Shown piece by piece: positions 1 through 64,000 of a stretch of 64,000 bases of DNA. Every line of letters starts with the position of its first letter. Positions within the stretch are counted from its first letter, which is position 1. The notes under the pieces were generated by a model. That model did no database searches. It had not been told where the DNA came from and saw nothing but the letters and a program-made list of their open reading frames with translations. The position numbers and the translations under genes were made by a program. Location: positions 496,001 to 560,000 of the forward strand of contig NZ_CP020919.1 in NCBI RefSeq assembly GCF_003076475.1, read 5' to 3'. Source of the DNA: Flavobacterium kingsejongi (GTDB lineage Bacteria > Bacteroidota > Bacteroidia > Flavobacteriales > Flavobacteriaceae).

Positions 1-1467
1 ACACATGCGGTTCGAATAGTTGATCAAGTTGTGGAATCCCTTAATATCCAGCCTCTTTTAAAAGCGTACAGTAAAGAAGGTAATCCTGGATATCATCCAA
101 AGATGTTACTCAAAGTGATGTTGTATGCTTATATGACTAATATCTATTCTTCGAGAAAGATAGAACTTGCACTTCGTGAGAATATCAATTTTATGTGGCT
201 TACTTCTATGACTATTGTTGATCATAATACAATTAATAGATTTAGAAGTGATAAACTAAAAGAGAGTTTTAAAGAAATCTTCAAGCAGGTAGTTTTGATG
301 TTGGCCTCAGAAGGACTGGTGAATCTAAAACAAATTTATACCGACGGAACAAAAATAGAAGCTCAGGCCGGCAGGTACACTTTTGTGTGGGGTAAGAGCA
401 TAAAAACCAATAAAGCAAAAATGCTCACCCAGTTGGAAGAATTATGGAACTATGCCCAAAGTATCGACAATGAAGATGACCCCAACCCGGAACCAACAGA
501 GTTCAAAGAAATCAGCAAAGAGGTAATTGAGAAAACTGTAGCTAAAATAGATGCCAAACTCTCTGGTAATGAAAAGACCAGTTCTAAAGCAAAAGCTAAA
601 TTACGCTACATAAAAAATAATTTTACTTCCAATCTTGAAAAGTATGAAAAGCAAGAAGCTATTCTGGGAGAAAGAAACAGTTACAGCAAAACTGACACCC
701 AGGCTACTTTTATGCGAATGAAAGAAGACCATATGTTAAACGGACAGCTCAAACCAGCTTATAATACTCAAATATCTACACAAAATCAGATCATTGTTCA
801 TTATACCATCCATCAAAATCCGACCGATACTAAAACACTCCAGCCTCATTTAGAAAATTTGGAACAAACCTTTGGTAAAAAAGTATTTAAAAAGATAAAA
901 GAAATAACTACTGACGCAGGTTATGGAAGTGAAGAAAACTACGATTATCTGAAACAGAAGAAACTCAAAGCTTTTGTGAAGTATAATACTTTTGAAAAAG
1001 AACAAGATCAAAACTACCAAAAGAAACACAAGGCTTTTAGCAAGGAAAATCTCTATTACAATCCAGAAGAAGACTATTATGTATGTCCAATGGGACAAAA
1101 AATGCATAAAACATATCAAAACCAGAAAACAACAACTACAGGATACACCCAAACCTTATCGCATTATCAGGCCAAAAACTGTGAAGGCTGTTCACTTCGA
1201 GGTCAATGTTTTAAAGCTCAGGGAAACAGAAGCATCGAGCGAAACCACAACCTTGAAAGACATAAACAACAAGCAAGGGAATTACTACTAAGTGAAATAG
1301 GAATACAAAGAAGAAAGCAACGCTCTGCCGATGTAGAGCCTGTATTCGCTCAACTCAAGCATAATAACGGTTTTAGACGGTTTTCTTTAAAAGGACTTCA
1401 AAAAGTAGAATTAGAATTCGGATTAATGGCTTTAGGTCATAACTTAAGAAAGAAAATTGCAGCATAA
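1..1467 (+). CDS. IS1182-family transposase, 5' end beyond window
   Basis: DDE transposase that cuts and joins the ends of its insertion sequence. The reading frame is open from base 1, so the GTG at 31 is internal and the true start lies left of the window. An N-terminal transposase domain (about the first 100 residues) is followed by a catalytic region: Asp in TDGTKIEA, Asp in TDAGYGSEENY and a late Glu in ADVEPVFAQLKHN. This spacing, and the Cys pairs VCPMG and CEGCSLRGQC, fit the IS1182 family. The lysine-rich middle (about residues 120-220) looks like the coiled insert common in this family. The element's left end is not visible, so its terminal repeats cannot be defined. No frameshift is seen, so it may be active. 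Confidence 0.88.
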   Translation, partial: THAVRIVDQVVESLNIQPLLKAYSKEGNPGYHPKMLLKVMLYAYMTNIYSSRKIELALRENINFMWLTSMTIVDHNTINRFRSDKLKESFKEIFKQVVLMLASEGLVNLKQIYTDGTKIEAQAGRYTFVWGKSIKTNKAKMLTQLEELWNYAQSIDNEDDPNPEPTEFKEISKEVIEKTVAKIDAKLSGNEKTSSKAKAKLRYIKNNFTSNLEKYEKQEAILGERNSYSKTDTQATFMRMKEDHMLNGQLKPAYNTQISTQNQIIVHYTIHQNPTDTKTLQPHLENLEQTFGKKVFKKIKEITTDAGYGSEENYDYLKQKKLKAFVKYNTFEKEQDQNYQKKHKAFSKENLYYNPEEDYYVCPMGQKMHKTYQNQKTTTTGYTQTLSHYQAKNCEGCSLRGQCFKAQGNRSIERNHNLERHKQQARELLLSEIGIQRRKQRSADVEPVFAQLKHNNGFRRFSLKGLQKVELEFGLMALGHNLRKKIAA

Positions 1468-1532
1468 AGGCAATTTTTTACTCCCGTTAAAATCTAGATA
1501 GTTAAAATCCAAAATTGTATCAAATAAAAAAA

Positions 1533-1570
1533 CCGTCTCAAAATTTGTTTTGAGACGGCTTCTTTTTTTT
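1533..1570 (+). terminator. Rho-independent terminator after the IS1182 transposase
   Basis: An 11-bp perfect stem (CCGTCTCAAAA at 1533-1543 with TTTTGAGACGG at 1548-1558) and a 4-base loop are followed by a T-rich run at 1561-1570. It lies 66 bp after the transposase stop. Since the IS right end has not been defined, the same inverted sequence could lie inside or at the edge of the IS terminus. Confidence 0.75.
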
Positions 1571-1628
1571 GCCCTTTTTTAAACAGCAATTCCAAAATTA
1601 GCCGTCCCTCAAATCGAGAGCCTAGCAA

Positions 1629-1777
1629 TCAAAACAAAAACGGATTATATCTTTTCACAATCGCCTGGCCCGCAACAATTAAAAAAGGAAATACTGATGC
1701 CAAAGCCATTCGTATAAATTAAACAAAATAAGCAGCACCCACTACAATTCCAGCTACAATTCCCCGTTATGTAACCA
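1629..1777 (-). pseudogene. Possible decayed small membrane-protein gene
   Basis: The stretch 1571-1805 has no intact gene. On the minus strand one frame reads as a hydrophobic protein (segments GIVAGIVVGAAYFV and MALASVFPFLIVAGQ, ending RYNPFLF) but is broken by two in-frame TAA codons. The composition resembles small Flavobacterium inner-membrane proteins. I do not recognise the family, and an AT-rich chance frame cannot be excluded. Its position beside an insertion sequence would fit decay after disruption. Confidence 0.22.
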
Positions 1778-1805
1778 TTACAGTTTGTTTAAAATTTGCC
1801 ACAGC

Positions 1806-2141
1806 ATGAAAGCCATTCGAAAATTATCCGCTCCTCTCTATCTTATGTTATTAGTATTACTGCTTAGTGTGGCATCCTGTAATGATGATGACACCGGAAC
1901 TTTTAATGCCCGCGAAAGCCAGGAAATGGAAATTGTGGCGACCATCAAAACATGGGTAGGAAGAAACCGCTCGGAACTGGAAAACAAAATTATATGGAGT
2001 TCACCTGAATTTATCGCGCGAAATGCCGCCGGTGATGCAGTCGTTCGTTTTTCGGTCATCCAGGAAAACAATGCAGACCTGAACAAAATAACCTTTACTG
2101 TCGATAATGGCACAGTACTCACGGAAAAAGAAAAAGAATAA
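1806..2141 (+). CDS. Small lipoprotein of unknown function
   Basis: Encodes 111 residues. The start is set at the ATG at 1806 because it gives a standard signal peptide: KAIRK, a leucine-rich core, then lipobox LSVASC with Cys25. A TTG 21 bp upstream is open but not needed. The cysteine is followed by NDDD, an acidic stretch like the lipoprotein export signals that send lipoproteins to the cell surface in Flavobacteriia. The mature part is about 85 residues, polar, and contains a WVGRNRSELENKIIW segment. I do not recognise the family. It is a lone plus-strand gene that faces the minus-strand pbpC gene 23 bp away. Confidence 0.6.
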   Translation: MKAIRKLSAPLYLMLLVLLLSVASCNDDDTGTFNARESQEMEIVATIKTWVGRNRSELENKIIWSSPEFIARNAAGDAVVRFSVIQENNADLNKITFTVDNGTVLTEKEKE

Positions 2142-2164
2142 TCACCAATACAGTATGCAGTCTT

Positions 2165-4540
2165 TTATTCCCGTACAATCTCAATACGACGTTTGATCTC
2201 ATTTCCGAACTCATCTGTAACCGTAATGTAATATGTGCCGGATTTCATCTCTAACGGCATTTCATGGAAGGTTTGTGTAGTACCCAGATACGTATTATTT
2301 ACATACCAGAACAATTTCGAACCCGGCTGGGAATGTGCCACTTTCAATAACACCGACTGTACCTTACTCTCAAAATTCTTTGTCAGGTAAATTTTGCTGT
2401 TTTCCTTAGGGTAAATAAAATCCATCGCAACGTTTTGTGTCGACAGGCAATCACTCCGGAACGGCGGTAACGTAAAGTAATCGGTATGTTTGCTTTTATA
2501 ATACAACTCCATTACCGGCGGTAGCACAAACCAGCTTTTAGTAATGATATTTTCGATATTTTCACAGCTACTATTCACCTGGAACTTTTCTGTTGGATCC
2601 AAATGAATCATTTTGTGGTACGGGCAGACTTTGGTCCGTTTGCCATTTACCGGAATATATTGTTTTGTTTTAGGGCAATTATCCTGTGCGAGATAACCAC
2701 TGAGACTGCATACTTCGGCCTCTTCCAGGTCATTGAGCGGTGTACCAAACCATCGGGAACGCTTGAGCAGGTTAAAAACATCAAACAAAACCGGGGCTGC
2801 ACTACTGACTCCGGTCAGGGTGGGACGGCCTTCGCCGGTGGCATTCCCTACCCATATCCCTACCACATAGTCTTTTGTCGTTCCAATAGCCCAGGCATCA
2901 CGGTTTCCAAAACTGGTTCCGGTTTTCCAGGCGATTTCCAAAGAGGAATCATAAAAGCGCCATGCTTCATCCCCCTCGGGGCGGTTTACTTCCTTCATCG
3001 CATTATAGGTAAGCCATATCGATCCCGCACCCAAAACATTTTTAGCATACACTTCCTTTCCGAAGTCCGTCAGGATAGCGGCATCAACATTCAGGTTCGA
3101 AAATTCCCTGGTGCGGTACTTTCCGGAATTGCGGTTGTATTCATTTAAGGTCGAAGACAGGTTGGCATACGTTTTACATAAATCCCAAAGATTGGATTCT
3201 GCACCACCGAGAATCAACGATAATCCGTAATGATTAGGATGTTTGTTGATATCCTTTAGCCCAAACGCCTGCAATTCTTCATAGAATTTATACACTCCAT
3301 AATCCTGCAACATCAGTACCGAAGGAATATTCAGCGAACGTGCCAGGGCACGCTGCGCAGGGACTGCCCCATCAAAAGTACGGTTGAAGTTTTCAGGGGT
3401 ATATCCAGATATTTGCGTGGGAACATCGGCGATTAATGTATTGGGCAATAACTTTCCATCATCCAGCATTCCGGCATATAGTAAGGGCTTTAAAATACTC
3501 CCGGTACTCCGTGGCGCTGAGATAATATCAACATCTTTTTGATGGGCTTTGTCTGTAGGTGCATTTCCAATATAGGAAACCACATTCCGGGTTTTCACAT
3601 CAACCACCAATATGGCAATATTATACACCTCATTCTGCCGGTATTGGTTATAATATTGCGTGGCGATCTGGTTGACGCGGTTTTGCAGGACTAAATCAAT
3701 TGTAGTCCGGATGCGCTGCCCTTCTTTCTTCTTTGCCATCCGGTCTAACAGGTGTGGTGCTACCTGCGGCAAAGTGAAAGGCTTTTGCGGTAGGCTTTCC
3801 TGCAATGATAAATCATAGGTCATTTTATCGATTACCTTTTCTTCATACAATTTTTTGAGGAGGCGATTGCGTTTCAGCAGCAATATTTCCTGGTTCTTTC
3901 CCGGATAGATCAGGCTGGGTGCATTGGGCAAAACCGCCAATACCGCCGTTTCCGCCCAGGACAATTGACTTGACTGCACCCCAAAATAACGCCAGGAAGC
4001 CATTTCAAGCCCCACGACATTACTCCCAAAAGGAGCATGTGCAGCATAGAGCCCAATGATTTTATCTTTGGAATACCGAAGCTCCAGCCGTGTAGCCAGT
4101 ACAACTTCTACTAATTTTTCAAAATAGGTGCGATGCTGTCCTTTACGCGATAACCGGATTACCTGTTGTGTGAGCGTACTGCCTCCGCGCACCACCTTTC
4201 CTGCCCGGCTGTTTTGCCGAACCGCACTGACCATAGCCGCGGGATTGAAACCAGGATGGCTGTAGAAATACTGGTCTTCAAAATAGATAATACATTTTTT
4301 AAACTTATCGGGAACGGTATCCTGCTCCGGAAAACGCCACTGACCATCACGCGCAATTTTTGCCCCCAATAATTCGCCCTGCGCACTTTCAATGACAGTG
4401 GCATAAGGAGTGGCAAATAGTGTTCGGGGCAGGCAAAAATAATACCCTGCCAAAAGGATCAGGAGTATAATCGATTTTATTTTATGCCGGCGGATCCTGG
4501 TACCAATGCGATTGAGGTATGTAACAAACTTTTCTTTCAA
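2165..4540 (-). CDS. pbpC: Penicillin-binding protein 1C (bifunctional PBP)
   Basis: Periplasmic peptidoglycan glycosyltransferase/transpeptidase of 791 residues. A cytoplasmic tail and one membrane segment (about 24-42) precede a GT51 domain with the catalytic EDQYFYSHPG (88-97) and GGSTLTQQ (119-126). The penicillin-binding domain carries S348-I-L-K351, SLN at 402-404 and KTG at 539-541, so all three active-site motifs are present. The C-terminal ~100 residues, with FIYPKENSKIYL, match the beta-sandwich domain (BiPBP_C) that distinguishes PBP1C. It lies 142 bp downstream of the alpha-2-macroglobulin gene on the same strand, the usual pbpC-yfhM pairing. Family and pairing are established; cotranscription is inferred. 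Confidence 0.93.
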   Translation of the reverse strand: MKEKFVTYLNRIGTRIRRHKIKSIILLILLAGYYFCLPRTLFATPYATVIESAQGELLGAKIARDGQWRFPEQDTVPDKFKKCIIYFEDQYFYSHPGFNPAAMVSAVRQNSRAGKVVRGGSTLTQQVIRLSRKGQHRTYFEKLVEVVLATRLELRYSKDKIIGLYAAHAPFGSNVVGLEMASWRYFGVQSSQLSWAETAVLAVLPNAPSLIYPGKNQEILLLKRNRLLKKLYEEKVIDKMTYDLSLQESLPQKPFTLPQVAPHLLDRMAKKKEGQRIRTTIDLVLQNRVNQIATQYYNQYRQNEVYNIAILVVDVKTRNVVSYIGNAPTDKAHQKDVDIISAPRSTGSILKPLLYAGMLDDGKLLPNTLIADVPTQISGYTPENFNRTFDGAVPAQRALARSLNIPSVLMLQDYGVYKFYEELQAFGLKDINKHPNHYGLSLILGGAESNLWDLCKTYANLSSTLNEYNRNSGKYRTREFSNLNVDAAILTDFGKEVYAKNVLGAGSIWLTYNAMKEVNRPEGDEAWRFYDSSLEIAWKTGTSFGNRDAWAIGTTKDYVVGIWVGNATGEGRPTLTGVSSAAPVLFDVFNLLKRSRWFGTPLNDLEEAEVCSLSGYLAQDNCPKTKQYIPVNGKRTKVCPYHKMIHLDPTEKFQVNSSCENIENIITKSWFVLPPVMELYYKSKHTDYFTLPPFRSDCLSTQNVAMDFIYPKENSKIYLTKNFESKVQSVLLKVAHSQPGSKLFWYVNNTYLGTTQTFHEMPLEMKSGTYYITVTDEFGNEIKRRIEIVRE

Positions 4541-4682
4541 GGATGGTAAATTGATAGCGATTATTAGGTAAAACTAAGCAATAACAACCTGATTTTCCTG
4601 CCGTTAGACAAGAAAACCAGGCTGTATCAGATATTAAAATAGTACAAAACGTACTCTGGGGCACCGAAATGCAGCATACGAT

Positions 4683-7600
4683 TTATCGGACCACATTCAC
4701 CCACTGCCCTTTCGTACGGGCGATATAACTGTTATCATACATCGCATCACACTGCACCCCAGGCAAATAATAAGTTCCCGGATATGACGCATTCAGCAGT
4801 ATTTTAAATACTTTGGTTTCCTGACCTCGCAATCCAAAATAGAAGTTGGTCCTGTCATCCCGAATATCGATATAATCAGCTTTGTTATTGGCAAAATCTC
4901 CGTAATCGGTAAAACGGGTATTCACGATTTCCCATCCTGAAGGAAGAATTTGTGTTAATGCTAAATTAGCCACATACTCCATACTTTCATTTCGTATCGT
5001 TACTTCTGCTACAAATTCAGTTCCCTGTTTCAGGGTACTGATCGTTACCGGATTTCCTTTACGATCCTGGAAAACAATATTGGCATACAGGTTTTTCTCC
5101 AGCGGCTGTTCTTCTCCTACCGGCAATATCCCGCTGTTAAGCACTTTTACATAAATCGTATTGCTCTTATTGTTTTTTATCGTAATACTATTGGTACCCT
5201 GGATAATCTCCAGTTTCCTGTCGGCGAATGATTTTGCCGTTTGTATCGATTGTGTTTTACCCGATTGGGTAAATTGTACCTCTACTCCTTTACCGCCATT
5301 GAGCATTGCAAACTTAGACATCGCATATAAACAATAGGCTGTCGTCTGGGTACTCATCCATTGGTTATTGGATAGGTCTTTTGCTACGGTATTTGCCATG
5401 GCAAAAGCTTTTTCTTTCTCTCCCACCAATAATAAAGTCTCCAATATCATGGCACGGTTCCGCTCCGGAGATCCGTAATAGTAATAACTATAACGGTCGT
5501 TCTGAGCCGTGATCGCACTAAGGTTCAACAGGCTTTTTGCCGCATTTTTCTGTCCGGAAATCGCATAGGCTGCTGCCAGTCGCAATTTGGTTTCATTAGA
5601 AATACCGGCAGTTTCCCGAAGCCTGTTCATAGAGGCTAAATCCGGGGATCCTGCCAAAGCAAGCGTATACAAACGATAGGCCTGTGCAAAATCATTGCCA
5701 TATTGCTGCTCAAATCGCCATTGTTTGGCGGTACGCTGCTGATAAGAAATCCATTTGTTTTTAAAATCCAGTGGCAATACATAACCTTTCTTCTCGGCTT
5801 CTATCATAAAATGTCCGGCATAGGAACTTCCCCAGTCATCGGCAGCAGCATTACCCGGCCAATAGGCAAATCCACCGCCCGGCAATTGATAACCCGACAG
5901 TTTTTGTATTCCGGCGGTTACATTGCGCTGGATGTCCTGTTTTCTTTTAGCATCAATATCGACAATATCATTCACATACAATTGTGGAAACACCCCGGAA
6001 GTCGTCTGCTCCAGGCAGCCGTGCGGATACTGGATCAAATATTCCAGTCGTTTATTAAAATCAATGGACGGAAATGAAGAAGCTTCCAAACGGGCTTTGT
6101 TACTGCCTTTGATTCCGAAAGTTTTCCAGCTAATCGTCTTCGAGCTGTTTGGCCCTAATACCACTTCTTGGTAATCATTGGTCACCGGGTTCGGGTTGAT
6201 CAGGTCAAGCTCTACAGAATAGGTAGCCCGTTCTTTTCCGGAAGTGGCAATAATATCTACTTTCCCAATTCCGGTAAGGTCTGCCGCTTCCAGGTTGAAA
6301 TAAACCATTTTTTCATCCGGCTGGCTAAAGGATACATTTTGGGTAGCGTTACCGATAACCTTAAGGCCATTATTCGTTTTGATTTGTACCTGTACGTTTT
6401 TCACCTGTTTTTCCATAGCGAATAAAGTAACAGGAATCGTTACTTTTTCAGATGGCGATACTTTCCTTGGCAGGGAAGCCAGTACCATTAATGGGCTTCG
6501 TACCGGAGTTGCTTTTTCTGCACTGCCATACGCACTGGTTTCCGGATCTCCGGCTACAATCATGGTACGTACAGAACCGATATAATTCGGGATTTTAACC
6601 TTATGCGTGGTACTTTGCCCTTTCCCTAAGGAGAATGGCCCAAGGTAAATTACAACCGGTTTAAAGCGGTTTGCTTTTTTAGCTTTACCACCACCGAGAT
6701 CCTCATCCCCACCAATAGCGAAGACCTGGTTTACCCTTCCACCATAGGCACCGATTACATCATCATACACATCCCAGGTTTTAACGCCCAACGCTTCACG
6801 CGAATAGAAATCATTCCAGGCATTAGGGGTTTTGAATCGGGTAAGATCCAATAGGCCCTCATCGACTATCGCCAGCGTGTACGTCATTGGCTTGCCCGTT
6901 TTCTCCTTTACATTAATAGATACCGTTTGCTCCGGACGTATCACATCCGGCATGGTAATCTGGGGTTCTAATATCGTTTTTTTATCCAGCACTTCAATAG
7001 GTATGATCCCGTACATACGAATTGGCGAATCATTTTTCGTACTCGCATGCGGTTGAAGTAAAGTAATATGGATATAGACATTTGGGGCCATCTTATCCGT
7101 AATCGGAATTTCGACACGGGTTTCACCTTTGGTTGTTTTAGTCCATAAGGTTTGTACCACACCCGATCCGTTTTCAATAGAAATCAGCGCACGGCTGCCT
7201 TCACTGGACGGAAATGCCAGTTTGGCTTTCTCTCCAACATTGTATTTCGTTTTATCGGCAGAGAACATCAGCATGGTTGCTGCAGTTCCATCATTGTTCC
7301 TGGTTTTACCCGACCAGCTTGGCCAGTCGATCAGTACAGTTTCACCTGCTGCATGCCCACCCTGTGTATCGGTTACCCGAACGAGGTACCTGCCCCAGTC
7401 GTTTTCGCCCACGGCAAATTGTACACTGGCTTTACCGGTAGCATCGGTGCTTACTGTAAACGATTTATAGGCAATAGTAGCAGTAGACGCATTATAGCTC
7501 GACATATTATCGTCTGAAGCATCCCACCACCAGCGCCATTCTACCTTATAGACTTTTACATCCAGGTTGCGGACTGCTTTTGGCCTGCCGTTTTCATCCA

Positions 7601-10196
7601 CTGTTACGATATCATACTTATTGACTTTTCCGGTTTCCAGCATTCCATACTTATTTGGCTCCGGCATTTTTACCCCCACATACGTAGTATACGGGGAATA
7701 GGTCGCTGTCATCACATCCGTGCTAAAGTCTCCTCCGTTTTCATATACTTTGGTAATAAAAGCCGCTTTTAGCATTCCGGGTGCCTGAGCCTGCAACTGC
7801 GGCTGTAGCGTCACGGATACTTTACCGTATTCATCCAGTTTCCCCGAGAAGACATTTAACTCTTCGGTATTGAATTTACGCGCGGGATCATCAAAGGTAT
7901 ATTTAGGATAATTTTTAAAGGTCGTTTCCTGCTGTGCAAATTTAGCCTGCATCTCAATTTTGAGGTCTTTTGCTACGGCACCATGCAGCCAGGCCACTTC
8001 TACCTGCCCCACATTCGGGCGTGAGGCTGACAGCAGGCTACCGCCAAAACTGCTCTTTATTTTCAGGCGGTTCGGCTTGATGGTCTCAATTTTAATCGCT
8101 TTATAGTACTTGGCTCCTCCCACACTCACAACTGCTTCCCAGCTTCCCGTTGGAGCATCAGGACGTGTTGGAACAACAAATCTATAATGATTTTTATCAC
8201 TGTATTTCTGGATCATCTGCACGGCTAATTTCCCGTTAGGATCCGTCAGTTTTAGTTTTATTGGATGGTTCACCGGTAATTTACTCGCCCTGTCATTCAG
8301 GATAAATGACAGGTAAAGTGTATCCCCGGGACGCCATACGCCACGCTCTCCATACAAGTAACCTTTAAGCCCTTTCTGCAGCTCGTTTCCGGAGACATCA
8401 AAATTACTGAGCGACTGCGACAATCCATCGTCCAGTTTCAGGTAGGTACTGTTATTGTCTTTCGTAACGATGGCAAAAGAGGGTTTTATTTCCGGCTCAA
8501 AAGTAGCCGTACCATCCCCACCAGTAGTAGCACTGCCGCATTTTTGCTGCTGGAACGTATACAGGTCAATTTTAGCCCCCGAAACCGGTTCAGTCGTTAC
8601 AATATTATTTACAGCGAAGAAATAAGAACCGTTTTTGCCTCCTTTGGCGATCACCCCTAAATCGGTAGCCAGTATATTCGTTGCTGTTTTTGCATTGTAA
8701 TAATAGGAATCCGAACAAGGATCCTGGTTTTCACGCCATTCATAATTATCATAGTAATAATAATCGTCATAGCCAATCTGGAAATTATCCTGTTCTTCTT
8801 TTAAAGTGAGCTCTTCCCGCTCCGGTTCGGAATTCTCTGAATCGGACGGTGCTGTGCTGCATTTGTATAAAGAATAGGCTTTCTTAAACGATAGCTCTAC
8901 CCGATAGATCGCACCCGGTTCCGGTTTTATAATGGAAGCCAGATCCAGGGCAAATACATTCCATTTGGTATAATTCGGTAGTTTGTCCTGTGTCAGCTGG
9001 ATCGTCGTTTTGGCTACCGGCAAGGCAACTTTGGTCAGGTTATAACTTCCGTTGAGGTTGTTATCCTGCAAAAACTGAAGCACATTATCCTGGTATATCT
9101 TGTACACTTTCACATCTACCGCTTTCAGGTTCGAAGCCTCAAAATTAATTTTCAGGTTGCTGGAGCTCGGCAGTATGGTTCCATTTTTCAGGAAACGGAC
9201 ACCGGGCTTGAAGGGTTCAAAAGTGATCTTTTCCGTATGGGTCTCCCGCAATTTGGCACCATAGGTATTTTCAATCCCCTGGAACACTTCCACCAGTAAA
9301 TCCCCTTTTAAAGGCTGTTCAAAAAATACTTTTAATACATTCCCATCGGTTCCATAGGTCAGGTTCGTGGCATTTTCTACTGACACCAATCCTTCAAAAT
9401 TCTGGTCTTTTTTAATTGGATCTGAGAAATTGATCGATAACACCTGATTCACATCATCCGGTGTTTTGATGCCTACTACTTTAAAGTTGTCTTTGCCGGG
9501 AATGGCAAAATCCTGGTTGCCTTTCTGGTCAATATCAAAATCATCCCCATCCCATGAAATTTTTACGGCACTGTCGCCTTTTTCACGGTGGATGCTATCG
9601 ATCATAAAACGAAATTCCGTCTTGGTACTGGTAGCAGCATCAAATCGTAATTTTAATTTCTTTCCATTCTGTTCTGCCACAACCAGTTTCTGGGCTGTAG
9701 CCGGATCCAGGTCATCGCTGGTACGGATGGTCGCATTGAGGTATTGCCATTCCGGGCTATAGGACTGCAGGTCCTTGGTTTCCAAGATGAAGTCCTGCTT
9801 GATTGTTTTTACCGTAAAGTTAAAGTCGGATAATTTCTCCGGTGTTTTAATGACCTTGGAAAGATGGAATTTCACCTGGTATTCCGTTCCGGGCTTTAGT
9901 TTCTTTTCCGGAATAAATGCAATGGTATTGGTTGAAAGTGCCACAACTTTGCCATTCACATCCGGGCTGATGCTAAAGAGGTTTTTATCGAGTTCCTGAT
10001 TGGGCTTCCAGTCGCCTTTATCAAAAGCCAGCACGACACGGATATCGGAAGACGACGAGCGTATCCCCGATGTAAAATCAGACACATAATCCTGAAATAA
10101 CGAAAAATCAGAATTGAATTCCCGTGCCGATTTCTTGCCACAGGACTGGAGTAATACGAAAACAAAAAGGAACTGTAATAAAATTCTTTTCTTCAT
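4683..10196 (-). CDS. Bacterial alpha-2-macroglobulin, thioester type, lipoprotein
   Basis: A very large (1837 residue) envelope lipoprotein. The signal peptide MKKRILLQFLFVFVLLQSC ends in a lipobox with Cys19. The middle holds the MG-type beta-sandwich domains, including an A2M region with the GVWRPGDTLYL and LPRKVSPSE motifs. YPHGCLEQ contains CLEQ at 1394-1397, the motif that forms the reactive internal thioester. The alpha/alpha toroid (PGGGFAYWPG) and a C-terminal receptor-like domain follow. Bacterial A2Ms trap attacking proteases in the periplasm, and partner PBP1C is thought to repair the wall. Length and order match YfhM-type proteins. An Asp/Tyr-rich low-complexity loop lies near residues 465-495. 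A candidate minus-strand -7 element is at 10243-10250. Confidence 0.92.
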   Translation of the reverse strand: MKKRILLQFLFVFVLLQSCGKKSAREFNSDFSLFQDYVSDFTSGIRSSSSDIRVVLAFDKGDWKPNQELDKNLFSISPDVNGKVVALSTNTIAFIPEKKLKPGTEYQVKFHLSKVIKTPEKLSDFNFTVKTIKQDFILETKDLQSYSPEWQYLNATIRTSDDLDPATAQKLVVAEQNGKKLKLRFDAATSTKTEFRFMIDSIHREKGDSAVKISWDGDDFDIDQKGNQDFAIPGKDNFKVVGIKTPDDVNQVLSINFSDPIKKDQNFEGLVSVENATNLTYGTDGNVLKVFFEQPLKGDLLVEVFQGIENTYGAKLRETHTEKITFEPFKPGVRFLKNGTILPSSSNLKINFEASNLKAVDVKVYKIYQDNVLQFLQDNNLNGSYNLTKVALPVAKTTIQLTQDKLPNYTKWNVFALDLASIIKPEPGAIYRVELSFKKAYSLYKCSTAPSDSENSEPEREELTLKEEQDNFQIGYDDYYYYDNYEWRENQDPCSDSYYYNAKTATNILATDLGVIAKGGKNGSYFFAVNNIVTTEPVSGAKIDLYTFQQQKCGSATTGGDGTATFEPEIKPSFAIVTKDNNSTYLKLDDGLSQSLSNFDVSGNELQKGLKGYLYGERGVWRPGDTLYLSFILNDRASKLPVNHPIKLKLTDPNGKLAVQMIQKYSDKNHYRFVVPTRPDAPTGSWEAVVSVGGAKYYKAIKIETIKPNRLKIKSSFGGSLLSASRPNVGQVEVAWLHGAVAKDLKIEMQAKFAQQETTFKNYPKYTFDDPARKFNTEELNVFSGKLDEYGKVSVTLQPQLQAQAPGMLKAAFITKVYENGGDFSTDVMTATYSPYTTYVGVKMPEPNKYGMLETGKVNKYDIVTVDENGRPKAVRNLDVKVYKVEWRWWWDASDDNMSSYNASTATIAYKSFTVSTDATGKASVQFAVGENDWGRYLVRVTDTQGGHAAGETVLIDWPSWSGKTRNNDGTAATMLMFSADKTKYNVGEKAKLAFPSSEGSRALISIENGSGVVQTLWTKTTKGETRVEIPITDKMAPNVYIHITLLQPHASTKNDSPIRMYGIIPIEVLDKKTILEPQITMPDVIRPEQTVSINVKEKTGKPMTYTLAIVDEGLLDLTRFKTPNAWNDFYSREALGVKTWDVYDDVIGAYGGRVNQVFAIGGDEDLGGGKAKKANRFKPVVIYLGPFSLGKGQSTTHKVKIPNYIGSVRTMIVAGDPETSAYGSAEKATPVRSPLMVLASLPRKVSPSEKVTIPVTLFAMEKQVKNVQVQIKTNNGLKVIGNATQNVSFSQPDEKMVYFNLEAADLTGIGKVDIIATSGKERATYSVELDLINPNPVTNDYQEVVLGPNSSKTISWKTFGIKGSNKARLEASSFPSIDFNKRLEYLIQYPHGCLEQTTSGVFPQLYVNDIVDIDAKRKQDIQRNVTAGIQKLSGYQLPGGGFAYWPGNAAADDWGSSYAGHFMIEAEKKGYVLPLDFKNKWISYQQRTAKQWRFEQQYGNDFAQAYRLYTLALAGSPDLASMNRLRETAGISNETKLRLAAAYAISGQKNAAKSLLNLSAITAQNDRYSYYYYGSPERNRAMILETLLLVGEKEKAFAMANTVAKDLSNNQWMSTQTTAYCLYAMSKFAMLNGGKGVEVQFTQSGKTQSIQTAKSFADRKLEIIQGTNSITIKNNKSNTIYVKVLNSGILPVGEEQPLEKNLYANIVFQDRKGNPVTISTLKQGTEFVAEVTIRNESMEYVANLALTQILPSGWEIVNTRFTDYGDFANNKADYIDIRDDRTNFYFGLRGQETKVFKILLNASYPGTYYLPGVQCDAMYDNSYIARTKGQWVNVVR

Positions 10197-10311
10197 AGTG
10201 TAGGGATTAGGGATTTATACTTAAAATCCTATTCATGCTACACAAATTTAGTTGCTTTAACAGAAATATCACATCTGTTAAGATAATTTTATACTAAATC
10301 ACGTACATTTT

Positions 10312-10755
10312 TTATTTTCGCCTTTGCTGGAAGAAGCGTTGCATCAATTCCGCCGCTTCGGTAGCGAGAACTCCTGAAACTACTGCGGTTTTAGGATGTA
10401 ATGTGATCCCCATCGCCCGGTATCCACGTTGGTCATCGGTAGCGCCAAATACAATTTTGGTGATCTGGCTCCAGTACAGCGCTCCGGCACACATCTGGCA
10501 AGGCTCCAGAGTGACATACAGCGTGCATTGCTTTAAATATTTCCCACCTAAAAAATTAGCCGCTGCCGTAATCGACTGCATTTCGGCATGTGCTGTCACA
10601 TCATTCAGCATTTCGGTAAGGTTGTGGGAACGTGCAATCACTTTATTATCAATTACAATCACGGCACCGACCGGAATTTCTCCTTTATCAAAAGCAAACT
10701 CGGCTTCCTGCAATGCTTTTCGCATAAAATAATCGTCGGTAAAAATATTCTCCAT
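10312..10755 (-). CDS. tadA: tRNA-specific adenosine deaminase (TadA-like)
   Basis: A 147-residue zinc deaminase that converts the wobble adenosine of tRNA-Arg(ACG) to inosine. The cytidine-deaminase fold signature is complete: H56-A-E58 (zinc ligand and proton shuttle) and P85-C86-Q-M-C89. TLEPCQMCAGAL and GATDDQRG fit the tRNA-acting TadA branch rather than guanine or cytosine deaminases. The length is typical. The gene diverges from dxs across 93 bp. A candidate minus-strand -7 element (TACTTTTG) is at 10802-10809, and a small hairpin lies in the leader at 10765-10781. Confidence 0.9.
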   Translation of the reverse strand: MENIFTDDYFMRKALQEAEFAFDKGEIPVGAVIVIDNKVIARSHNLTEMLNDVTAHAEMQSITAAANFLGGKYLKQCTLYVTLEPCQMCAGALYWSQITKIVFGATDDQRGYRAMGITLHPKTAVVSGVLATEAAELMQRFFQQRRK

Positions 10756-10764
10756 AGTTGCAAT

Positions 10765-10781
10765 ACGCCCAAAGTGGGCGT
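10765..10781. other. Short hairpin between tadA and dxs
   Basis: ACGCCCA (10765-10771) and TGGGCGT (10775-10781) form a perfect 7-bp stem with a 3-base loop. On the minus strand it sits about 10 bases ahead of the tadA start codon, where it could affect ribosome access. On the plus strand it is followed by TTTT, but no plus-strand gene precedes it. Confidence 0.35.
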
Positions 10782-10821
10782 TTTATATTGATGATTAAAA
10801 ACAAAAGTAGAAACAATATTG

Positions 10822-10829
10822 TAAATTTG
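10822..10829 (+). promoter_or_regulatory. Candidate dxs -7 element (TAAATTTG)
   Basis: This matches the Bacteroidetes -7 consensus TANNTTTG and lies 20 bp before the dxs ATG. No clear -33 TTTG is found at the expected distance, so the call rests on one half of the promoter. Confidence 0.35.
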
Positions 10830-10848
10830 CCTGCTATTACGTTCAATA

Positions 10849-12618
10849 ATGTCAGAAAACCTGCTTTCCCATATCGACACTCCCAAAGACCTGCGCCAGT
10901 TACAGGAAGCCCAGCTTCCTGCAGTAGCCAAAGAGTTGCGCGATTTTATCATTGATATCGTAGCGACCAAGGAAGGGCATTTGGGTGCCAGCCTCGGTGT
11001 GGTAGAACTTACAATTGCCCTGCACTATGTGTTTAATACCCCCCAAGACCTCTTGGTCTGGGATGTAGGGCACCAGGCATACGGCCATAAAATACTGACC
11101 GGACGCCGGGCTATTTTCCATACCAACCGGCAACTGGGCGGTATTTCAGGATTCCCCAAGAGGGATGAAAGCGACTATGATACCTTCGGTGTAGGCCATT
11201 CCTCTACTGCTATTTCTGCCGCTTTAGGCATGGCGATAGCTTCCAACCTGAAGGGAGAAACCGACAAACAGCATATTGCCGTTGTAGGTGATGCTTCCAT
11301 CGCTTCGGGTATGGCCTTTGAAGGGCTGAACCATGCAGGAGTAACTGATGCCAACCTGCTTGTTATCTTAAATGACAATGCCATTGGGATTGATCCCAGT
11401 GTCGGAGCTTTAAAGAACTACCTGACTGCTGTAAAAGAAGGTAAGAATCCACGGGAGAACAATATGATCCGTTCCCTGAACTTCGATTATTCGGGTCCGA
11501 TAGACGGACATGATCTTCCCGCATTAATACGGGAACTGAAACGCCTTAAAAACATTCGTGGCCCAAAATTCCTGCACATCATTACGACCAAAGGCAAAGG
11601 CCTAAGACAAGCCGAAGAAGATCAGGTGACCTATCATGCGCCCGGGAAGTTTGACAAGATAACCGGAGAGATCCCTTTTAAATCAGAAGACCATATGCCT
11701 CCCAAATTCCAGGATGTCTTCGGACTTACGGTATTGGATTTGGCACAAAAAAATAAAAAAATAATTGGGATTACACCTGCCATGCCTTCAGGAAGTTCCC
11801 TAAAATATATGATGGAAGCCCTACCCGACCGCGCCTTTGATGTAGGCATTGCCGAACAGCATGCCGTGACCCTCTCTGCAGGCATGGCCACTCAGGGGAT
11901 GATCGTCTATTGTAACATTTATTCCACTTTTTTACAACGGGCTTACGACCAGGTAATCCATGATGTTGCCTTGCAAAATTTGCCTGTTATCTTTTGCCTG
12001 GATCGTGCGGGATTGGTAGGAGAAGATGGTGCCACCCATCATGGTGTTTTTGACATTGCCTACCTGCGTTGCATCCCGAATATGATCCTGTTTTCACCCC
12101 GCAACGAAATTGCCCTGCGCAATATATTATATACTGCCCAAACCGGACTGGAACATCCAATAGCCATTCGGTATCCTCGTGGCAGGGGCACTATCATCGA
12201 CTGGCAGCAGCCATACGAAAAAATTGAAATTGGCAAAGCGTCATTGCTAAAAGAAGGTTCCCGCACCGCAGTATTATCACACGGTCCGATTGGGATGAAT
12301 GTGACACTGGCTTTTGATCAAATGGAAGGTACCGAAGCCTTCGCCCATTATGATTTCTCTTTTGTAAAACCGCTTGATATCCCATTGTTACACAGTATCT
12401 TTACCACATTTAAAAACATAGTCACGATTGAAGACGGAACCGTAATCGGTGGTTTCGGAAGTGCCATTGTTGAATTTGCAAATGAACATAATTACCGTAT
12501 TCCTGTTAAAGTACTCGGTATTCCTGATACATTTATAGAGCATGGAACTGTAGCCGAACTACAACATTCCAGCAAAATTGACGTTAAAAACCTTATAAAC
12601 ATTTTTTCTTTACTGTAA
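10849..12618 (+). CDS. dxs: 1-deoxy-D-xylulose-5-phosphate synthase
   Basis: First enzyme of the MEP isoprenoid pathway. It condenses pyruvate and glyceraldehyde 3-phosphate with thiamine diphosphate. The 589-residue protein has the transketolase layout: an N-terminal TPP-binding domain with HLGASLGVVELT, VWDVGHQAYGHKILTGR and the GDASIASGMAFEG...NDN diphosphate motif, then a pyrimidine-binding domain (DVGIAEQHAVTLSAGMA) and a C-terminal domain (TIEDGTVIGGFGSA). It is slightly shorter than the Escherichia coli enzyme, as is usual in Flavobacteriia. The start fits the conserved N-terminus. A DUF3078 gene follows 43 bp later and is probably cotranscribed. Confidence 0.95.
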   Translation: MSENLLSHIDTPKDLRQLQEAQLPAVAKELRDFIIDIVATKEGHLGASLGVVELTIALHYVFNTPQDLLVWDVGHQAYGHKILTGRRAIFHTNRQLGGISGFPKRDESDYDTFGVGHSSTAISAALGMAIASNLKGETDKQHIAVVGDASIASGMAFEGLNHAGVTDANLLVILNDNAIGIDPSVGALKNYLTAVKEGKNPRENNMIRSLNFDYSGPIDGHDLPALIRELKRLKNIRGPKFLHIITTKGKGLRQAEEDQVTYHAPGKFDKITGEIPFKSEDHMPPKFQDVFGLTVLDLAQKNKKIIGITPAMPSGSSLKYMMEALPDRAFDVGIAEQHAVTLSAGMATQGMIVYCNIYSTFLQRAYDQVIHDVALQNLPVIFCLDRAGLVGEDGATHHGVFDIAYLRCIPNMILFSPRNEIALRNILYTAQTGLEHPIAIRYPRGRGTIIDWQQPYEKIEIGKASLLKEGSRTAVLSHGPIGMNVTLAFDQMEGTEAFAHYDFSFVKPLDIPLLHSIFTTFKNIVTIEDGTVIGGFGSAIVEFANEHNYRIPVKVLGIPDTFIEHGTVAELQHSSKIDVKNLINIFSLL

Positions 12619-12661
12619 AATCAAGATTTTTGCAGCAAACACAAAATCCAGAATACTTGCC

Positions 12662-13612
12662 ATGAGAAACTTACCCCTAATCTTCGGGTTCCTTTTGATC
12701 CTATTCACCTCTTCCGCTATTGCTCAAAGTGAAATCATCACTACCAAACCTGATACGATTTCCTATTGGAAGGGTAAAAATGAAATAGGGCTTGATGTGA
12801 GCCAAATTGCCTTTATGAACTGGAGTATTGGTGGAAACAGTTCCATTTCAGGATTACTCAAAGGAAAGTTTACCCGTACCTATGAAAAAAACAATGTTAC
12901 CTGGTTCAATGAAGTGCTGATGCGTTATGGGATCAACAAACAGGAAGACCGGGAACTTCGCAAAACCGATGATGCGATACAGATCAACTCTACCTTTGGC
13001 TATCGGAACGATACCATATCGAAGTGGTACCATAGTGCCAAATTTAATTTCAACACCCAGTTCACCGATGGATATTCCTATCCCAACCGGGAAATTGCCA
13101 TCTCAAAACCTTTTGCCCCGGCGTATGTGTTTCTAGGTATTGGTGCGGAATACATTAACAAAGAAGAAAAATTAAATTTCTATATCTCCCCATTGACGCA
13201 AAAGACAACATTGGTTTTGGACGAAAGGCTAGCCAATCAGGGTTCTTTCGGTGTACAGCCTGCCGTGTATGACGAAGATGGAAACATGATCAGCAGTGGT
13301 AAAAAATCAAAAACCGAATTGGGATTCCTGGTTACCAACCACTGGAAAACCAATGTCTATAAAAACATTACCTTCGAAAACAGGCTGAGCTTATATTCCG
13401 ATTACATTAATAAGTTTGGTAACATCGATGTCGATTGGCAAATGCAACTGGACTTTGTCGTCAACGAATATGTTAAGGCCAACATTGGTACCCACCTCAT
13501 TTATGATGATGATATCAAAGCCAAAGAAGAAATTAACGGGCAACAAGTAACCGTAGGCCCGAAAGTACAGTTAAAACAAACGCTTGGTATTGGGCTTACG
13601 TATCTTTTTTAG
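12662..13612 (+). CDS. DUF3078 family outer-membrane protein
   Basis: A 316-residue exported protein. The signal peptide runs to about residue 21 (SSAIAQ). The mature part is rich in alternating aromatic and polar strands (FNEVLMRYGINKQ, KFNFNTQFTDGYSYPNRE) and ends in GLTYLF. The terminal phenylalanine is typical of outer-membrane beta barrels. The sequence has the look of DUF3078, a Bacteroidetes family commonly found next to dxs; its molecular role is unknown to me. It lies 43 bp after dxs with a strong terminator behind it, so the two probably form one transcript. Confidence 0.8.
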   Translation: MRNLPLIFGFLLILFTSSAIAQSEIITTKPDTISYWKGKNEIGLDVSQIAFMNWSIGGNSSISGLLKGKFTRTYEKNNVTWFNEVLMRYGINKQEDRELRKTDDAIQINSTFGYRNDTISKWYHSAKFNFNTQFTDGYSYPNREIAISKPFAPAYVFLGIGAEYINKEEKLNFYISPLTQKTTLVLDERLANQGSFGVQPAVYDEDGNMISSGKKSKTELGFLVTNHWKTNVYKNITFENRLSLYSDYINKFGNIDVDWQMQLDFVVNEYVKANIGTHLIYDDDIKAKEEINGQQVTVGPKVQLKQTLGIGLTYLF

Positions 13613-13642
13613 GTACAAGAGCATTCCAACATAACATCCCTT

Positions 13643-13676
13643 AAGGGACTGACTCCAAAGTCAGTCCCTTTTTTTA
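13643..13676 (+). terminator. Rho-independent terminator of the dxs transcript
   Basis: AAGGGACTGACT (13643-13654) and AGTCAGTCCCTT (13659-13670) form a 12-bp perfect stem with a 4-base loop, followed by a run of T. It starts 30 bp after the DUF3078 stop codon. Confidence 0.85.
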
Positions 13677-13749
13677 TAGGCAACAATCTTTAGAATCCCT
13701 TTTTCCTGCTTCCAGACCCGGATAGCTTGCTGCCCAGCAACAAATTCCG

Positions 13750-14026
13750 GGTCCGGAACCAGGATGACCTACCTCTATAACCAGGATTTCCTGGTCCGGA
13801 ACCAGGATGACCTACCTCTATAACCAGGATTTCGTGGTCCAGAACCAGGATGACCTACCTTTATAACCAGGATTTCCTGGTCCGGAACCAGGATGGCCTA
13901 CCTCTATAACCAGGATTTCGGGGTCCGGAACCAGGATGGCCTACCTATACAACCAGGATTTCACGGTCTGGAACCGGGATGACCTACCTCTATAACCAGG
14001 ATTTCACGGTCTGGAACCGGGATGGC
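13750..14026. repeat. 43-bp tandem minisatellite, about 6.5 copies
   Basis: The GTCCGG/GTCTGG anchor recurs at 13751, 13794, 13837, 13880, 13923, 13966 and 14009, exactly 43 bp apart each time. Each unit holds AACCAGGAT twice, about 22 and 21 bp apart, so the unit is an older duplication. In the units that read TCCTGGT CCGGA ACCAGGA the joint can fold into a 7-bp hairpin; in other units the left arm varies (TCG or TCA). The period is not a multiple of three and no frame runs through it, so it is noncoding. The last unit breaks off at the left end of an IS256-family element. Confidence 0.88.
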
Positions 14027-14167
14027 ATGGGAGTAGTCGTTAGATTGTGTAAACGTAGAAATTGATTTTAATTTGATTTGAGATTTTAAGGCTTAGCCAA
14101 AAAACAACAGATCATTAAGTATAGAATTTAAAAGAACTACATTTAAATAATTTAAAAAGAGCGGATT

Positions 14168-14642
14168 ATGATCGAAGATGGTAAATTACCCAAAGATTTT
14201 GCAAAGCAATTTAAAAACAAAGAAGACTTCCATACTTTTTTTCAAGACCTGTATAAACAAGGCATTGAACAGCTACTCCAGGGAGAATTGGATGCTCATC
14301 TGGGATATGAGAAGCATAATATTGACGGATACAATACAGGCAATAGCCGTAATGGTTCTTTCTCAAAGAATATAAAATCAGAGACTTTGGGCAATATGGT
14401 CCTGGCTATTCCCCGGGATAGAAATGGTGAATTCGAGCCTCAGGTCATCGGAAAAGGCCAATCGATGAGTGAAAAGATTGAAGATGCTATTTTAGGAATG
14501 TACAGTCGTGGAATGACCCGTAGTGATATTGTAGAACAAGTTAAAGAAGTTTATGGGATATCAGTAAGTGAGTCCACGATTTCGACCATCTCTGATAGAA
14601 TACTGGCTGATGTTGATTTATGGACTAAAAGGGCTTTAGAAC
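14168..14642 (+). pseudogene. IS256-family transposase, N-terminal half (interrupted)
   Basis: This encodes the first ~158 residues of a Mutator/IS256-type transposase, identical in protein sequence to the start of the intact copy on the other strand. The frame reads into the inserted inner element after ALE and stops at 14677 after an irrelevant RDWSKFCVNSS tail. It holds the N-terminal DNA-binding region (GYEKHNIDGYNTGNSRNG, SVSESTIS) but none of the catalytic acidic residues except what lies in the separated 3' half. It cannot be functional alone. Confidence 0.88.
14635..14642. repeat. Target-site duplication, left copy (TTTAGAAC)
   Basis: TTTAGAAC directly before the inner element's end is repeated at 16025-16032 directly after its other end. 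The intact transposase gene has this sequence once. A preceding C is also shared, so the duplication is 8 or 9 bp, the usual size for IS256-family insertion. Confidence 0.85.
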
Positions 14643-16024
14643 GAGACTGGTCGAAATTTTGTGTAAACAGTTCTTAGTGTTTAATATTACACCTTTCTCC
14701 AAATATGACCAAGAACTGATTCATGATTAATCCCCAGCTTGGTATTGCATTTATCCAGCTTTTTTCACAATTTTGTATTGCTAAATAGACTGATTTCTTG
14801 ACGCTTTTTTCATCTGGGAACTGCACTTTTGTTTTGGTATATTTTCTAATTCCCCTGTTTAAGTTTTCTATTGTATTTGTGGTGTACATTATTTTCCTGA
14901 TTTCAGCAGGATAGGCCAAAAAAGGCATGAGATTTTCCCAATTCTTTTCCCAGGAGCAAACGGCATATTTATATTTTGCTTCCCAGTTTTTTTTAAATTC
15001 AGCCAGAGCTAAAACGGCTTCTTCCTGATTTATTGCAGTATATACTTCTTTCATTGCACTGCAAAATGCTTTTCTATCCTTAACTACTACAAACTTAAGG
15101 CTATTCCTTATTTGATGAACAATGCAAAGCTGGGATTCTGTATTTGGAAAAACACCTCTGATAGCTTTTGTAAATCCGGTAAGGTTATCTGTACAGGCAA
15201 TGAGAATATCCTTTACTCCACGAGATTTTATGTCAGAGAGTACAGTCATCCAAAATGAAGCCGACTCTTCTTTATTTAGCCACATTCCTAATACTTCTTT
15301 CTTACCATCTGTTTTTAGTCCGATTACAATGTAAATTGCATGGTTTTCATATTTCCCATCTGTTCTTACTTTCATATGCACAGCATCCATCCAAACAATC
15401 AGATACTGTGGTTCTAAAGCCCTTTTAGTCCATAAATCAACATCAGCCAGTATTCTATCAGAGATGGTCGAAATCGTGGACTCACTTACTGATATCCCAT
15501 AAACTTCTTTAACTTGTTCTACAATATCACTACGGGTCATTCCACGACTGTACATTCCTAAAATAGCATCTTCAATCTTTTCACTCATCGATTGGCCTTT
15601 TCCGATGACCTGAGGCTCGAATTCACCATTTCTATCCCGGGGAATAGCCAGGACCATATTGCCCAAAGTCTCTGATTTTATATTCTTTGAGAAAGAACCA
15701 TTACGGCTATTGCCTGTATTGTATCCGTCAATATTATGCTTCTCATATCCCAGATGAGCATCCAATTCTCCCTGGAGTAGTTGTTCAATGCCTTGTTTAT
15801 ACAGGTCTTGAAAAAAAGTATGGAAGTCTTCTTTGTTTTTAAATTGCTTTGCAAAATCTTTGGGTAATTTACCATCTTCGATCATAATCCGCTCTTTTTA
15901 AATTATTTAAATGTAGTTCTTTTAAATTCTATACTTAATGATCTGTTGTTTTTTGGCTAAGCCTTAAAATCTCAAATCAAATTAAAATCAATTTCTACGT
16001 TTACACAATCTAACGACTACTCCC
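14643..16024 (-). mobile_element. Inner, intact IS256-family element
   Basis: A complete 1382-bp element in minus orientation. Its transposase-proximal end (16024, reading GGGAGTAGTCG) and distal end (14643, reading GAGACTGGTCG) are the same inverted termini seen on the outer element. It inserted into codon ~158 of the outer element's transposase gene and left an 8- or 9-bp duplication. The two copies are nearly identical; I noticed one synonymous change (CAG to CAA in the region coding IEQLLQ), so the event is recent. Confidence 0.9.
14674..15885 (-). CDS. IS256-family (Mutator-type) transposase, intact
   Basis: A 403-residue transposase with the full family layout: N-terminal HTH-like region, then a DDE catalytic core with the first Asp in IVWMDAVHMKVR, the second in IACTDNLTGF, the C/H motif LCIVHQIRNS and the late Glu in NTIENLNRGIRKYTKTK. 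The length is normal for IS256 relatives. The start ATG at 15885 follows AAAGAGCGGATT. The protein could also act on the disrupted outer copy, because both carry the same ends. Confidence 0.94.
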   Translation of the reverse strand: MIEDGKLPKDFAKQFKNKEDFHTFFQDLYKQGIEQLLQGELDAHLGYEKHNIDGYNTGNSRNGSFSKNIKSETLGNMVLAIPRDRNGEFEPQVIGKGQSMSEKIEDAILGMYSRGMTRSDIVEQVKEVYGISVSESTISTISDRILADVDLWTKRALEPQYLIVWMDAVHMKVRTDGKYENHAIYIVIGLKTDGKKEVLGMWLNKEESASFWMTVLSDIKSRGVKDILIACTDNLTGFTKAIRGVFPNTESQLCIVHQIRNSLKFVVVKDRKAFCSAMKEVYTAINQEEAVLALAEFKKNWEAKYKYAVCSWEKNWENLMPFLAYPAEIRKIMYTTNTIENLNRGIRKYTKTKVQFPDEKSVKKSVYLAIQNCEKSWINAIPSWGLIMNQFLVIFGERCNIKH

Positions 16025-16032
16025 TTTAGAAC
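16025..16032. repeat. Target-site duplication, right copy (TTTAGAAC)
   Basis: This is the second copy of the octamer at 14635-14642. It directly abuts the inner element and continues into ACAGTATCTG, the next codons of the interrupted transposase. Confidence 0.85.
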
Positions 16033-16769
16033 CACAGTATCTGATTGTTTGGATGGATGCTGTGCATATGAAAGTAAGAACAGATGGGAAATATGAAAAC
16101 CATGCAATTTACATTGTAATCGGACTAAAAACAGATGGTAAGAAAGAAGTATTAGGAATGTGGCTAAATAAAGAAGAGTCGGCTTCATTTTGGATGACTG
16201 TACTCTCTGACATAAAATCTCGTGGAGTAAAGGATATTCTCATTGCCTGTACAGATAACCTTACCGGATTTACAAAAGCTATCAGAGGTGTTTTTCCAAA
16301 TACAGAATCCCAGCTTTGCATTGTTCATCAAATAAGGAATAGCCTTAAGTTTGTAGTAGTTAAGGATAGAAAAGCATTTTGCAGTGCAATGAAAGAAGTA
16401 TATACTGCAATAAATCAGGAAGAAGCCGTTTTAGCTCTGGCTGAATTTAAAAAAAACTGGGAAGCAAAATATAAATATGCCGTTTGCTCCTGGGAAAAGA
16501 ATTGGGAAAATCTCATGCCTTTTTTGGCCTATCCTGCTGAAATCAGGAAAATAATGTACACCACAAATACAATAGAAAACTTAAACAGGGGAATTAGAAA
16601 ATATACCAAAACAAAAGTGCAGTTCCCAGATGAAAAAAGCGTCAAGAAATCAGTCTATTTAGCAATACAAAATTGTGAAAAAAGCTGGATAAATGCAATA
16701 CCAAGCTGGGGATTAATCATGAATCAGTTCTTGGTCATATTTGGAGAAAGGTGTAATATTAAACACTAA
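16026..16769 (+). pseudogene. IS256-family transposase, C-terminal half (interrupted)
   Basis: This is the 3' part of the outer transposase gene. The frame is open from the insertion point (LEPQYLIVWMDAVHMK) to the normal stop at 16769, and the protein sequence equals the intact copy. It contains the whole DDE core but lacks the N-terminal DNA-binding half. The first ATG in frame is at 16053, so a catalytic fragment could only be made if transcribed from within the inner element. It is best treated as a pseudogene fragment. Confidence 0.87.
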
Positions 16770-16850
16770 GAACTGTTTACACAAAATTTCGACCAGTCTC
16801 CCGATGAGATCCTGCAAACGCAACATCCACACTCCTTCTTTATACAACAA

Positions 16851-16884
16851 ATGCAAAAAGGAGCACTATGGCTCCCTTTTGCAT
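16851..16884 (-). terminator. Hairpin terminator downstream of dgt
   Basis: ATGCAAAAAGGAGC (16851-16864) pairs with GCTCCCTTTTGCAT (16871-16884), 13 of 14 bases, across a 6-base loop. It lies 20 bp after the dgt stop. The U-tail is weak in both directions. Confidence 0.5.
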
Positions 16885-16903
16885 TTATATTGATATCAAT
16901 TCA

Positions 16904-18247
16904 TTACAGCTTTTGGCCGGTAACGGTATTGTATAGTATCAGGGCATTTCCATCCGTAAGCAACGAGATAAAATGACAGATATGCAACAACCTATCGTAC
17001 AGCTCATTCTTTTCAACGGTAAATTTTTCCGGTAACAGTTTAAGCAATAGCTTATCATAACTGGTTGCCTGGCCGTCAAAATCATTATTATAAGCCGTAA
17101 TAAACTTCTCCAATAACACATTGATGATCTGGTATCCTGTAAGCTCTTTTTCGACCACCTCACGGCTTTGGTAAATATTTTTGACGCTGAGTTTGATAAT
17201 ATCATCCATCTGCGCTTTATACTGGCTTTTATCCGTCAGTGCATACGGAAATTTCCCCGCCAGGATCAGTTCCTCATTTTCAATAAATACCTTTACCGCA
17301 TCCTGAATCAGGCTCCCGATAGCCAAAGCTCTCAGGTAACTGATCCGGTCTTCCTTAGTGGTAAGTGTATTATATTTTTCACGGATATTGTCTTTGACCA
17401 GTTTGATCAGGTATTCGAGCGCAAAATCTTCGTCGATCAGCCCCAGGTTAATCCCATCTTCAAAATCAATGATCGTATAACAAATGTCATCGGCTGCTTC
17501 TACAAGATAAGCCAACGGATGCCGTTCGTATCCAATATCATCTCCCGTTTTATTGGGGATAAGCCCTAATTCTTCTGCAACTTCCTTAAAGAAAGCTTTA
17601 TCGGGCTGAAAGAAACCATATTTTTTATCGGCAATTGCTTTGGTTGGTTTTTTCGGAAGGCTTTCTTTCGGGTATTTCATAAATGCGCCCAAAGTAGCAT
17701 AGGTAATCCGCAAACCCCCTTCAATACCCGGACGTGTAGCAGACAATACCGAAAAACCATTCGCGTTTCCTTCAAAATCTACCAAATCCTGCCATTGTTT
17801 TGCAGTCAACTGGCTCTTATATTGCTGCCCGTTTCCGGTTTTAAAATATTCACCAATTGCTTTCTCACCGGAATGCCCAAAAGGTGGGTTCCCGATATCA
17901 TGCGACAGGCAGGCGGCGGCCACGATTGCGCCGAAATCATTGGGCTGATACCCGTGTATTTCCTGTAAATGCGGATACTTTTCTATAATTTTTTTCCCAA
18001 CCAAACGGCCAATAGAGCGGCCAACCACCGAAACTTCCAAACTGTGGGTCAGCCGGGTATGAACGAAATCGGTTTTGGATAGTGGAATCACCTGCGTTTT
18101 ATCCTGCAGGCTTCGGAAAGCCGAGGAAAAGATGATCCGGTCATAATCAACCTCGAATCCCAAACGGGTATCATCCTGTTCTTTACGTAATCTTTTATTT
18201 TTATCGCCTTGTCTTTTCAGGGACAAAAGCTGTTCCCAATGCATCAT
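16904..18247 (-). CDS. dgt: Deoxyguanosinetriphosphate triphosphohydrolase
   Basis: An HD-domain enzyme that splits dGTP to deoxyguanosine and triphosphate, limiting dNTP pools. The 447-residue protein begins with RLRKEQDDTRLGFEVDYDRI and RSLQDKTQV, followed by HTRLTHSLEV and LSHDIGNPPFGHSGE, which supply the H...HD...D metal site, and HPLAYLVEAADDICYTIIDFED. The length fits the bacterial dGTPase family. It is the last gene of a minus-strand run with the RDD protein (3 bp gap) and a small unknown gene (8 bp gap), just downstream of nrdBA. The context is therefore nucleotide pool control. Confidence 0.92.
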   Translation of the reverse strand: MMHWEQLLSLKRQGDKNKRLRKEQDDTRLGFEVDYDRIIFSSAFRSLQDKTQVIPLSKTDFVHTRLTHSLEVSVVGRSIGRLVGKKIIEKYPHLQEIHGYQPNDFGAIVAAACLSHDIGNPPFGHSGEKAIGEYFKTGNGQQYKSQLTAKQWQDLVDFEGNANGFSVLSATRPGIEGGLRITYATLGAFMKYPKESLPKKPTKAIADKKYGFFQPDKAFFKEVAEELGLIPNKTGDDIGYERHPLAYLVEAADDICYTIIDFEDGINLGLIDEDFALEYLIKLVKDNIREKYNTLTTKEDRISYLRALAIGSLIQDAVKVFIENEELILAGKFPYALTDKSQYKAQMDDIIKLSVKNIYQSREVVEKELTGYQIINVLLEKFITAYNNDFDGQATSYDKLLLKLLPEKFTVEKNELYDRLLHICHFISLLTDGNALILYNTVTGQKL

Positions 18248-18250
18248 ATA

Positions 18251-18778
18251 TTATAGGTTTTGTCCAATCTGTTTTAAAGAATAAAAAGCTTCCTTTTTAG
18301 TAACCAAAAGTGATTCTTTTACTACGTAGGTCTTAGAAATGCTATCATGCCAACTTTTTCCAGGTTCTCCAAAAAAGGAAAGAGGTTCAAAAGGAATAAG
18401 ACGGCAAAAGGTGCGTAACAGTATATTTTTAAACTTTGGTTTTTTACCAAACTCATCAACTACACGTGTCTTGGTAATGTATTTTCCAATCGTTTTAGCA
18501 AAACAAACTTCAAAAAAAACATAATATCCGAGCACTGCAGAAATTTCAAAAAGCAGCCATGCAGTAGGACCTGAATCTGCCATTATATTTTCTATAAACA
18601 TTGCCAGTGCCATACTTCCTGTTAATTCACAAAAAACGCGAACGCAAAAACCGAATAAAAAGAAGCTGAATAATATGGCAATTACGTCAATAGCGAAGTT
18701 TACAAAACGCCTTCCATTTGCAGCATAAAGTGACGAATCAATTCGAAAAACTTCTAAATCTGGATTTTCAGTAACCAC
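18251..18778 (-). CDS. RDD family membrane protein
   Basis: A 175-residue inner-membrane protein. AANGRRFVNFAIDVIAI near residue 20 provides the Arg and the first Asp of the RDD signature, in the first of about three hydrophobic segments (roughly 30-50, 80-110). The later KTRVVDEFGKKPKFKNILLRTFCRLIPFEPLSFF stretch is typical for the family's C-terminal part. RDD proteins are poorly characterised; some act in ion or solute transport. It is wedged between a small unknown gene and dgt with gaps of 8 and 3 bp, so the three are almost certainly cotranscribed. Confidence 0.85.
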   Translation of the reverse strand: MVTENPDLEVFRIDSSLYAANGRRFVNFAIDVIAILFSFFLFGFCVRVFCELTGSMALAMFIENIMADSGPTAWLLFEISAVLGYYVFFEVCFAKTIGKYITKTRVVDEFGKKPKFKNILLRTFCRLIPFEPLSFFGEPGKSWHDSISKTYVVKESLLVTKKEAFYSLKQIGQNL

Positions 18779-18786
18779 AACTTTAC

Positions 18787-19026
18787 TTACTCCTTATCGT
18801 TTGCCAAGAAGAAATTCCTTGATTTTTTAGGATACTGGTTATAGCTTCTGTCGCTTGGATTTACAATCACCGTTTTGATATTGATTTCATCCCCGAGTTT
18901 AAAACTGGCTTCAGTGTATTGGAAATCGAGCAAATATTCACCACAAAAGTAATTTCCATTCTCATCTTTCTCGATGATTCCGGTATAGACTCCTTTTTTA
19001 CTGCTGATTTTTTCTGGTTTTGACAT
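18787..19026 (-). CDS. Small conserved-looking protein, unknown function
   Basis: Encodes 79 residues, soluble and charged, without signal peptide or membrane segment. The sequence reads like a small beta-rich domain (GVYTGIIEKDENGNYFCGEYLL, FKLGDEINIKTVIVNP) with a basic C-terminal tail. I do not recognise the family. The support for it being a gene is its place as first member of a tight minus-strand run with the RDD protein and dgt, and a start codon at the expected distance from an intergenic region. Confidence 0.65.
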   Translation of the reverse strand: MSKPEKISSKKGVYTGIIEKDENGNYFCGEYLLDFQYTEASFKLGDEINIKTVIVNPSDRSYNQYPKKSRNFFLANDKE

Positions 19027-19141
19027 GGTCGTAATTTTATTTTGTATTAGTGTATCATTTTATTTAACAGCACCATAGCGCTCTTTATCCTTATAAAAAA
19101 CTCTGGATAATTTATATCCCTTGCTCTGGCTATTTGCTGCT

Positions 19142-19175
19142 AAAAAAAACAGCTGTCTCAATGTGACAGCTGTTT
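19142..19175 (-). terminator. Rho-independent terminator of nrdA
   Basis: AAACAGCTGTC (19148-19158) and GACAGCTGTTT (19165-19175) form an 11-bp perfect stem. On the minus strand it is followed by eight T residues. It lies 24 bp after the nrdA stop and separates nrdA from the dgt transcript. Confidence 0.85.
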
Positions 19176-19198
19176 CAAATATAAGTATTTTATGTGAA

Positions 19199-21583
19199 TT
19201 ATGAACCGCACATTTCACAATCATCCGGTTCAGACGCCTGTGCTTTCAACAGCATGGCTTTGAAATCCTCTACTGCGATTTCTTCTGTTTCCAAAGCTAC
19301 CGGCTGTTCTTTTTTATCGTTGTTCAATGTGAACTTAATAGCATCCACAGCACTTTTCGTTCTCAGGTAGTACATTCCGGTTTTCAATCCGGATTGCCAT
19401 GCATAGAAGTGCATAGAAGTCAGTTTCGCGAAGTTGGCATTTTCCATGAACAGGTTCAGTGACTGAGACTGGTCGATAAAATACCCTCTTTGGCGGGACA
19501 TATCCAATATATCTTTCATACTCATTTCCCAAACCGTTTTGTACAGTTCTTTAATATGAGCCGGGATCACATCGATATTCTGAACGGATCCGTTATGGCG
19601 CATGATTTCCTGTTTCAGGGTTTCATTCCATAATCCTAAATCTACCAGGTCTTCCAACAGGTGTTTGTTCACTACAATGAATTCTCCAGATAAGGTTCTA
19701 CGGGTATAGATATTGGAAGTATACGGCTCAAAAGCTTCGTTATTTCCTAAGATTTGTGACGTAGAAGCAGTAGGCATAGGCGCTACCAAAAGGGAGTTTC
19801 TTACTCCATGCTCCATTACTTCTTTACGCAAAGAAGTCCAGTCCCAACGTCCGGAAAGCTCTTCATCTTTAAGTCCCCAAAGGTTGTATTGAAATTCACC
19901 CTGTGAGATTGGTGATCCTTTGAAAGTAGAATAAGGGCCTTCAATTTTAGACAACTCCATAGAAGCCGTTACCGCTGCAAAATACAGGGTTTCGAAGATT
20001 TCCTGGTTCAGTTTTTTGGCCTCATCACTGGTAAAAGGCATTCTCAGCATGATAAAAGCATCTGCCAGTCCCTGTACTCCTAAACCTACCGGCCTGTGGC
20101 GCACATTGGAATTTTCTGCTTCGATAACAGGATAGTAATTCCTGTCGATTACTTTATTCAGGTTTAAGGTTACTCTTTTGGTAACATCAAATAATTTCTT
20201 GTGGTCAAATTTACCGTTTTCAACAAACATTGGTAAAGAGATCGATGCCAGGTTACATACTGCAACTTCATCCGGTGATGTATACTCGATAATTTCTGTA
20301 CACAGATTGGACGAACGGATAGTTCCCAGGTTTTTCTGGTTGGATTTACGGTTGGCTGCATCTTTATACAACATATAAGGCAATCCGGTCTCTACTTGTG
20401 ATTCCAGGATTTTCTCCCAGATCTCACGCGCTTTGATGGTTTTACGCCCTTTTCCTTCTGCTTCATAACGCAGGTAAAGTGCATCAAATTCTTCACTGTG
20501 TACTTCCGATAATCCAGGGCATTCGTTCGGGCACATTAAGGTCCAGGTTGAATCTTCCTGTACGCGTTTCATGAATAAATCCGGGATCCACATTCCAAGG
20601 AATAGGTCACGGGTTCTCATTTCTTCCTTACCGTGGTTTTTTCTCAAATCCAGGAAGTCAAAAATATCAGCATGCCATGGTTCTACATAAATCGCAAAAC
20701 TACCTTTACGTTTACCACCACCCTGATCTACATAACGTGCGGTCATGTCATACACCCGAAGCATCGGTACAATACCATTGGAAGTTCCGTTGGTACCACT
20801 GATGTACGAACCTGTAGCCCTTACATTGTGGATCGCAAGGCCAATCCCTCCGGCAGACTGTGAAATCTTCGCCGTTTGTTTTAGTGTATCATAAATCCCG
20901 TCAATACTGTCATCTTTCATGGTCAGCAGGAAGCAGGAAGACATTTGTGGTTTTGGTGTACCGGAATTGAAAAGCGTAGGTGTCGCATGCGTAAAGAACT
21001 TCTTAGACATCAGTTCATACGTTTCAATAACCGATTCGATATCGTCTTTATGGATTCCTACAGAAACACGCATCAGCATGTGCTGTGGCCTTTCTACAAT
21101 TTTTCCATTTATTTTCAGCAGGTAAGAACGCTCCAGCGTCTTAAACCCGAAATAGTCATAATTAAAATCACGGTTGTAGATAATCGTAGAATCTAACACC
21201 TGAGCGTTTTTCTGGATGATTTCAAAAACATCATCCGCCAATAAAGGCGCTTCTTTCCCGGTTCTCGGATTTACGTAATGATACATATCCGTCATCGTTT
21301 CAGAGAACGATTTTTTAGTATTTTTATGCAGGTTTGAAACCGCAATACGAGCCGCTAATTGCGCATAATCCGGGTGTGAAATCGTCATCGATGCCGCTGT
21401 TTCTGCCGCAAGATTATCCAATTCAGAAGTGGTAACCCCATCATACAAGCCTTCGATTACACGCATCGCCACTTTTACAGGATCTACGAGGTCATTCAGG
21501 CCGTAACATAATTTTTTTACTCTATCCGTAATCTTATCAAACATTACAGGCTCTCTATTGCCATCTCTTTTTACTACAAACAT
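19199..21583 (-). CDS. nrdA: Ribonucleoside-diphosphate reductase, large (alpha) subunit
   Basis: Catalytic subunit of class I ribonucleotide reductase, reducing NDPs to dNDPs with the NrdB radical subunit. The 794-residue protein starts with an ATP-cone ([21 protein letters not shown]), the allosteric activity site. The catalytic barrel follows: [20 protein letters not shown] (redox Cys), [22 protein letters not shown] (N-x-C-x-E radical site) and [16 protein letters not shown]. It ends with DDCEMCGS, the C-x-x-C tail that passes electrons from thioredoxin or glutaredoxin. The NrdA-like length and ATP cone favour class Ia. nrdB lies 133 bp upstream on the same strand. Confidence 0.95.
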
Positions 21584-21716
21584 AAGTTTACAAATTTTAT
21601 ACGTTTAATTTCTTCATTTCGCACGTTGCCGTACTATCATTGTTTTTTTAGGAGCTTTTTATATTCGGAATCCCTCAGGACTGCAAAATAAAAAAACTGA
21701 TTGAGGATCCGACGAT

Positions 21717-22706
21717 TTAGAAATCAGCGTCGAAGCTGATTTTCTGAGAATCACTATCACCACCGGAACCGCTGTTCAAAACACCCGCTTTCTGGTATTC
21801 GGACACCCGTTTCTCAAAGAAATTAGTTTTTCCCTGAAGCGAGATCATGTCCATAAAATCAAACGGATTACCCACATTATATTGTCTTTCGCAGCCTAAT
21901 TCCACCAACAGCCTGTCAGTTACAAACTCCAGGTATTGTGTCATCAGTACTGCATTCATCCCGATAAGGCTAACCGGCAGGGATTCTGTAATAAATTCCC
22001 TTTCAATATCCAGTGCATCTACAAGAATCTGCTTGATTCTGTCTTTCGGCACTTTATTCACCAGGTGATGGTTGTGCAGGTGTACTGCGAAATCACAGTG
22101 CACGCCTTCATCACGGGAAATCAGTTCATTGGAAAACGTAAGTCCCGGCATAAGGCCTCTTTTCTTCAGCCAGAAGATAGAACAGAAAGCTCCGGAAAAG
22201 AAAATTCCTTCTACCGCTGCAAAAGCAATCAGGCGTTCTGCAAACGAATCGGAGTCGATCCACTGCAATGCCCAGTCCGCTTTTTTCTTAATGGCCGGAA
22301 AAACTTCCAGTGCACGGAAAAGCTGGTCTTTTTCTGTTTCATCTTTTACATAGGTGTCGATTAACAGGGAGTAGGTTTCACTATGGATATTCTCCATCAT
22401 GATTTGGAAGCCATAGAAAAATTTTGCTTCTGCATATTGCACTTCATTTACAAAATTCTCCGCGAGGTTTTCATTAACGATACCATCTGAGGCAGCAAAA
22501 AATGCCAGGATGTGTTTGATGAAATATTTCTCCTCTTCACTCAGTTTATTGTTCCAGTCATTTAGATCCTGATGCAGGTCAATTTCTTCAGCAGTCCAGA
22601 AACTCGCTTCCATCTTTTTATACCAGTCCCAAATATCATGGTGCTTGATAGGAAAAATGACAAATCGGTTTTTATTCTCTTGTAAAATTGGTTCTATTGC
22701 AGACAT
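21717..22706 (-). CDS. nrdB: Ribonucleoside-diphosphate reductase, small (beta) subunit
   Basis: The radical-generating subunit, 329 residues when started at the ATG at 22706 ([15 protein letters not shown]), where homology to small subunits begins. A frame open 34 codons further has no family support. Ferritin-like metal ligands are visible: Asp in [12 protein letters not shown]-x-x-H in [10 protein letters not shown], Glu in [10 protein letters not shown] and E-x-x-H in [21 protein letters not shown] and the C-terminal tail ending FDADF are typical. It is the first gene before nrdA and probably forms one transcript with it. A perfect DnaA box lies about 95 bp upstream. Confidence 0.94.
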
Positions 22707-23180
22707 ATTCAATTGAGTTTTATAGTGTTGCGAAAAAAGACTTTTTCGCGTTATTGCTGATACAAAGATTGTCATTCTTATTGGTAAATGAAAGTCAAAC
22801 TTATCCACAATTCGGGGTAGTTTTTAACAACTCAGATTTTTCTTCCAAAAAAGAAATCGATAATATTAAATATTTGATTACAAGGCATTTGAGCCAAATC
22901 AAAATTACGAATAAATAGTGTTAAAACGCAGATAAACCGCGGGTTTTCGAACTAAAATCACCTTCAAAACCGTAGGGTACGCAAACTAAGGGATCAAAAT
23001 ATTTTAAGCGTTATTTTTGAAGTTAATCCACAAATAAACCAGAAAAATAATCATATTCTTCGCTTTCATAACAACGTAAAAATCAGTTTGGATTTCGTGC
23101 AAAATAAAAGAGGCATTTGAAGCAGGAAAATTACTCATCCGCTTCATTTTTTCTTTATAACAGAAATTCGCTGGCTTATT
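22707..23180. other. AT-rich intergenic region upstream of nrdB
   Basis: A 474-bp stretch with no gene I can support. It contains the nrdB leader, a consensus DnaA box (22801-22809), a near-match (TAATCCACA, 23024-23032) and A/T-rich tracts. Two boxes are too few to call a replication origin. DnaA control of nrd genes is known in Escherichia coli; here it is only suggested by the site. Confidence 0.4.
22801..22809 (+). promoter_or_regulatory. Consensus DnaA box upstream of nrdB
   Basis: TTATCCACA is an exact match to the strong DnaA box. It is about 95 bp upstream of the nrdB start. A 9-mer can occur by chance, but the near-match at 23024-23032 and the replication-linked gene next door make it worth noting. 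Confidence 0.4.
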
Positions 23181-23747
23181 TTATCCTTTTAATTCGGTCG
23201 CTACTTTTTCAAGTTCCATATACCAATCTTCGCCAAATCTCCGGATGAGGGCCTCGCGAACAAATTTATATACGGGAACTTCCAGTTCAGCACCTAGGGA
23301 ACAGGCGGGATCACAAATATCCCAACGGTCGTAATTAACCGCGGAAAATTCTGAGAAATCCTTAATACGGATCGGGTACAAATGACAGGAAACCGGTTTT
23401 TTCCAACTGACAATACCCTGATTATAGGCTTGTTCAATACCACAGAGTGCGGTTTTGCCATCAAAAATCACATAAGCACAGTCTTTATTATCAATCAGCG
23501 GCGTCTCCAGGTCACCGTCGGTTCCTGTTACCCAGGTTCCCTGTGCTTCAATTGCCGCTATACCTTCTTTACGTAAAAAAGGCTTCACTTTAGGGTAGAT
23601 TTCCTCCAAAATCCGGGTCTCCTCCGCACTTAGTGGCGCACCCGCATCACCATCAACACAGCAGGCACCATGGCAGGCTGAGAGGTTGCAGACAAAATCT
23701 TTTTCTAAAATATCTTCCGATACTATGGTTTTTCCTAATTGAAACAT
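23181..23747 (-). CDS. DUF3109 family cysteine-rich protein
   Basis: A 188-residue cytosolic protein with a dense Cys pattern: CNLSACHGACCVDGDAGAPL near residues 22-41, then DCAYV, LCGIEQ, VSCHLYPI and DICDPACSLG. This arrangement defines DUF3109, relatives of the YkgJ-type zinc/iron-chelating proteins, and suggests a bound metal or Fe-S cluster. The function is not established. The start at 23747 (MFQLGKTIVSEDILE) fits the family N-terminus. It diverges from marC and is followed by the AT-rich nrdB leader region. Confidence 0.85.
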   Translation of the reverse strand: MFQLGKTIVSEDILEKDFVCNLSACHGACCVDGDAGAPLSAEETRILEEIYPKVKPFLRKEGIAAIEAQGTWVTGTDGDLETPLIDNKDCAYVIFDGKTALCGIEQAYNQGIVSWKKPVSCHLYPIRIKDFSEFSAVNYDRWDICDPACSLGAELEVPVYKFVREALIRRFGEDWYMELEKVATELKG

Positions 23748-23881
23748 GGCATTAAAGTACTGTAATTATTGTATTATTTCGTAATCGGCAAAGATACAAA
23801 GGATATATTCACAAATATGCAATTCAGTGAATTATAGCTAAAAATTAATTTATTCATAGCCACAATGCCAATTTATTGCAA

Positions 23882-23889
23882 TATTTTTG
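23882..23889 (+). promoter_or_regulatory. Candidate marC -7 element (TATTTTTG)
   Basis: Exact match to TANNTTTG, 22 bp before the marC ATG at 23912. No convincing -33 element at the right distance. Confidence 0.3.
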
Positions 23890-23911
23890 CACCTTTATAA
23901 TAAAAAGAATT

Positions 23912-24499
23912 ATGGAGTTTGATTTAGGGTTCGACTGGAGGGAAATTGTTACAGCTACGATGGTATTATTTGCCGTGATCGATATTTTTGGCAGCATCCC
24001 AATCATTATTAACCTGCGAAATAAAGTTGGAAAAATTGAATCGGAAAAAGCCTCTATAGTAGCCGCTGTCATCATGATCGCGTTTCTTTTTGTCGGCGAG
24101 GAAATCCTGAAACTCATCGGGATCGATGTCAATTCATTTGCTGTTGCAGGATCCTTTGTGTTATTCTTCCTGGCATTAGAAATGATATTAGGCATACGCC
24201 TGTACCGGGATGAAGAAGCGAGTACCGCCTCTATTGTTCCTATCGCCTTCCCGCTTATTGCCGGAGCCGGAACCATGACCACCCTCTTATCGCTGCGTGC
24301 AGAATACAAAACCATCAACATTATCGTTGCCATTGCCTTAAACATCATACTCGTTTATATCGTACTGAAAGCCTCTGCAAAAATAGAGCGGATCATCGGT
24401 CCCAATGGACTGGGTATTATCCGTAAGGTCTTTGGCGTTGTACTTTTAGCTATTGCTGTTAAATTATTCGCAACTAATGTTAAAGGTCTTTTTGAATAA
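23912..24499 (+). CDS. MarC family integral membrane protein
   Basis: A 195-residue inner-membrane protein with about six hydrophobic segments. The start is the ATG at 23912 (MEFDLGFDWREIVTATMVLF); an earlier in-frame start at 23876 overlaps the promoter region. FAVIDIFGSIPIIINLR and IPIAFPLIAGAGTMTTLL are the paired family motifs. MarC/YchE proteins were once linked to multiple antibiotic resistance, but that role was withdrawn and the substrate is unknown. Two small genes follow closely (52 and 3 bp gaps), so this is the first gene of a three-gene transcript. Confidence 0.9.
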   Translation: MEFDLGFDWREIVTATMVLFAVIDIFGSIPIIINLRNKVGKIESEKASIVAAVIMIAFLFVGEEILKLIGIDVNSFAVAGSFVLFFLALEMILGIRLYRDEEASTASIVPIAFPLIAGAGTMTTLLSLRAEYKTINIIVAIALNIILVYIVLKASAKIERIIGPNGLGIIRKVFGVVLLAIAVKLFATNVKGLFE

Positions 24500-24551
24500 T
24501 TGAATATTTAATAATTTTATCGCATAATTTTCTTTCCAGAATACACACCTC

Positions 24552-24752
24552 ATGAAAGTTTTCACTACAATACTCGTTGTTTTAGCCTTAGGCTTAATTG
24601 TCTTCAATGTTACATTACTGGATTTCAAAAACCCATTTGCAGGAGACAGCCTTGTGGCATTAATTGGAATTGCCAGTTCTTTCTGTGCGGTTTTAATTAT
24701 CCTGATCTTCAGAATGTCCCGTATGGTAAACGAGAAAATAAAAAATCAATAG
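24552..24752 (+). CDS. Small two-helix membrane protein
   Basis: Encodes 66 residues with two hydrophobic segments (about 3-24 and 34-56) separated by a short DFKNPFAGD loop and a basic, polar tail. I do not recognise a named family; such proteins recur in Flavobacteriaceae. It is 3 bp ahead of the flavoprotein gene and 52 bp after marC, which supports it as a real cotranscribed gene. Confidence 0.65.
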   Translation: MKVFTTILVVLALGLIVFNVTLLDFKNPFAGDSLVALIGIASSFCAVLIILIFRMSRMVNEKIKNQ

Positions 24753-24755
24753 TCT

Positions 24756-25364
24756 ATGTTTGACGTTTTAATCATCGGAGGCGGTGTTTCTTCGATGTCC
24801 TGTGCGCTGATTTTAGGATCTGCCCACAACAAGCCTTTCGTTGCTGATAAAAAAACAGGGATTCTTACCCACCAAAAAGCCTCTTCACTTCAGGACGCCC
24901 TTTTCAATAACGCTTATGGCATCCCTCCTGGAAAATTAGGCTCGGAATTATTGACCGAAAGTACCCAGCACCTCAAGGATATGTACCCACAGATCCAACA
25001 GATTCCAGATGAAAAAGCAATGAAAATTGAAGGCAGCTATCCTGCTTTTACGGTTATTACCAATAAAAACAGCTATACTACTAAAATTGTTGTGTTAGGC
25101 GTAGGTGCTTCCAATTCTTTTCAAATTGAAGGACTGATGCAATACGTCGTGCCCCATGCAAAAATGCCAGCGGTTAAACAACGGATCCAATTGACCAATA
25201 CCGATCATAAAGTAGCCGAAGGCATCTACGCCATTGGTACACTGGCAGGATGGAGAAGCCAGCTGTCGATCGCTGCAGGTAGTGGTGCTTCTGTAGGAAC
25301 TGATATCCTCACCCTATGGAATGACGGCAATCATGCCGATGCTCACGATAGCATTAGAAAATAA
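24756..25364 (+). CDS. Short FAD-dependent oxidoreductase-like protein
   Basis: A 202-residue protein related to the thioredoxin reductase fold. The N-terminus VLIIGGGVSSMSCALIL is a Rossmann dinucleotide motif, and GIYAIGTLAGWRSQLSIAAGSG is the C-terminal FAD-binding motif. Thioredoxin reductases are about 310 residues; here the inserted NADPH domain with its C-x-x-C pair is missing, leaving only the FAD halves. It may take electrons from an unknown partner. A strong bidirectional terminator follows at 25383. Confidence 0.78.
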   Translation: MFDVLIIGGGVSSMSCALILGSAHNKPFVADKKTGILTHQKASSLQDALFNNAYGIPPGKLGSELLTESTQHLKDMYPQIQQIPDEKAMKIEGSYPAFTVITNKNSYTTKIVVLGVGASNSFQIEGLMQYVVPHAKMPAVKQRIQLTNTDHKVAEGIYAIGTLAGWRSQLSIAAGSGASVGTDILTLWNDGNHADAHDSIRK

Positions 25365-25382
25365 TAGTACAAACTTACAGAT

Positions 25383-25416
25383 ACAAAAACAGCCGGTTCA
25401 AGCCGGCTGTTTTTGT
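25383..25416. terminator. Bidirectional terminator between the flavoprotein and ctp genes
   Basis: ACAAAAACAGCCGGTT and AACCGGCTGTTTTTGT-type arms form a nearly perfect palindrome around a tight loop, with A-run and T-run on either side. It ends transcription of the convergent genes on both strands. Confidence 0.85.
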
Positions 25417-25419
25417 ATC

Positions 25420-27003
25420 TTATAATGTCTTAGCGTCGAGGGCTTTCTTTACCATCGCATCTTCTTTTAAAATGATCTGGTAATATTCTTTTTCCCCATA
25501 CAGCTGCCGGGCAAATTCTGCCGTGAGGTAGCGCTTTACAAGGCCTTTGTTATGATCCAAAGGCAGTGTCACCCCATTGTTCTTCAGGTACTTTTTAAAG
25601 TTGGTAAAATAAGTGTCGTTTTTATCCATCTTCAAAAGAAAGTCCGGAAAGGCTACCCCTTCAAATTGCTTACGATCTTTATCCAACTGCTCAAAAACAA
25701 AATAACTCACAATCCCTGACTGCATCACCAATCCTATCGATTCGTCTCCATGCTTACCTTCTAACGGCACAAACACATCCGGAACAATACCACCACCGCC
25801 ATACACAATTTTACCTTTTGGGGTTTTAAATTTCAGTGTATCAGCTATTTTGATACTGTCTGCAGCATAAAGTTCGCCGGTTTCATAACGGTGCCCAAAT
25901 TCTTTAAAATATTCCGCAGCACCATGATCATACGATTTCTGAATTGATCTTCCGGTAGGCGTATAATAACGCGCTACGGTAAGGCGTACTGCCGAACCAT
26001 CACCTAATGGCATTTCGCGCTGCACGAGGCCTTTACCAAACGAGCGTCGCCCGATGATGGTTCCCCTGTCATTATCCTGTATGGCACCTGCGAGTATCTC
26101 ACTGGCAGAAGCACTATTTTCATTAATCAGTATGGCCAGTTTTCCGGTTTCAAAAATCCCGCCTTCAGTCGCATACGTTTTATCTTCTTTTCCGCCTTTA
26201 TTTTTGGTCATGACGATCAGGGTTTCGTCTTTCAGCAATTCGTCCGCAATACGTACGGCTTCTTCAAGATAACCACCCCCATTTTCCCGTAAATCGATCA
26301 CCAGGCGCGTAGCACCTTCCCCTTTGAGCTTGACCAGCTCCCTTCGGAACTCACTGTACGTCGTTTCTGCAAAACGGTTAATCTTGATGTATCCGGTATT
26401 TTTATCCAGCATGGCCGAAATGTCCACACTTTTTATCGGCACAACATCGCGTTTGACACGCACCTTGAATTTGCGGTTCTCTTCCTTCCGGTAAATTGTC
26501 AGGGTCACTTCGGAATCTTTAGCGCCTTTTAGCTTTGGAAACAAACTGTCATTTGGCAGCTTCCGGCCAAACAGCACATCATTATCCGCCATCAGGATAC
26601 GATCCCCCGACTTGATTCCGGCTTTTTCAGATGGCCCGCCTTCTACCGTCTTGATTACGGCAAGCGTATCTTTATACATATAGAAATTGACACCAATACC
26701 CACAAAATCGCCTCTCATGCTCTGGGAGACTTCCTGTAGATCTTCGGAATTAATATATACGGAATGCGGATCGAGTTGCGCGAGTATATCATTGACAGTG
26801 ATATCAATAATGGAGTCGGTATTGACATTATCAACATAGTCATTTTCGATAAAATCGATCAATCGGTTGAGTTTGCCTTTGTTCGTAGCATTGGTGGTAA
26901 ATCCCGTTGCGGGTACCGAAAAGTTAATTTTGCCGCCAATCAGGATTCCGAGCGCCAACGCTCCACAAACCATAATAGGCACATACTTGGTATTCATCTT
27001 CAT
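25420..27003 (-). CDS. C-terminal processing peptidase, S41 family
   Basis: A 527-residue periplasmic serine protease. An N-terminal membrane anchor (about 8-24) precedes a tail-recognition region (DPHSVYINSEDLQEVSQSMRG), a PDZ domain (about 95-175, GIGVNF...GGPSEKAGIKSGDRI) and the S41 core. NSASASEILAG and RRSFGKGLVQ carry the Ser-Lys dyad, probably S299 and K324, 25 residues apart as in known Ctp enzymes. These proteases trim C-terminal tails of envelope proteins. The gene follows the dCMP deaminase gene by 15 bp on the same strand and probably shares its transcript. Confidence 0.92.
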   Translation of the reverse strand: MKMNTKYVPIMVCGALALGILIGGKINFSVPATGFTTNATNKGKLNRLIDFIENDYVDNVNTDSIIDITVNDILAQLDPHSVYINSEDLQEVSQSMRGDFVGIGVNFYMYKDTLAVIKTVEGGPSEKAGIKSGDRILMADNDVLFGRKLPNDSLFPKLKGAKDSEVTLTIYRKEENRKFKVRVKRDVVPIKSVDISAMLDKNTGYIKINRFAETTYSEFRRELVKLKGEGATRLVIDLRENGGGYLEEAVRIADELLKDETLIVMTKNKGGKEDKTYATEGGIFETGKLAILINENSASASEILAGAIQDNDRGTIIGRRSFGKGLVQREMPLGDGSAVRLTVARYYTPTGRSIQKSYDHGAAEYFKEFGHRYETGELYAADSIKIADTLKFKTPKGKIVYGGGGIVPDVFVPLEGKHGDESIGLVMQSGIVSYFVFEQLDKDRKQFEGVAFPDFLLKMDKNDTYFTNFKKYLKNNGVTLPLDHNKGLVKRYLTAEFARQLYGEKEYYQIILKEDAMVKKALDAKTL

Positions 27004-27018
27004 TGATCTGTCCTCATT

Positions 27019-27447
27019 TTATTCAACACTTGAAACATATTCCACTTCGACCCCTGCTTTTATCAAAAAATCAATACCGGAAGTATCTTTATAATTTTCA
27101 TAATAGACCACTCTTTTTATTCCCGATTGGTGGATGAGCTTGCTGCATTCTTTACAAGGGGAAAGGGTGATGTATAATGTGGCTCCCTCACAGGATTGGG
27201 TAGAGCGGGCGACTTTTAAAATCGCATTGGCTTCAGCATGCAGCACATACCATCGGGTATATCCCCCATCGTCTTCGCAGCAGTTTTCAAAACCCGAAGG
27301 CGTACCATTATAACCATCAGAGATGATCATGCGGTCTTTCACTATGATAGCTCCTACTTTTTTGCGCTTGCAATAAGACAGCTGTCCCCATTCTTTGGCA
27401 ATCCGAAGATATGCCTTATCGTATTTGTTGAGTTTTTTTACATTCAT
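27019..27447 (-). CDS. Deoxycytidylate (dCMP) deaminase
   Basis: A 142-residue zinc deaminase making dUMP from dCMP for thymidylate synthesis. H70-A-E72 and P97-C98-x-x-C101 form the zinc and proton-shuttle sites. The segment YNGTPSGFENCCEDD (about 46-60), with its extra Cys/Asp/Glu, is the insert found in ComEB/dCMP deaminases and absent from tRNA deaminases such as the TadA in this window. The length is normal. It lies 15 bp before the Ctp protease gene and 80 bp after the HupE-like gene, all on the minus strand. Confidence 0.9.
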   Translation of the reverse strand: MNVKKLNKYDKAYLRIAKEWGQLSYCKRKKVGAIIVKDRMIISDGYNGTPSGFENCCEDDGGYTRWYVLHAEANAILKVARSTQSCEGATLYITLSPCKECSKLIHQSGIKRVVYYENYKDTSGIDFLIKAGVEVEYVSSVE

Positions 27448-27527
27448 CCTCTGATGCAGGCCTGGTTTTTAAAGCTTATAAAATTAAGTTGCAATTTATT
27501 AGTTCTGCTGTTATTATCGTTAATTTT

Positions 27528-28118
27528 TTACCAAATTTTACTTTCGATAATCATTGGCAAAACTACACCAATTATGAATGCGGACATCGTTAAAGACCAG
27601 TCTCTTTTTGAAAATCTGAAAAAAGTCTGCACCACATACGAAAGGATCAGTATAACCAGTACCACAATCAGTTGCGCGGCTTCGATTCCCAGGGCAAATT
27701 CCAATAAAGGCAGTATTTTTCCCGAAGGCGATCCCGGCAATATGGTCTTGAAATAATTGGAAAAACCCAGTCCGTGTATGATCCCGAAAAACAGGGTCAC
27801 AAAACCGGCAAAGTTAATATTATTAGTGTTCTTGGAAGACTTACCGGATGTAAAGAGATTGTAGGCTGCGGTACAAAGGATCGTAATAGGAATCAGGAAT
27901 TCCACTACGTTGACATTGATTAAAATGATCTTATATACCGAAAGTAACAAAGCGGTTGTATGGCCTAATGTAAAAAGGGTAACCAGGACCAGGACCCTGC
28001 TCCATTCTTTAAAACTGTACGGTACGGTTAATGCCATCAGGAAAAGTACATGGTCATAGGCGTGAATATCCAAAACATGTTTTAATCCTATATTAAAATA
28101 CAACCAGAACTCCGACAT
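27528..28118 (-). CDS. HupE/UreJ family membrane protein
   Basis: A 196-residue integral membrane protein with about six hydrophobic segments. The N-terminus (GLKHVLDIHAYDHVLFLMAL) and GIIHGLGFSNYF carry the conserved His/Asp residues of the HupE/UreJ family, linked to nickel or cobalt handling in other bacteria. No hydrogenase or urease genes are near, so the metal and role here are unknown; many Bacteroidetes carry this gene alone. It heads a minus-strand run with the dCMP deaminase and Ctp genes and diverges from the TerB-like gene. Confidence 0.85.
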   Translation of the reverse strand: MSEFWLYFNIGLKHVLDIHAYDHVLFLMALTVPYSFKEWSRVLVLVTLFTLGHTTALLLSVYKIILINVNVVEFLIPITILCTAAYNLFTSGKSSKNTNNINFAGFVTLFFGIIHGLGFSNYFKTILPGSPSGKILPLLEFALGIEAAQLIVVLVILILSYVVQTFFRFSKRDWSLTMSAFIIGVVLPMIIESKIW

Positions 28119-28271
28119 AAGTGATAACGTTTATAGTATTTGAGAAGCCAAACTTACAATTTATTTTGAAAATAAGCGATTGGTTTACAAAGTCATCCCC
28201 AGTGTTTTCGGCAAAACAGGTAACGAAATGAAAATCTTTCATAATATTAACGGTTAAAATTGAAATAGATT

Positions 28272-28279
28272 TATATTTG
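28272..28279 (+). promoter_or_regulatory. Candidate -7 element (TATATTTG) for the TerB-like gene
   Basis: Exact TANNTTTG match 22 bp before the ATG at 28302. The expected -33 TTTG is not clear. Confidence 0.35.
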
Positions 28280-28301
28280 CAAAATATTTAAAAAAACGAT
28301 T

Positions 28302-28733
28302 ATGTCAATTTCAGATTTATTTGATAGCGGATTTAAAAACAGAAACAAAGGTCATTTTGCTTCTATTGTTCGTGTAGCAATGGAGAATGGCCACCTGAGT
28401 CCGGAAGAAAAGATTTTCCTCGATAAGCTTGCCACCCAATTAGAAATTTCTCCTGAAGAATATACAGAAATTTTAGCAAATCCTTTCCGATACCCAATTA
28501 ACCCACCGTACCTGCACACCCAACGTTTGGAACGTCTTTATGACCTTTCCCGTATGGTATATGTAGAGCATGTATTGGGGCAGCGCCAAAAAGATATCCT
28601 TAAGAAATTTGCCCTTGCTTTAGGGTTTACCCCAGGCAACGTAACGTACATCGTAGACAAGTCCCTTTCGCTTTTAGTGCTGAATGTCGACCTTGACACT
28701 TTCCTTTTCGAAATGCAACACATGAACAAATAA
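28302..28733 (+). CDS. TerB-like all-helical protein
   Basis: A 143-residue soluble protein predicted to be mostly helical. The segment VRVAMENGHLSPEEKIFLDKLA with EISPEEYTEIL resembles the TerB fold, in which acidic residues bind metal between helices. The C-terminal half (RLERLYDLSRMVYVEHVLGQRQ, LGFTPGNV) continues the pattern. It is a single gene with its own terminator and no other ter genes nearby, so tellurite resistance should not be assumed; a general envelope or stress role is as likely. Confidence 0.7.
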   Translation: MSISDLFDSGFKNRNKGHFASIVRVAMENGHLSPEEKIFLDKLATQLEISPEEYTEILANPFRYPINPPYLHTQRLERLYDLSRMVYVEHVLGQRQKDILKKFALALGFTPGNVTYIVDKSLSLLVLNVDLDTFLFEMQHMNK

Positions 28734-28734
28734 T

Positions 28735-28766
28735 AAAAAAGCCCTGAAATTCAGGGCTTTTTTTAT
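28735..28766. terminator. Bidirectional terminator between the TerB-like gene and fbp
   Basis: AAAAAAGCCCTGAA and TTCAGGGCTTTTTT form a perfect stem with almost no loop. It sits directly after the TerB-like stop and serves convergent fbp too. Confidence 0.88.
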
Positions 28767-28791
28767 CGCTATTTTAGAGCATTCCGTATGC

Positions 28792-29802
28792 CTACAAAAC
28801 TGCTTTCTTCATAAACTCTTCGGCTTTTTCCACCATATTGTAGCTACCGCAGAAAAACGGTACGCGCTGGTGCAGTTCTGATGGCCGGATTTCCATAATA
28901 CGCCCAAAACCATCAGAGGCTTTTCCTCCTGCCTGTTCCGCTAAGAAAGCCATTGGATTACATTCATACAATAATCGCAGCTTCCCGCTTGGTGCTTTGG
29001 AACTGGTAGGGTAAATGTAAATCCCTCCTTTGATCATATTCCGGTGAAAATCGGAAACAAGGCTACCGATATACCTTGAAGTATAGGGCCTGTCGCCTTC
29101 TTCCAACTGGCAATATTTGATATAATCTTTCACCCCTTGTGGGAAATGAACATAGTTCCCTTCGTTAATGGAGTAAATGTGCCCGTCTTTTTTATATTGC
29201 ATGTTGGGATGTGACAGGTAAAAAGTCCCTATAGCCGGGTTCAGTGTAAAACCATTGACCCCATGTCCGGTCGTGTATACCAGCATGGTTGATGTCCCAT
29301 AGATTACATATCCAGCCGCTACCTGGTTGATTCCCGGTTGCAGGAAATCTTCCAGCGTTACCGGGCTTCCGATAGGCGTTACCCTGCGGTATACGGAAAA
29401 AATAGTCCCTACAGACACATTCACATCAATATTGGAGGAACCGTCCAACGGATCCATCAAAACCACATATTTGTTATTATGGCTTTCATCTTTACCCTTG
29501 ATTGTGATAAAATCATCATTTTCCTCGGAAGCGATACCACAAACGATCTCCCGGTTAATAAGTGTCTGAATGAACACTTCATTGGCATACACATCGAGCT
29601 TCTGCTGATCTTCGCCCTGGATATTCTGTTCTCCTGCCGCACCGATGATATCGACCAGTCCGGCTTTATTTACTTTATAGTTGACAACCTTTGCCGCCAG
29701 GCGGATGGAGTTGATAAGTCGTGATAATTCTCCCGAAGAATATTGAAATTCTTCCTGCTTTTCGATAATGTATTCCCCTAAGGTTTTGTTGCGTTGGTCC
29801 AT
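28792..29802 (-). CDS. fbp: Fructose-1,6-bisphosphatase, class I
   Basis: A gluconeogenic enzyme that hydrolyses fructose 1,6-bisphosphate to fructose 6-phosphate. The 336-residue protein shows the metal and active-site motifs of class I FBPases: [41 protein letters not shown] with the Asp-Pro-Leu-Asp-Gly-Ser metal site, and [23 protein letters not shown] near the C-terminus. The length is normal. It stands as a single minus-strand gene between the TerB-like and GNAT genes. Confidence 0.96.
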
Positions 29803-29888
29803 GTACTAAAACGTTGTAGTTAACGTTCACAAATATCGTTTTTTTTGTGAAATAGAAATAATTATTACAGTATAGTTTTCCATAATTG

Positions 29889-29896
29889 TACATTTG
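29889..29896 (+). promoter_or_regulatory. Candidate -7 element (TACATTTG) for the GNAT/lysC transcript
   Basis: Exact TANNTTTG match about 74 bp before the GNAT start at 29970, implying a leader of some 65 bases. No clear -33 element. Confidence 0.3.
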
Positions 29897-29969
29897 CTGA
29901 AATTTAAACAGCAATTGTTAGTAAAGCATTCCCTTGTTTAGGAGCTACCAACATCAAAACCAATATTCC

Positions 29970-30440
29970 ATGCAGATCCGTAAAGGAAATAAAGCAGATA
30001 TGGCGGCAGTTTTGCTGCTCATCAAAGAGTTAGCCGCGTTCGAAAAAGAACCGGAAGCCGTAGTCATTACCGTGGCCGACCTCGAGCGGGACGGATTCGG
30101 GACAGTGCCGCTATTTCATACCTTTGTCGCCGAGATCGACAATGTGATTGTAGGCGTAGCTTTATATTACAACCGTTATTCCACCTGGAAAGGAAAGACC
30201 ATTCACCTCGAAGACCTGATTGTCAATGAAAGCGTTCGGGGTAAAGGCGTTGGTTTTGCTCTATATTCCGAAATCATCCGGCAGGGCAAGACAGATAATG
30301 TCCGCCGAATCGAATGGAATGTACTGGACTGGAACACGGCGGCTGTAGATTTTTATGTAAAATCCGGGGCAGTAGTCCTGAAAGACTGGCAAACCGTACA
30401 AATGGACGAAGTGGGTATCGCCAGGTTCCTCCAGCAATAA
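29970..30440 (+). CDS. GNAT family N-acetyltransferase
   Basis: A 156-residue acetyltransferase when started at the ATG at 29970 (MQIRKGNKADMAAVL), where the GNAT fold begins; an earlier in-frame start adds 12 unsupported residues. The acetyl-CoA loop is visible as VRGKGVG (Q/R-x-x-G-x-G type), and RRIEWNVLDWNTAAVDFYVKSGA is the family's closing helix. The layout is close to the diamine/spermidine acetyltransferase (SAT-like) branch, with ELAAFEKEPEAVVIT near the N-terminus. The substrate is not proven. Aspartate kinase follows 33 bp downstream. Confidence 0.85.
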   Translation: MQIRKGNKADMAAVLLLIKELAAFEKEPEAVVITVADLERDGFGTVPLFHTFVAEIDNVIVGVALYYNRYSTWKGKTIHLEDLIVNESVRGKGVGFALYSEIIRQGKTDNVRRIEWNVLDWNTAAVDFYVKSGAVVLKDWQTVQMDEVGIARFLQQ

Positions 30441-30473
30441 ATAGTATAGAATTCAAATTTTTGTGTTAGAATT

Positions 30474-31730
30474 ATGAGAGTATTCAAATTTGGTGGCGCT
30501 TCGGTTAAAGATGCTGCCGGTGTCCGAAATGTTTTTGATGTGCTTCAGGTGGCCGGCTATGAAAATGTGATCCTGGTAGTTTCCGCTATGGGAAAAACGA
30601 CCAATGCCCTGGAAGTGGTAATCAAAAACTATTTTGCAAAATCACGGGAACTGCAATCTTCTGTACAGGAAGTGCGCAAATACCATAACGAAATCCTGAT
30701 TGACCTTTTTGAGGACGATAAGCATGCGGTCTTTGCAGCTGTCAACAAGCTTTTTTCCGACCTCGAGAATTTCCTGAGCGAGAACAAATCGCCCAACTAT
30801 AATTTTGTCTACGACCAGATTGTGAGTTATGGAGAGCTCATCTCCACGACCATTATCAGCCACTATATGACCTTTAGGGGTATCACTACCGAATGGCTGG
30901 ATGTGCGCAATTTTATCAAAACCGACACCAACTACCGGGATGCTACTGTAGACTGGGATGCTACGCAAAAGAATATTACCAAAAACGTCAAAACCAAACT
31001 GCTGAATATCACTCAGGGGTTTTTAGGATCTGACGAGAACAATTTCACGACCACGCTTGGCCGTGAAGGATCCGATTATACGGCGGCTATTTTTGCCTAT
31101 TGCCTGAATGCCGAAAGTGTCACCATCTGGAAAGATGTACCGGGCGTGATGAATGCAGATCCCCGCTATTTTGAAAATGCCGTATTGCTCAACCAGATTT
31201 CCTACCGCGAAGCGATCGAGCTTGCTTTTTATGGGGCGACAGTAATCCACCCTAAAACGCTGCAACCACTGCAACGCAAAGAGATTCCATTATATGTCAA
31301 GTCATTTATCAACCCTACCCTTGCCGGCACAAGCGTAAGCAAGGGTGCCGATCTGGAACCGCACAGCCCGTGTTTTATCGTAAAGAAAAATCAGCTGCTG
31401 ATCTCGCTGTCCTCGATCAACTTCTCTTTTATCATGGAAGAAAACATCAGCGAAATTTTCGCGTTGTTGCACCAGTTCAAGATGAAAGTACACCTGATCC
31501 AGAATTCTGCGATTAGTTTCTCGGTATGCGTAGATGATAAATTCGGGAATTTCAAGGAACTGAAAAGCCTGTTGTCCAAGAAATTCAAAGTCACCCATAA
31601 TGACGATGTTTCGCTCTATACGATCCGTCATTTTACCGATGCCGCTTCCAAAATTGTAGAGAATGGTAAAGATGTCCTGATCAAGCAGGTGAGCCGCGAG
31701 ACCATGCAAATCGTCACCAAGGCCGAATAA
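30474..31730 (+). CDS. Aspartate kinase (monofunctional)
   Basis: Phosphorylates aspartate at the entry to lysine, threonine and methionine synthesis. The 418-residue protein opens with FKFGGASVKDAAGVRN, the nucleotide-binding motif of the amino-acid kinase fold, and has TTLGREGSDYTAAIFA and TIWKDVPGVMNADPRYF for aspartate binding. The last ~120 residues form the ACT-type regulatory region, poorly conserved here. No homoserine dehydrogenase domain is fused. It follows the GNAT gene by 33 bp and a strong terminator lies behind it. Confidence 0.92.
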   Translation: MRVFKFGGASVKDAAGVRNVFDVLQVAGYENVILVVSAMGKTTNALEVVIKNYFAKSRELQSSVQEVRKYHNEILIDLFEDDKHAVFAAVNKLFSDLENFLSENKSPNYNFVYDQIVSYGELISTTIISHYMTFRGITTEWLDVRNFIKTDTNYRDATVDWDATQKNITKNVKTKLLNITQGFLGSDENNFTTTLGREGSDYTAAIFAYCLNAESVTIWKDVPGVMNADPRYFENAVLLNQISYREAIELAFYGATVIHPKTLQPLQRKEIPLYVKSFINPTLAGTSVSKGADLEPHSPCFIVKKNQLLISLSSINFSFIMEENISEIFALLHQFKMKVHLIQNSAISFSVCVDDKFGNFKELKSLLSKKFKVTHNDDVSLYTIRHFTDAASKIVENGKDVLIKQVSRETMQIVTKAE

Positions 31731-31740
31731 CCTAATACCA

Positions 31741-31797
31741 TACTGCCGGGAATACCGTTAAATTAAGTGGCGATCTCCCGGCAGTATTGATTTTTTA
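31741..31797 (+). terminator. Terminator after aspartate kinase
   Basis: TACTGCCGGGA (31741-31751) and TCCCGGCAGTA (31776-31786) make an 11-bp perfect stem with a 24-base loop, followed by a T-rich tail to 31796. The candidate -33 element of the next gene overlaps its end. Confidence 0.75.
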
Positions 31798-31818
31798 AGG
31801 GACAATACACTACTTTTG
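31787..31818 (+). promoter_or_regulatory. Candidate Bacteroidetes promoter for the large outer-membrane protein
   Basis: TTG at 31787-31789 and TACTTTTG at 31811-31818 are separated by 21 bp, within the range for the Bacteroidetes -33/-7 promoter. The ATG is 22 bp further on. Confidence 0.5.
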
Positions 31819-31840
31819 ACGTTTTGGAGTTATTAAGAGT

Positions 31841-34800
31841 ATGTTAAAAAAGTTACTTTTCCCGATCGTCCTTTTTTTCTGTTCCGTAGTAGCGGCCCAG
31901 GAAATCAATCCATCGCATAAAAGTATCCGCATTGCTGCCACTTCCGATACCATCCATATTGACAGTGTGAGCATCAACCCCAACGGATTCCGTGTCCGTA
32001 CGGCCAGCGGACAGGTGATTGACAGCACCGCCTACACCATCAATTACCAAAAAGCAACCTTACTTTTCCGAAAAGGCAAAGCAGCACCAGGAGACAGCCT
32101 TACGGTAGACTATGTTAGCCTCCCCCATTTCCTGACCAAAGAATACAGTATTTATGATGACAGCAGGGTCGTCAGCAACAGTGCCTTAAATGGCAGTTTA
32201 TACAAAGTCAACGCTACGGCCCTCAAGCGTTTTGTTCCTTTTGAAGGGCTAAATACTTCCGGTAGCATTACACGGGGCATCACAATCGGGAACAACCAGA
32301 ATGCCGTGGTCAATTCGGCACTCGACCTGCAGATTACAGGTAAGATCTCCGATAAAGTAAGCCTTCGCGCCTCCATACAGGACAGCAACATTCCCTTGCA
32401 GGAAGGTGGCTATTCCCAAAAGCTGGACGAATTTGACCAGATATTCATCGAACTCTTTAGTGACAAATGGAGCATCCGCGCCGGGGATCTCTTCTTAGAA
32501 AACCGCAAATCCCGATTCCTGAATTTCAATAAAAAAGTACAGGGTGTCGCGGCCAATTTCGAATTCGGCACACCCGATAACAAGACTACCATATTTGCGT
32601 CTGCGGCACTCGTCCGGGGCCAGTATGCCAAGAGCACTTTTACCGGGCAGGAAGGCAATCAGGGCCCGTATAAACTCAAAGGCAGTAATGGAGAATTGTA
32701 TGTCCTGGTCATTTCGGGAAGCGAACGGGTCTATGTCAATGGGATCTTGCTCGAACGTGGCGAAAACAAAGATTATGTGATTGATTATAATGCCGGGGAA
32801 ATTGTATTTACCTCGCTTTTTCCAATCACTTCCGAAATGCGTATCAATGTCGAATACCAATTCACCGACCGCAACTATACGCGTTTTGTAACTTATGCCG
32901 GAGTAACCCATGAACGCAAGGACTGGAGTATTGGTGGCTATCTGTATTCCGAAAATGATGTCAAAAACCAACCGCTACAGCAAAACCTTTCGCCCGAACA
33001 GGTACAGGCGCTGGTTGATGCCGGTGATGATCCTACACAGATGGTGGCGCCATCAGCTTATATTGACAGCTATTCCGCCAACAAAATCCTGTACCGTAAA
33101 ATCACGGTCAATAATGTGGAAGCCTTTGAATATTCTACCAATCCCGAAGATGTACTCTACAACGTCCGTTTCAACTTAGTAGGCAACAATCAGGGGAATT
33201 ATACGATCGGGAATAATGCCGCAGTAGGTAAGATCTACCAGTATGTCGCCCCGGTTAGTGGCGTACCCCAGGGGAATTATGAACCGATCATCCGGCTGGT
33301 ACCACCAACAAAAATACAGATCGCCACCCTGATGGGAAAATACAACCCGGACGAAAAGACCAATATCGATTTTGAAATCGGGGTGAGCAACAATGACCTC
33401 AACCTCTTTTCAACCCTCAACGACGATGACAATACAGGCATGGCAGGAAAGATCAATGCTAAAAAAAGGGTGTATGACAAAACCTGGCAAATTGATGCCT
33501 TTGCCAATTACCAGTTTGTCCAGAAAAACTTCCGGACCATTGAACGCCTTTTTACCATTGAATTCGACCGGGACTGGAACCTGAATACCACCACTACGGG
33601 GAATCAAAGTTTCCTGATTGCCGGTGCACGTTTTAACCTGCCGCAGAAAGGCTATTTCAATTACCAGTTTGAAAAACTGGATTTCTCCGATACCTTTTCC
33701 GGTAGCCGCCAGGTATTGGATGCCAATTTTAAGTTTGGGGGCTGGAGGCTGCTCAATCACGGAAGCTACCTCAAGAGCGATGGTACTTATGCCGAATCCC
33801 AATTCATCCGGAACCAGTCCCAGGCGCGGTATCATTTTGGCAAAAACTGGGCGGGTGGTACGTTACGATTGGAAAACAATGAGGAGAAAATCAAGGAAAC
33901 CGGATTGTTCTCGGCTTTAAGCCAGCGGTTCACCGAGTTTGGTGTGTTTACCGGACGTGGGGATTCTACCAAAGTATTTGTGGAAATCGGTTACCTGAAC
34001 CGGGTAAATGACAGTTTGCAAAACGGGTTGCTAAAACGCGTGAATGCCTCCAATTCCTTCTACCTGAAATCACGCCTGATCCAGAATGAGAAAAGCGACC
34101 TGTCATTGTTCGTCAATTACCGGAGCCTGAAATTTGAAGACCGCAGTATTCCCAATGAACCTTCACTCAATTCGAGGTTGCTGTACAACGATCGTTTCTT
34201 TGACCAGTTAATCCAGCTGACTTCAGCATTTGAAACCACTTCCGGAACCATCGCCCAACAGGAATTCACCTATATCGAGGTCGATCCCGGCCAGGGGATT
34301 TATATGTGGAACGATTATAATGGCAATGGCATCCAGGAGCTACAGGAATTTGAAGTTGCTCCCTTTATCGACCAGGCAAAATACATCCGGGTCTTCCTGC
34401 CCAACCAGGTATTTGTAAAAACACATCAGAATAAATTCTCCCAATCGGTCATCCTGAATGCGATGCAGTGGCAAAATGAAAAAGGCTTCCGCAAACTGCT
34501 GTCTTATTTTTACAACCAAACCTCCTATCTCGTCGACCGTAAGATCATCCGCGACAAAGACAATTTCGACCTCAACCCTTTTGGGAAAAATGGTGATGAT
34601 GTCCTGGGCCTGAATTCCAGCCTCCGAAACAGCCTTTTTTACAACCGTGGTAAGCAGAATCATTCCGTGACCTATACCTACTTGAGCAATAAAGCCAAAA
34701 ACCTGCTATCGGTGGGATCCCAGGAAAACCGGATCAATTCCCATCAATTGCAGTATGTGCATTTGTACAAAAAAAGCTGGCTTGTTACCTTGTCAGGGAA

Positions 34801-35254
34801 AACAACCGCAACGACAACCCTTTCCGAGAATTATGAGAGTAAGAATTATGAAGTCCATGCCCGGCAGGCTTCTCCTAAAATCTCCTACCTGTTTTCGAAG
34901 AATGCCAGTTGGGATGTCTTTTACGAATACCAGAAAAAGAAAAATGATATTGGTAACCTGGAAACACTCAACCAGCAGCGTATCGGGACTTCTTTTACCT
35001 ACAACAGTGACAAAAAATTTTCGATGAATGGCGAATTCTCCTTTTACCAGAATGATTTTACCGGTATTGAAACCTCAGCCGTCGCCTATCAGATGCTGGA
35101 AGGCCTACAGGCGGGACAAAACCTCACCTGGCGGTTATTGCTCCAGAAGAACCTGACGCAATACCTCGACGTCAATATCAATTACCAGGGCCGGAAAAGC
35201 GAAACCAGCCAGACCATACATACTGGAAGTGTGCAGTTAAGAGCTTACTTTTAG
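31841..35254 (+). CDS. Large outer-membrane beta-barrel protein, unknown function
   Basis: An exported protein of 1137 residues. The signal peptide ends near residue 19 (FCSVVAAQ). The N-terminal 350 residues contain GSITRGITIGNNQN, SLRASIQDSNIPLQEGGYSQKL and SGSERVYVNGILLERG followed by KDYVIDYNAGEIVFT. The last type of motif also occurs in the much longer T9SS translocon protein SprA. The rest is dense in amphipathic strands and ends LRAYF, with a terminal Phe as in outer-membrane barrels. I place it as a SprA-related or SprA-like surface barrel but cannot assign a function. It is well below SprA length (over 2,300 residues). Confidence 0.72.
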   Translation: MLKKLLFPIVLFFCSVVAAQEINPSHKSIRIAATSDTIHIDSVSINPNGFRVRTASGQVIDSTAYTINYQKATLLFRKGKAAPGDSLTVDYVSLPHFLTKEYSIYDDSRVVSNSALNGSLYKVNATALKRFVPFEGLNTSGSITRGITIGNNQNAVVNSALDLQITGKISDKVSLRASIQDSNIPLQEGGYSQKLDEFDQIFIELFSDKWSIRAGDLFLENRKSRFLNFNKKVQGVAANFEFGTPDNKTTIFASAALVRGQYAKSTFTGQEGNQGPYKLKGSNGELYVLVISGSERVYVNGILLERGENKDYVIDYNAGEIVFTSLFPITSEMRINVEYQFTDRNYTRFVTYAGVTHERKDWSIGGYLYSENDVKNQPLQQNLSPEQVQALVDAGDDPTQMVAPSAYIDSYSANKILYRKITVNNVEAFEYSTNPEDVLYNVRFNLVGNNQGNYTIGNNAAVGKIYQYVAPVSGVPQGNYEPIIRLVPPTKIQIATLMGKYNPDEKTNIDFEIGVSNNDLNLFSTLNDDDNTGMAGKINAKKRVYDKTWQIDAFANYQFVQKNFRTIERLFTIEFDRDWNLNTTTTGNQSFLIAGARFNLPQKGYFNYQFEKLDFSDTFSGSRQVLDANFKFGGWRLLNHGSYLKSDGTYAESQFIRNQSQARYHFGKNWAGGTLRLENNEEKIKETGLFSALSQRFTEFGVFTGRGDSTKVFVEIGYLNRVNDSLQNGLLKRVNASNSFYLKSRLIQNEKSDLSLFVNYRSLKFEDRSIPNEPSLNSRLLYNDRFFDQLIQLTSAFETTSGTIAQQEFTYIEVDPGQGIYMWNDYNGNGIQELQEFEVAPFIDQAKYIRVFLPNQVFVKTHQNKFSQSVILNAMQWQNEKGFRKLLSYFYNQTSYLVDRKIIRDKDNFDLNPFGKNGDDVLGLNSSLRNSLFYNRGKQNHSVTYTYLSNKAKNLLSVGSQENRINSHQLQYVHLYKKSWLVTLSGKTTATTTLSENYESKNYEVHARQASPKISYLFSKNASWDVFYEYQKKKNDIGNLETLNQQRIGTSFTYNSDKKFSMNGEFSFYQNDFTGIETSAVAYQMLEGLQAGQNLTWRLLLQKNLTQYLDVNINYQGRKSETSQTIHTGSVQLRAYF

Positions 35255-35275
35255 CCCGAACTCTTTTTTATTTAT

Positions 35276-35283
35276 TATATTTG
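35276..35283 (+). promoter_or_regulatory. Candidate -7 element (TATATTTG) for the repeat lipoprotein
   Basis: Exact TANNTTTG match 19 bp before the ATG at 35303. -33 element unclear. Confidence 0.35.
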
Positions 35284-35302
35284 GATTCTAAATATTTATA
35301 AC

Positions 35303-35977
35303 ATGAAGCTTTCATTACTATCAGGACTTTTACTGACTGCTTTGGTAACACTTTCATGCAAAAAAGAATTGCAGCCACAGGAAAGTTCAGCGACCGAAGC
35401 CCAAAATATAACCCCTAACACCAATGTGGTACCCAATCAGGGTGTTCCCGATCCAAGCATGCTGCAGGCTCCGGCTGTAGTAGCAGCTACAGCACCCGGC
35501 ATGAATCCGCCACACGGGCAGCCCAATCACCGTTGTGATATTGCAGTAGGCGCTCCATTAAATTCTACACCGCAGGCACAAGCACCACAAACTGTTACTG
35601 CCGGTACACCACAAATGCCAACTCCCGTTACCGTGACCCCTACACAGGGCAAACCCGTGGCTACCGCACCGGGAATGAATCCACCACACGGGCAACCCAA
35701 CCACCGTTGTGATATCGCAATAGGCGCACCATTAAATTCACCAAAAGCTGCCAGCACTCCGGCACCCGTACAAACACAAGTACAGACCCCCGTGAATGTA
35801 GCGGCCAATTCCAGTGCAGCAGTAGTTACCGCACCGGGAATGAACCCACCGCACGGACAGCCGAATCACCGTTGTGATATCGCAGTAGGCGCACCACTCG
35901 ATTCTCCAAAAGCAGCAGCCAAAGCAGCTACATCAGGAGTTCCGGGTATGCTGGCACCTCCGGCCACCGCACAATAA
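35303..35977 (+). CDS. Lipoprotein with three Cys/His-containing repeats
   Basis: Encodes 224 residues. The signal peptide ends in lipobox LVTLSC with Cys19, followed by KKE. The mature protein is low-complexity Pro/Ala/Thr/Gln sequence holding three almost identical copies of a 24-residue motif (about 64-87, 122-145 and 177-200) that starts TAPGMNPPHGQPNHRCDI and ends GAPL. Each copy has one Cys and two His, which might bind a metal or form disulfides. Single-copy versions occur in other Bacteroidetes lipoproteins; I know no function. The linkers look disordered, as if spacing the motifs from the membrane. Confidence 0.75.
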   Translation: MKLSLLSGLLLTALVTLSCKKELQPQESSATEAQNITPNTNVVPNQGVPDPSMLQAPAVVAATAPGMNPPHGQPNHRCDIAVGAPLNSTPQAQAPQTVTAGTPQMPTPVTVTPTQGKPVATAPGMNPPHGQPNHRCDIAIGAPLNSPKAASTPAPVQTQVQTPVNVAANSSAAVVTAPGMNPPHGQPNHRCDIAVGAPLDSPKAAAKAATSGVPGMLAPPATAQ

Positions 35978-35995
35978 AACAGTCTTTACAGCCAT

Positions 35996-36033
35996 AAAAA
36001 AAAGGAATTACAGTAGTGTAATTCCTTTTTTTT
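35996..36033. terminator. Bidirectional terminator between convergent genes
   Basis: Sixteen paired bases (an A-run plus GGAATTAC against GTAATTCC plus a T-run) with a 6-base loop. It serves the repeat lipoprotein on the plus strand and the PPC gene on the minus strand. Confidence 0.88.
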
Positions 36034-36051
36034 ATGATGTCCTGTGTCCTT

Positions 36052-36561
36052 TTAGTCACAGTGATCAATGCACAATACATTGGCACCAATATAATCTTCA
36101 TACTTCCGTTCCAATTGCGTATCGTGTACAAGGATCATAATCTCTACCGATCCCGTCCCTACAGTGCCCTCCAAGATATGGCCACCAAAAGCATTGAAGT
36201 TTTTATCCGTCACCACACCATGTGCATGAACTGATACTTTCCCCTTCTGCCAGGCAATAGTCCCATTCATACTGGCTAATTCTACCTTTTTAAACATTTT
36301 GGGATCAAACTTGCGGGTTTCGAAGTTGAAGAACCCAAATTTCATATCCACAAAACCCATTCCGGTAAAGTTCGCGGCTGGTATTTTCTCCGCTTCTGCA
36401 AAAGCTTCCAGCTGGCTGATTATGTTGTCTCCCTGTAAAAGCACCATAAGGTAGCCCTGTGGCACTTTGACATACCGTTTGACAGTAGCATCAGGCCGTT
36501 GGGCCATTGCTGTCATCCCAAAAAATAAACTGAACAGTAGTGTAGCATAAAATCGCTTCAT
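36052..36561 (-). CDS. Exported PPC/DUF296 domain protein
   Basis: Encodes 169 residues. A signal peptide (cleavage near TAMAQ, residue 21) precedes a PPC (DUF296) domain: YLMVLLQGDNIISQLEAFAE, FTGMGFVDMKFGFFN, GTIAWQKGKVSVHAHGVV and GGHILEGTVG. Plant PPC domains are found with AT-hook DNA-binding proteins; bacterial ones are usually short and cytosolic. The His residues in VHAHG and GGHI match a metal-binding triad seen in some bacterial members. Export makes a DNA role unlikely. It is the last gene of the minus-strand redox run, 53 bp after the VOC gene. Confidence 0.8.
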   Translation of the reverse strand: MKRFYATLLFSLFFGMTAMAQRPDATVKRYVKVPQGYLMVLLQGDNIISQLEAFAEAEKIPAANFTGMGFVDMKFGFFNFETRKFDPKMFKKVELASMNGTIAWQKGKVSVHAHGVVTDKNFNAFGGHILEGTVGTGSVEIMILVHDTQLERKYEDYIGANVLCIDHCD

Positions 36562-36614
36562 AGAAAATGGATTAAGTACCGGAACAAAACAGTTTCGGTG
36601 GTTAGTAGTGCCGA

Positions 36615-37196
36615 TTAGTTACCGGTTCTTTTAAAAGGCCCCTGTGGAGCAATAATTTCGAGGTGCGTGCCATCCGGATCATCGAAGTAGGCTACGGCAG
36701 TTCCAAAACCCGCTTTGAGCCCATCTTCTTCCATAAAAGTAATCGGATCGCCCTGCAGCCTGATTCCTGCCTTACACAGTCGGGCGACGGCATCATCGAT
36801 ATTGTCTACTTCAAAACACAGGTGCATCGCACCGATTTGGTTGTTAGCATACTGTGCTTTCGAAGGTTCCGGTGCTTCATACTGCAGCAAATCGATGTTC
36901 AGGTTATCCAGGTGGATCGTCGCATAGCGAATCAGGGCTTTATCCAGCCCCAATACACCTGCCATCCGCTTGCCGCCTATTTTATCCTGAGGCGCTGCTT
37001 TCTTTCCGGTAAGGGCTTCATAGAACCGTATCGAAGCATCCAGGTTGGAGGTAACGATCCCCACGTGGTTTGCCCGGCTAAAGCCCATTGTTGCCAATGC
37101 TGTTGTATCGTTCATAACGGTCTTTTTTATCGTTTGTGCCTGGCCCAGCCCCACTGTCAAAAGCGTTGCTGCCAAAAGTAATGTACTTGCTTTCAT
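36615..37196 (-). CDS. Exported VOC (glyoxalase-fold) family protein
   Basis: Encodes 193 residues. The signal peptide (TVGLGQAQ, cleavage near residue 21) is followed by a vicinal-oxygen-chelate domain: RANHVGIVTSNLDASIRFYE at about 40-60, GAMHLCFEVDNIDDAVARL and YFDDPDGTHLEII. The His/Glu pattern fits a metal site. VOC enzymes include glyoxalase I, dioxygenases and resistance proteins; most are cytosolic, so export is unusual. Gaps of 3 bp to the aldo/keto reductase gene and 53 bp to the PPC gene place it in the LysR-linked operon. The substrate is unknown. Confidence 0.82.
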   Translation of the reverse strand: MKASTLLLAATLLTVGLGQAQTIKKTVMNDTTALATMGFSRANHVGIVTSNLDASIRFYEALTGKKAAPQDKIGGKRMAGVLGLDKALIRYATIHLDNLNIDLLQYEAPEPSKAQYANNQIGAMHLCFEVDNIDDAVARLCKAGIRLQGDPITFMEEDGLKAGFGTAVAYFDDPDGTHLEIIAPQGPFKRTGN

Positions 37197-37199
37197 CGC

Positions 37200-38183
37200 T
37201 TATAGTTTGGAGAGTGCCTCGTGGATAAAAGTAAGTTCTGCTGCTGAAATTGTCAGGTCCATGGCTTTGGCATTTTCAATCGCCTGTGCTGCATTTCGCG
37301 CTCCCGCCAACACCACCGTAATTCCGGGCTGCAGGCTGGTCCAGCGCAGTACCAACTGAGATAAGGATGCATTTTTAGCTTCCGCTATCGGAGCGATGGT
37401 ATCCAGGAATGTTTTTACCGCATTGGCTTCAAACTGCCCAAAGTACCCATTTCTATGATCGTCTGCTTTTAGTTTGGCCTCCTTAAAATATTTCCCGGTT
37501 AGCAATCCGCGTTCCATCGGGCTATAGGCAATAACCCCAATATTCTTATCGATAGTGTAAGGTACAATATCTTTTTCAATGCCCCGGTTCAGCATGCTAT
37601 ACGATACCTGCTCTGAAGCCAGTACCACTGTTTTTTCTGCGGCTTTCAGTTGTGACAGGTCATAGTTGCAAACACCCGCTGCCCTGATTTTGCCCTGTTC
37701 GATCAGCCGTTGCAACGCTTCCATCGTTTCATCAATGGGCGTTGTAGCATCCGGCCAATGGATCTGTAGCAAATCGATATAATCCGTACCCAGGCGTTTC
37801 AGGCTTTCTTCCAGCTCCTTAATGATATTCGCTTTGGATCCTAATTTGTACACCGGGTAATTACGGCCATCTTCTGTAGCGTCAAAGAAATACTCCCCTT
37901 TGCCGTTATTGCTTCCGTCCCATACCAGCCCGAACTTCGTCAACAGTTGGATTTTATCCCGGCTTCTGTCCCGGATCGCTTCCCCAATCAGTTCCTCGCT
38001 ACGACCCAGGCCATAAAACGGTGCAGTGTCTATTGAGGTCATGCCATGATCCAGTGCAGCATGTATGGCTTTAATCGAGTCTTCTTTTTCATTGCCGCCC
38101 CACATGGTACCCCCGATGGCAAAAGCACCATACGCGATTGCTGATACGTTGAGGTCAGATGTCCCTAATTTTCTATATTCCAT
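37200..38183 (-). CDS. Aldo/keto reductase
   Basis: An NADPH-dependent reductase of 327 residues with the TIM-barrel signatures: DTAPFYGLGRSEELIGEAI with catalytic Asp and Tyr, LLTKFGL with the Lys, LLQIHWPD with the His, and GVIAYSPMERGLLTGK. The layout and length fit the AKR11/AKR12-like group (YghZ/IolS relatives) acting on aldehydes and ketones. It is embedded in the run MdaB, monooxygenase, AKR, VOC with gaps of 2-3 bp, which argues for a shared role in removing reactive carbonyls or quinones. Confidence 0.92.
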   Translation of the reverse strand: MEYRKLGTSDLNVSAIAYGAFAIGGTMWGGNEKEDSIKAIHAALDHGMTSIDTAPFYGLGRSEELIGEAIRDRSRDKIQLLTKFGLVWDGSNNGKGEYFFDATEDGRNYPVYKLGSKANIIKELEESLKRLGTDYIDLLQIHWPDATTPIDETMEALQRLIEQGKIRAAGVCNYDLSQLKAAEKTVVLASEQVSYSMLNRGIEKDIVPYTIDKNIGVIAYSPMERGLLTGKYFKEAKLKADDHRNGYFGQFEANAVKTFLDTIAPIAEAKNASLSQLVLRWTSLQPGITVVLAGARNAAQAIENAKAMDLTISAAELTFIHEALSKL

Positions 38184-38186
38184 GTT

Positions 38187-38477
38187 TTATGCTATTAAAG
38201 TTGTTTTGTAAAGTTGTGCCGGTTGCGCCAGCAATGCCCCCGAACGGGCTATAAAATCCTGTATGTAAGGTTGTGCGTTGTGCTGCTCCAGTCCTGCTTC
38301 ATCTGCCCACAATTCGTGAAAGATAAATACGCGGGGATCTTCGCTGCTTTGGTACAGTTCATACTGCAGGCAGGCGGCTTCCTGTACCGATTGTTCCACC
38401 ATTCCGCTAAGAAGGGTTTTCAGTGCAGCGGTACTCTCTGTAGTACCGGTAACGATTGCTGTTAAATGTATGGCCAT
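38187..38477 (-). CDS. Antibiotic biosynthesis monooxygenase-fold protein (YgiN-like)
   Basis: A 96-residue protein of the ABM fold, a small dimeric beta barrel. It has HLTAIVTGTTESTAAL at the N-terminus and FIFHELWADEAGLEQHNAQP with the usual W and H residues. In Escherichia coli the relative YgiN is a quinol monooxygenase encoded next to the quinone reductase MdaB; here an MdaB-like gene is directly upstream with a 2 bp gap. A cofactor-free quinol oxidation role is inferred from that pairing. Confidence 0.85.
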   Translation of the reverse strand: MAIHLTAIVTGTTESTAALKTLLSGMVEQSVQEAACLQYELYQSSEDPRVFIFHELWADEAGLEQHNAQPYIQDFIARSGALLAQPAQLYKTTLIA

Positions 38478-38479
38478 GA

Positions 38480-39073
38480 TTATGCGATAAATGTTTTTGT
38501 TAAATGAGCTTTGTAGGATTCAATATCTCGTGCCACATCAGCATTCTTTTCAATATCATGAAAATGCATGCTTTCCAGAGGTTCCATTCCGGTAAAGGCG
38601 TTCATACGATGGAAACCAAATAATGGCCCTTCGTCTACCGACTTCTGGCTGAAAAATTCGCCCGGCAGGGTAAAGGCTTCTTTTGGCGCATTCCAGGAAG
38701 TGGTCAGCATGTACTTACGGCCATGCAGCATACCACCTGTCCCATAATTGACCGTAGGATTGGCAGCAGTACGCCCGTCACTATGATAGATTCCTTTGGC
38801 ATGCCCTTCGGTAAAGACCACATCAATGTATTTTTTAAAACCGTGGGGCAACTGGAACCACCATACCGGAGTATGATAGATGACCACATCGGCCCAAACG
38901 AATTTTTCGACTTCTTCTGCCGCAACATAATCACTGTTGATATCGGTTGTTTTTATTTCAAAGTCGGTATGCCCTTCAAAGAAGGAAAGTGTTTCCTGTG
39001 AAATGGTTTCGTTGAACCTTCCGCCGGAGTGGCCGAATTTCTGACCCCCATTAATGATGAATATCTTTGTCAT
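38480..39073 (-). CDS. MdaB-like NAD(P)H quinone oxidoreductase
   Basis: A flavodoxin-fold enzyme of 197 residues, started at the ATG at 39073 (MTKIFIINGGQKFGHSGG); the open frame upstream runs through the promoter. HTPVWWFQLPHGFKKYIDVV and HAKGIYHSDGR are close to MdaB (modulator of drug activity B) motifs for FAD binding and quinone reduction. Two-electron reduction of quinones avoids semiquinone radicals. It is the first gene of the minus-strand operon and diverges from the LysR gene over 100 bp. Confidence 0.88.
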   Translation of the reverse strand: MTKIFIINGGQKFGHSGGRFNETISQETLSFFEGHTDFEIKTTDINSDYVAAEEVEKFVWADVVIYHTPVWWFQLPHGFKKYIDVVFTEGHAKGIYHSDGRTAANPTVNYGTGGMLHGRKYMLTTSWNAPKEAFTLPGEFFSQKSVDEGPLFGFHRMNAFTGMEPLESMHFHDIEKNADVARDIESYKAHLTKTFIA

Positions 39074-39096
39074 TGTACTATTATTTTTTGATGGTA

Positions 39097-39104
39097 CAAA
39101 GTTA
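39097..39104 (-). promoter_or_regulatory. Candidate -7 element for the MdaB operon (TAACTTTG)
   Basis: On the minus strand this reads TAACTTTGTA, a TANNTTTG match 24 bp before the MdaB start. It is embedded in the palindrome GGTA-N6-TACC (39093-39106), a possible regulator contact. Confidence 0.4.
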
Positions 39105-39140
39105 CCGCGCCTTTTCCTATTATTAAAATAACTTAATTCA

Positions 39141-39148
39141 TACCTTTG
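39141..39148 (+). promoter_or_regulatory. Candidate -7 element for the LysR gene (TACCTTTG)
   Basis: The plus strand reads TACCTTTGTA, a TANNTTTG match 26 bp before the LysR ATG, within the small palindrome ATAC-CTTT-GTAT. It mirrors the opposing element at 39097-39104. Confidence 0.4.
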
Positions 39149-39173
39149 TATCATAATTATAATAGCTACAATC

Positions 39174-40133
39174 ATGGTAAATCTGGAATGGTACCGTACT
39201 TTTAAGGCGGTGTATAAATCGGGAACCCTTACGGGGGCAGCAGAAGTGCTGTTTATTTCACAGCCGGGTGTCAGCCTGCACCTGAGTTCCCTTGAGAATT
39301 ATGTAGGCTACAAGCTTTTCGACCGTACCGGAAGGAGGATGGTGCCTACCGAACGCGGAAAGGTGCTCTATAATTTTATCATAGAAGCGCTGACCAAACT
39401 CGAGGAAGCCGAAAAAAACTTCCAGCGCAGTACCGAAAAACATACGCCTACCATCAGTATCGGGATGTGCTTTGAAACATTCCAGATTACGCTCGAACCT
39501 TATATTGCTACCTTGCCGTTTAATGTCATCATTATGTTTGGTGAATACCCGGAGATGGTCGAAAACCTCGAAAAAGGGATACTCGATATCATCATTACCC
39601 CACAGATGGTTCCGCGCAATACGATTGAATACCAGCCTTTTTCTTCCGAAACCATTGTGCTGGTCGGTGGGAATGATACTGATGTAGCAGCTTTTGAGGC
39701 CGTTGTCCAGCAAGAGGATCGTACAGCCGTTGAAAACTGGCTGAAAGAACAAAAATGGTACGGGACTACAGGCGATATGGAACACCTGCGCCGTTTCTGG
39801 CAATTGAATTTCAACAAATACCCGGATTTCCGCCCGAATTATATTGTACCCAACCTCAACTCCATCGTCCGTTGCCTGGCCAGTGGGATTGGGCTTTCTG
39901 TAGTTCCGGATTTCCTCTGCCGCAAAGAAATCGAAAACGGCAGTATTCAACTCGTGTGGGAAGGCAGCCCGAAGTTGGAGAATACCCTTTATTTTGCGAC
40001 ACGCAAGAAAACCATTTACGAAGATGAAATTGCAAGTATCAAAACCATCTTTTTAAAAGTGATGACCGCCACACCATCCGAAAATCCGTTACACTCCAAC
40101 GGATTAACGAAAATGCCATCCGAAAGGGTATAA
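39174..40133 (+). CDS. LysR family transcriptional regulator
   Basis: A 319-residue regulator. The N-terminal winged HTH (about 1-60) reads LEWYRTFKAVYKSGTLTGAA and SQPGVSLHLSSLE, followed by the linker helix and a two-lobed effector domain (PTISIGMCFETFQITL to the end). It is transcribed away from the MdaB operon, the classic arrangement in which LysR controls its divergent neighbours and itself. The inducer is unknown; a quinone or electrophile fits the target genes. The C-terminal ~20 residues are polar and poorly conserved. Confidence 0.9.
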   Translation: MVNLEWYRTFKAVYKSGTLTGAAEVLFISQPGVSLHLSSLENYVGYKLFDRTGRRMVPTERGKVLYNFIIEALTKLEEAEKNFQRSTEKHTPTISIGMCFETFQITLEPYIATLPFNVIIMFGEYPEMVENLEKGILDIIITPQMVPRNTIEYQPFSSETIVLVGGNDTDVAAFEAVVQQEDRTAVENWLKEQKWYGTTGDMEHLRRFWQLNFNKYPDFRPNYIVPNLNSIVRCLASGIGLSVVPDFLCRKEIENGSIQLVWEGSPKLENTLYFATRKKTIYEDEIASIKTIFLKVMTATPSENPLHSNGLTKMPSERV

Positions 40134-40139
40134 CGCAAC

Positions 40140-40166
40140 AAAGGATTTTCATAATGAAAATCCTTT
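40140..40166. terminator. Hairpin between the LysR gene and the minus-strand operon
   Basis: AAAGGATTTTCAT (40140-40152) and ATGAAAATCCTTT (40154-40166) form a 13-bp perfect stem. It is placed between convergent genes; the flanking U-tail is weak, so efficiency is uncertain. Confidence 0.5.
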
Positions 40167-40192
40167 GGCGTTCTTAGTGGTTTGGCAGATGT

Positions 40193-41218
40193 TTATTTAA
40201 AAATAATTTGCAGCACGCGGATCATAATCCGGTTGATGGGATACACCAGTCCGTTCGCGCAATAAGCAATACTCAGTTCTTCTTCCGGGTAGTACCACAC
40301 CTGGGAAGCAAAACCATCTAAAGCACCGTGGTGCCCATGTCCGGGTTTACCGCAAAAACCAATCGGGTGGATGCCCATCCCGAAGGTATCCTTCTCCGTT
40401 AACAGGTACTCCAGTGTCTCCTGGGAAAAGAACTTTCCGGTGAACACGGCACGTATAAATAGCGTCAGGTCATAGGGTGATGCGACGACCGCTCCTGCAC
40501 CATGGGCGATATCCATACAGGTCGAATCTTCCACTACCCAGTCCTCCTGGAAAGTATAGGAATAACATTCGTTATGCTGAACGGCAATCTTGCCACCATA
40601 ATAGGTACTGTTGAGTTGTCCCCTATTACAGATCCGCTCTTTGATCAATTGTTTTAAAGACAGGCCGGTGACCCGTTCCGCTATAAATCCGAGGAAGATA
40701 TAATTGGAATTCGAATATACCGCCATTTGGTCCGGTTCAAAATCGGGAGTGCATTGTATGATCCGGTCGATGACCTGCTGTTGCGTCTTCGGCACAATAG
40801 ACCACGCCCTAAAGTTGGGTGTATCACTGATATCATGCAGCCCGCTCCTGTGGTGGAGCAGGTCACTGATCCGGATACGATCCCCGTTCGGGACACCCGG
40901 AATGTATTTGGACAGTACGGCATTGAGGTCCAAAAGGCCTTCTTCGTACAACTGAAAAATCAGGACGGCTGTAAAGGATTTTGAAATGGAACCTACCCGG
41001 TACCGTGTATATTGGTGTGCGGGGATTTTCCCGGTAGGAGTGGTAAACTTATACCCTACCGAATGCTGGTAGACAACAGTATCTTTTACAGCGATACAAA
41101 TGCTGCCCATCCCCATATTATTGTCATAAAGCGTATTGAAAAATGTGGCTAATGCTTCTTTAGCCAAGTCGGAAATGATAGATCCGGTTTCCGGTACCGG
41201 CTGGTTTTGATACTGCAT
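40193..41218 (-). CDS. Beta-lactamase-fold serine hydrolase
   Basis: A 341-residue protein of the class C beta-lactamase/D-aminopeptidase fold. S77-I-S-K80 is the nucleophile motif, Y168-S-N170 the second, and GHGHHGALDG near the C-terminus stands for the third (H/K-x-G). There is no signal peptide, so it is cytoplasmic and not a drug-resistance beta-lactamase; members of this fold include esterases, amidases and acyl transferases. It is the last gene of the six-gene amino-sugar-type operon, 12 bp after the HAD gene, and might deacylate or acylate the pathway product. That role is inferred from context only. Confidence 0.85.
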   Translation of the reverse strand: MQYQNQPVPETGSIISDLAKEALATFFNTLYDNNMGMGSICIAVKDTVVYQHSVGYKFTTPTGKIPAHQYTRYRVGSISKSFTAVLIFQLYEEGLLDLNAVLSKYIPGVPNGDRIRISDLLHHRSGLHDISDTPNFRAWSIVPKTQQQVIDRIIQCTPDFEPDQMAVYSNSNYIFLGFIAERVTGLSLKQLIKERICNRGQLNSTYYGGKIAVQHNECYSYTFQEDWVVEDSTCMDIAHGAGAVVASPYDLTLFIRAVFTGKFFSQETLEYLLTEKDTFGMGIHPIGFCGKPGHGHHGALDGFASQVWYYPEEELSIAYCANGLVYPINRIMIRVLQIIFK

Positions 41219-41230
41219 AACAGTGCTTTT

Positions 41231-42043
41231 TTAAAGGTTGTGATGTATTCGCTGCTGTAAGATTGCTGTCACAAAATTCCCCACCCCGTTATCATTATTG
41301 GAGGTGGTCATACAATCGGCTTTGGAGCGCACCAAGGCATTGGCATTGGCCATCGCGACCCCAATTCCCGATGCGACCAATAATTCAATATCATTCACAT
41401 CGTCCCCAAAGGCAACCACATGCGACATATCGAGCCCCAGGCTTCCGGTAATGTATTCCACAGCACTGCATTTTGAAATCAGGCGTGGCATGACCTGGAT
41501 GAATTTCCCTTCTTCGGTAATCAGCAACCGTTGGTCTTCCGTCAGGAGTGCTGTGATTTCATGGTGTGGAAAATTCCGGTCTTCGGCGATTACCGTGACC
41601 TTGTTTACCGCTTTCTCCAACAGTACTTCCAAAGGGTGGAGCTCCGCCTTAAAATCGGAATTTGGCTGCTTTTCGATACAGGGAGCATAAATGCGCCCAC
41701 CCGATTCTATAGAGAAAAAGTAGTGGCTGTAATCCGTATGGAGTTTGGTAATCAGCGGGGCTATGTGCAGCGCATCCATGGTGATATTAAAGAGTTCCTT
41801 CCCCTCTTTCTGCGCCGTTGTACCGTTGGAAAACACCCAATAGTCCTGGCAGAATGCCTCATATACTGGCTTCGGGATCATGCTGGCGGGACGGGCCGTA
41901 TTAAAAATAAGGTGCATGCCCAGCGCCCTGCATTCGTTTAAGGCGTCCACTGTAATAGGAGCCACTGTGCCGTCTGTTTGCAATAAAGTGCCATCAAGGT
42001 CGATGGACAGGACCTGTATATTCGTATAATTTTGAACTGTCAT
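41231..42043 (-). CDS. Cof-type HAD-IIB sugar phosphatase
   Basis: A 270-residue phosphatase of the haloacid dehalogenase superfamily, class IIB cap. Motif I is D15-L-D17-G-T-L, motif II lies in IFNTARP, the Lys in FIQVMPRLISKCSAV, and motif IV in VVAFGDDVNDIELLVASG. Cof-type enzymes act on sugar phosphates and small phosphoesters. It lies 1 bp from the upstream DegT gene. NtdB, the kanosamine 6-phosphate phosphatase of Bacillus subtilis, is also a Cof-like HAD protein of similar size (about 280 residues), and its partners NtdA and NtdC have family counterparts here. Confidence 0.92.
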   Translation of the reverse strand: MTVQNYTNIQVLSIDLDGTLLQTDGTVAPITVDALNECRALGMHLIFNTARPASMIPKPVYEAFCQDYWVFSNGTTAQKEGKELFNITMDALHIAPLITKLHTDYSHYFFSIESGGRIYAPCIEKQPNSDFKAELHPLEVLLEKAVNKVTVIAEDRNFPHHEITALLTEDQRLLITEEGKFIQVMPRLISKCSAVEYITGSLGLDMSHVVAFGDDVNDIELLVASGIGVAMANANALVRSKADCMTTSNNDNGVGNFVTAILQQRIHHNL

Positions 42044-42044
42044 A

Positions 42045-43082
42045 TCAGTAAGGATAATTATTGATTATAGTAGCCATTTGGGCTAACTGTTCCGGCGTAT
42101 ACCGCTGATGCACCGGGATTGTGGTGGTCGTTTCTAACAGATGTTCTGCATTCGGGCAGTCGGCACTGTATTTCCAGAGCACCGGATATTCATACAGCGG
42201 CCAGATATTGTATTTTTTCATATCCGATGGTATGCCCTCTTTTACGAGATAGCTGGCCAATGCAGCCCCACCCTGATCCGATTGCAGCAGCAGCCGTTGG
42301 TAACTCGGTATTGATCCCGGCACTACTTCCAGTTCGCGGACTGCCGGATGATCAATCTGTGCTATAATACTTTGGCTTTGTTGTGCCCGCAGGTTCAGAT
42401 TGTCCGGGAGTTCTGCCAGGGCTGATATACCCTTTTCCGCTAAATAGGGACTCAGCCTGTAGTTCACCCCAAAATCAATTCCGTTGAGGTTCCCCATCCG
42501 GCTGTAGGACAGCGCCCGCCGGTAATATGCTTCATTATCCGTCAACAGGAAACCACCCTCCCCGGTCGAAAACATCTTATTCTTCTGGGTGCTGAAACAG
42601 GCAATATCACAAAACTGCGACAAAGGTAATCCGTTATACTGTGTCCCGGCACAATGAGCCAGGTCAAAAATCAGGGGAATTTCCCTTTCGGCCGCCCAAA
42701 GTTCAATCGCTTCCGCCGGGATGCCATACCCCCACATGGGGACTTCCACTATCGCTTTGGTCTTTCGGGTAAGCGAATGCTGTAATCCGGCGATATCCAG
42801 GCCAAAGTGGGTCCGGCAGCAATCCGAAAAAACCAGTTCAGCCCCGGTGGAAAGAATGGGAAACGCAGTACACAATGGTGCTGCGGCCGAAGTAATCACT
42901 TCATCCCCGGACTGGATCCCTACTGCCTGCAAGGCAACAATAATGGCCGCCGTACCCGAGGTGAGCGAAACACAATAGGCTGCATTAAAATATTTTTTGA
43001 GCGCATTTTCATAGTCGGTTACCGACGCGCTGTGGTCCAGGGCATCCATACCCGGAAACAATACAAAATCGGTGATGTCCAT
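42045..43082 (-). CDS. DegT/DnrJ/EryC1/StrS-type aminotransferase (second copy)
   Basis: A PLP-dependent sugar aminotransferase of 345 residues. The cofactor site is intact: SLTSGTAAI for phosphate, FDLAHCAGT with the Asp that holds the pyridine nitrogen, and K169 in FSTQKNKMFSTGEGG as the Schiff-base lysine. It lacks the first ~25 residues found in its paralogue at 44606-45727. The two share an unusual VPMWGY motif and a C-terminal CPNAE, so they came from one duplication or one specialised subfamily. The gaps to its neighbours are 1 bp on both sides. Confidence 0.9.
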   Translation of the reverse strand: MDITDFVLFPGMDALDHSASVTDYENALKKYFNAAYCVSLTSGTAAIIVALQAVGIQSGDEVITSAAAPLCTAFPILSTGAELVFSDCCRTHFGLDIAGLQHSLTRKTKAIVEVPMWGYGIPAEAIELWAAEREIPLIFDLAHCAGTQYNGLPLSQFCDIACFSTQKNKMFSTGEGGFLLTDNEAYYRRALSYSRMGNLNGIDFGVNYRLSPYLAEKGISALAELPDNLNLRAQQSQSIIAQIDHPAVRELEVVPGSIPSYQRLLLQSDQGGAALASYLVKEGIPSDMKKYNIWPLYEYPVLWKYSADCPNAEHLLETTTTIPVHQRYTPEQLAQMATIINNYPY

Positions 43083-43083
43083 C

Positions 43084-44127
43084 TTATAATAGTGTTGAAT
43101 GTTCTACTTCGGTTTTGAGCCGGCTGGATTTGTAATCCATGCCTTTCTGGATATCTTCCATCGCTTCATAGACCTTAATCATATCCGTCAGGGCATGTTC
43201 ATAGGGCGTGTCGTGCAATACATGTTCAAAGAAGATATTCAGTTCCGTTTCATATCCGGCTTTCGAATACCCACTTTTCAACGGACTGGGCGTGTAGACC
43301 GTTACGCATTGTTTCGCTTTGAGGTCAAAGGGCGCAATGGCATTATTACCCGTGGTAATTTCAATATTGGCAAGGTCATCAATCCGTACCGTATTCCCCT
43401 GGTCGCTGATCATTTCCACCTGGTGGCGAAAGCGCGGATAATAGGAACCACTTTTCAGGCAACCGATGATCCCGTTTTCAAATTCGATCATGATCTGGAG
43501 CACCAGCGGATAGTCATTTTTAGAAAAGTGAACATCCAGCGTTTTATATTTCCCCCCAATCGAGAGGATGTAATCCAGCGGATGGATGAGTTGTGCCAGC
43601 AAGAAAGATTCTATCGTAGAGTCAAGGTTCCATAACGGTTCTTTGGGTTTGCTGCTAATGTGCTCAATAAGGACAAAGGACAGCGCACCAAAATCGGCAT
43701 TGCAAATCACGTTTTTCAATATCTCATGCGAATCCGTATAGCTGAAATTCATACCTACTCCCGTTTTGATGCCCTGTGCGGCTGCGATCCCTACGAGGTC
43801 ATTCAGCTGTTCCAGATTTCGCGTCGGCGGTTTTTCAATGAATACATGGATTCCATTTTGCATCGCATGTTTCGCTACCGCATAATGGATATCGGGATAG
43901 GAAGAGATCACGATCACATCGATATTTTCGGTCGCAATCATCACTTCATACGAGGTATACTGCTGGAACACCCCAAATTTATGTTCAAAAGCGTCCAGTG
44001 CCTTTTGCGAAACATCACAGATCGCTACAATCTTGGTGTACTGGCTGATGGAAATCGGGACAAACAAATTATCACACATTTGCTCGCCTAACCCGACCAC
44101 CGCGATTCTTAGTTTTTTAGATTTCAT
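43084..44127 (-). CDS. Gfo/Idh/MocA family NAD(P)-dependent dehydrogenase
   Basis: A 347-residue oxidoreductase acting on sugars or cyclitols. The N-terminal Rossmann domain has IAVVGLGEQM (the third Gly of the usual G-x-G-x-x-G is replaced) and continues to FIEKPPTRNLEQL, the E-K-P motif with the catalytic Lys. The C-terminal domain begins GVGMNFSYTDSHEI and carries LIHPLDYILSIGG with the conserved His. NtdC of Bacillus subtilis, glucose-6-phosphate 3-dehydrogenase, belongs to this family and is about 350 residues. The start overlaps the NUDIX stop by 4 bp, indicating translational coupling. Confidence 0.92.
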   Translation of the reverse strand: MKSKKLRIAVVGLGEQMCDNLFVPISISQYTKIVAICDVSQKALDAFEHKFGVFQQYTSYEVMIATENIDVIVISSYPDIHYAVAKHAMQNGIHVFIEKPPTRNLEQLNDLVGIAAAQGIKTGVGMNFSYTDSHEILKNVICNADFGALSFVLIEHISSKPKEPLWNLDSTIESFLLAQLIHPLDYILSIGGKYKTLDVHFSKNDYPLVLQIMIEFENGIIGCLKSGSYYPRFRHQVEMISDQGNTVRIDDLANIEITTGNNAIAPFDLKAKQCVTVYTPSPLKSGYSKAGYETELNIFFEHVLHDTPYEHALTDMIKVYEAMEDIQKGMDYKSSRLKTEVEHSTLL

Positions 44128-44606
44128 AATTGCTTTGGGGTGTTACATAGTTTATTATACGTATCGGTAATGGTGCTTCGGGTGCCTTCAAAGGTGTTGA
44201 CCGTCGCAATGTCGGCTATGGGTACCCATCGTACAGCTTTAGTCTCGGCAGCATTCAGGGTCAGTTCCCCTCCGATGGCTGTACCGATATAGGTCATGTC
44301 GATATGGTAATGGGCCGCCTCTTTTGAAGAAGCCGGTATCAGTTGCTGGTAGAGGTATTCGGGAGGCAGCAAACATTCCGCATCCGAAACCGGGTGCAGC
44401 TGGTGAAGGAAGGAAACCAGCCGGATCCCTATTCCCGTTTCTTCCAGCACTTCCCGTATGGCGGCTTCATTGGGATTTTCAACCGGTTCCACGTGGCCGC
44501 CCGGTACCATCCAGCGGTCAAACTTCCGGTGGTGGATCAATAATACATCGGTATCCTGCGCTAAAGTGCGGAATACGATTACACTAACAGTAGGTTGTTT
44601 TTTCAT
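44124..44606 (-). CDS. NUDIX hydrolase
   Basis: A 160-residue pyrophosphohydrolase. The full Nudix box G-x5-E-x7-R-E-U-x-E-E-x-G-U is seen from G37 to I59 (with E43, R51-E52, E55-E56, G58). The family cleaves nucleoside diphosphates linked to another group. It is translationally coupled on both sides: a 1-bp overlap with the first aminotransferase and a 4-bp overlap with the dehydrogenase. Context suggests housecleaning of, or a step on, a nucleotide-linked intermediate, but no NDP-sugar genes are in the operon. The substrate is unknown. Confidence 0.92.
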   Translation of the reverse strand: MKKQPTVSVIVFRTLAQDTDVLLIHHRKFDRWMVPGGHVEPVENPNEAAIREVLEETGIGIRLVSFLHQLHPVSDAECLLPPEYLYQQLIPASSKEAAHYHIDMTYIGTAIGGELTLNAAETKAVRWVPIADIATVNTFEGTRSTITDTYNKLCNTPKQL

Positions 44607-45727
44607 CAGGTGCTGTAGATTATATTTAAAAACAGGTCCAGTTCTTCTTTGCTAAGCCCTTCATGAACCGGAAGGGAAAATATCGTGGGAATCAGGGCTT
44701 CCGCATTCGGGCAGGACGAGGCATAAGGCGCGAACAGTGGCATCTTATACAAAGGCTGGTACTGGTACCGGAGCGGATCGGAAATGATATTGGATTGCCG
44801 TAATGCCTCTTCTATCCGGGCACGGCGGGCGATAGAAGTCTTGCAAACAATCGAATAATAATTGTCTTCGGAGGGCATGCCATTGGTAATTTCCCGGATA
44901 TCATCCGTATACTGGTGGAGCTGTTCGGCCAGGTAACGCCCATGTTCCTGGCGCACTTTGATCTTGGCGGGTAATTTTTGCAGTTGCGTACTGCCTAAGG
45001 CGGCATTAATCGCACTCATCTTAAAGTTAAGCCCGGAGAAAAAACCATAAGCTCCTTGTACATTTCGGTATTCCGGATCGGTCCGGCACACTTCCCCAAA
45101 AGAGCGGAGCTCCATCAGGCGGTTGTAATCGGCCAGGGCCCGAATCAGGAAAAAAGCCCCTTCCCCGGTGGTGACCAGTTTTCGTTCATGGGTGCTAAAA
45201 ATAGCATAATCCCCAAAGGAACCTAAGTAACTATCTTTCAGTCGGGTGCCGTGGCAATGGGAATTGTCTTCCAGTACTTTGATGCCTTTGGCGCGGCAAA
45301 TATCCGAAATACGATCTACATTATTCGCATAGCCCCACATGGGGACATTGATCAGCAGCCGGGTTTTATCGGAGATTTTCTGTTGCAGGTCCGTCACGCA
45401 GACATTGAAATTCCCGGGTTCATTATCGACAAATACGGGAGTGGCTCCGGCATTCAATATCGGTAATATCGTCATCACCGGGGCCGTTGGCGGCAGGAGC
45501 ACTTCGTCTCCGGGACCAATATCCTCCAGGAGCAGGATCATATAAATCCCCATAGTGGCATTGCTGCAGCACAAGGTATGGGGAACCTTAAAAAAATGGG
45601 CCAGATCCTGTTCAAACTGCTTTACAGCCGGGCCTTTGCCCGAAATACTGTCGGCCGTCAATGCAGCGACCACACTTTCAATATCCTCTTGCTCAATGTT
45701 GACATGGCAATTGTCGTACTTCTTCAT
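44606..45727 (-). CDS. DegT/DnrJ/EryC1/StrS-type aminotransferase (first copy)
   Basis: First gene of the six-gene operon, 373 residues when started at the ATG at 45727 (MKKYDNCHVNIEQEDIESVV), where the family fold begins. A frame open 62 codons further upstream crosses hairpins and has no family support. PLP contacts are intact: CCSNATMG, EDNSHCHGT and K183 in FSTHERKLVTTGEG. It shares VPMWGY and SSCPNAEAL with the second copy. DegT enzymes aminate keto-sugars or cyclitols using glutamate or glutamine. NtdA of the kanosamine route is of this family but longer (about 440 residues). Confidence 0.9.
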   Translation of the reverse strand: MKKYDNCHVNIEQEDIESVVAALTADSISGKGPAVKQFEQDLAHFFKVPHTLCCSNATMGIYMILLLEDIGPGDEVLLPPTAPVMTILPILNAGATPVFVDNEPGNFNVCVTDLQQKISDKTRLLINVPMWGYANNVDRISDICRAKGIKVLEDNSHCHGTRLKDSYLGSFGDYAIFSTHERKLVTTGEGAFFLIRALADYNRLMELRSFGEVCRTDPEYRNVQGAYGFFSGLNFKMSAINAALGSTQLQKLPAKIKVRQEHGRYLAEQLHQYTDDIREITNGMPSEDNYYSIVCKTSIARRARIEEALRQSNIISDPLRYQYQPLYKMPLFAPYASSCPNAEALIPTIFSLPVHEGLSKEELDLFLNIIYST

Positions 45728-46198
45728 GCGTATGTAAGTTTTAGGGTTACTTATCAAATGGTATAGTAGGATTATGCTGTTTTTTGTTGTTCCGATACAC
45801 ATCACTACCAGGACAACAAAATAGTTTACAGCTCTACTGGGCGGGGAGCCCCTATTGAAAGCTGTTTTTTTGAATTGTATTCTTATGGCTCGTACTTCCG
45901 AAACACCCGCCAATTCGCTTTATGTGTACCCATTGCTGAAATACAACAATATGACTACAACGTTTTCGTAAAATAAATACACCGTAGAGACACAATTTGC
46001 CGCGATATGTTTTTTTTATATCAGATAACGATATATTTCGTGTAAGAAAAAAGTACGTGCGCTATAGGAATGCCGTTCTGTAAACAAATTTGATGATACC
46101 TTGTCCCGACGATTCCCGACGAAAGTAATCGCATAATAATCCCCTGGAAACGGATACTATAATCAGGACGTAGCCCAATGGGTTTCGCTATACAGCAA
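45728..46198. other. Operon leader and intergenic region with stem-loops
   Basis: No gene is supported here. Near the operon start two inverted repeats are seen: TTTTGTTGT/ACAACAAAA (45782-45790 with 45813-45821) and ACAGCT/AGCTGT (45828-45833 with 45860-45865) enclosing GGGC/GCCC (45839-45842 with 45848-45851). On the minus strand both would lie in the leader of the first aminotransferase. On the plus strand the second is followed by a T-run. No TANNTTTG element was found. Confidence 0.45.
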
Positions 46199-46199
46199 T

Positions 46200-46233
46200 A
46201 AGGGTTCCGGTAGCCAATTACCGGAACCCTTTT
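46200..46233. terminator. Hairpin terminator downstream of the metallopeptidase gene
   Basis: AAGGGTTCCGGTA (46200-46212) and TACCGGAACCCTT (46219-46231) form a 13-bp perfect stem with a 6-base loop. It lies 41 bp after the stop of the minus-strand gene at 46274. Confidence 0.75.
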
Positions 46234-46273
46234 CGATGTTATGCTGTCCAAACGGTCAGCAGTGAATCATTGC

Positions 46274-47485
46274 TTAATCTGCCAATGTTTTCGGATCTAC
46301 CGTACCGGATAAAATACCCTGGATTTCATCGCTGTAGCCTTTTACTGTAGTATAAGCGATTCGTTGTGCGGGGGTAAACCCGCTTAATCCTGCTGTTCTT
46401 GCTGCCGGAAGGCCATTAATGATTTCGTCCGCCAGGGTATTAAACAGTGCCAGTATCTCGGTCTGTGATAATGGAGCGGTTGCCGCTGCCGTTTTTGCAA
46501 TGGTATAGCCCATACGTGCTGCTGCCATGCGCTGTTGCGGAGTTCCATGGTGCCCTGCATCCTGGAATTCACAGTCCCCAATCTGGAAGAACAACTGGTA
46601 AAAGTCGACTTCCTCACTCCACAGGTACTGGCTGCCTTCGGGATGGGTCATAAAATAAGCTGCCATAAAATCGGCACCCAGTTCATTATGCCGTGTCCAT
46701 TCCGGTGTCGCCTGTTGATCGGTAACGTTATTAAACTGGATCTGGTGGGCCCATTCGTGTGCCAATATTCCTGTCCATGCAATCCCTTTTTCCACCTGTG
46801 CAACCTGCGCCATGATATCAATCATCCCATCCCCTATCACAATGGATCGGTTACCCCCCTGAATTTGTGCATAGGCATCCATCACATAAATCGGTGTTCG
46901 CAACGTCGAATTCTGGTCCGCATACGCAGCTATAATCAGGTCGGCTTGTGCTTCAACATCGCCCACGGTAGCCTGATTACAAATGCTATACGCATTCAAT
47001 AGTGCCGTACGGTCTCCAAAAAAAGAATGGTGCTGGCCCAGTAGCGTCACAGGATCCCAAAATTGCCAGAAGCGCTGTAATTCCGTTTTTCGTTCCTGCA
47101 TTAGTACCGTATATTCCCCATTCGCGCCAAAAGTAACATTAGTCGTATCACTTATAAAAGCATTGATTAAGAATAAGAGGCTCAATGTTTCCCCGTTCGT
47201 GACCGAAAAAGCATCCCGCTGCTGCCCATAGGCCCGGATGATATTCCCAAATTCCAGGTTATTGCATTGCTCCGTACTATTCATGGCCCGCCGTAATACG
47301 CTGCCATAATTATCGGCCAATCGACCCTGTGGTGGATCACAGACCAGTGCGAGAAGTTCCGGTGTTTCAACAGCCTTTGGCTCAGTACCGATGACGCTAT
47401 TGTCATCATCATTTTTGTTACAGGCGACAAACCCTGCGCAGCATACTGCTATTGCTGCCGCAATTACTCTTGTTTTTGTTTTCAT
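46274..47485 (-). CDS. Putative zinc metallopeptidase lipoprotein
   Basis: Encodes 403 residues. The signal peptide ends in a lipobox with Cys22 (GFVAC) followed by NKNDDD, an acidic export-type signal that suggests surface display. H243-E-W-A-H247 is a zinc-binding H-E-x-x-H, and N-E268-LGAD about 20 residues later supplies the third ligand, as in YpfJ-like neutral zinc metallopeptidases. GIAWTGILAHEWAHQIQ and GHHGTPQQRMAAARMG fit that group. The substrate is unknown. It stands alone between the amino-sugar-type operon and the giant adhesin gene. Confidence 0.78.
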   Translation of the reverse strand: MKTKTRVIAAAIAVCCAGFVACNKNDDDNSVIGTEPKAVETPELLALVCDPPQGRLADNYGSVLRRAMNSTEQCNNLEFGNIIRAYGQQRDAFSVTNGETLSLLFLINAFISDTTNVTFGANGEYTVLMQERKTELQRFWQFWDPVTLLGQHHSFFGDRTALLNAYSICNQATVGDVEAQADLIIAAYADQNSTLRTPIYVMDAYAQIQGGNRSIVIGDGMIDIMAQVAQVEKGIAWTGILAHEWAHQIQFNNVTDQQATPEWTRHNELGADFMAAYFMTHPEGSQYLWSEEVDFYQLFFQIGDCEFQDAGHHGTPQQRMAAARMGYTIAKTAAATAPLSQTEILALFNTLADEIINGLPAARTAGLSGFTPAQRIAYTTVKGYSDEIQGILSGTVDPKTLAD

Positions 47486-47970
47486 TCATTAAGGTTTTTA
47501 GTTAATTATTCCGTTACCGGATTACATTACCTAATGGCTTTGAGAAACCCTAAATACTAATTGGCTATTATTTTGGGTCTCGTGTACCGGAGGTAATTTC
47601 TTTGATTGTTACTATTTCGATGTTGGCCGAAGCCAAAGTACCGGACAGGCCTCTATTGCTTTAGGCTGAGGGGATGTTACTATCACTCTAAAAGCTGCCA
47701 CTGACAACAACTGCTTCTTTTTTACATTTTCACTATAGTATCAGTAACCTAAGACTGCTTTTTACACTAATGTGATATGTATTTCAAACCATACCTGCTA
47801 AACATTCAGGCAAAGCTATCGTTTCAGAATACAACAAAATACCCCTAAAAGCCATATTAATAACAGTATAGGGTAGAAACGTTATTTTTTTAACAATCAT
47901 ACTCCCCATCTGAGCACCTTTGACCTGTGAGTTATTCGAGCGTTAGTCTTATTCGCTGTGAGCCAAAACC
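47486..47970. other. Intergenic stretch without recognisable genes
   Basis: About 485 bp with no supported reading frame, repeat or RNA. It includes the metallopeptidase upstream region. A GTACCGGA octamer occurs twice (about 47584 and 47638), with no clear meaning. Confidence 0.4.
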
Positions 47971-47999
47971 AAAAAAGCCTTCCGGTGAGGGAAGGCTTT
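47971..47999 (-). terminator. Terminator of the giant adhesin gene
   Basis: AAAGCCTTCC (47974-47983) and GGAAGGCTTT (47990-47999) form a 10-bp stem; on the minus strand it is followed by a T-run. It is about 50 bp after the adhesin stop. Confidence 0.8.
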
Positions 48000-48048
48000 G
48001 ATAAGAGTATGCGGCAGCTGCTGCTACCGCTCAAAAATGAATTTAATA

Positions 48049-51000
48049 TTAAGGTGTCACATACAAATAACCCGAACGTTCTACCGTACCACCGTGGGGT
48101 GTTTCATATTTCAGGATATAGAAATAAGTTCCTGCAGGCACGACCTCCCCTTTGCTAATGGTACCTTTTCCTTCGGAAATACCGCGGAATACATTACCAT
48201 TCGTATGGTATCCATTCGTATGGTAAATACGGGCACCATACCGGTTAAAGATTTCAACGGAATTGTTTGGATAGCGTTCCAGCCCTTCAATATTGAAATA
48301 ATCATTTTGCCCGTCACCATTAGGGGACAGCCCGTTGTATATCACAATACCGGAAACGGTAATCGTCGCTTCATCACGGTTGTTATCCGGATTCGGGTCT
48401 TCCGGGAACGAACTTTCAAGGTAGGCTACATTCAGGTAGTCTCCGGATCCCTTCACGATTGCCGTCACTTTTAAGGTCAGTGTTTCCCCACCTTCCAGTT
48501 GTGCAATAGTCCACAATCCGGTTAGGGGATTATAACTGCCACCCGTTGTAAAGGCTTGTACAAAAGTGTACCCATCCGGCAGGGTTTCGTTAATGACCAC
48601 ATCGGTAAAGGCTACCGTACCCAAGTTGGTCGCTGCAATAGTAAAGACCACTGTATCCCCTACTGCTACGGTACTGCTGGCATCTACCGTTTTGGTGATG
48701 GCAATATCTCCGCAAAGGGTGATCGTTACCCCAAAGGTGATCTCAACAATCGGGTCACAGTTGGCTGCATTGATATAAGCTACGCTCACCGTTCCCGCAC
48801 CTGCTGTTATCCATTGTACGGTAACATAATTATCCGTCAGTTGACCACCGCTAAGGATAGTCCCGCCACTTATGAACCAAACGTAATCGGACATTCCGGC
48901 CACAGTTGTGTAGGTCACCGTTTCTAAGACACAGGCCTCCGGGTTCCAGCCGGAAGTATCGCCCGGCAAATCGGTTCTTAGAACCGCCGTTACTTCCAGG
49001 CGTATTTCACTTTCGCAACCCGATACCAAATCCGATTCGGTGGCATAATACACCGTTCCATCCGTTAGCAGCTGATTCAATGGAAGCGGATTGCCTCCCG
49101 TTGGTGTAGCATACCAATTGAAGTTGGTTGCATTGACCTGCAGGTCTGCTACCGTTGGATTATCAATCCCACAGAATGACTGTATGGGATCATTTGTAGT
49201 CGGTGTAGGCACATGGGCTACCGTCAGTGTGATGGGTTTGCCCGTGTACGGATCGTTGATGCACACATCATAACCCGATACCGCGATATAATAGGTTACC
49301 GTTGTCGCTGGTGCTACACTATAGGTCGCACCGGTATGGACCAATTGGGTTAATTCAGGATCACTATACCAGGTATACACAGGGCTCACTACAGTACCAC
49401 TCGCGGTCAGGAGTACGGTGTCACCCGTACAGACATAACGGTCGGCAATTGTAATATCGGCCGCTGTGGCTTTTCTGTTTACTGTAACCGTTGCCGTTTG
49501 GGCAGTACCCGGCGTATTTTCACAATAGCCGTCTCCCGCTACCGTAACATAATATGCAGTTGTCACCACCGGGCTCACGGTAAGCTGTGCTCCCGTACCC
49601 AATACTGTCATCAGATTGCTATCGGCATACCAGGTAAATACCGGATTCGGCACCAGGGTACTGGCTGTTAAAACAGCGGTTTCATCCACACAGATCGTTA
49701 CCGGATCCACCCCGATCAGGGCAGCCCAGGCAGCAGGGGTTAGCGTAACCATCACGGCCAAACGTTGGGTACTTTCACAACCACCTGCAGTCTGTGAGGC
49801 ATAATAGGTTGCCCCCTGAACTACTACCGTTGCAGGGTCTAAAGCTACTCCACCCGTAGCCGAAGCATACCATTGTATCGCATCACCGGTAGCAACCAGG
49901 TTGGCGACTGTAGGTATTGTTGCCGTGCAAAAAGATTGTGTAGTAGCACCTGTTGGTGGTGCCGCATCGTTTAAGATCACGGTTATCGCCAAACGCACTG
50001 AGCTTTCACAACCGCTCGCATCGGTTAGCGAAGCATAATAAATACCACCATCCGTTAAGGCTGTTGTTGGAGGAAGAATAGTTCCGCCTGTTGGCAAATT
50101 ATACCACGTTACATTCGTTTCATTCACCTGTAAATTGGCCACTGTTGGCACGTTGATCACACAGAATTCCTGCGTCAAATCTGGAGTCGTTGGTGTCGGC
50201 GCATCGTTTAAGATGACGGTTATCGCCAAGCGTATCGAACTTTCACAACCGCTCGCATCGGTTAGCGAAGCATAATAAATAGCGCCATCCGTTAAGGCTG
50301 TGGTTGGAGGCACAATAGTTCCGCCGGTTGAAGCAGTATACCACGTTACATTCGTTTCATTCACCTGTAAATTAGCCACTGTTGGCACATTGATCACACA
50401 GAATTCCTGCGTAGGGTCTGGAGTCGTTGGCGTTGCCGCATCATTTAAGATCACGGTTATCGCCAAGCGTACCGAACTTTCACAACCGCTCGCATCGGTT
50501 AGCGAAGCATAATAAATGCCACCATCCGTTAAGGCTGTTGTTGGAGCGATAATGGTTCCGCCTGTTGGCAAATCATACCACGTAACATTCGTTTCATTCA
50601 CCTGCAGATCGGCTACCGTTGGCGTGTTGATCACACAGAATTCCTGCGTCAAATCAGTAGTCGTTGGTGTCGGCGCATCGTTTAAGATGACGGTTATCGC
50701 CAAGCGTACCGAACTTTCACAACCGCTCGCATCGGTTAGCGAAGCATAATAAATACCACCATCCGTTAAGGCTGTTGTTGGAGGAACAATGGTTCCGCCT
50801 GTTGGCAAATCATACCACGTAATATTCGTTTCATTCACCTGCAGATCGGCTACCGTTGGCGCGTTGATCACACAAAATTCCTGCGTAGGGTCTGGAGTCG
50901 TTGGCGTTGCCGCATCGTTTAAGATTACAGTTATCGCCAAACGTACCGAACTCGCACAGCCATTAGCATCCGTCAGCGAAGCATAATAGATACCACCATC

Positions 51001-54000
51001 GGTTAAGGCTGTGGTTGGAGGCACAATAGTTCCGCCTGTTGGCAAATTATACCACGTAACATTCGTTTCATTCACCTGTAGATCCGCTACTGTTGGTGCA
51101 TTGATCACACAGAATTCCTGCGTCAAATCAGTAGTTGTTGGTGTGGCCGCATCGTTTAAGATGACGGTTATCGCCAAGCGTACCGAGCTTGCACAACCGC
51201 TCGCATCCGTAAGCGAAGCATAATAAATAGCGCCATCCGTTAAGGCTGTGGTTGGAGGCAAAATAGTTCCGCCTGTTGGCAAATTATACCACGTAACATT
51301 CGTTTCATTCACCTGTAAATTGGCTACTGTTGGCGCATTGATCACACAGAATTCCTGCGTCAAATCTGGAGTCGTTGGCGTTGCCGCATCATTTAAGATT
51401 ACAGTTATCGCCAAACGTACCGAACTCGCACAGCCATTAGCATCCGTCAGCGAAGCATAATAGATACCGCCATCCGTTAAGGCTGTTGTTGGAGGAACAA
51501 TGGTTCCGCCTGTTGGCAAATCATACCACGTAATATTCGTTTCGTTCACCTGCAGATCCGCTACTGTTGGTGCATTGATCACACAGAATTCTTGCGTCAA
51601 ATCAGTAGTCGTTGGTGTCGGCGCATCGTTTAAGATGACGGTTATCGCCAAGCGTACCGAGCTTGCACAACCGCTCGCATCCGTAAGCGAAGCATAATAA
51701 ATAGCGCCATCCGTTAAGGCTGTGGTTGGAGGCAAAATAGTTCCGCCTGTTGGCAAATTATACCACGTAACATTCGTTTCATTCACCTGTAAATTGGCTA
51801 CTGTTGGCGCATTGATCACACAGAATTCCTGCGTCAAATCTGGAGTCGTTGGCGTTGCCGCATCATTTAAGATCACGGTTATCGCCAAGCGTACTGAGCT
51901 TGCACAGCCGTTAGCATCCGTCAGCGAAGCATAATAAATGCCATTATCCGTTAACGCTGTTGTTAGAGGCACAATGGTACCGCCAGTCAAAGCATCATAC
52001 CACGTAACATTCGTTTCATTCACCTGCAGATCCGCTACCGTTGGCGCATTGATCACACAGAATTCCTGCGTAGGGTCGGTAGTCGTTGGCGTTGCTGCAT
52101 CGTTTAAGATCACGGTTATCACCAAGCGTACCGAACTTTCACAACCGTTAGCATCCGTCAGCGAAGCATAATAAATGCCAGCGTCCGTTAACGCCGTAGT
52201 TGGAGCGATAATGGTACCGCCTGTTGGCAAATCATACCACGTAACATTCGTTTCATTCACCTGTAAATTGGCTACCGTTGGCGCGTTGATCACACAGAAT
52301 TCCTGTGTGGTGTCAGTAGTCGTTGGCGTTGCCGCATCATTTAAGATCACGGTTATCGCCAAACGTACCGAACTCGCACAGCCGCTCGCATCCGTCAGCG
52401 AAGCATAATAGATACCAGCATCGGTTAAAGCTGTAGTTGGAGGCACAATGGTACCGCCTGTTGGCAAATCATACCACGTAACATTCGTTTCATTCACCTG
52501 TAGATCCGCTACTGTTGGCGCGTTGATCACACAGAATTCCTGCGTGGTGTCTGGAGTCGTTGGCGTTGCCGCATCATTTAAGATCACGGTTATCGCCAAG
52601 CGTACCGAACTTTCACAACCGCTCGCATCGGTTAGCGAAGCATAATAAATACCACCATCCGTTAAGGCTGTTGTTGGAGCGATAATGGTTCCGCCTGTTG
52701 GCAAATCATACCACGTAACATTCGTTTCATTCACTTGCAGATCCGCTACCGTTGGTCCGTTGATCACACAGAATTCCTGCGTGGTGTCTGCAGTCGTTGG
52801 TGTTGCCGCATCGTTTAAGATGACGGTTATCGCCAAACGTACCGAACTTTCACAGCCATTAGCATCCGTCAGTGACGCATAATAGATACCACCATCCGTT
52901 AAGGCTGTTGTTGGAGGAACAATGGTTCCGCCTGTTGGCAAATCATACCACGTAATATTCGTTTCATTCACCTGCAGATCGGCTACCGTTGGCGCGTTGA
53001 TCACACAAAATTCCTGCGTAGTGTCTGTAGTCGTTGGCGTTGCCGCATCGTTTAATATTACTTCAATATCCAGGCGCACCGTACTTTCACAACCGCCAAC
53101 ATCCGTCAGGGCAGCAAAATAATGCCCGCCATCGGCTAACGCTGTCGTTACCGGCAGGCTATTCCCTGCGGTAGCAGCATCATACCATACAATAGTAGTT
53201 TGATCGACCTGTAAGTCGGCTATTGTTGGGGCATTGATCACACAGAATTCCTGGATCGGGTCTCCGGTCGTAGGTGTGGCAATATCGGTGACATTGACGG
53301 TCACGTCTTTTCCGGTATTCGGTTCGTTTTCACAATAACCATCACCCAAAACTGTCGCATAATACGTTGTGGCTGCTATTGGGCTTACCGTTAAAGTAGC
53401 TCCTGTAGGATCACTGCCATCCGCTGGTATTTCCAGGGTCAGGGCAGGATCGCTGTACCATTTAAAAATCGCATTTGGAATCGCACTGCTCGCTACCAAA
53501 GTAGTTGCAGTCCCGCGGCAAATACTTGCCCCGGAAGCGGTAATATCCGCAGCAACCGCATACGGTTTTACGTTGACCACAAGCTCAAAAGCGCGCCCTG
53601 GAATATTTTCGCAAAGGCTTGCAACGGTATCCTGTACCGTCACAAAGAAACTGGTGGTCGTCAGGATAGGTGGTGTCGTATAATCGGGTCCGGTATGCAG
53701 TAGGAAAGCCAACGTATTGTCGGTATACCATTTGAATTTCGGACTGGTTACAAAGTTGGAGCGTACACTCAGGTCGGCCGATGCACCATAACATACCGGT
53801 GGCACAGGATCGGACTGGATCATCGTTTCATTAGCCGTAGGAATGATGTAGACCTGAATGTAAGTACGTCCCGAGCTTTCACAACCGCCTATGGTCTGAG
53901 AGGCATAGTATATACGCTGATTTACTGCTGCCGTAGGATCCAATGGCGTGCCACCCGTACTGGTGCTATAGAATAACACATTGGTACCCGTGACCACAAT

Positions 54001-57000
54001 ATCGCCTATCGTAAATCCATAGCCACTGCAAAAACGTTGTGGGCTGACGGCCGTTGGTGCTGGTGTATCGGTTAAGATCACTTCAATATCCAGGCGCACG
54101 GTACTTTCACAACCGCTAACATCCGTCAGGGCAGCAAAATAATGCCCGCCATCGGCTAACACTGTCGTTACCGGCAGGCTATTCCCTGCGGTAGCAGCAT
54201 CATACCATACAATATTCGTTTGGTTCACCTGTAAGTCGGCTATGGTTGCGGCACTAACCACACAGAATTCCTGCGTAGGATCGCCTGTTGTAGGTGTCGC
54301 AATATCATGGACCGTAATGGTCAGCACTTTGGCATTAGACGGTTTGGACTCGCAATAACTTGGACCGGAAGTCGTAATATAATAGGTAGTCGTTGCAGTA
54401 AGTACCGGAGTGGTAAAAATCGCAGGATTGCTATGGGCCGTAAATTCTGCTATTTTATTGGCCGGATCCAGGTCGGCAGTAGTATATACCCTTGTAGTCG
54501 GCACTATTATTGCGGAATCTATTGTAATAGGCACCGAAGCTGTCGTACCGCTACAAATGGCCTGATCGGCTGCTGTAATAGCATTGGCATCAGGATTTCG
54601 CATATAAACCCGGACTACTGTTTTCGTCTGGCTGCTGTTTAGCGCTTCACATTTGTTGTCGCCCGCTACTGTAACGATCCATTGTTTGGTTATCGTCGCA
54701 GGATCGGGAGGTGTAAATTCCGGTCCGGTATGCAGCAAGGCACCCCCAATCCCAAATTCATACCAACGGAAAACCGGGTTGATTACCGTAGTACTGGAAG
54801 CACTGAACGTACCATATTCGCCATCACAGACGTAGATAGGTGTCTCTTGAATATCAATATCCGTAAAGTTTTCTGCCAGCGGCTTAAAGTTAGCCACCAC
54901 CTGCAGTCGGTTTACGCTTTCACAGCCTGTCAGCAGTTGTGCTGCATAATAGGGCGTGCCATCCGTTAAAAGGGTGGTGTCCGGAAGCAGATTCCCTCCA
55001 ACAGCGGCATCATACCACACCACATTCGTTGGCGAAGTCACTAAATCGGCTACTGTAGGTGCGTCTGCCGCACAAAACAACTGTGGGCTTGCCCCTGTAG
55101 GTAATCCTGGTGCCGCAGTAAGCGAAGCGCGTACCGCAAGGCGGGCCGTACTTTCGCAGCCCGTCACAGGATCCGTTTGGGACGCATAATAAAAATTAGT
55201 ATCGACCAAAGCCGTCGCAGGATCCAATAAGGTTCCTCCTACATTGGCCGTATACCACTGAATGTTGTTTCCAGTTGCCAACAGTTGGGCTACAGTGGGT
55301 GCGGCAGCAGCACAAAAAGTTTGTGTAGTAGCTCCTGTTGGTGCTCCCGGTAGTGGGATCACCGTTACGGTATGCGTTCCCGCGACACTACCGTTACATC
55401 CGGTAGCGGTAGCGGTAATCACAGCTTCCCCGGAAAAGGCAGTATTCCAGCGAATGGTGGCACCATTTACCAAGCTGGTAATGGTGCCGGCAGATGCGGG
55501 TGTTATCGTATAGTTATTTCCAACGGGAACTTCATTATTGCCTACCGCATAGTACAACTGGGTCGCTCCCGCACAAATGGATGAGGTAGCCCCTAAATCA
55601 AAAGCCACACTATCCACCCGTGCGCGCACCGTTATTACCGTGCTTGCGGTAGAGTTGACACCATCACAACCGTATACCGTTCCGGTCACTGTTGCCGGGC
55701 CATAATAATCCGGATTCCAGGTGATTTCTCCCGGTGATTCCAAGCCATAAGGTGGAAAATCCTCAAATGGCAATGTGGCTATCGTACCCGCTTCCGGTGG
55801 AGTCATGGAATAAATAATAGTTCCACCCCTCCTACTTGTTACACCATACATCATGGAAGTTACCGTACCCTGGCAAACAGAGCTGATAGGGGTAGGAGCC
55901 GATGGGCCTCTTCCTTTCAGATAAATAGTATCTGCTTTTCGCTGTTTGTTTATAATATGTGTCGCACTTATAGGTCCATTACAACCCATCACGGTAGCTG
56001 TTACCGTCACTTCTCCACCTGGAAACCAATAATTTCCGACGGTACTACCGTAGGTTGCCCATACAATAGTTCCCGTTGTGCTAACAATATCACCTATTCC
56101 ATTTCCAGTAGGTGACATTGTATAAGTAATCGTACGGCCATAGGGGTCTACGGCAGTATAAGGTTGTGCCAGAGGAACCGGATCTCCACAAATTTCAGAA
56201 GTGGGTCCCAGGTCAAATACCGGAACGGCCGCAGGATCAATCACGGTTACCGTATGTACGGCATTCGTTGGCCCATTACAGCCTGCTGCTTCCGCAGTAA
56301 TTGTAGCGGTACCCGAGAATCCAATTTCCCAACTCACTAATCCCGTTGCCGGATCGATGATCCCGGCTACGGATGGCGTAAGGTTATAAGTCATTCCGGT
56401 ACTGTTGGCTGCGGTAGCAGTATAGGTTTCCGTAGCACCTGCACAAACACTGGAAGTAGCCCCCAGTGCAAAAACAGGTGTAGTCACATCCGGCGTAAGC
56501 TGTACCTGTACGGCCAGTCGTGTGGCACTTTCACAACCCGTTCCCGAATCGATCAGCGCCCCATAATAGGTCGTGGTATCAACCAATAGTGTCGTTCCCG
56601 GAAGCGATGCTCCTCCGGTGTCGTTACTAAACCAAACCACATTCGGTTCGGTAGTGACCAAATCGGAAACTGTAGCGCCTGTACAAAATGTTTGTGTTGC
56701 GGCTCCCGTAGGAGGCGCAACCAGTGGACTTACCGTAATGGTTACTACTTTGGCGGTGGCAGGCGTGTTTTCACATACCCCATCACCTTGTATCGTTACA
56801 TAATATGCTGTGTTATCCGTTAAGAGTGGTGTCCCAAAATAAGCCGTAGTGGATACTACAGTACTTAATGTTGGGTCACTATACCAGGTATAAACCGGGT
56901 TGGTTACTGTAGTTGTATTGGCAATCATTTCCAGCCCGATACCGGAGCATACCGTATGATCAAAAACCTGGGTAATATCTGCAGCGGTAGCGGTACGGTT

Positions 57001-60000
57001 AATGGTTACAGTCACCGGCAGGCGGTTCAGGCTTTCACAACTGCCCTGTCGTATCGCGCCATAATAGGTGTTTCCCGATACTAAGACAGTAGTAGCATTC
57101 AGTGCTGTACCTCCTGTTTCGGCAGCATACCAAACTATACCGGCCTGATCTGCTACCAAATCAGAAACACGGCCCCCCGTACAAAACTGTTGGTCAAGCA
57201 TACCGGTAGCATCCCCGGGTTGTGGATTCACTATCACGGCAACAACCTTCCCGTTATTAGGCTGGTTAGGGCAATAGGCATAACCGATTAACTGTACATA
57301 AAAGGTAGTCGTTTCCGTAAGCACTGGGGTAAAATTAGCCCCATCATGCACTAAGAAAGCGGGATCCAAGCTCGGATCATTGTACCACTTTATACCGGTT
57401 TCGGTACCAGTATCAATAGTAGCCGTTGCTACCAGCTCCTGGGTTTCCCCCAGGCATAATGGGCGATTGCCAGTTACAGTAATGCGGTCCGGCTGATAAG
57501 CGGGTAATACATACACATCTACACGTTGTGCTTCCGCAGGGCTATTTTGGCAGTTGCTGTTTCCGGTACGGGTCGTCGCGACCCAATAGCTACGCGTTGC
57601 CTGACCGAAAGCAACCGGTATTGTAAAATCGGTTCCGGTATTGACTAAGTTCGTTAATCCTGCATTGGAATACCAGTATACGTTGGTAAATTCCGATGCT
57701 ACGGTGGCCGTCAGGGTAACGGTGCTTGGTAAAGGTATGTCACATACCTGTACTGAATTTTGGGTGATAATATCCGAAGCCAGTGGCCGCTCGGCGGCAA
57801 TGGCCTGTACGGTCACTGCCGGGCTTTCGCAAGTATCGGTATTTTTAACCGTTACATAATAAGTTGTATTTACAGTTAGTGCAGGAGTAGTCAAATAACT
57901 ATAAGTCGAGACTACATTGGTCAGGGCCGCATCATCATACCAGGTAAAAACAGGATTGGTCAATGGGCTGGTCGCCGTAAAACGTACTCCAGTCCCCGTA
58001 CAAAAATAAAGCTCCGGTACTGCCACTATAGGCGCATCGGCAATAGGTGTAAGTGTTACTACTACTGAAATGGGCACTTCCCGTGCACATACCGAATTTT
58101 CTATGGCGATACCATAATACGTTTGTCCATCCACTAAAGGCGTGGCCGGATCATAAGGCGTCCCCGAAACCGGGGCATCATACCAGATTACGGAAACCGC
58201 ATCGGTTACTAAGTTGGCTACGGTAGCTCCGGCACAAAAAGTCTGTGTTGGCTCAAAGTTGAGCTCCCGGTCAATCATCGTCACGTTGTGCATACCATAA
58301 ACAGGTGTGCTACATCCTATGGCTTCAGCTTCAATCGTTGCTGAAATTCCGCTGTAATCAGGATTCCAGGTCACGGTTCCGGTGTCCGGATCAATAGTCC
58401 CTGCTTCCGGTGGCCTAAGGCTATAGGTCAGGCTTGTACTATTGACGGATGTGGCCGTATAGGTAACCGTAGATCCAGGGCAGGCCTCAGAAAAATCACC
58501 TAATGCAAAAACAGGAATTTCCGCATCTGGTGTAATCTGTACTAACACCGGTAGCCTATCGCTTTCATTTTCACACGGCCCAAACGGATTGAATTGTGCT
58601 GCATAATAGGTTGTACCACCCACTACATTCCCATTAACGTCCAACGGTGTTCCACCTGTTGGGGTATCATACCATCGAAAATAAAAGCTGCTGTTTATAT
58701 TAATTTGCCAAAACACGGCATAAGAGCAAAAAGTCTGTACTGGATCCCCTGTTGGTGTGGGCTCTTTTGGAGGTACTATTACATTGACTTCTTTGGCTGG
58801 GCCAGGGGTATCTTCACAAGTACCATCCCCTGTTACTGTTACATAATACGTCGTAGTCGTTTCCAATGCTGGCGTTGGGGTAAAATCCGCAGTCGTGGCT
58901 ACTACCGTAGTCAAAATCGGATCACTATACCAGGTATAGGCCGGATTGGTGATTGGGGTAGTCATAGATGCGGTTAGCGTTACGAGATCCCCTGCACATA
59001 TATTGACGTCCGCTGCTTCCGGTGTCCCTGCATTTGCAATCGTTATTGTTACGGGATGGGCATCGCCAGCTACATTTTCACAGTATCCATCGCTGTTGAC
59101 TGTAACATAAAATTTAGTGTCCATAGTCAATACCGGTGTCGTATAGGTAACAGTAGGATAAGTGGGAGCAGTGCGGATACTGGTAAACAGTAAGTTTGTC
59201 AGTTCCGGATCGCTATACACTTTTATAGTCCCATAGGTAATTGTGGGCGCGGTAATTGCTAAAGTAGCCGTTTGTCCCCTACAGATGGACTGATCATCTA
59301 CCTCAATATCACCAGCCGCTGCCTGAGAACGCTTCACCTGGCGTGAGACTACTCCTGAACTTCCGCCACCTATCCTGCTTTCACATTTATCGTCACCGCT
59401 CACTGTGATACGATAATATTCATTGATGGTCAGGTTAGCCGGATCCGGCGGGATAAATACCGGACCGGTACCTACCAGTATATAGGTATTACTACCTGCG
59501 GATTGATACCAACGGAATACGGGATTGCTCACTGTGGTGGTGGAAGCCTCAAAACGGCCATATTCCCCTACACACACATAGATGGTGCTTGCCGTAATAT
59601 CCGTTGAAATTGCCCTTGGAGTAAGTGTTACCACGACCTCAAGTCGCGTTGGGCTCACACAGCTTCCCGATTGCAATTCACCATAATAGGTGGTATTGGT
59701 TAATAAAGTTGTAGGAGTAACTGGCGTGCCTCCAGTAGCAACAGTGTACCAGACTACTCCCGTTTCGTTTGTCACCAAATCCGATACCCGTGACTCGGCA
59801 CAAAATGTTTGTGCCGCATCGCCTGTTGGCGTCGGTGGTACCGCTGTGATGTTCACCGTTACAGCCAGGCGTACTTCGCTTTCGCAAATTGCGTTTTCTA
59901 CGGCAGCACCATAATAGGTTTGGCCGTCTACCAATACCGTGGTTGGAGCAAGAAGCATCCCCGCAGTTGCAGCATCATACCACATAATAGTCGTGGCATT

Positions 60001-60774
60001 GGTTACCAGGTTGGCAACAGTGGCACCTTCGCAAAAGGATTGCGTGGCATTCCCGATGGGCGTGGGTGGATTCGGATTCACGGTAACCGTGATTTCATAG
60101 GCATCCCCCACTACATTTTCGCACACACCATCACCTTTTACGGTAAGATAATAAGTCGTTGTCACAATAGGGCTGGCTTCAAACTCAGGCCCATTCTGTA
60201 GTACAGTAGTCAGTGCTGCATCATCATACCAGGTAAAAACCGGATTGGTTACCGTAGGACTGGTAGCACCAAAATATCCCGTAATACCGGGACAAATTGT
60301 ATAGTTTGGTAACGGGTCAATATCCGCAGCAGTTGCCGTACGGTTAAGGCTTACGTTTACTGTTTGGGCAGCACCGGGTACATTTTCACAAGCACCGGGA
60401 CTTTGTATCGTTACATAATAGGTCGTATTTATGGTGGGTGACGGTTCATACACCGCTCCCGTATAGAGTTCATTAGCAGCTCCAAGCGCAGCATCGCTAT
60501 ACCATTTTATCACCGGGTTGTTGATCACCGTAGTGCTGGAAGCCGTTAAAGTAGCGGTTCCTCCGGGACAGATGGCCTGCGGCGCTACTTGTATATCCGA
60601 GGCAACGGATGGACGCTTGCCGACAAGGCTCACTCCTTTATAGTCGGCTCCAACGGTAGGAGTAACCAGTTTTTCACATTTATTATCCCCACTTACAGAT
60701 ACAATATACGGCCAGTTGTGGGTCGCATCCGGTACTTCATGCCTATAACTGCCGTAAAGATGTGTCGACTTCTC
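48049..60774 (-). CDS. Giant Ig-like repeat adhesin with T9SS type-B tail, 5'-truncated
   Basis: The open coding region spans 4241 codons. The C-terminus (about the last 100 residues; NGLSPNGDGQNDYFNI, VEIFNRYGARIY, GTYFYILKYE) is a gliding-motility-associated T9SS type-B sorting domain. Before it lies a DUF11 module (ITKTVDASSTVAVGDTVVF). The rest alternates Ig-like CHU_C-associated modules of two types (YYVTVxGDGxCEN and TQxFCxGAT..VADL), with 13 near-identical copies at 49966-53046. A GTG at 60633 is not a real start: clear module sequence (PYIVSVSGDNKCEKL) continues in frame to 60774, where a stop ends it. No signal peptide is present, so the product could not be secreted. It is probably a rearranged or broken gene. 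Confidence 0.85.
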   Translation of the reverse strand, partial: EKSTHLYGSYRHEVPDATHNWPYIVSVSGDNKCEKLVTPTVGADYKGVSLVGKRPSVASDIQVAPQAICPGGTATLTASSTTVINNPVIKWYSDAALGAANELYTGAVYEPSPTINTTYYVTIQSPGACENVPGAAQTVNVSLNRTATAADIDPLPNYTICPGITGYFGATSPTVTNPVFTWYDDAALTTVLQNGPEFEASPIVTTTYYLTVKGDGVCENVVGDAYEITVTVNPNPPTPIGNATQSFCEGATVANLVTNATTIMWYDAATAGMLLAPTTVLVDGQTYYGAAVENAICESEVRLAVTVNITAVPPTPTGDAAQTFCAESRVSDLVTNETGVVWYTVATGGTPVTPTTLLTNTTYYGELQSGSCVSPTRLEVVVTLTPRAISTDITASTIYVCVGEYGRFEASTTTVSNPVFRWYQSAGSNTYILVGTGPVFIPPDPANLTINEYYRITVSGDDKCESRIGGGSSGVVSRQVKRSQAAAGDIEVDDQSICRGQTATLAITAPTITYGTIKVYSDPELTNLLFTSIRTAPTYPTVTYTTPVLTMDTKFYVTVNSDGYCENVAGDAHPVTITIANAGTPEAADVNICAGDLVTLTASMTTPITNPAYTWYSDPILTTVVATTADFTPTPALETTTTYYVTVTGDGTCEDTPGPAKEVNVIVPPKEPTPTGDPVQTFCSYAVFWQININSSFYFRWYDTPTGGTPLDVNGNVVGGTTYYAAQFNPFGPCENESDRLPVLVQITPDAEIPVFALGDFSEACPGSTVTYTATSVNSTSLTYSLRPPEAGTIDPDTGTVTWNPDYSGISATIEAEAIGCSTPVYGMHNVTMIDRELNFEPTQTFCAGATVANLVTDAVSVIWYDAPVSGTPYDPATPLVDGQTYYGIAIENSVCAREVPISVVVTLTPIADAPIVAVPELYFCTGTGVRFTATSPLTNPVFTWYDDAALTNVVSTYSYLTTPALTVNTTYYVTVKNTDTCESPAVTVQAIAAERPLASDIITQNSVQVCDIPLPSTVTLTATVASEFTNVYWYSNAGLTNLVNTGTDFTIPVAFGQATRSYWVATTRTGNSNCQNSPAEAQRVDVYVLPAYQPDRITVTGNRPLCLGETQELVATATIDTGTETGIKWYNDPSLDPAFLVHDGANFTPVLTETTTFYVQLIGYAYCPNQPNNGKVVAVIVNPQPGDATGMLDQQFCTGGRVSDLVADQAGIVWYAAETGGTALNATTVLVSGNTYYGAIRQGSCESLNRLPVTVTINRTATAADITQVFDHTVCSGIGLEMIANTTTVTNPVYTWYSDPTLSTVVSTTAYFGTPLLTDNTAYYVTIQGDGVCENTPATAKVVTITVSPLVAPPTGAATQTFCTGATVSDLVTTEPNVVWFSNDTGGASLPGTTLLVDTTTYYGALIDSGTGCESATRLAVQVQLTPDVTTPVFALGATSSVCAGATETYTATAANSTGMTYNLTPSVAGIIDPATGLVSWEIGFSGTATITAEAAGCNGPTNAVHTVTVIDPAAVPVFDLGPTSEICGDPVPLAQPYTAVDPYGRTITYTMSPTGNGIGDIVSTTGTIVWATYGSTVGNYWFPGGEVTVTATVMGCNGPISATHIINKQRKADTIYLKGRGPSAPTPISSVCQGTVTSMMYGVTSRRGGTIIYSMTPPEAGTIATLPFEDFPPYGLESPGEITWNPDYYGPATVTGTVYGCDGVNSTASTVITVRARVDSVAFDLGATSSICAGATQLYYAVGNNEVPVGNNYTITPASAGTITSLVNGATIRWNTAFSGEAVITATATGCNGSVAGTHTVTVIPLPGAPTGATTQTFCAAAAPTVAQLLATGNNIQWYTANVGGTLLDPATALVDTNFYYASQTDPVTGCESTARLAVRASLTAAPGLPTGASPQLFCAADAPTVADLVTSPTNVVWYDAAVGGNLLPDTTLLTDGTPYYAAQLLTGCESVNRLQVVANFKPLAENFTDIDIQETPIYVCDGEYGTFSASSTTVINPVFRWYEFGIGGALLHTGPEFTPPDPATITKQWIVTVAGDNKCEALNSSQTKTVVRVYMRNPDANAITAADQAICSGTTASVPITIDSAIIVPTTRVYTTADLDPANKIAEFTAHSNPAIFTTPVLTATTTYYITTSGPSYCESKPSNAKVLTITVHDIATPTTGDPTQEFCVVSAATIADLQVNQTNIVWYDAATAGNSLPVTTVLADGGHYFAALTDVSGCESTVRLDIEVILTDTPAPTAVSPQRFCSGYGFTIGDIVVTGTNVLFYSTSTGGTPLDPTAAVNQRIYYASQTIGGCESSGRTYIQVYIIPTANETMIQSDPVPPVCYGASADLSVRSNFVTSPKFKWYTDNTLAFLLHTGPDYTTPPILTTTSFFVTVQDTVASLCENIPGRAFELVVNVKPYAVAADITASGASICRGTATTLVASSAIPNAIFKWYSDPALTLEIPADGSDPTGATLTVSPIAATTYYATVLGDGYCENEPNTGKDVTVNVTDIATPTTGDPIQEFCVINAPTIADLQVDQTTIVWYDAATAGNSLPVTTALADGGHYFAALTDVGGCESTVRLDIEVILNDAATPTTTDTTQEFCVINAPTVADLQVNETNITWYDLPTGGTIVPPTTALTDGGIYYASLTDANGCESSVRLAITVILNDAATPTTADTTQEFCVINGPTVADLQVNETNVTWYDLPTGGTIIAPTTALTDGGIYYASLTDASGCESSVRLAITVILNDAATPTTPDTTQEFCVINAPTVADLQVNETNVTWYDLPTGGTIVPPTTALTDAGIYYASLTDASGCASSVRLAITVILNDAATPTTTDTTQEFCVINAPTVANLQVNETNVTWYDLPTGGTIIAPTTALTDAGIYYASLTDANGCESSVRLVITVILNDAATPTTTDPTQEFCVINAPTVADLQVNETNVTWYDALTGGTIVPLTTALTDNGIYYASLTDANGCASSVRLAITVILNDAATPTTPDLTQEFCVINAPTVANLQVNETNVTWYNLPTGGTILPPTTALTDGAIYYASLTDASGCASSVRLAITVILNDAPTPTTTDLTQEFCVINAPTVADLQVNETNITWYDLPTGGTIVPPTTALTDGGIYYASLTDANGCASSVRLAITVILNDAATPTTPDLTQEFCVINAPTVANLQVNETNVTWYNLPTGGTILPPTTALTDGAIYYASLTDASGCASSVRLAITVILNDAATPTTTDLTQEFCVINAPTVADLQVNETNVTWYNLPTGGTIVPPTTALTDGGIYYASLTDANGCASSVRLAITVILNDAATPTTPDPTQEFCVINAPTVADLQVNETNITWYDLPTGGTIVPPTTALTDGGIYYASLTDASGCESSVRLAITVILNDAPTPTTTDLTQEFCVINTPTVADLQVNETNVTWYDLPTGGTIIAPTTALTDGGIYYASLTDASGCESSVRLAITVILNDAATPTTPDPTQEFCVINVPTVANLQVNETNVTWYTASTGGTIVPPTTALTDGAIYYASLTDASGCESSIRLAITVILNDAPTPTTPDLTQEFCVINVPTVANLQVNETNVTWYNLPTGGTILPPTTALTDGGIYYASLTDASGCESSVRLAITVILNDAAPPTGATTQSFCTATIPTVANLVATGDAIQWYASATGGVALDPATVVVQGATYYASQTAGGCESTQRLAVMVTLTPAAWAALIGVDPVTICVDETAVLTASTLVPNPVFTWYADSNLMTVLGTGAQLTVSPVVTTAYYVTVAGDGYCENTPGTAQTATVTVNRKATAADITIADRYVCTGDTVLLTASGTVVSPVYTWYSDPELTQLVHTGATYSVAPATTVTYYIAVSGYDVCINDPYTGKPITLTVAHVPTPTTNDPIQSFCGIDNPTVADLQVNATNFNWYATPTGGNPLPLNQLLTDGTVYYATESDLVSGCESEIRLEVTAVLRTDLPGDTSGWNPEACVLETVTYTTVAGMSDYVWFISGGTILSGGQLTDNYVTVQWITAGAGTVSVAYINAANCDPIVEITFGVTITLCGDIAITKTVDASSTVAVGDTVVFTIAATNLGTVAFTDVVINETLPDGYTFVQAFTTGGSYNPLTGLWTIAQLEGGETLTLKVTAIVKGSGDYLNVAYLESSFPEDPNPDNNRDEATITVSGIVIYNGLSPNGDGQNDYFNIEGLERYPNNSVEIFNRYGARIYHTNGYHTNGNVFRGISEGKGTISKGEVVPAGTYFYILKYETPHGGTVERSGYLYVTP
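49966..53046 (-). repeat. 13 tandem 237-bp repeats inside the giant adhesin gene
   Basis: Thirteen in-frame copies of a 79-residue Ig-like module, 3081 bp in all, with no length variation. Each runs from the ATPTT segment through TQEFCVIN, VNETNVTWY, TGGTI, GIYYASLTD and GC(E/A)SS to ITVILND. A more diverged copy precedes the array and an older module (TQSFCTATIPTVANL) follows. Copies differ at a few alternating positions (DL/NL, A/E before SS), as expected from duplication and gene conversion. Confidence 0.93.
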
Positions 60775-61193
60775 CTATAGTGTTCTACCAGATCCTATCT
60801 ATTTTTGGGCTGCTGAAAGAAGCGATGAAAATGTACAACATCCCCCTCACCGGAAACCAGCTGGATAATGAGCAGATCGTCTCCTACATCCACCAGAATA
60901 TTTATACGCCCAAACAGGTACAGATCAAAGCGGTTGCGGAACATTTTAATATTGCCCCGACCTATTTCAGTGCCTACTTTAAAAAGAACTTCGCGATTAC
61001 CTATCGGGACTACATCAACAAACTGCGGATCCAGCTGATCGAAAAACGCATTGCCAACGACCAGCTGACCATCAAACAGATCGCCTATGAATTTGGGTTT
61101 ACCGATGAAAGCCACCTCTCCAATTACTTTAAAAAGCGGAAGAACATCAACCCGAGCAATTATAAAAAACAGGAGGAGCATCCTACGGTATAA
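60762..61193 (+). CDS. AraC-type HTH regulator, N-terminal part missing
   Basis: The reading frame gives 143 residues. The C-terminal ~105 form a complete AraC/XylS DNA-binding domain with two HTH units: VQIKAVAEHFNIAPTYFSAYFKKNF and LTIKQIAYEFGFTDESHLSNYFKK, ending in NPSNYKKQ. AraC regulators normally have an N-terminal sensor domain of 130-170 residues; here only IVFYQILSIFGLLKEAMK, which looks like the linker helix, remains before the frame crosses into adhesin sequence on the other strand. The GTG at 60762 is thus unlikely to be the ancestral start. With its promoter lost it is probably not expressed properly. Confidence 0.75.
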   Translation: MSTSPIVFYQILSIFGLLKEAMKMYNIPLTGNQLDNEQIVSYIHQNIYTPKQVQIKAVAEHFNIAPTYFSAYFKKNFAITYRDYINKLRIQLIEKRIANDQLTIKQIAYEFGFTDESHLSNYFKKRKNINPSNYKKQEEHPTV

Positions 61194-61200
61194 CCGGGAC

Positions 61201-61228
61201 AAAAAAAAGACCCGCTGCACTGCAACGG
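61201..61228 (-). terminator. Terminator of the second T9SS protein gene
   Basis: On the minus strand CCGTTGCA and TGCAGCGG (one G-U pair) precede eight T residues. It lies about 47 bp after the stop at 61275 and also directly follows the AraC stop on the other strand. Confidence 0.6.
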
Positions 61229-61274
61229 ATCCATTTTAGATTAAATCAACAACCTCCCGGTTGCCGTCACTTAA

Positions 61275-64000
61275 TCATCGCACTAACGAAAAGTGTGCCT
61301 TGAATTCTCTTTGGGACTGGTTTTCTGTAAAGATCACCTTGAACCAATAATCAGTAGACGGTAATGGCTGCCCATTAAAGTTCCCATCCCATCCGGCTCC
61401 GGAAGGTTTGATAGCGGTAATGAGTTTCTCATATCGGTCGAAAATATAAATGATAGACGCTTTCTGGTCCCGCAACGACCAAATGTTCCAGCTGTCATGG
61501 TATCCATCGCCATTGGGCGTAAAATATTTGGGGTAATCGATCACCATTACCGTTACGGTGATAATGTGCCCGCAACCCTGTGCATCCTTAACATGCACTT
61601 CGTGCAAACCGCTGCTCACATGATGGAAGTAATTGTTATACTGCTCCGGGCCATTATCCAGCCAGTACACAAAATCACCGGTTCCTGTAGCTACTGCCTG
61701 TATGGTGGCATCATCTGAAAAATAACCGGATACCACTGCTGCTGTAAACGTTTCCGGTCCGCTTGATACCACTACCGTAGTCGTAGCCGTAGCTGACGGG
61801 CAACCGTAAGGCGAAAATATGGTGACAGCATAACTTCCTCCGGCACTCACCGAAATCATCGGGCCATTTTGGGACATCAGCTGTCCGTTATACCGCCATT
61901 CAAAAGTATAGCCCGTAGCCGGGAATCCGGTATCGATTATCGCATTCTGCATTACATTGCCATTGGCATCCAGGCACACCGGATAACTGTCCTCCAAATC
62001 CACCATAATGGGGGGAATACTGGTGATCCTTAACTCCCGCACCGTATAACATCCGGTCGCATTTTCAATACGCACATAAATTGTCGCATTTGTTCCCGTA
62101 ATAGTATAGGCATTGGGGGGCGTAATTGCCGGGCTGCCATTCTGGGCATTCGCAAGTGTGGTAAAATAACCCGCAAGCGTTAGCCCCGGTTGTGCTCCCA
62201 GTAACTCGGCTGCATACACGGTAAGGTCAAAACTGTTCTGGTTGACATTGCAACTGTCCTTTACCAAAGGCGGCAAAGGTGCCGGACTGCCAATCACCTG
62301 TATTTCCAGTGTCGTATAGGACTTACACCCTGTGGCATCGATTACCTCGACAATCAGGGTCTGGCTGTTGGCTACTGTAGTTGTGAAATGCTGGGCGTCG
62401 GCAATTGGTGTCCCATTGGCCAGGGCGGTTGCATCTGCATAATACAACACCTGTAACGTCGCATTACCGGCCGTAATGGCATTATTTTTTTGAGTCAGGT
62501 CAACTTCGGTAAAACCATCCTGGACCCCGGCATCACAAACCACCAAAGGTTGTGGGGTGACTACGGCAGGCCCGGTACATTGCACATCGGTATCGGTACA
62601 TTGAGGGCAACTGAGATCGGGATCAAAGGTAGGGCTGCTCACATTTACCGTATTTACCAGGTTTCCGGTATAACTGTCCGGTACCTCGATACTCACAGTA
62701 TAAGTACTGCTGCTCCCGTTGGCCAACATTGGGATCACATCGCTTAAAGCACCTGTGCCTCCCGTACCATTGCCGGCCCAGCTCATCTGAGTGATTCCCG
62801 CTGGAAAGGCATCGGTCACCTGGATGTCATGGGCATTGGATGGCCCGTTATTGGTTATTGTAATCGTATACGTCACGGTACTTCCCGGGACATATACCGT
62901 TTGATTGTTTGTTTTTACCGTTACCAGGTCCGCAGCGGTGGTTACCGTGACTATAGTCGGATCGAGTAATGCGGGGGTAGACGGATCATCTGAAATCGTG
63001 GTAATCGCCTGCGCATCCGGACTCTGACCTGTTACAGTGGCCTGGTTGGAAACGGATCCCACCAGTACATCCGCAGCCGTAATGGTATGGGTAGCCGTTA
63101 CTGTAACACTCTGCCCCGGAGCCAATACGGGAATCACTGCCGGGTTGATACTGCCTGCATCAGCATTGGTATCGGTGACGGTTACTGCCGTTAGTTGGGT
63201 TTGCCCGGTATTTGTGAGTACCAGGTTGTACGCCACCACTTCCCCTTCATTGTAATAAATCAATTGTGGGGCGGCTTTGGTCAGGCTCATACTGCTGAGG
63301 TGGGCAATGGCCTGTGCGGTATTATTGGCCGGATCGGGATCGGGATTGGTTCCCGTAATTGTGGCACTATTTACAAAATCACCGGTACCATTCATCGTCG
63401 CGACCATTACCAGCGTTACCGGGCTGTTGACGGCCAGGTTACCAATAGTCCATAGTCCGGTAGTGGCGGTATACGTGCCTACCGACGGGGTGGCACTTAC
63501 AAAAGTATAACCACTGGGCAGCAGGTCGGTCACGACCACATTGGTATCGGCATTAGCGCCATTATTAATAGCTGTAATTAAAAATGTAGCCTGGTTGCCC
63601 GCGATAGCAGCTACTTCTTTTTGCACTTCGAGGTCGCTACAGGTGGTGTGGGTAACAAATACCGGAGCTGAAGGTGCGGTAAGCCCGCAACTGCGCGTCC
63701 CGATCACGGTATAATTCCCGGAAGCCTGAATGTCATAGGTTTCCGCAGTAGCACCGGGTATTGCCACGCCCTCCAGGTACCATTGGTAGGGTGATAAACC
63801 CGCTGTAGTAGAAAGGGTGGTCTGGCACATATCGGGAGAAATCACTTCTGTAGGGGGTGACGGGCTATCATTAAAAGCAGAAAAGAACCCGGACATCGAA
63901 AAGCCTTCCCCCTGCTGGATGATACTGGTGGTCATTCGGGCGGCCGAAGTAATCTTGATGACTACCGGATTCCCAATATTGGCATTCGTAAAGCGGATCA
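61275..64000 (-). CDS. Large surface protein with T9SS type-B sorting domain, 5' end beyond window
   Basis: The frame is open to the right edge (IRFTNANIGNPVVIKI continues in frame upstream of the ATG at 63935), so the start and signal peptide lie outside. The visible part (about 908 codons) has at least three DUF11-type modules (DLEVQKEVAAIAGNQATFLI, SMSLTKAAPQLIYYNEGEVV, DLVTVKTNNQTVYVPGSTVT), then Ig/PKD-like regions with paired Cys. It ends with a gliding-motility-associated C-terminal domain (YFTPNGDGYHDSWNIW, IYIFDRYEKLI, STDYWFKVIF). It is a type IX-secreted, surface-attached protein, possibly an adhesin. It shares domain types with the giant gene to its left but is a separate gene. 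Confidence 0.85.
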   Translation of the reverse strand, partial: IRFTNANIGNPVVIKITSAARMTTSIIQQGEGFSMSGFFSAFNDSPSPPTEVISPDMCQTTLSTTAGLSPYQWYLEGVAIPGATAETYDIQASGNYTVIGTRSCGLTAPSAPVFVTHTTCSDLEVQKEVAAIAGNQATFLITAINNGANADTNVVVTDLLPSGYTFVSATPSVGTYTATTGLWTIGNLAVNSPVTLVMVATMNGTGDFVNSATITGTNPDPDPANNTAQAIAHLSSMSLTKAAPQLIYYNEGEVVAYNLVLTNTGQTQLTAVTVTDTNADAGSINPAVIPVLAPGQSVTVTATHTITAADVLVGSVSNQATVTGQSPDAQAITTISDDPSTPALLDPTIVTVTTAADLVTVKTNNQTVYVPGSTVTYTITITNNGPSNAHDIQVTDAFPAGITQMSWAGNGTGGTGALSDVIPMLANGSSSTYTVSIEVPDSYTGNLVNTVNVSSPTFDPDLSCPQCTDTDVQCTGPAVVTPQPLVVCDAGVQDGFTEVDLTQKNNAITAGNATLQVLYYADATALANGTPIADAQHFTTTVANSQTLIVEVIDATGCKSYTTLEIQVIGSPAPLPPLVKDSCNVNQNSFDLTVYAAELLGAQPGLTLAGYFTTLANAQNGSPAITPPNAYTITGTNATIYVRIENATGCYTVRELRITSIPPIMVDLEDSYPVCLDANGNVMQNAIIDTGFPATGYTFEWRYNGQLMSQNGPMISVSAGGSYAVTIFSPYGCPSATATTTVVVSSGPETFTAAVVSGYFSDDATIQAVATGTGDFVYWLDNGPEQYNNYFHHVSSGLHEVHVKDAQGCGHIITVTVMVIDYPKYFTPNGDGYHDSWNIWSLRDQKASIIYIFDRYEKLITAIKPSGAGWDGNFNGQPLPSTDYWFKVIFTENQSQREFKAHFSLVR

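Follow-up and report, generated by a model that had tools for sequence, protein, structure and literature searches.

A six-gene Flavobacterium operon that looks like a small antibiotic-type pathway for aminating a nucleotide or sugar

The window analysed here, a 64,000-nucleotide stretch of the Flavobacterium kingsejongi genome, contains a six-gene operon that looks like a small antibiotic-type pathway in which a nucleotide or sugar would be aminated, by a logic that appears nearer to that of puromycin than to that of kanosamine. By analogy with the pathways of puromycin and of ADG (3'-amino-3'-deoxyguanosine), we put at about even the chances that it makes a small amino-deoxynucleoside or a close derivative of one. 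Puromycin and ADG belong to the aminonucleosides, which block RNA or protein synthesis. Published background was taken from PMC9239236, PMC11641026, PMC4070871 and PMC8788734. Related gene sets occur in very different bacteria, and a cassette of only four enzymes, marked by two sequence signatures, would allow pathways of this kind to be recognized without recourse to their large tailoring genes, in Bacteroidota as elsewhere.

The operon and its six genes

The six genes lie on the minus strand at positions 40193–45727 in the window's list of open reading frames, and the junctions between them, from the first aminotransferase to the hydrolase, are −1, −4, +1, +1 and +12 bp; the initial annotation had described six minus-strand genes whose junctions range between an overlap of 4 bp and a gap of 12 bp, and the coordinates agree with it, as do Pfam matches and intact motifs with its six family assignments. 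The first gene (44606..45727) encodes AT1, a DegT/DnrJ/EryC1 aminotransferase of 373 aa with an MWGY motif (Pfam DegT and alignment), and its ATG start falls within a longer open reading frame that opens at TTG. It overlaps by 1 bp the gene for a 160 aa NUDIX hydrolase (44124..44606; Pfam E-value 2e-19), whose canonical Nudix box at residue 37 is intact, and this in turn overlaps by 4 bp the gene for a 347 aa Gfo/Idh/MocA dehydrogenase (43084..44127; GFO_IDH_MocA, 3e-22), which has an EKP motif and falls by tree in the AQx(I/V)H clade described below. There follows a second DegT aminotransferase with an MWGY motif, AT2 (42045..43082, 345 aa), which the tree places in a Mycetohabitans/Pantoea sub-clade; the two aminotransferases match DegT with E-values of 1.5e-69 and 1.6e-50, and in the alignment both keep the invariant lysine (FSTHERK and FSTQKNK). 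The fifth gene (41231..42043) encodes a Cof-type (HAD-IIB) phosphatase of 270 aa (Hydrolase_3, 2.8e-42) with intact DLDGT and GDDVND motifs, and the last (40193..41218) a 341 aa serine beta-lactamase-fold (S12-like) hydrolase or acyltransferase (Beta-lactamase, 2.1e-45) with intact SISK, YSN and HHG motifs, at whose N-terminus no signal peptide was seen by eye.

Open reading frames and Pfam matches reveal no glycosyltransferase or sugar nucleotidyltransferase among the six genes, as had been noted at the outset; the six include no inositol-phosphate synthase, and the operon has no exporter. The enzyme set of this dedicated operon fits the earlier proposal of a free (dephosphorylated) amino compound in preference to a surface glycan.

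A four-gene core in one congener

One of 298 congeners (up to 5–7 candidates scored per genome) keeps the AT1, NUDIX, dehydrogenase and phosphatase genes in the same order, and the encoded proteins are 53%, 51%, 49% and 34% identical to those of the window, respectively. The operon is real, and it is more than a chance arrangement, given that this congener retains four of its genes without a change of order. AT2 and the beta-lactamase-fold gene have no copy at the congener's locus, so the other four may suffice as a core. The initial annotation would have been refuted by an order of genes that no relative shares, and this is not what was observed, as the congener keeps four of them in order. 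The same locus also carries genes for a MATE exporter, a hexapeptide-repeat protein and a streptomycin-adenylyltransferase-family protein, a natural-product-like context. That its tailoring genes differ while the core is shared suggests that one core has been put to use in making several products.

The dehydrogenase clade and its linked genes

The dehydrogenase belongs to a tight clade of eight rows (support 99/98), in which the Kitasatospora row has a long branch and which takes in an orphan crystal structure from Chromobacterium violaceum, PDB 3m2t, with the motif AQAIH. Seven clade loci were readable: two from Bacteroidota and one each from Pantoea, Mycetohabitans (one record, L007, of four read), Rhizobium, Kitasatospora and an actinomycete (L103). 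All seven have an MWGY-motif DegT aminotransferase, a NUDIX gene and a HAD phosphatase gene, as scored with profiles trained in part on these loci, the NUDIX and HAD calls being backed also by record annotation and Pfam. At 80 generic dehydrogenase loci, by profile, the aminotransferase and NUDIX genes never occur together (25 have the aminotransferase and one has NUDIX), although these loci are 3.8–17.5 kb long and some stop at contig ends, which makes their gene counts lower bounds. They are the best 80 of 418 relatives from a scan of contigs of all species that used the dehydrogenase alignment; the two patterns of that scan were so common that it gave generic dehydrogenases, and all 80 were reused as controls. 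A loose Nudix-box pattern placed anywhere in the locus was found at five of the seven clade loci and two of the 80 controls; it missed Pantoea and Rhizobium, whose NUDIX boxes deviate from the canonical form. Four residues ahead of the active-site His, all eight clade members have Ala where the inositol enzyme 3cea has Asp, and among controls Ala occupies this position in one of the 47 that could be read there (33 of the 80 could not). The Lys of EKP and the His are invariant across a six-row dehydrogenase alignment.

The gene set is not always a single tight operon. The order dehydrogenase, aminotransferase, NUDIX is found in Rhizobium, Mycetohabitans and L103, and the HAD gene is on the opposite strand in Rhizobium and ~7 kb downstream in L103; in Kitasatospora NUDIX and one HAD gene are ~8 kb downstream. 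Glycosyltransferase genes lie near the cassette in these last three organisms (Rhizobium, L103 and Kitasatospora), and Kitasatospora and L103 also have a deacetylase and an aminoglycoside-phosphotransferase-family gene nearby, neighbours that would fit aminoglycoside-like products too. The Pantoea and Mycetohabitans clusters include a methylthioadenosine (nucleoside) phosphorylase gene, the Pantoea copy of which exceeds the family cut-off. None of the other loci read showed the beta-lactamase-fold hydrolase alongside the cassette.

L103 was the one hit among 394 genomes in a wide search (up to 5–7 candidates per genome) and was recovered again in searches of six and 35; wide searches directed toward the Pur/Adg proteins of Photorhabdus and Streptomyces gave none in 369 genomes (up to 5–7 candidates per genome) and none in 50 with an Enterobacterales marker. 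Several candidates were left out of the clade: Microvirga (H104) scored 149.5 bits against at least 393 for the members, which also trained the profile; in Neorhizobium (L096) the WGY motif is missing, as is NUDIX by profile; Priestia (L095) is annotated as sugar catabolism; and Shinella and Rhizobium sp. Q54 have 26% identity and adjoining sugar-phosphate isomerase genes. Rhodococcus (L089), despite an aminotransferase with WGY, has neither a clade dehydrogenase nor, by profile, NUDIX and so does not count among the seven loci, and a third Pantoea enzyme (pan_ATb) lacks the WGY motif.

DegT and Gfo genes are often neighbours, as the 25 generic loci with a DegT gene illustrate, so that the operon might consist of ordinary surface-glycan or LPS sugar genes. 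We regard this as very improbable in view of the NUDIX linkage, the natural-product-like context in relatives, and the three other strong DegT proteins of the same genome (three weak partial matches excluded), which group with the generic sequences and do not carry the motif.

Kanosamine, aminocyclitol and nucleotide-sugar routes

The initial annotation had read the operon as a kanosamine or aminocyclitol pathway. Its notion of a dedicated operon for a free amino compound stands, but the likeness to NtdCAB is weakened, since the NUDIX gene, which a kanosamine route leaves unexplained, is present at every readable clade locus. NtdA (4k2b and 4k2i) is not close to AT1 (50–51 of 57 solved relatives) or to the family profile (47–48 of 58), and it is mid-list for AT2 (32–33 of 56), so the case against kanosamine is carried by the AT1 rank and the NUDIX linkage. 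An NtdCAB-like route from glucose 6-phosphate, with the NUDIX gene incidental, would use the same broad set of dehydrogenase, aminotransferase and phosphatase, and NtdB is likewise a Cof-type phosphatase; all told we consider it improbable.

We give similarly little credence to an aminocyclitol pathway, in which an inositol would be oxidized and transaminated, perhaps in two rounds. Two aminotransferases are present, 2-deoxy-scyllo-inosose aminotransferase is the fourth of AT1's solved relatives, and the modelled dehydrogenase has inositol dehydrogenases, as well as GenD2 and KanD2 of aminoglycoside pathways, among its fold relatives. However, the dehydrogenase scores 76.7 bits with the inositol 2-dehydrogenase equivalog model, for which the cut-off is 355; the catalytic triad of inositol dehydrogenases is Lys-Asp-His, and the clade has Ala in place of the Asp (above); and inositol-phosphate synthase is missing from the six genes. 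The aminocyclitol half of the earlier reading is weakened accordingly.

A free amino sugar could also be derived from a nucleotide sugar, which we judge possible though unlikely: the dehydrogenase would make a 3-keto UDP-sugar, AT1 would aminate it, NUDIX would release the sugar 1-phosphate and the HAD enzyme would dephosphorylate it, as in a RifL-RifK-RifM-like route with a NUDIX step added. WbpE, perosamine synthase and AHBA synthase (rank 28–29 of 58 by the aminotransferase profile) are among the solved structures related to the two aminotransferases, and the modelled dehydrogenase is similar both to UDP-GlcNAc 3-dehydrogenases and to inositol dehydrogenases. Three relatives have glycosyltransferases close to the cassette and two have deacetylases there, and the rif pathway is reported to begin from UDP-glucose. 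Against it, the six genes include no nucleotidyltransferase or glycosyltransferase, and for aminonucleosides the complete set of four enzymes, NUDIX included, has been documented.

A proposed aminonucleoside route

In the aminonucleoside pathway that we favour, the Gfo dehydrogenase would oxidize a hydroxyl on the ribose of a purine nucleotide, AT1 would convert the resulting ketone to an amine, the NUDIX enzyme would take off the pyrophosphate part and the HAD phosphatase the final phosphate. AT2 might add a second amino group or act as a partner of AT1, and the beta-lactamase-fold enzyme might tailor or deprotect the amine, a role perhaps filled in the congener by the hexapeptide-repeat protein. 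Judged by gene families, a dehydrogenase, a DegT aminotransferase, a NUDIX enzyme and a phosphatase are encoded together here, matching the set reported for pur10/pur4/pur7/pur3 and adgB-E. The linkage of aminotransferase and NUDIX genes in the clade (7/7 versus 0/80 loci), the congener's four-gene core and its context, the absence of sugar nucleotidyltransferase and glycosyltransferase genes from the six, and the methylthioadenosine phosphorylase genes of Pantoea and Mycetohabitans all point the same way.

Other observations argue against it. Pur4 and Pur10 are of the DegT and Gfo families, but Pur3 appears to belong to a phosphatase family other than the Cof-type HAD found here. The operon has a second DegT enzyme, to our knowledge absent from puromycin-type clusters, and lacks an exporter. 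The named-function solved relatives of AT1 and AT2 are, by their structure titles, nucleotide-sugar or scyllo-inosose enzymes, the NUDIX boxes of Pantoea and Rhizobium are non-canonical, and in Kitasatospora, L103 and Rhizobium the gene set does not form a single tight operon and has glycosyltransferases nearby.

A broader proposal, which we advance tentatively and at less than even chances, is that the WGY aminotransferase, AQx(I/V)H dehydrogenase, NUDIX and HAD genes define an undescribed natural-product pathway family, spread horizontally over Bacteroidota, Proteobacteria and Actinomycetota, that the two-aminotransferase operon of the window would make a diamino-nucleoside or diamino-sugar antimicrobial, and that 3m2t is one of the family's dehydrogenases. 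The cassette would then supply a likely context for that structure.

Comparison with known systems

Like the operon described here, the ADG operon adgA-E of Photorhabdus luminescens has the dehydrogenase, aminotransferase, NUDIX and phosphatase genes as a compact set, a free amino compound as product and a host that is not an actinomycete; compared by description, the window operon differs in its two aminotransferases, Cof-type HAD, beta-lactamase-fold enzyme and lack of an MFS exporter. The genes adgB-E are reported to be homologues of pur10/pur4/pur7/pur3 (by letter, the first three are dehydrogenase, aminotransferase and NUDIX, an order also seen in Rhizobium, Mycetohabitans and L103), and E. 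coli expressing them is reported to have yielded a compound that matched 3'-amino-3'-deoxyguanosine in mass and retention time. The nucleoside cores of puromycin (pur; GenBank X92429.1 as given in PMC9239236), cystocin (cst) and A201A (ata) are reported to share the pur10/pur4/pur7/pur3 enzyme set. The window's six genes include no Pur6-like synthetase and no methyltransferase, and their phosphatase is probably of a different family. Genes like pur outside actinomycetes are already in print: PMC4070871 reports two Bradyrhizobium strains that have pur10, pur4 and pur5, one of them with a putative pur7 as well. The NtdCAB/KabCAB kanosamine operon has a dehydrogenase, an aminotransferase and a phosphatase in common with the window operon, whose core differs in its NUDIX gene and in its distance from NtdA (ranks above). 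The RifL/RifK/RifM route to UDP-kanosamine (3-oxidation of UDP-glucose, aminotransferase, phosphatase) draws on families that the window operon also has, and 3m2t of Chromobacterium violaceum shares a dehydrogenase clade with the window enzyme.

The operon and its surroundings

The six minus-strand genes and families named by the initial annotation are present at 40193-45727, where they encode two DegT aminotransferases in first and fourth place (AT1 and AT2), a NUDIX protein and a Gfo/Idh/MocA dehydrogenase between them, and a Cof-type HAD protein followed by a beta-lactamase-fold hydrolase. All six families are backed by Pfam matches, and the junctions, described there as ranging from a 4-bp overlap to a 12-bp gap, measure -1, -4, +1, +1 and +12 bp in the order AT1 to hydrolase. 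The Nudix box, the HAD motifs, the hydrolase SISK/YSN/HHG motifs and the dehydrogenase EKP motif are unbroken, and inspection of the hydrolase by eye found no signal peptide. These six genes are a real, compact biosynthetic operon. Its GC content of 48.3%, against 44.6% for the window, hints only weakly at a foreign origin; the host genome consists of a single 4.22-Mb contig.

The region next to the operon (36052-40133) holds a convergent LysR regulator, whose end is separated by 59 bp from the last operon gene, and several genes of redox type (PCC domain, glyoxalase, aldo/keto reductase, ABM monooxygenase and flavodoxin-fold); these neighbors are probably unrelated to the operon. Elsewhere in the window, a single minus-strand ORF of 4194 aa (48049-60633) has many near-identical repeats and an NGDGQNDYF-type C-terminus, and presumably resembles Bacteroidete surface or gliding proteins. 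Mutator-family transposase ORFs lie in opposed orientation at 14674-15885 (-) and 16053-16769 (+), the latter spanning only model positions 165-379.

A related locus in a congener

A dehydrogenase profile search matched 2 of 299 congeneric genomes, those of the host and one congener (G1036), and at E up to 1e-40 the host alone was matched by AT2 among 60 relatives and by the dehydrogenase among 395 genomes of the phylum. The congener locus encodes, in order, an adenylyltransferase-family protein, AT1, NUDIX, dehydrogenase, HAD, a hexapeptide-repeat protein and a MATE exporter; adjacent ORFs overlap or lie ≤6 bp apart, and its GC content is 25.8% versus 32.0% in its flanks. Identities to the window proteins are 53% (AT1), 51% (NUDIX), 49% (dehydrogenase) and 34% (HAD). 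The six-gene order that the initial annotation proposed to seek in relatives is kept here in part, as AT1-NUDIX-dehydrogenase-HAD, but AT2 and the beta-lactamase-fold gene are both missing. Since this locus manages without it, AT2 is probably outside the minimal core; it might perform a second amination or act as a pair with AT1. The first gene of the congener locus matches Pfam "Streptomycin adenylyltransferase" (2e-19), but because it scores far under the ANT(6) equivalog cut-off (51.9 bits against 450) and has no solved structure related by sequence, drug modification by its product is a guess.

The cassette in other phyla

Plasmid protein searches with three dehydrogenases of the family matched four Mycetohabitans records, Pantoea ananatis, Rhizobium sp. 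BT04 and Kitasatospora (four weaker records were left out of this set), and a search of 394 genomes gave one match, in an actinomycete (L103). When plasmids are searched with AT1 or AT2, the best matches again lie in the Mycetohabitans and Pantoea clusters (36-37% for AT1; 44-45% and 34%, respectively, for AT2). Plasmid searches with two other operon proteins do not lead to these cassettes: the Cof-type HAD matched two records, neither a cassette plasmid, and the beta-lactamase-fold enzyme matched no cassette plasmid among the best 12 of 29 records.

Dehydrogenase, DegT aminotransferase and NUDIX genes occur together at all seven readable loci (the window, the congener, Pantoea, Mycetohabitans, Rhizobium, Kitasatospora and L103), whereas among 80 generic Gfo/Idh/MocA control loci (the best 80 of 418 relatives) an aminotransferase occurs at 25, NUDIX at one and both at none. 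A HAD gene completes this cassette at 7/7 readable loci, judged by record annotation, Pfam or, in the congener, BLAST to the window protein; this count covers the seven cassette loci. Its type varies, being Cof-type in the window and alike in the congener, while the Pfam-tested Mycetohabitans and L103 copies best match HAD_2. Spacing is looser in Kitasatospora (NUDIX ~8 kb from the dehydrogenase) and L103 (HAD ~7 kb off), and the Rhizobium HAD gene is on the opposite strand.

In Pantoea ananatis (L006, 9444-20503) and Mycetohabitans (L007, 9992-20632) the cassette runs on into genes for an FAD oxidoreductase, HAD, a desaturase (GntB-like in Pantoea, far under cut-off), methylthioadenosine phosphorylase, a substrate-binding protein and an MFS protein; no published description of these two clusters was found in the literature reached. 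The Kitasatospora (L094, 7939-22441) and L103 (237-12444) clusters add glycosyltransferases, deacetylases (PIG-L in L103) and aminoglycoside-phosphotransferase-family genes, with a radical-SAM protein in L103, and are possibly aminoglycoside-like; glycosyltransferases are also near the Rhizobium cassette. The glycosyltransferase, deacetylase and phosphotransferase genes, like the named functions of solved aminotransferase relatives, count in favor of the nearest rival to an aminonucleoside pathway, namely a route on a nucleotide sugar from which NUDIX action would release an amino sugar phosphate.

Aminotransferase and dehydrogenase signatures

All 11 cassette-type aminotransferases, Rhodococcus included, carry MWGY (ten) or LWGY (one), which is absent from a comparison set of 30 DegT proteins, 27 of them encoded at control loci and three in the host genome, and from a third Pantoea enzyme; many other DegT proteins have LYG at this position. 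In the aminotransferase tree these 30 group apart at 91/99, under the tool's star level, and AT2 forms a clade separate from AT1 with both Mycetohabitans enzymes, Pantoea ATc and the Rhodococcus enzyme (99/97). On Rhodococcus opacus plasmid pCP135 (L089, 6826-9008) the LWGY aminotransferase adjoins a zinc-binding alcohol dehydrogenase in place of the Gfo enzyme.

The dehydrogenases of the seven loci form one clade (99/98) with PDB 3m2t from Chromobacterium violaceum. Among these eight proteins the active-site motif is AQxIH in seven and AQGVH in Kitasatospora. Four residues before the His, Ala stands in 8/8 clade members and in one of the 47 controls that could be read, whereas myo-inositol dehydrogenase 3cea has Asp there. 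Of the solved structures, 3m2t is much the closest in two sequence searches (178.6 bits, next 58.6; 435.3 bits, next 89.8) and also the closest by fold to a dehydrogenase model (built from three sequences, mean pLDDT 75.6). The fold relatives that follow, a mixture of inositol dehydrogenases, biliverdin reductase, GenD2/KanD2 and UDP-GlcNAc 3-dehydrogenases, point to no single substrate. Of the new points, the firmest are that the cassette crosses phyla, that it carries two signatures and that 3m2t falls among its dehydrogenases.

Comparison with known pathways

The kanosamine route of Bacillus, to which the operon had been likened, shares its broad enzyme types (NtdCAB; PMC8788734), but NtdA ranks 47-48 of 58 among solved aminotransferase relatives of the profile, 50-51 of 57 for AT1 and 32-33 of 56 for AT2. 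An equal enzyme set, compared by published description rather than sequence, may link the operon to the nucleoside part of puromycin, cystocin, A201A and 3'-amino-3'-deoxyguanosine (ADG), for which PMC11641026 and PMC9239236 give a dehydrogenase (pur10), aminotransferase (pur4), NUDIX (pur7) and phosphatase (pur3); adgB-E in E. coli yielded a compound with ADG's mass and retention time (PMC9239236). This logic has a NUDIX step and so accounts for the NUDIX gene, which the initial annotation had left unplaced. With Pur and Adg compared by description only, we refrain from classing the operon among puromycin-type clusters; if the aminonucleoside reading is true, the operon would differ in form from the pathways already described.
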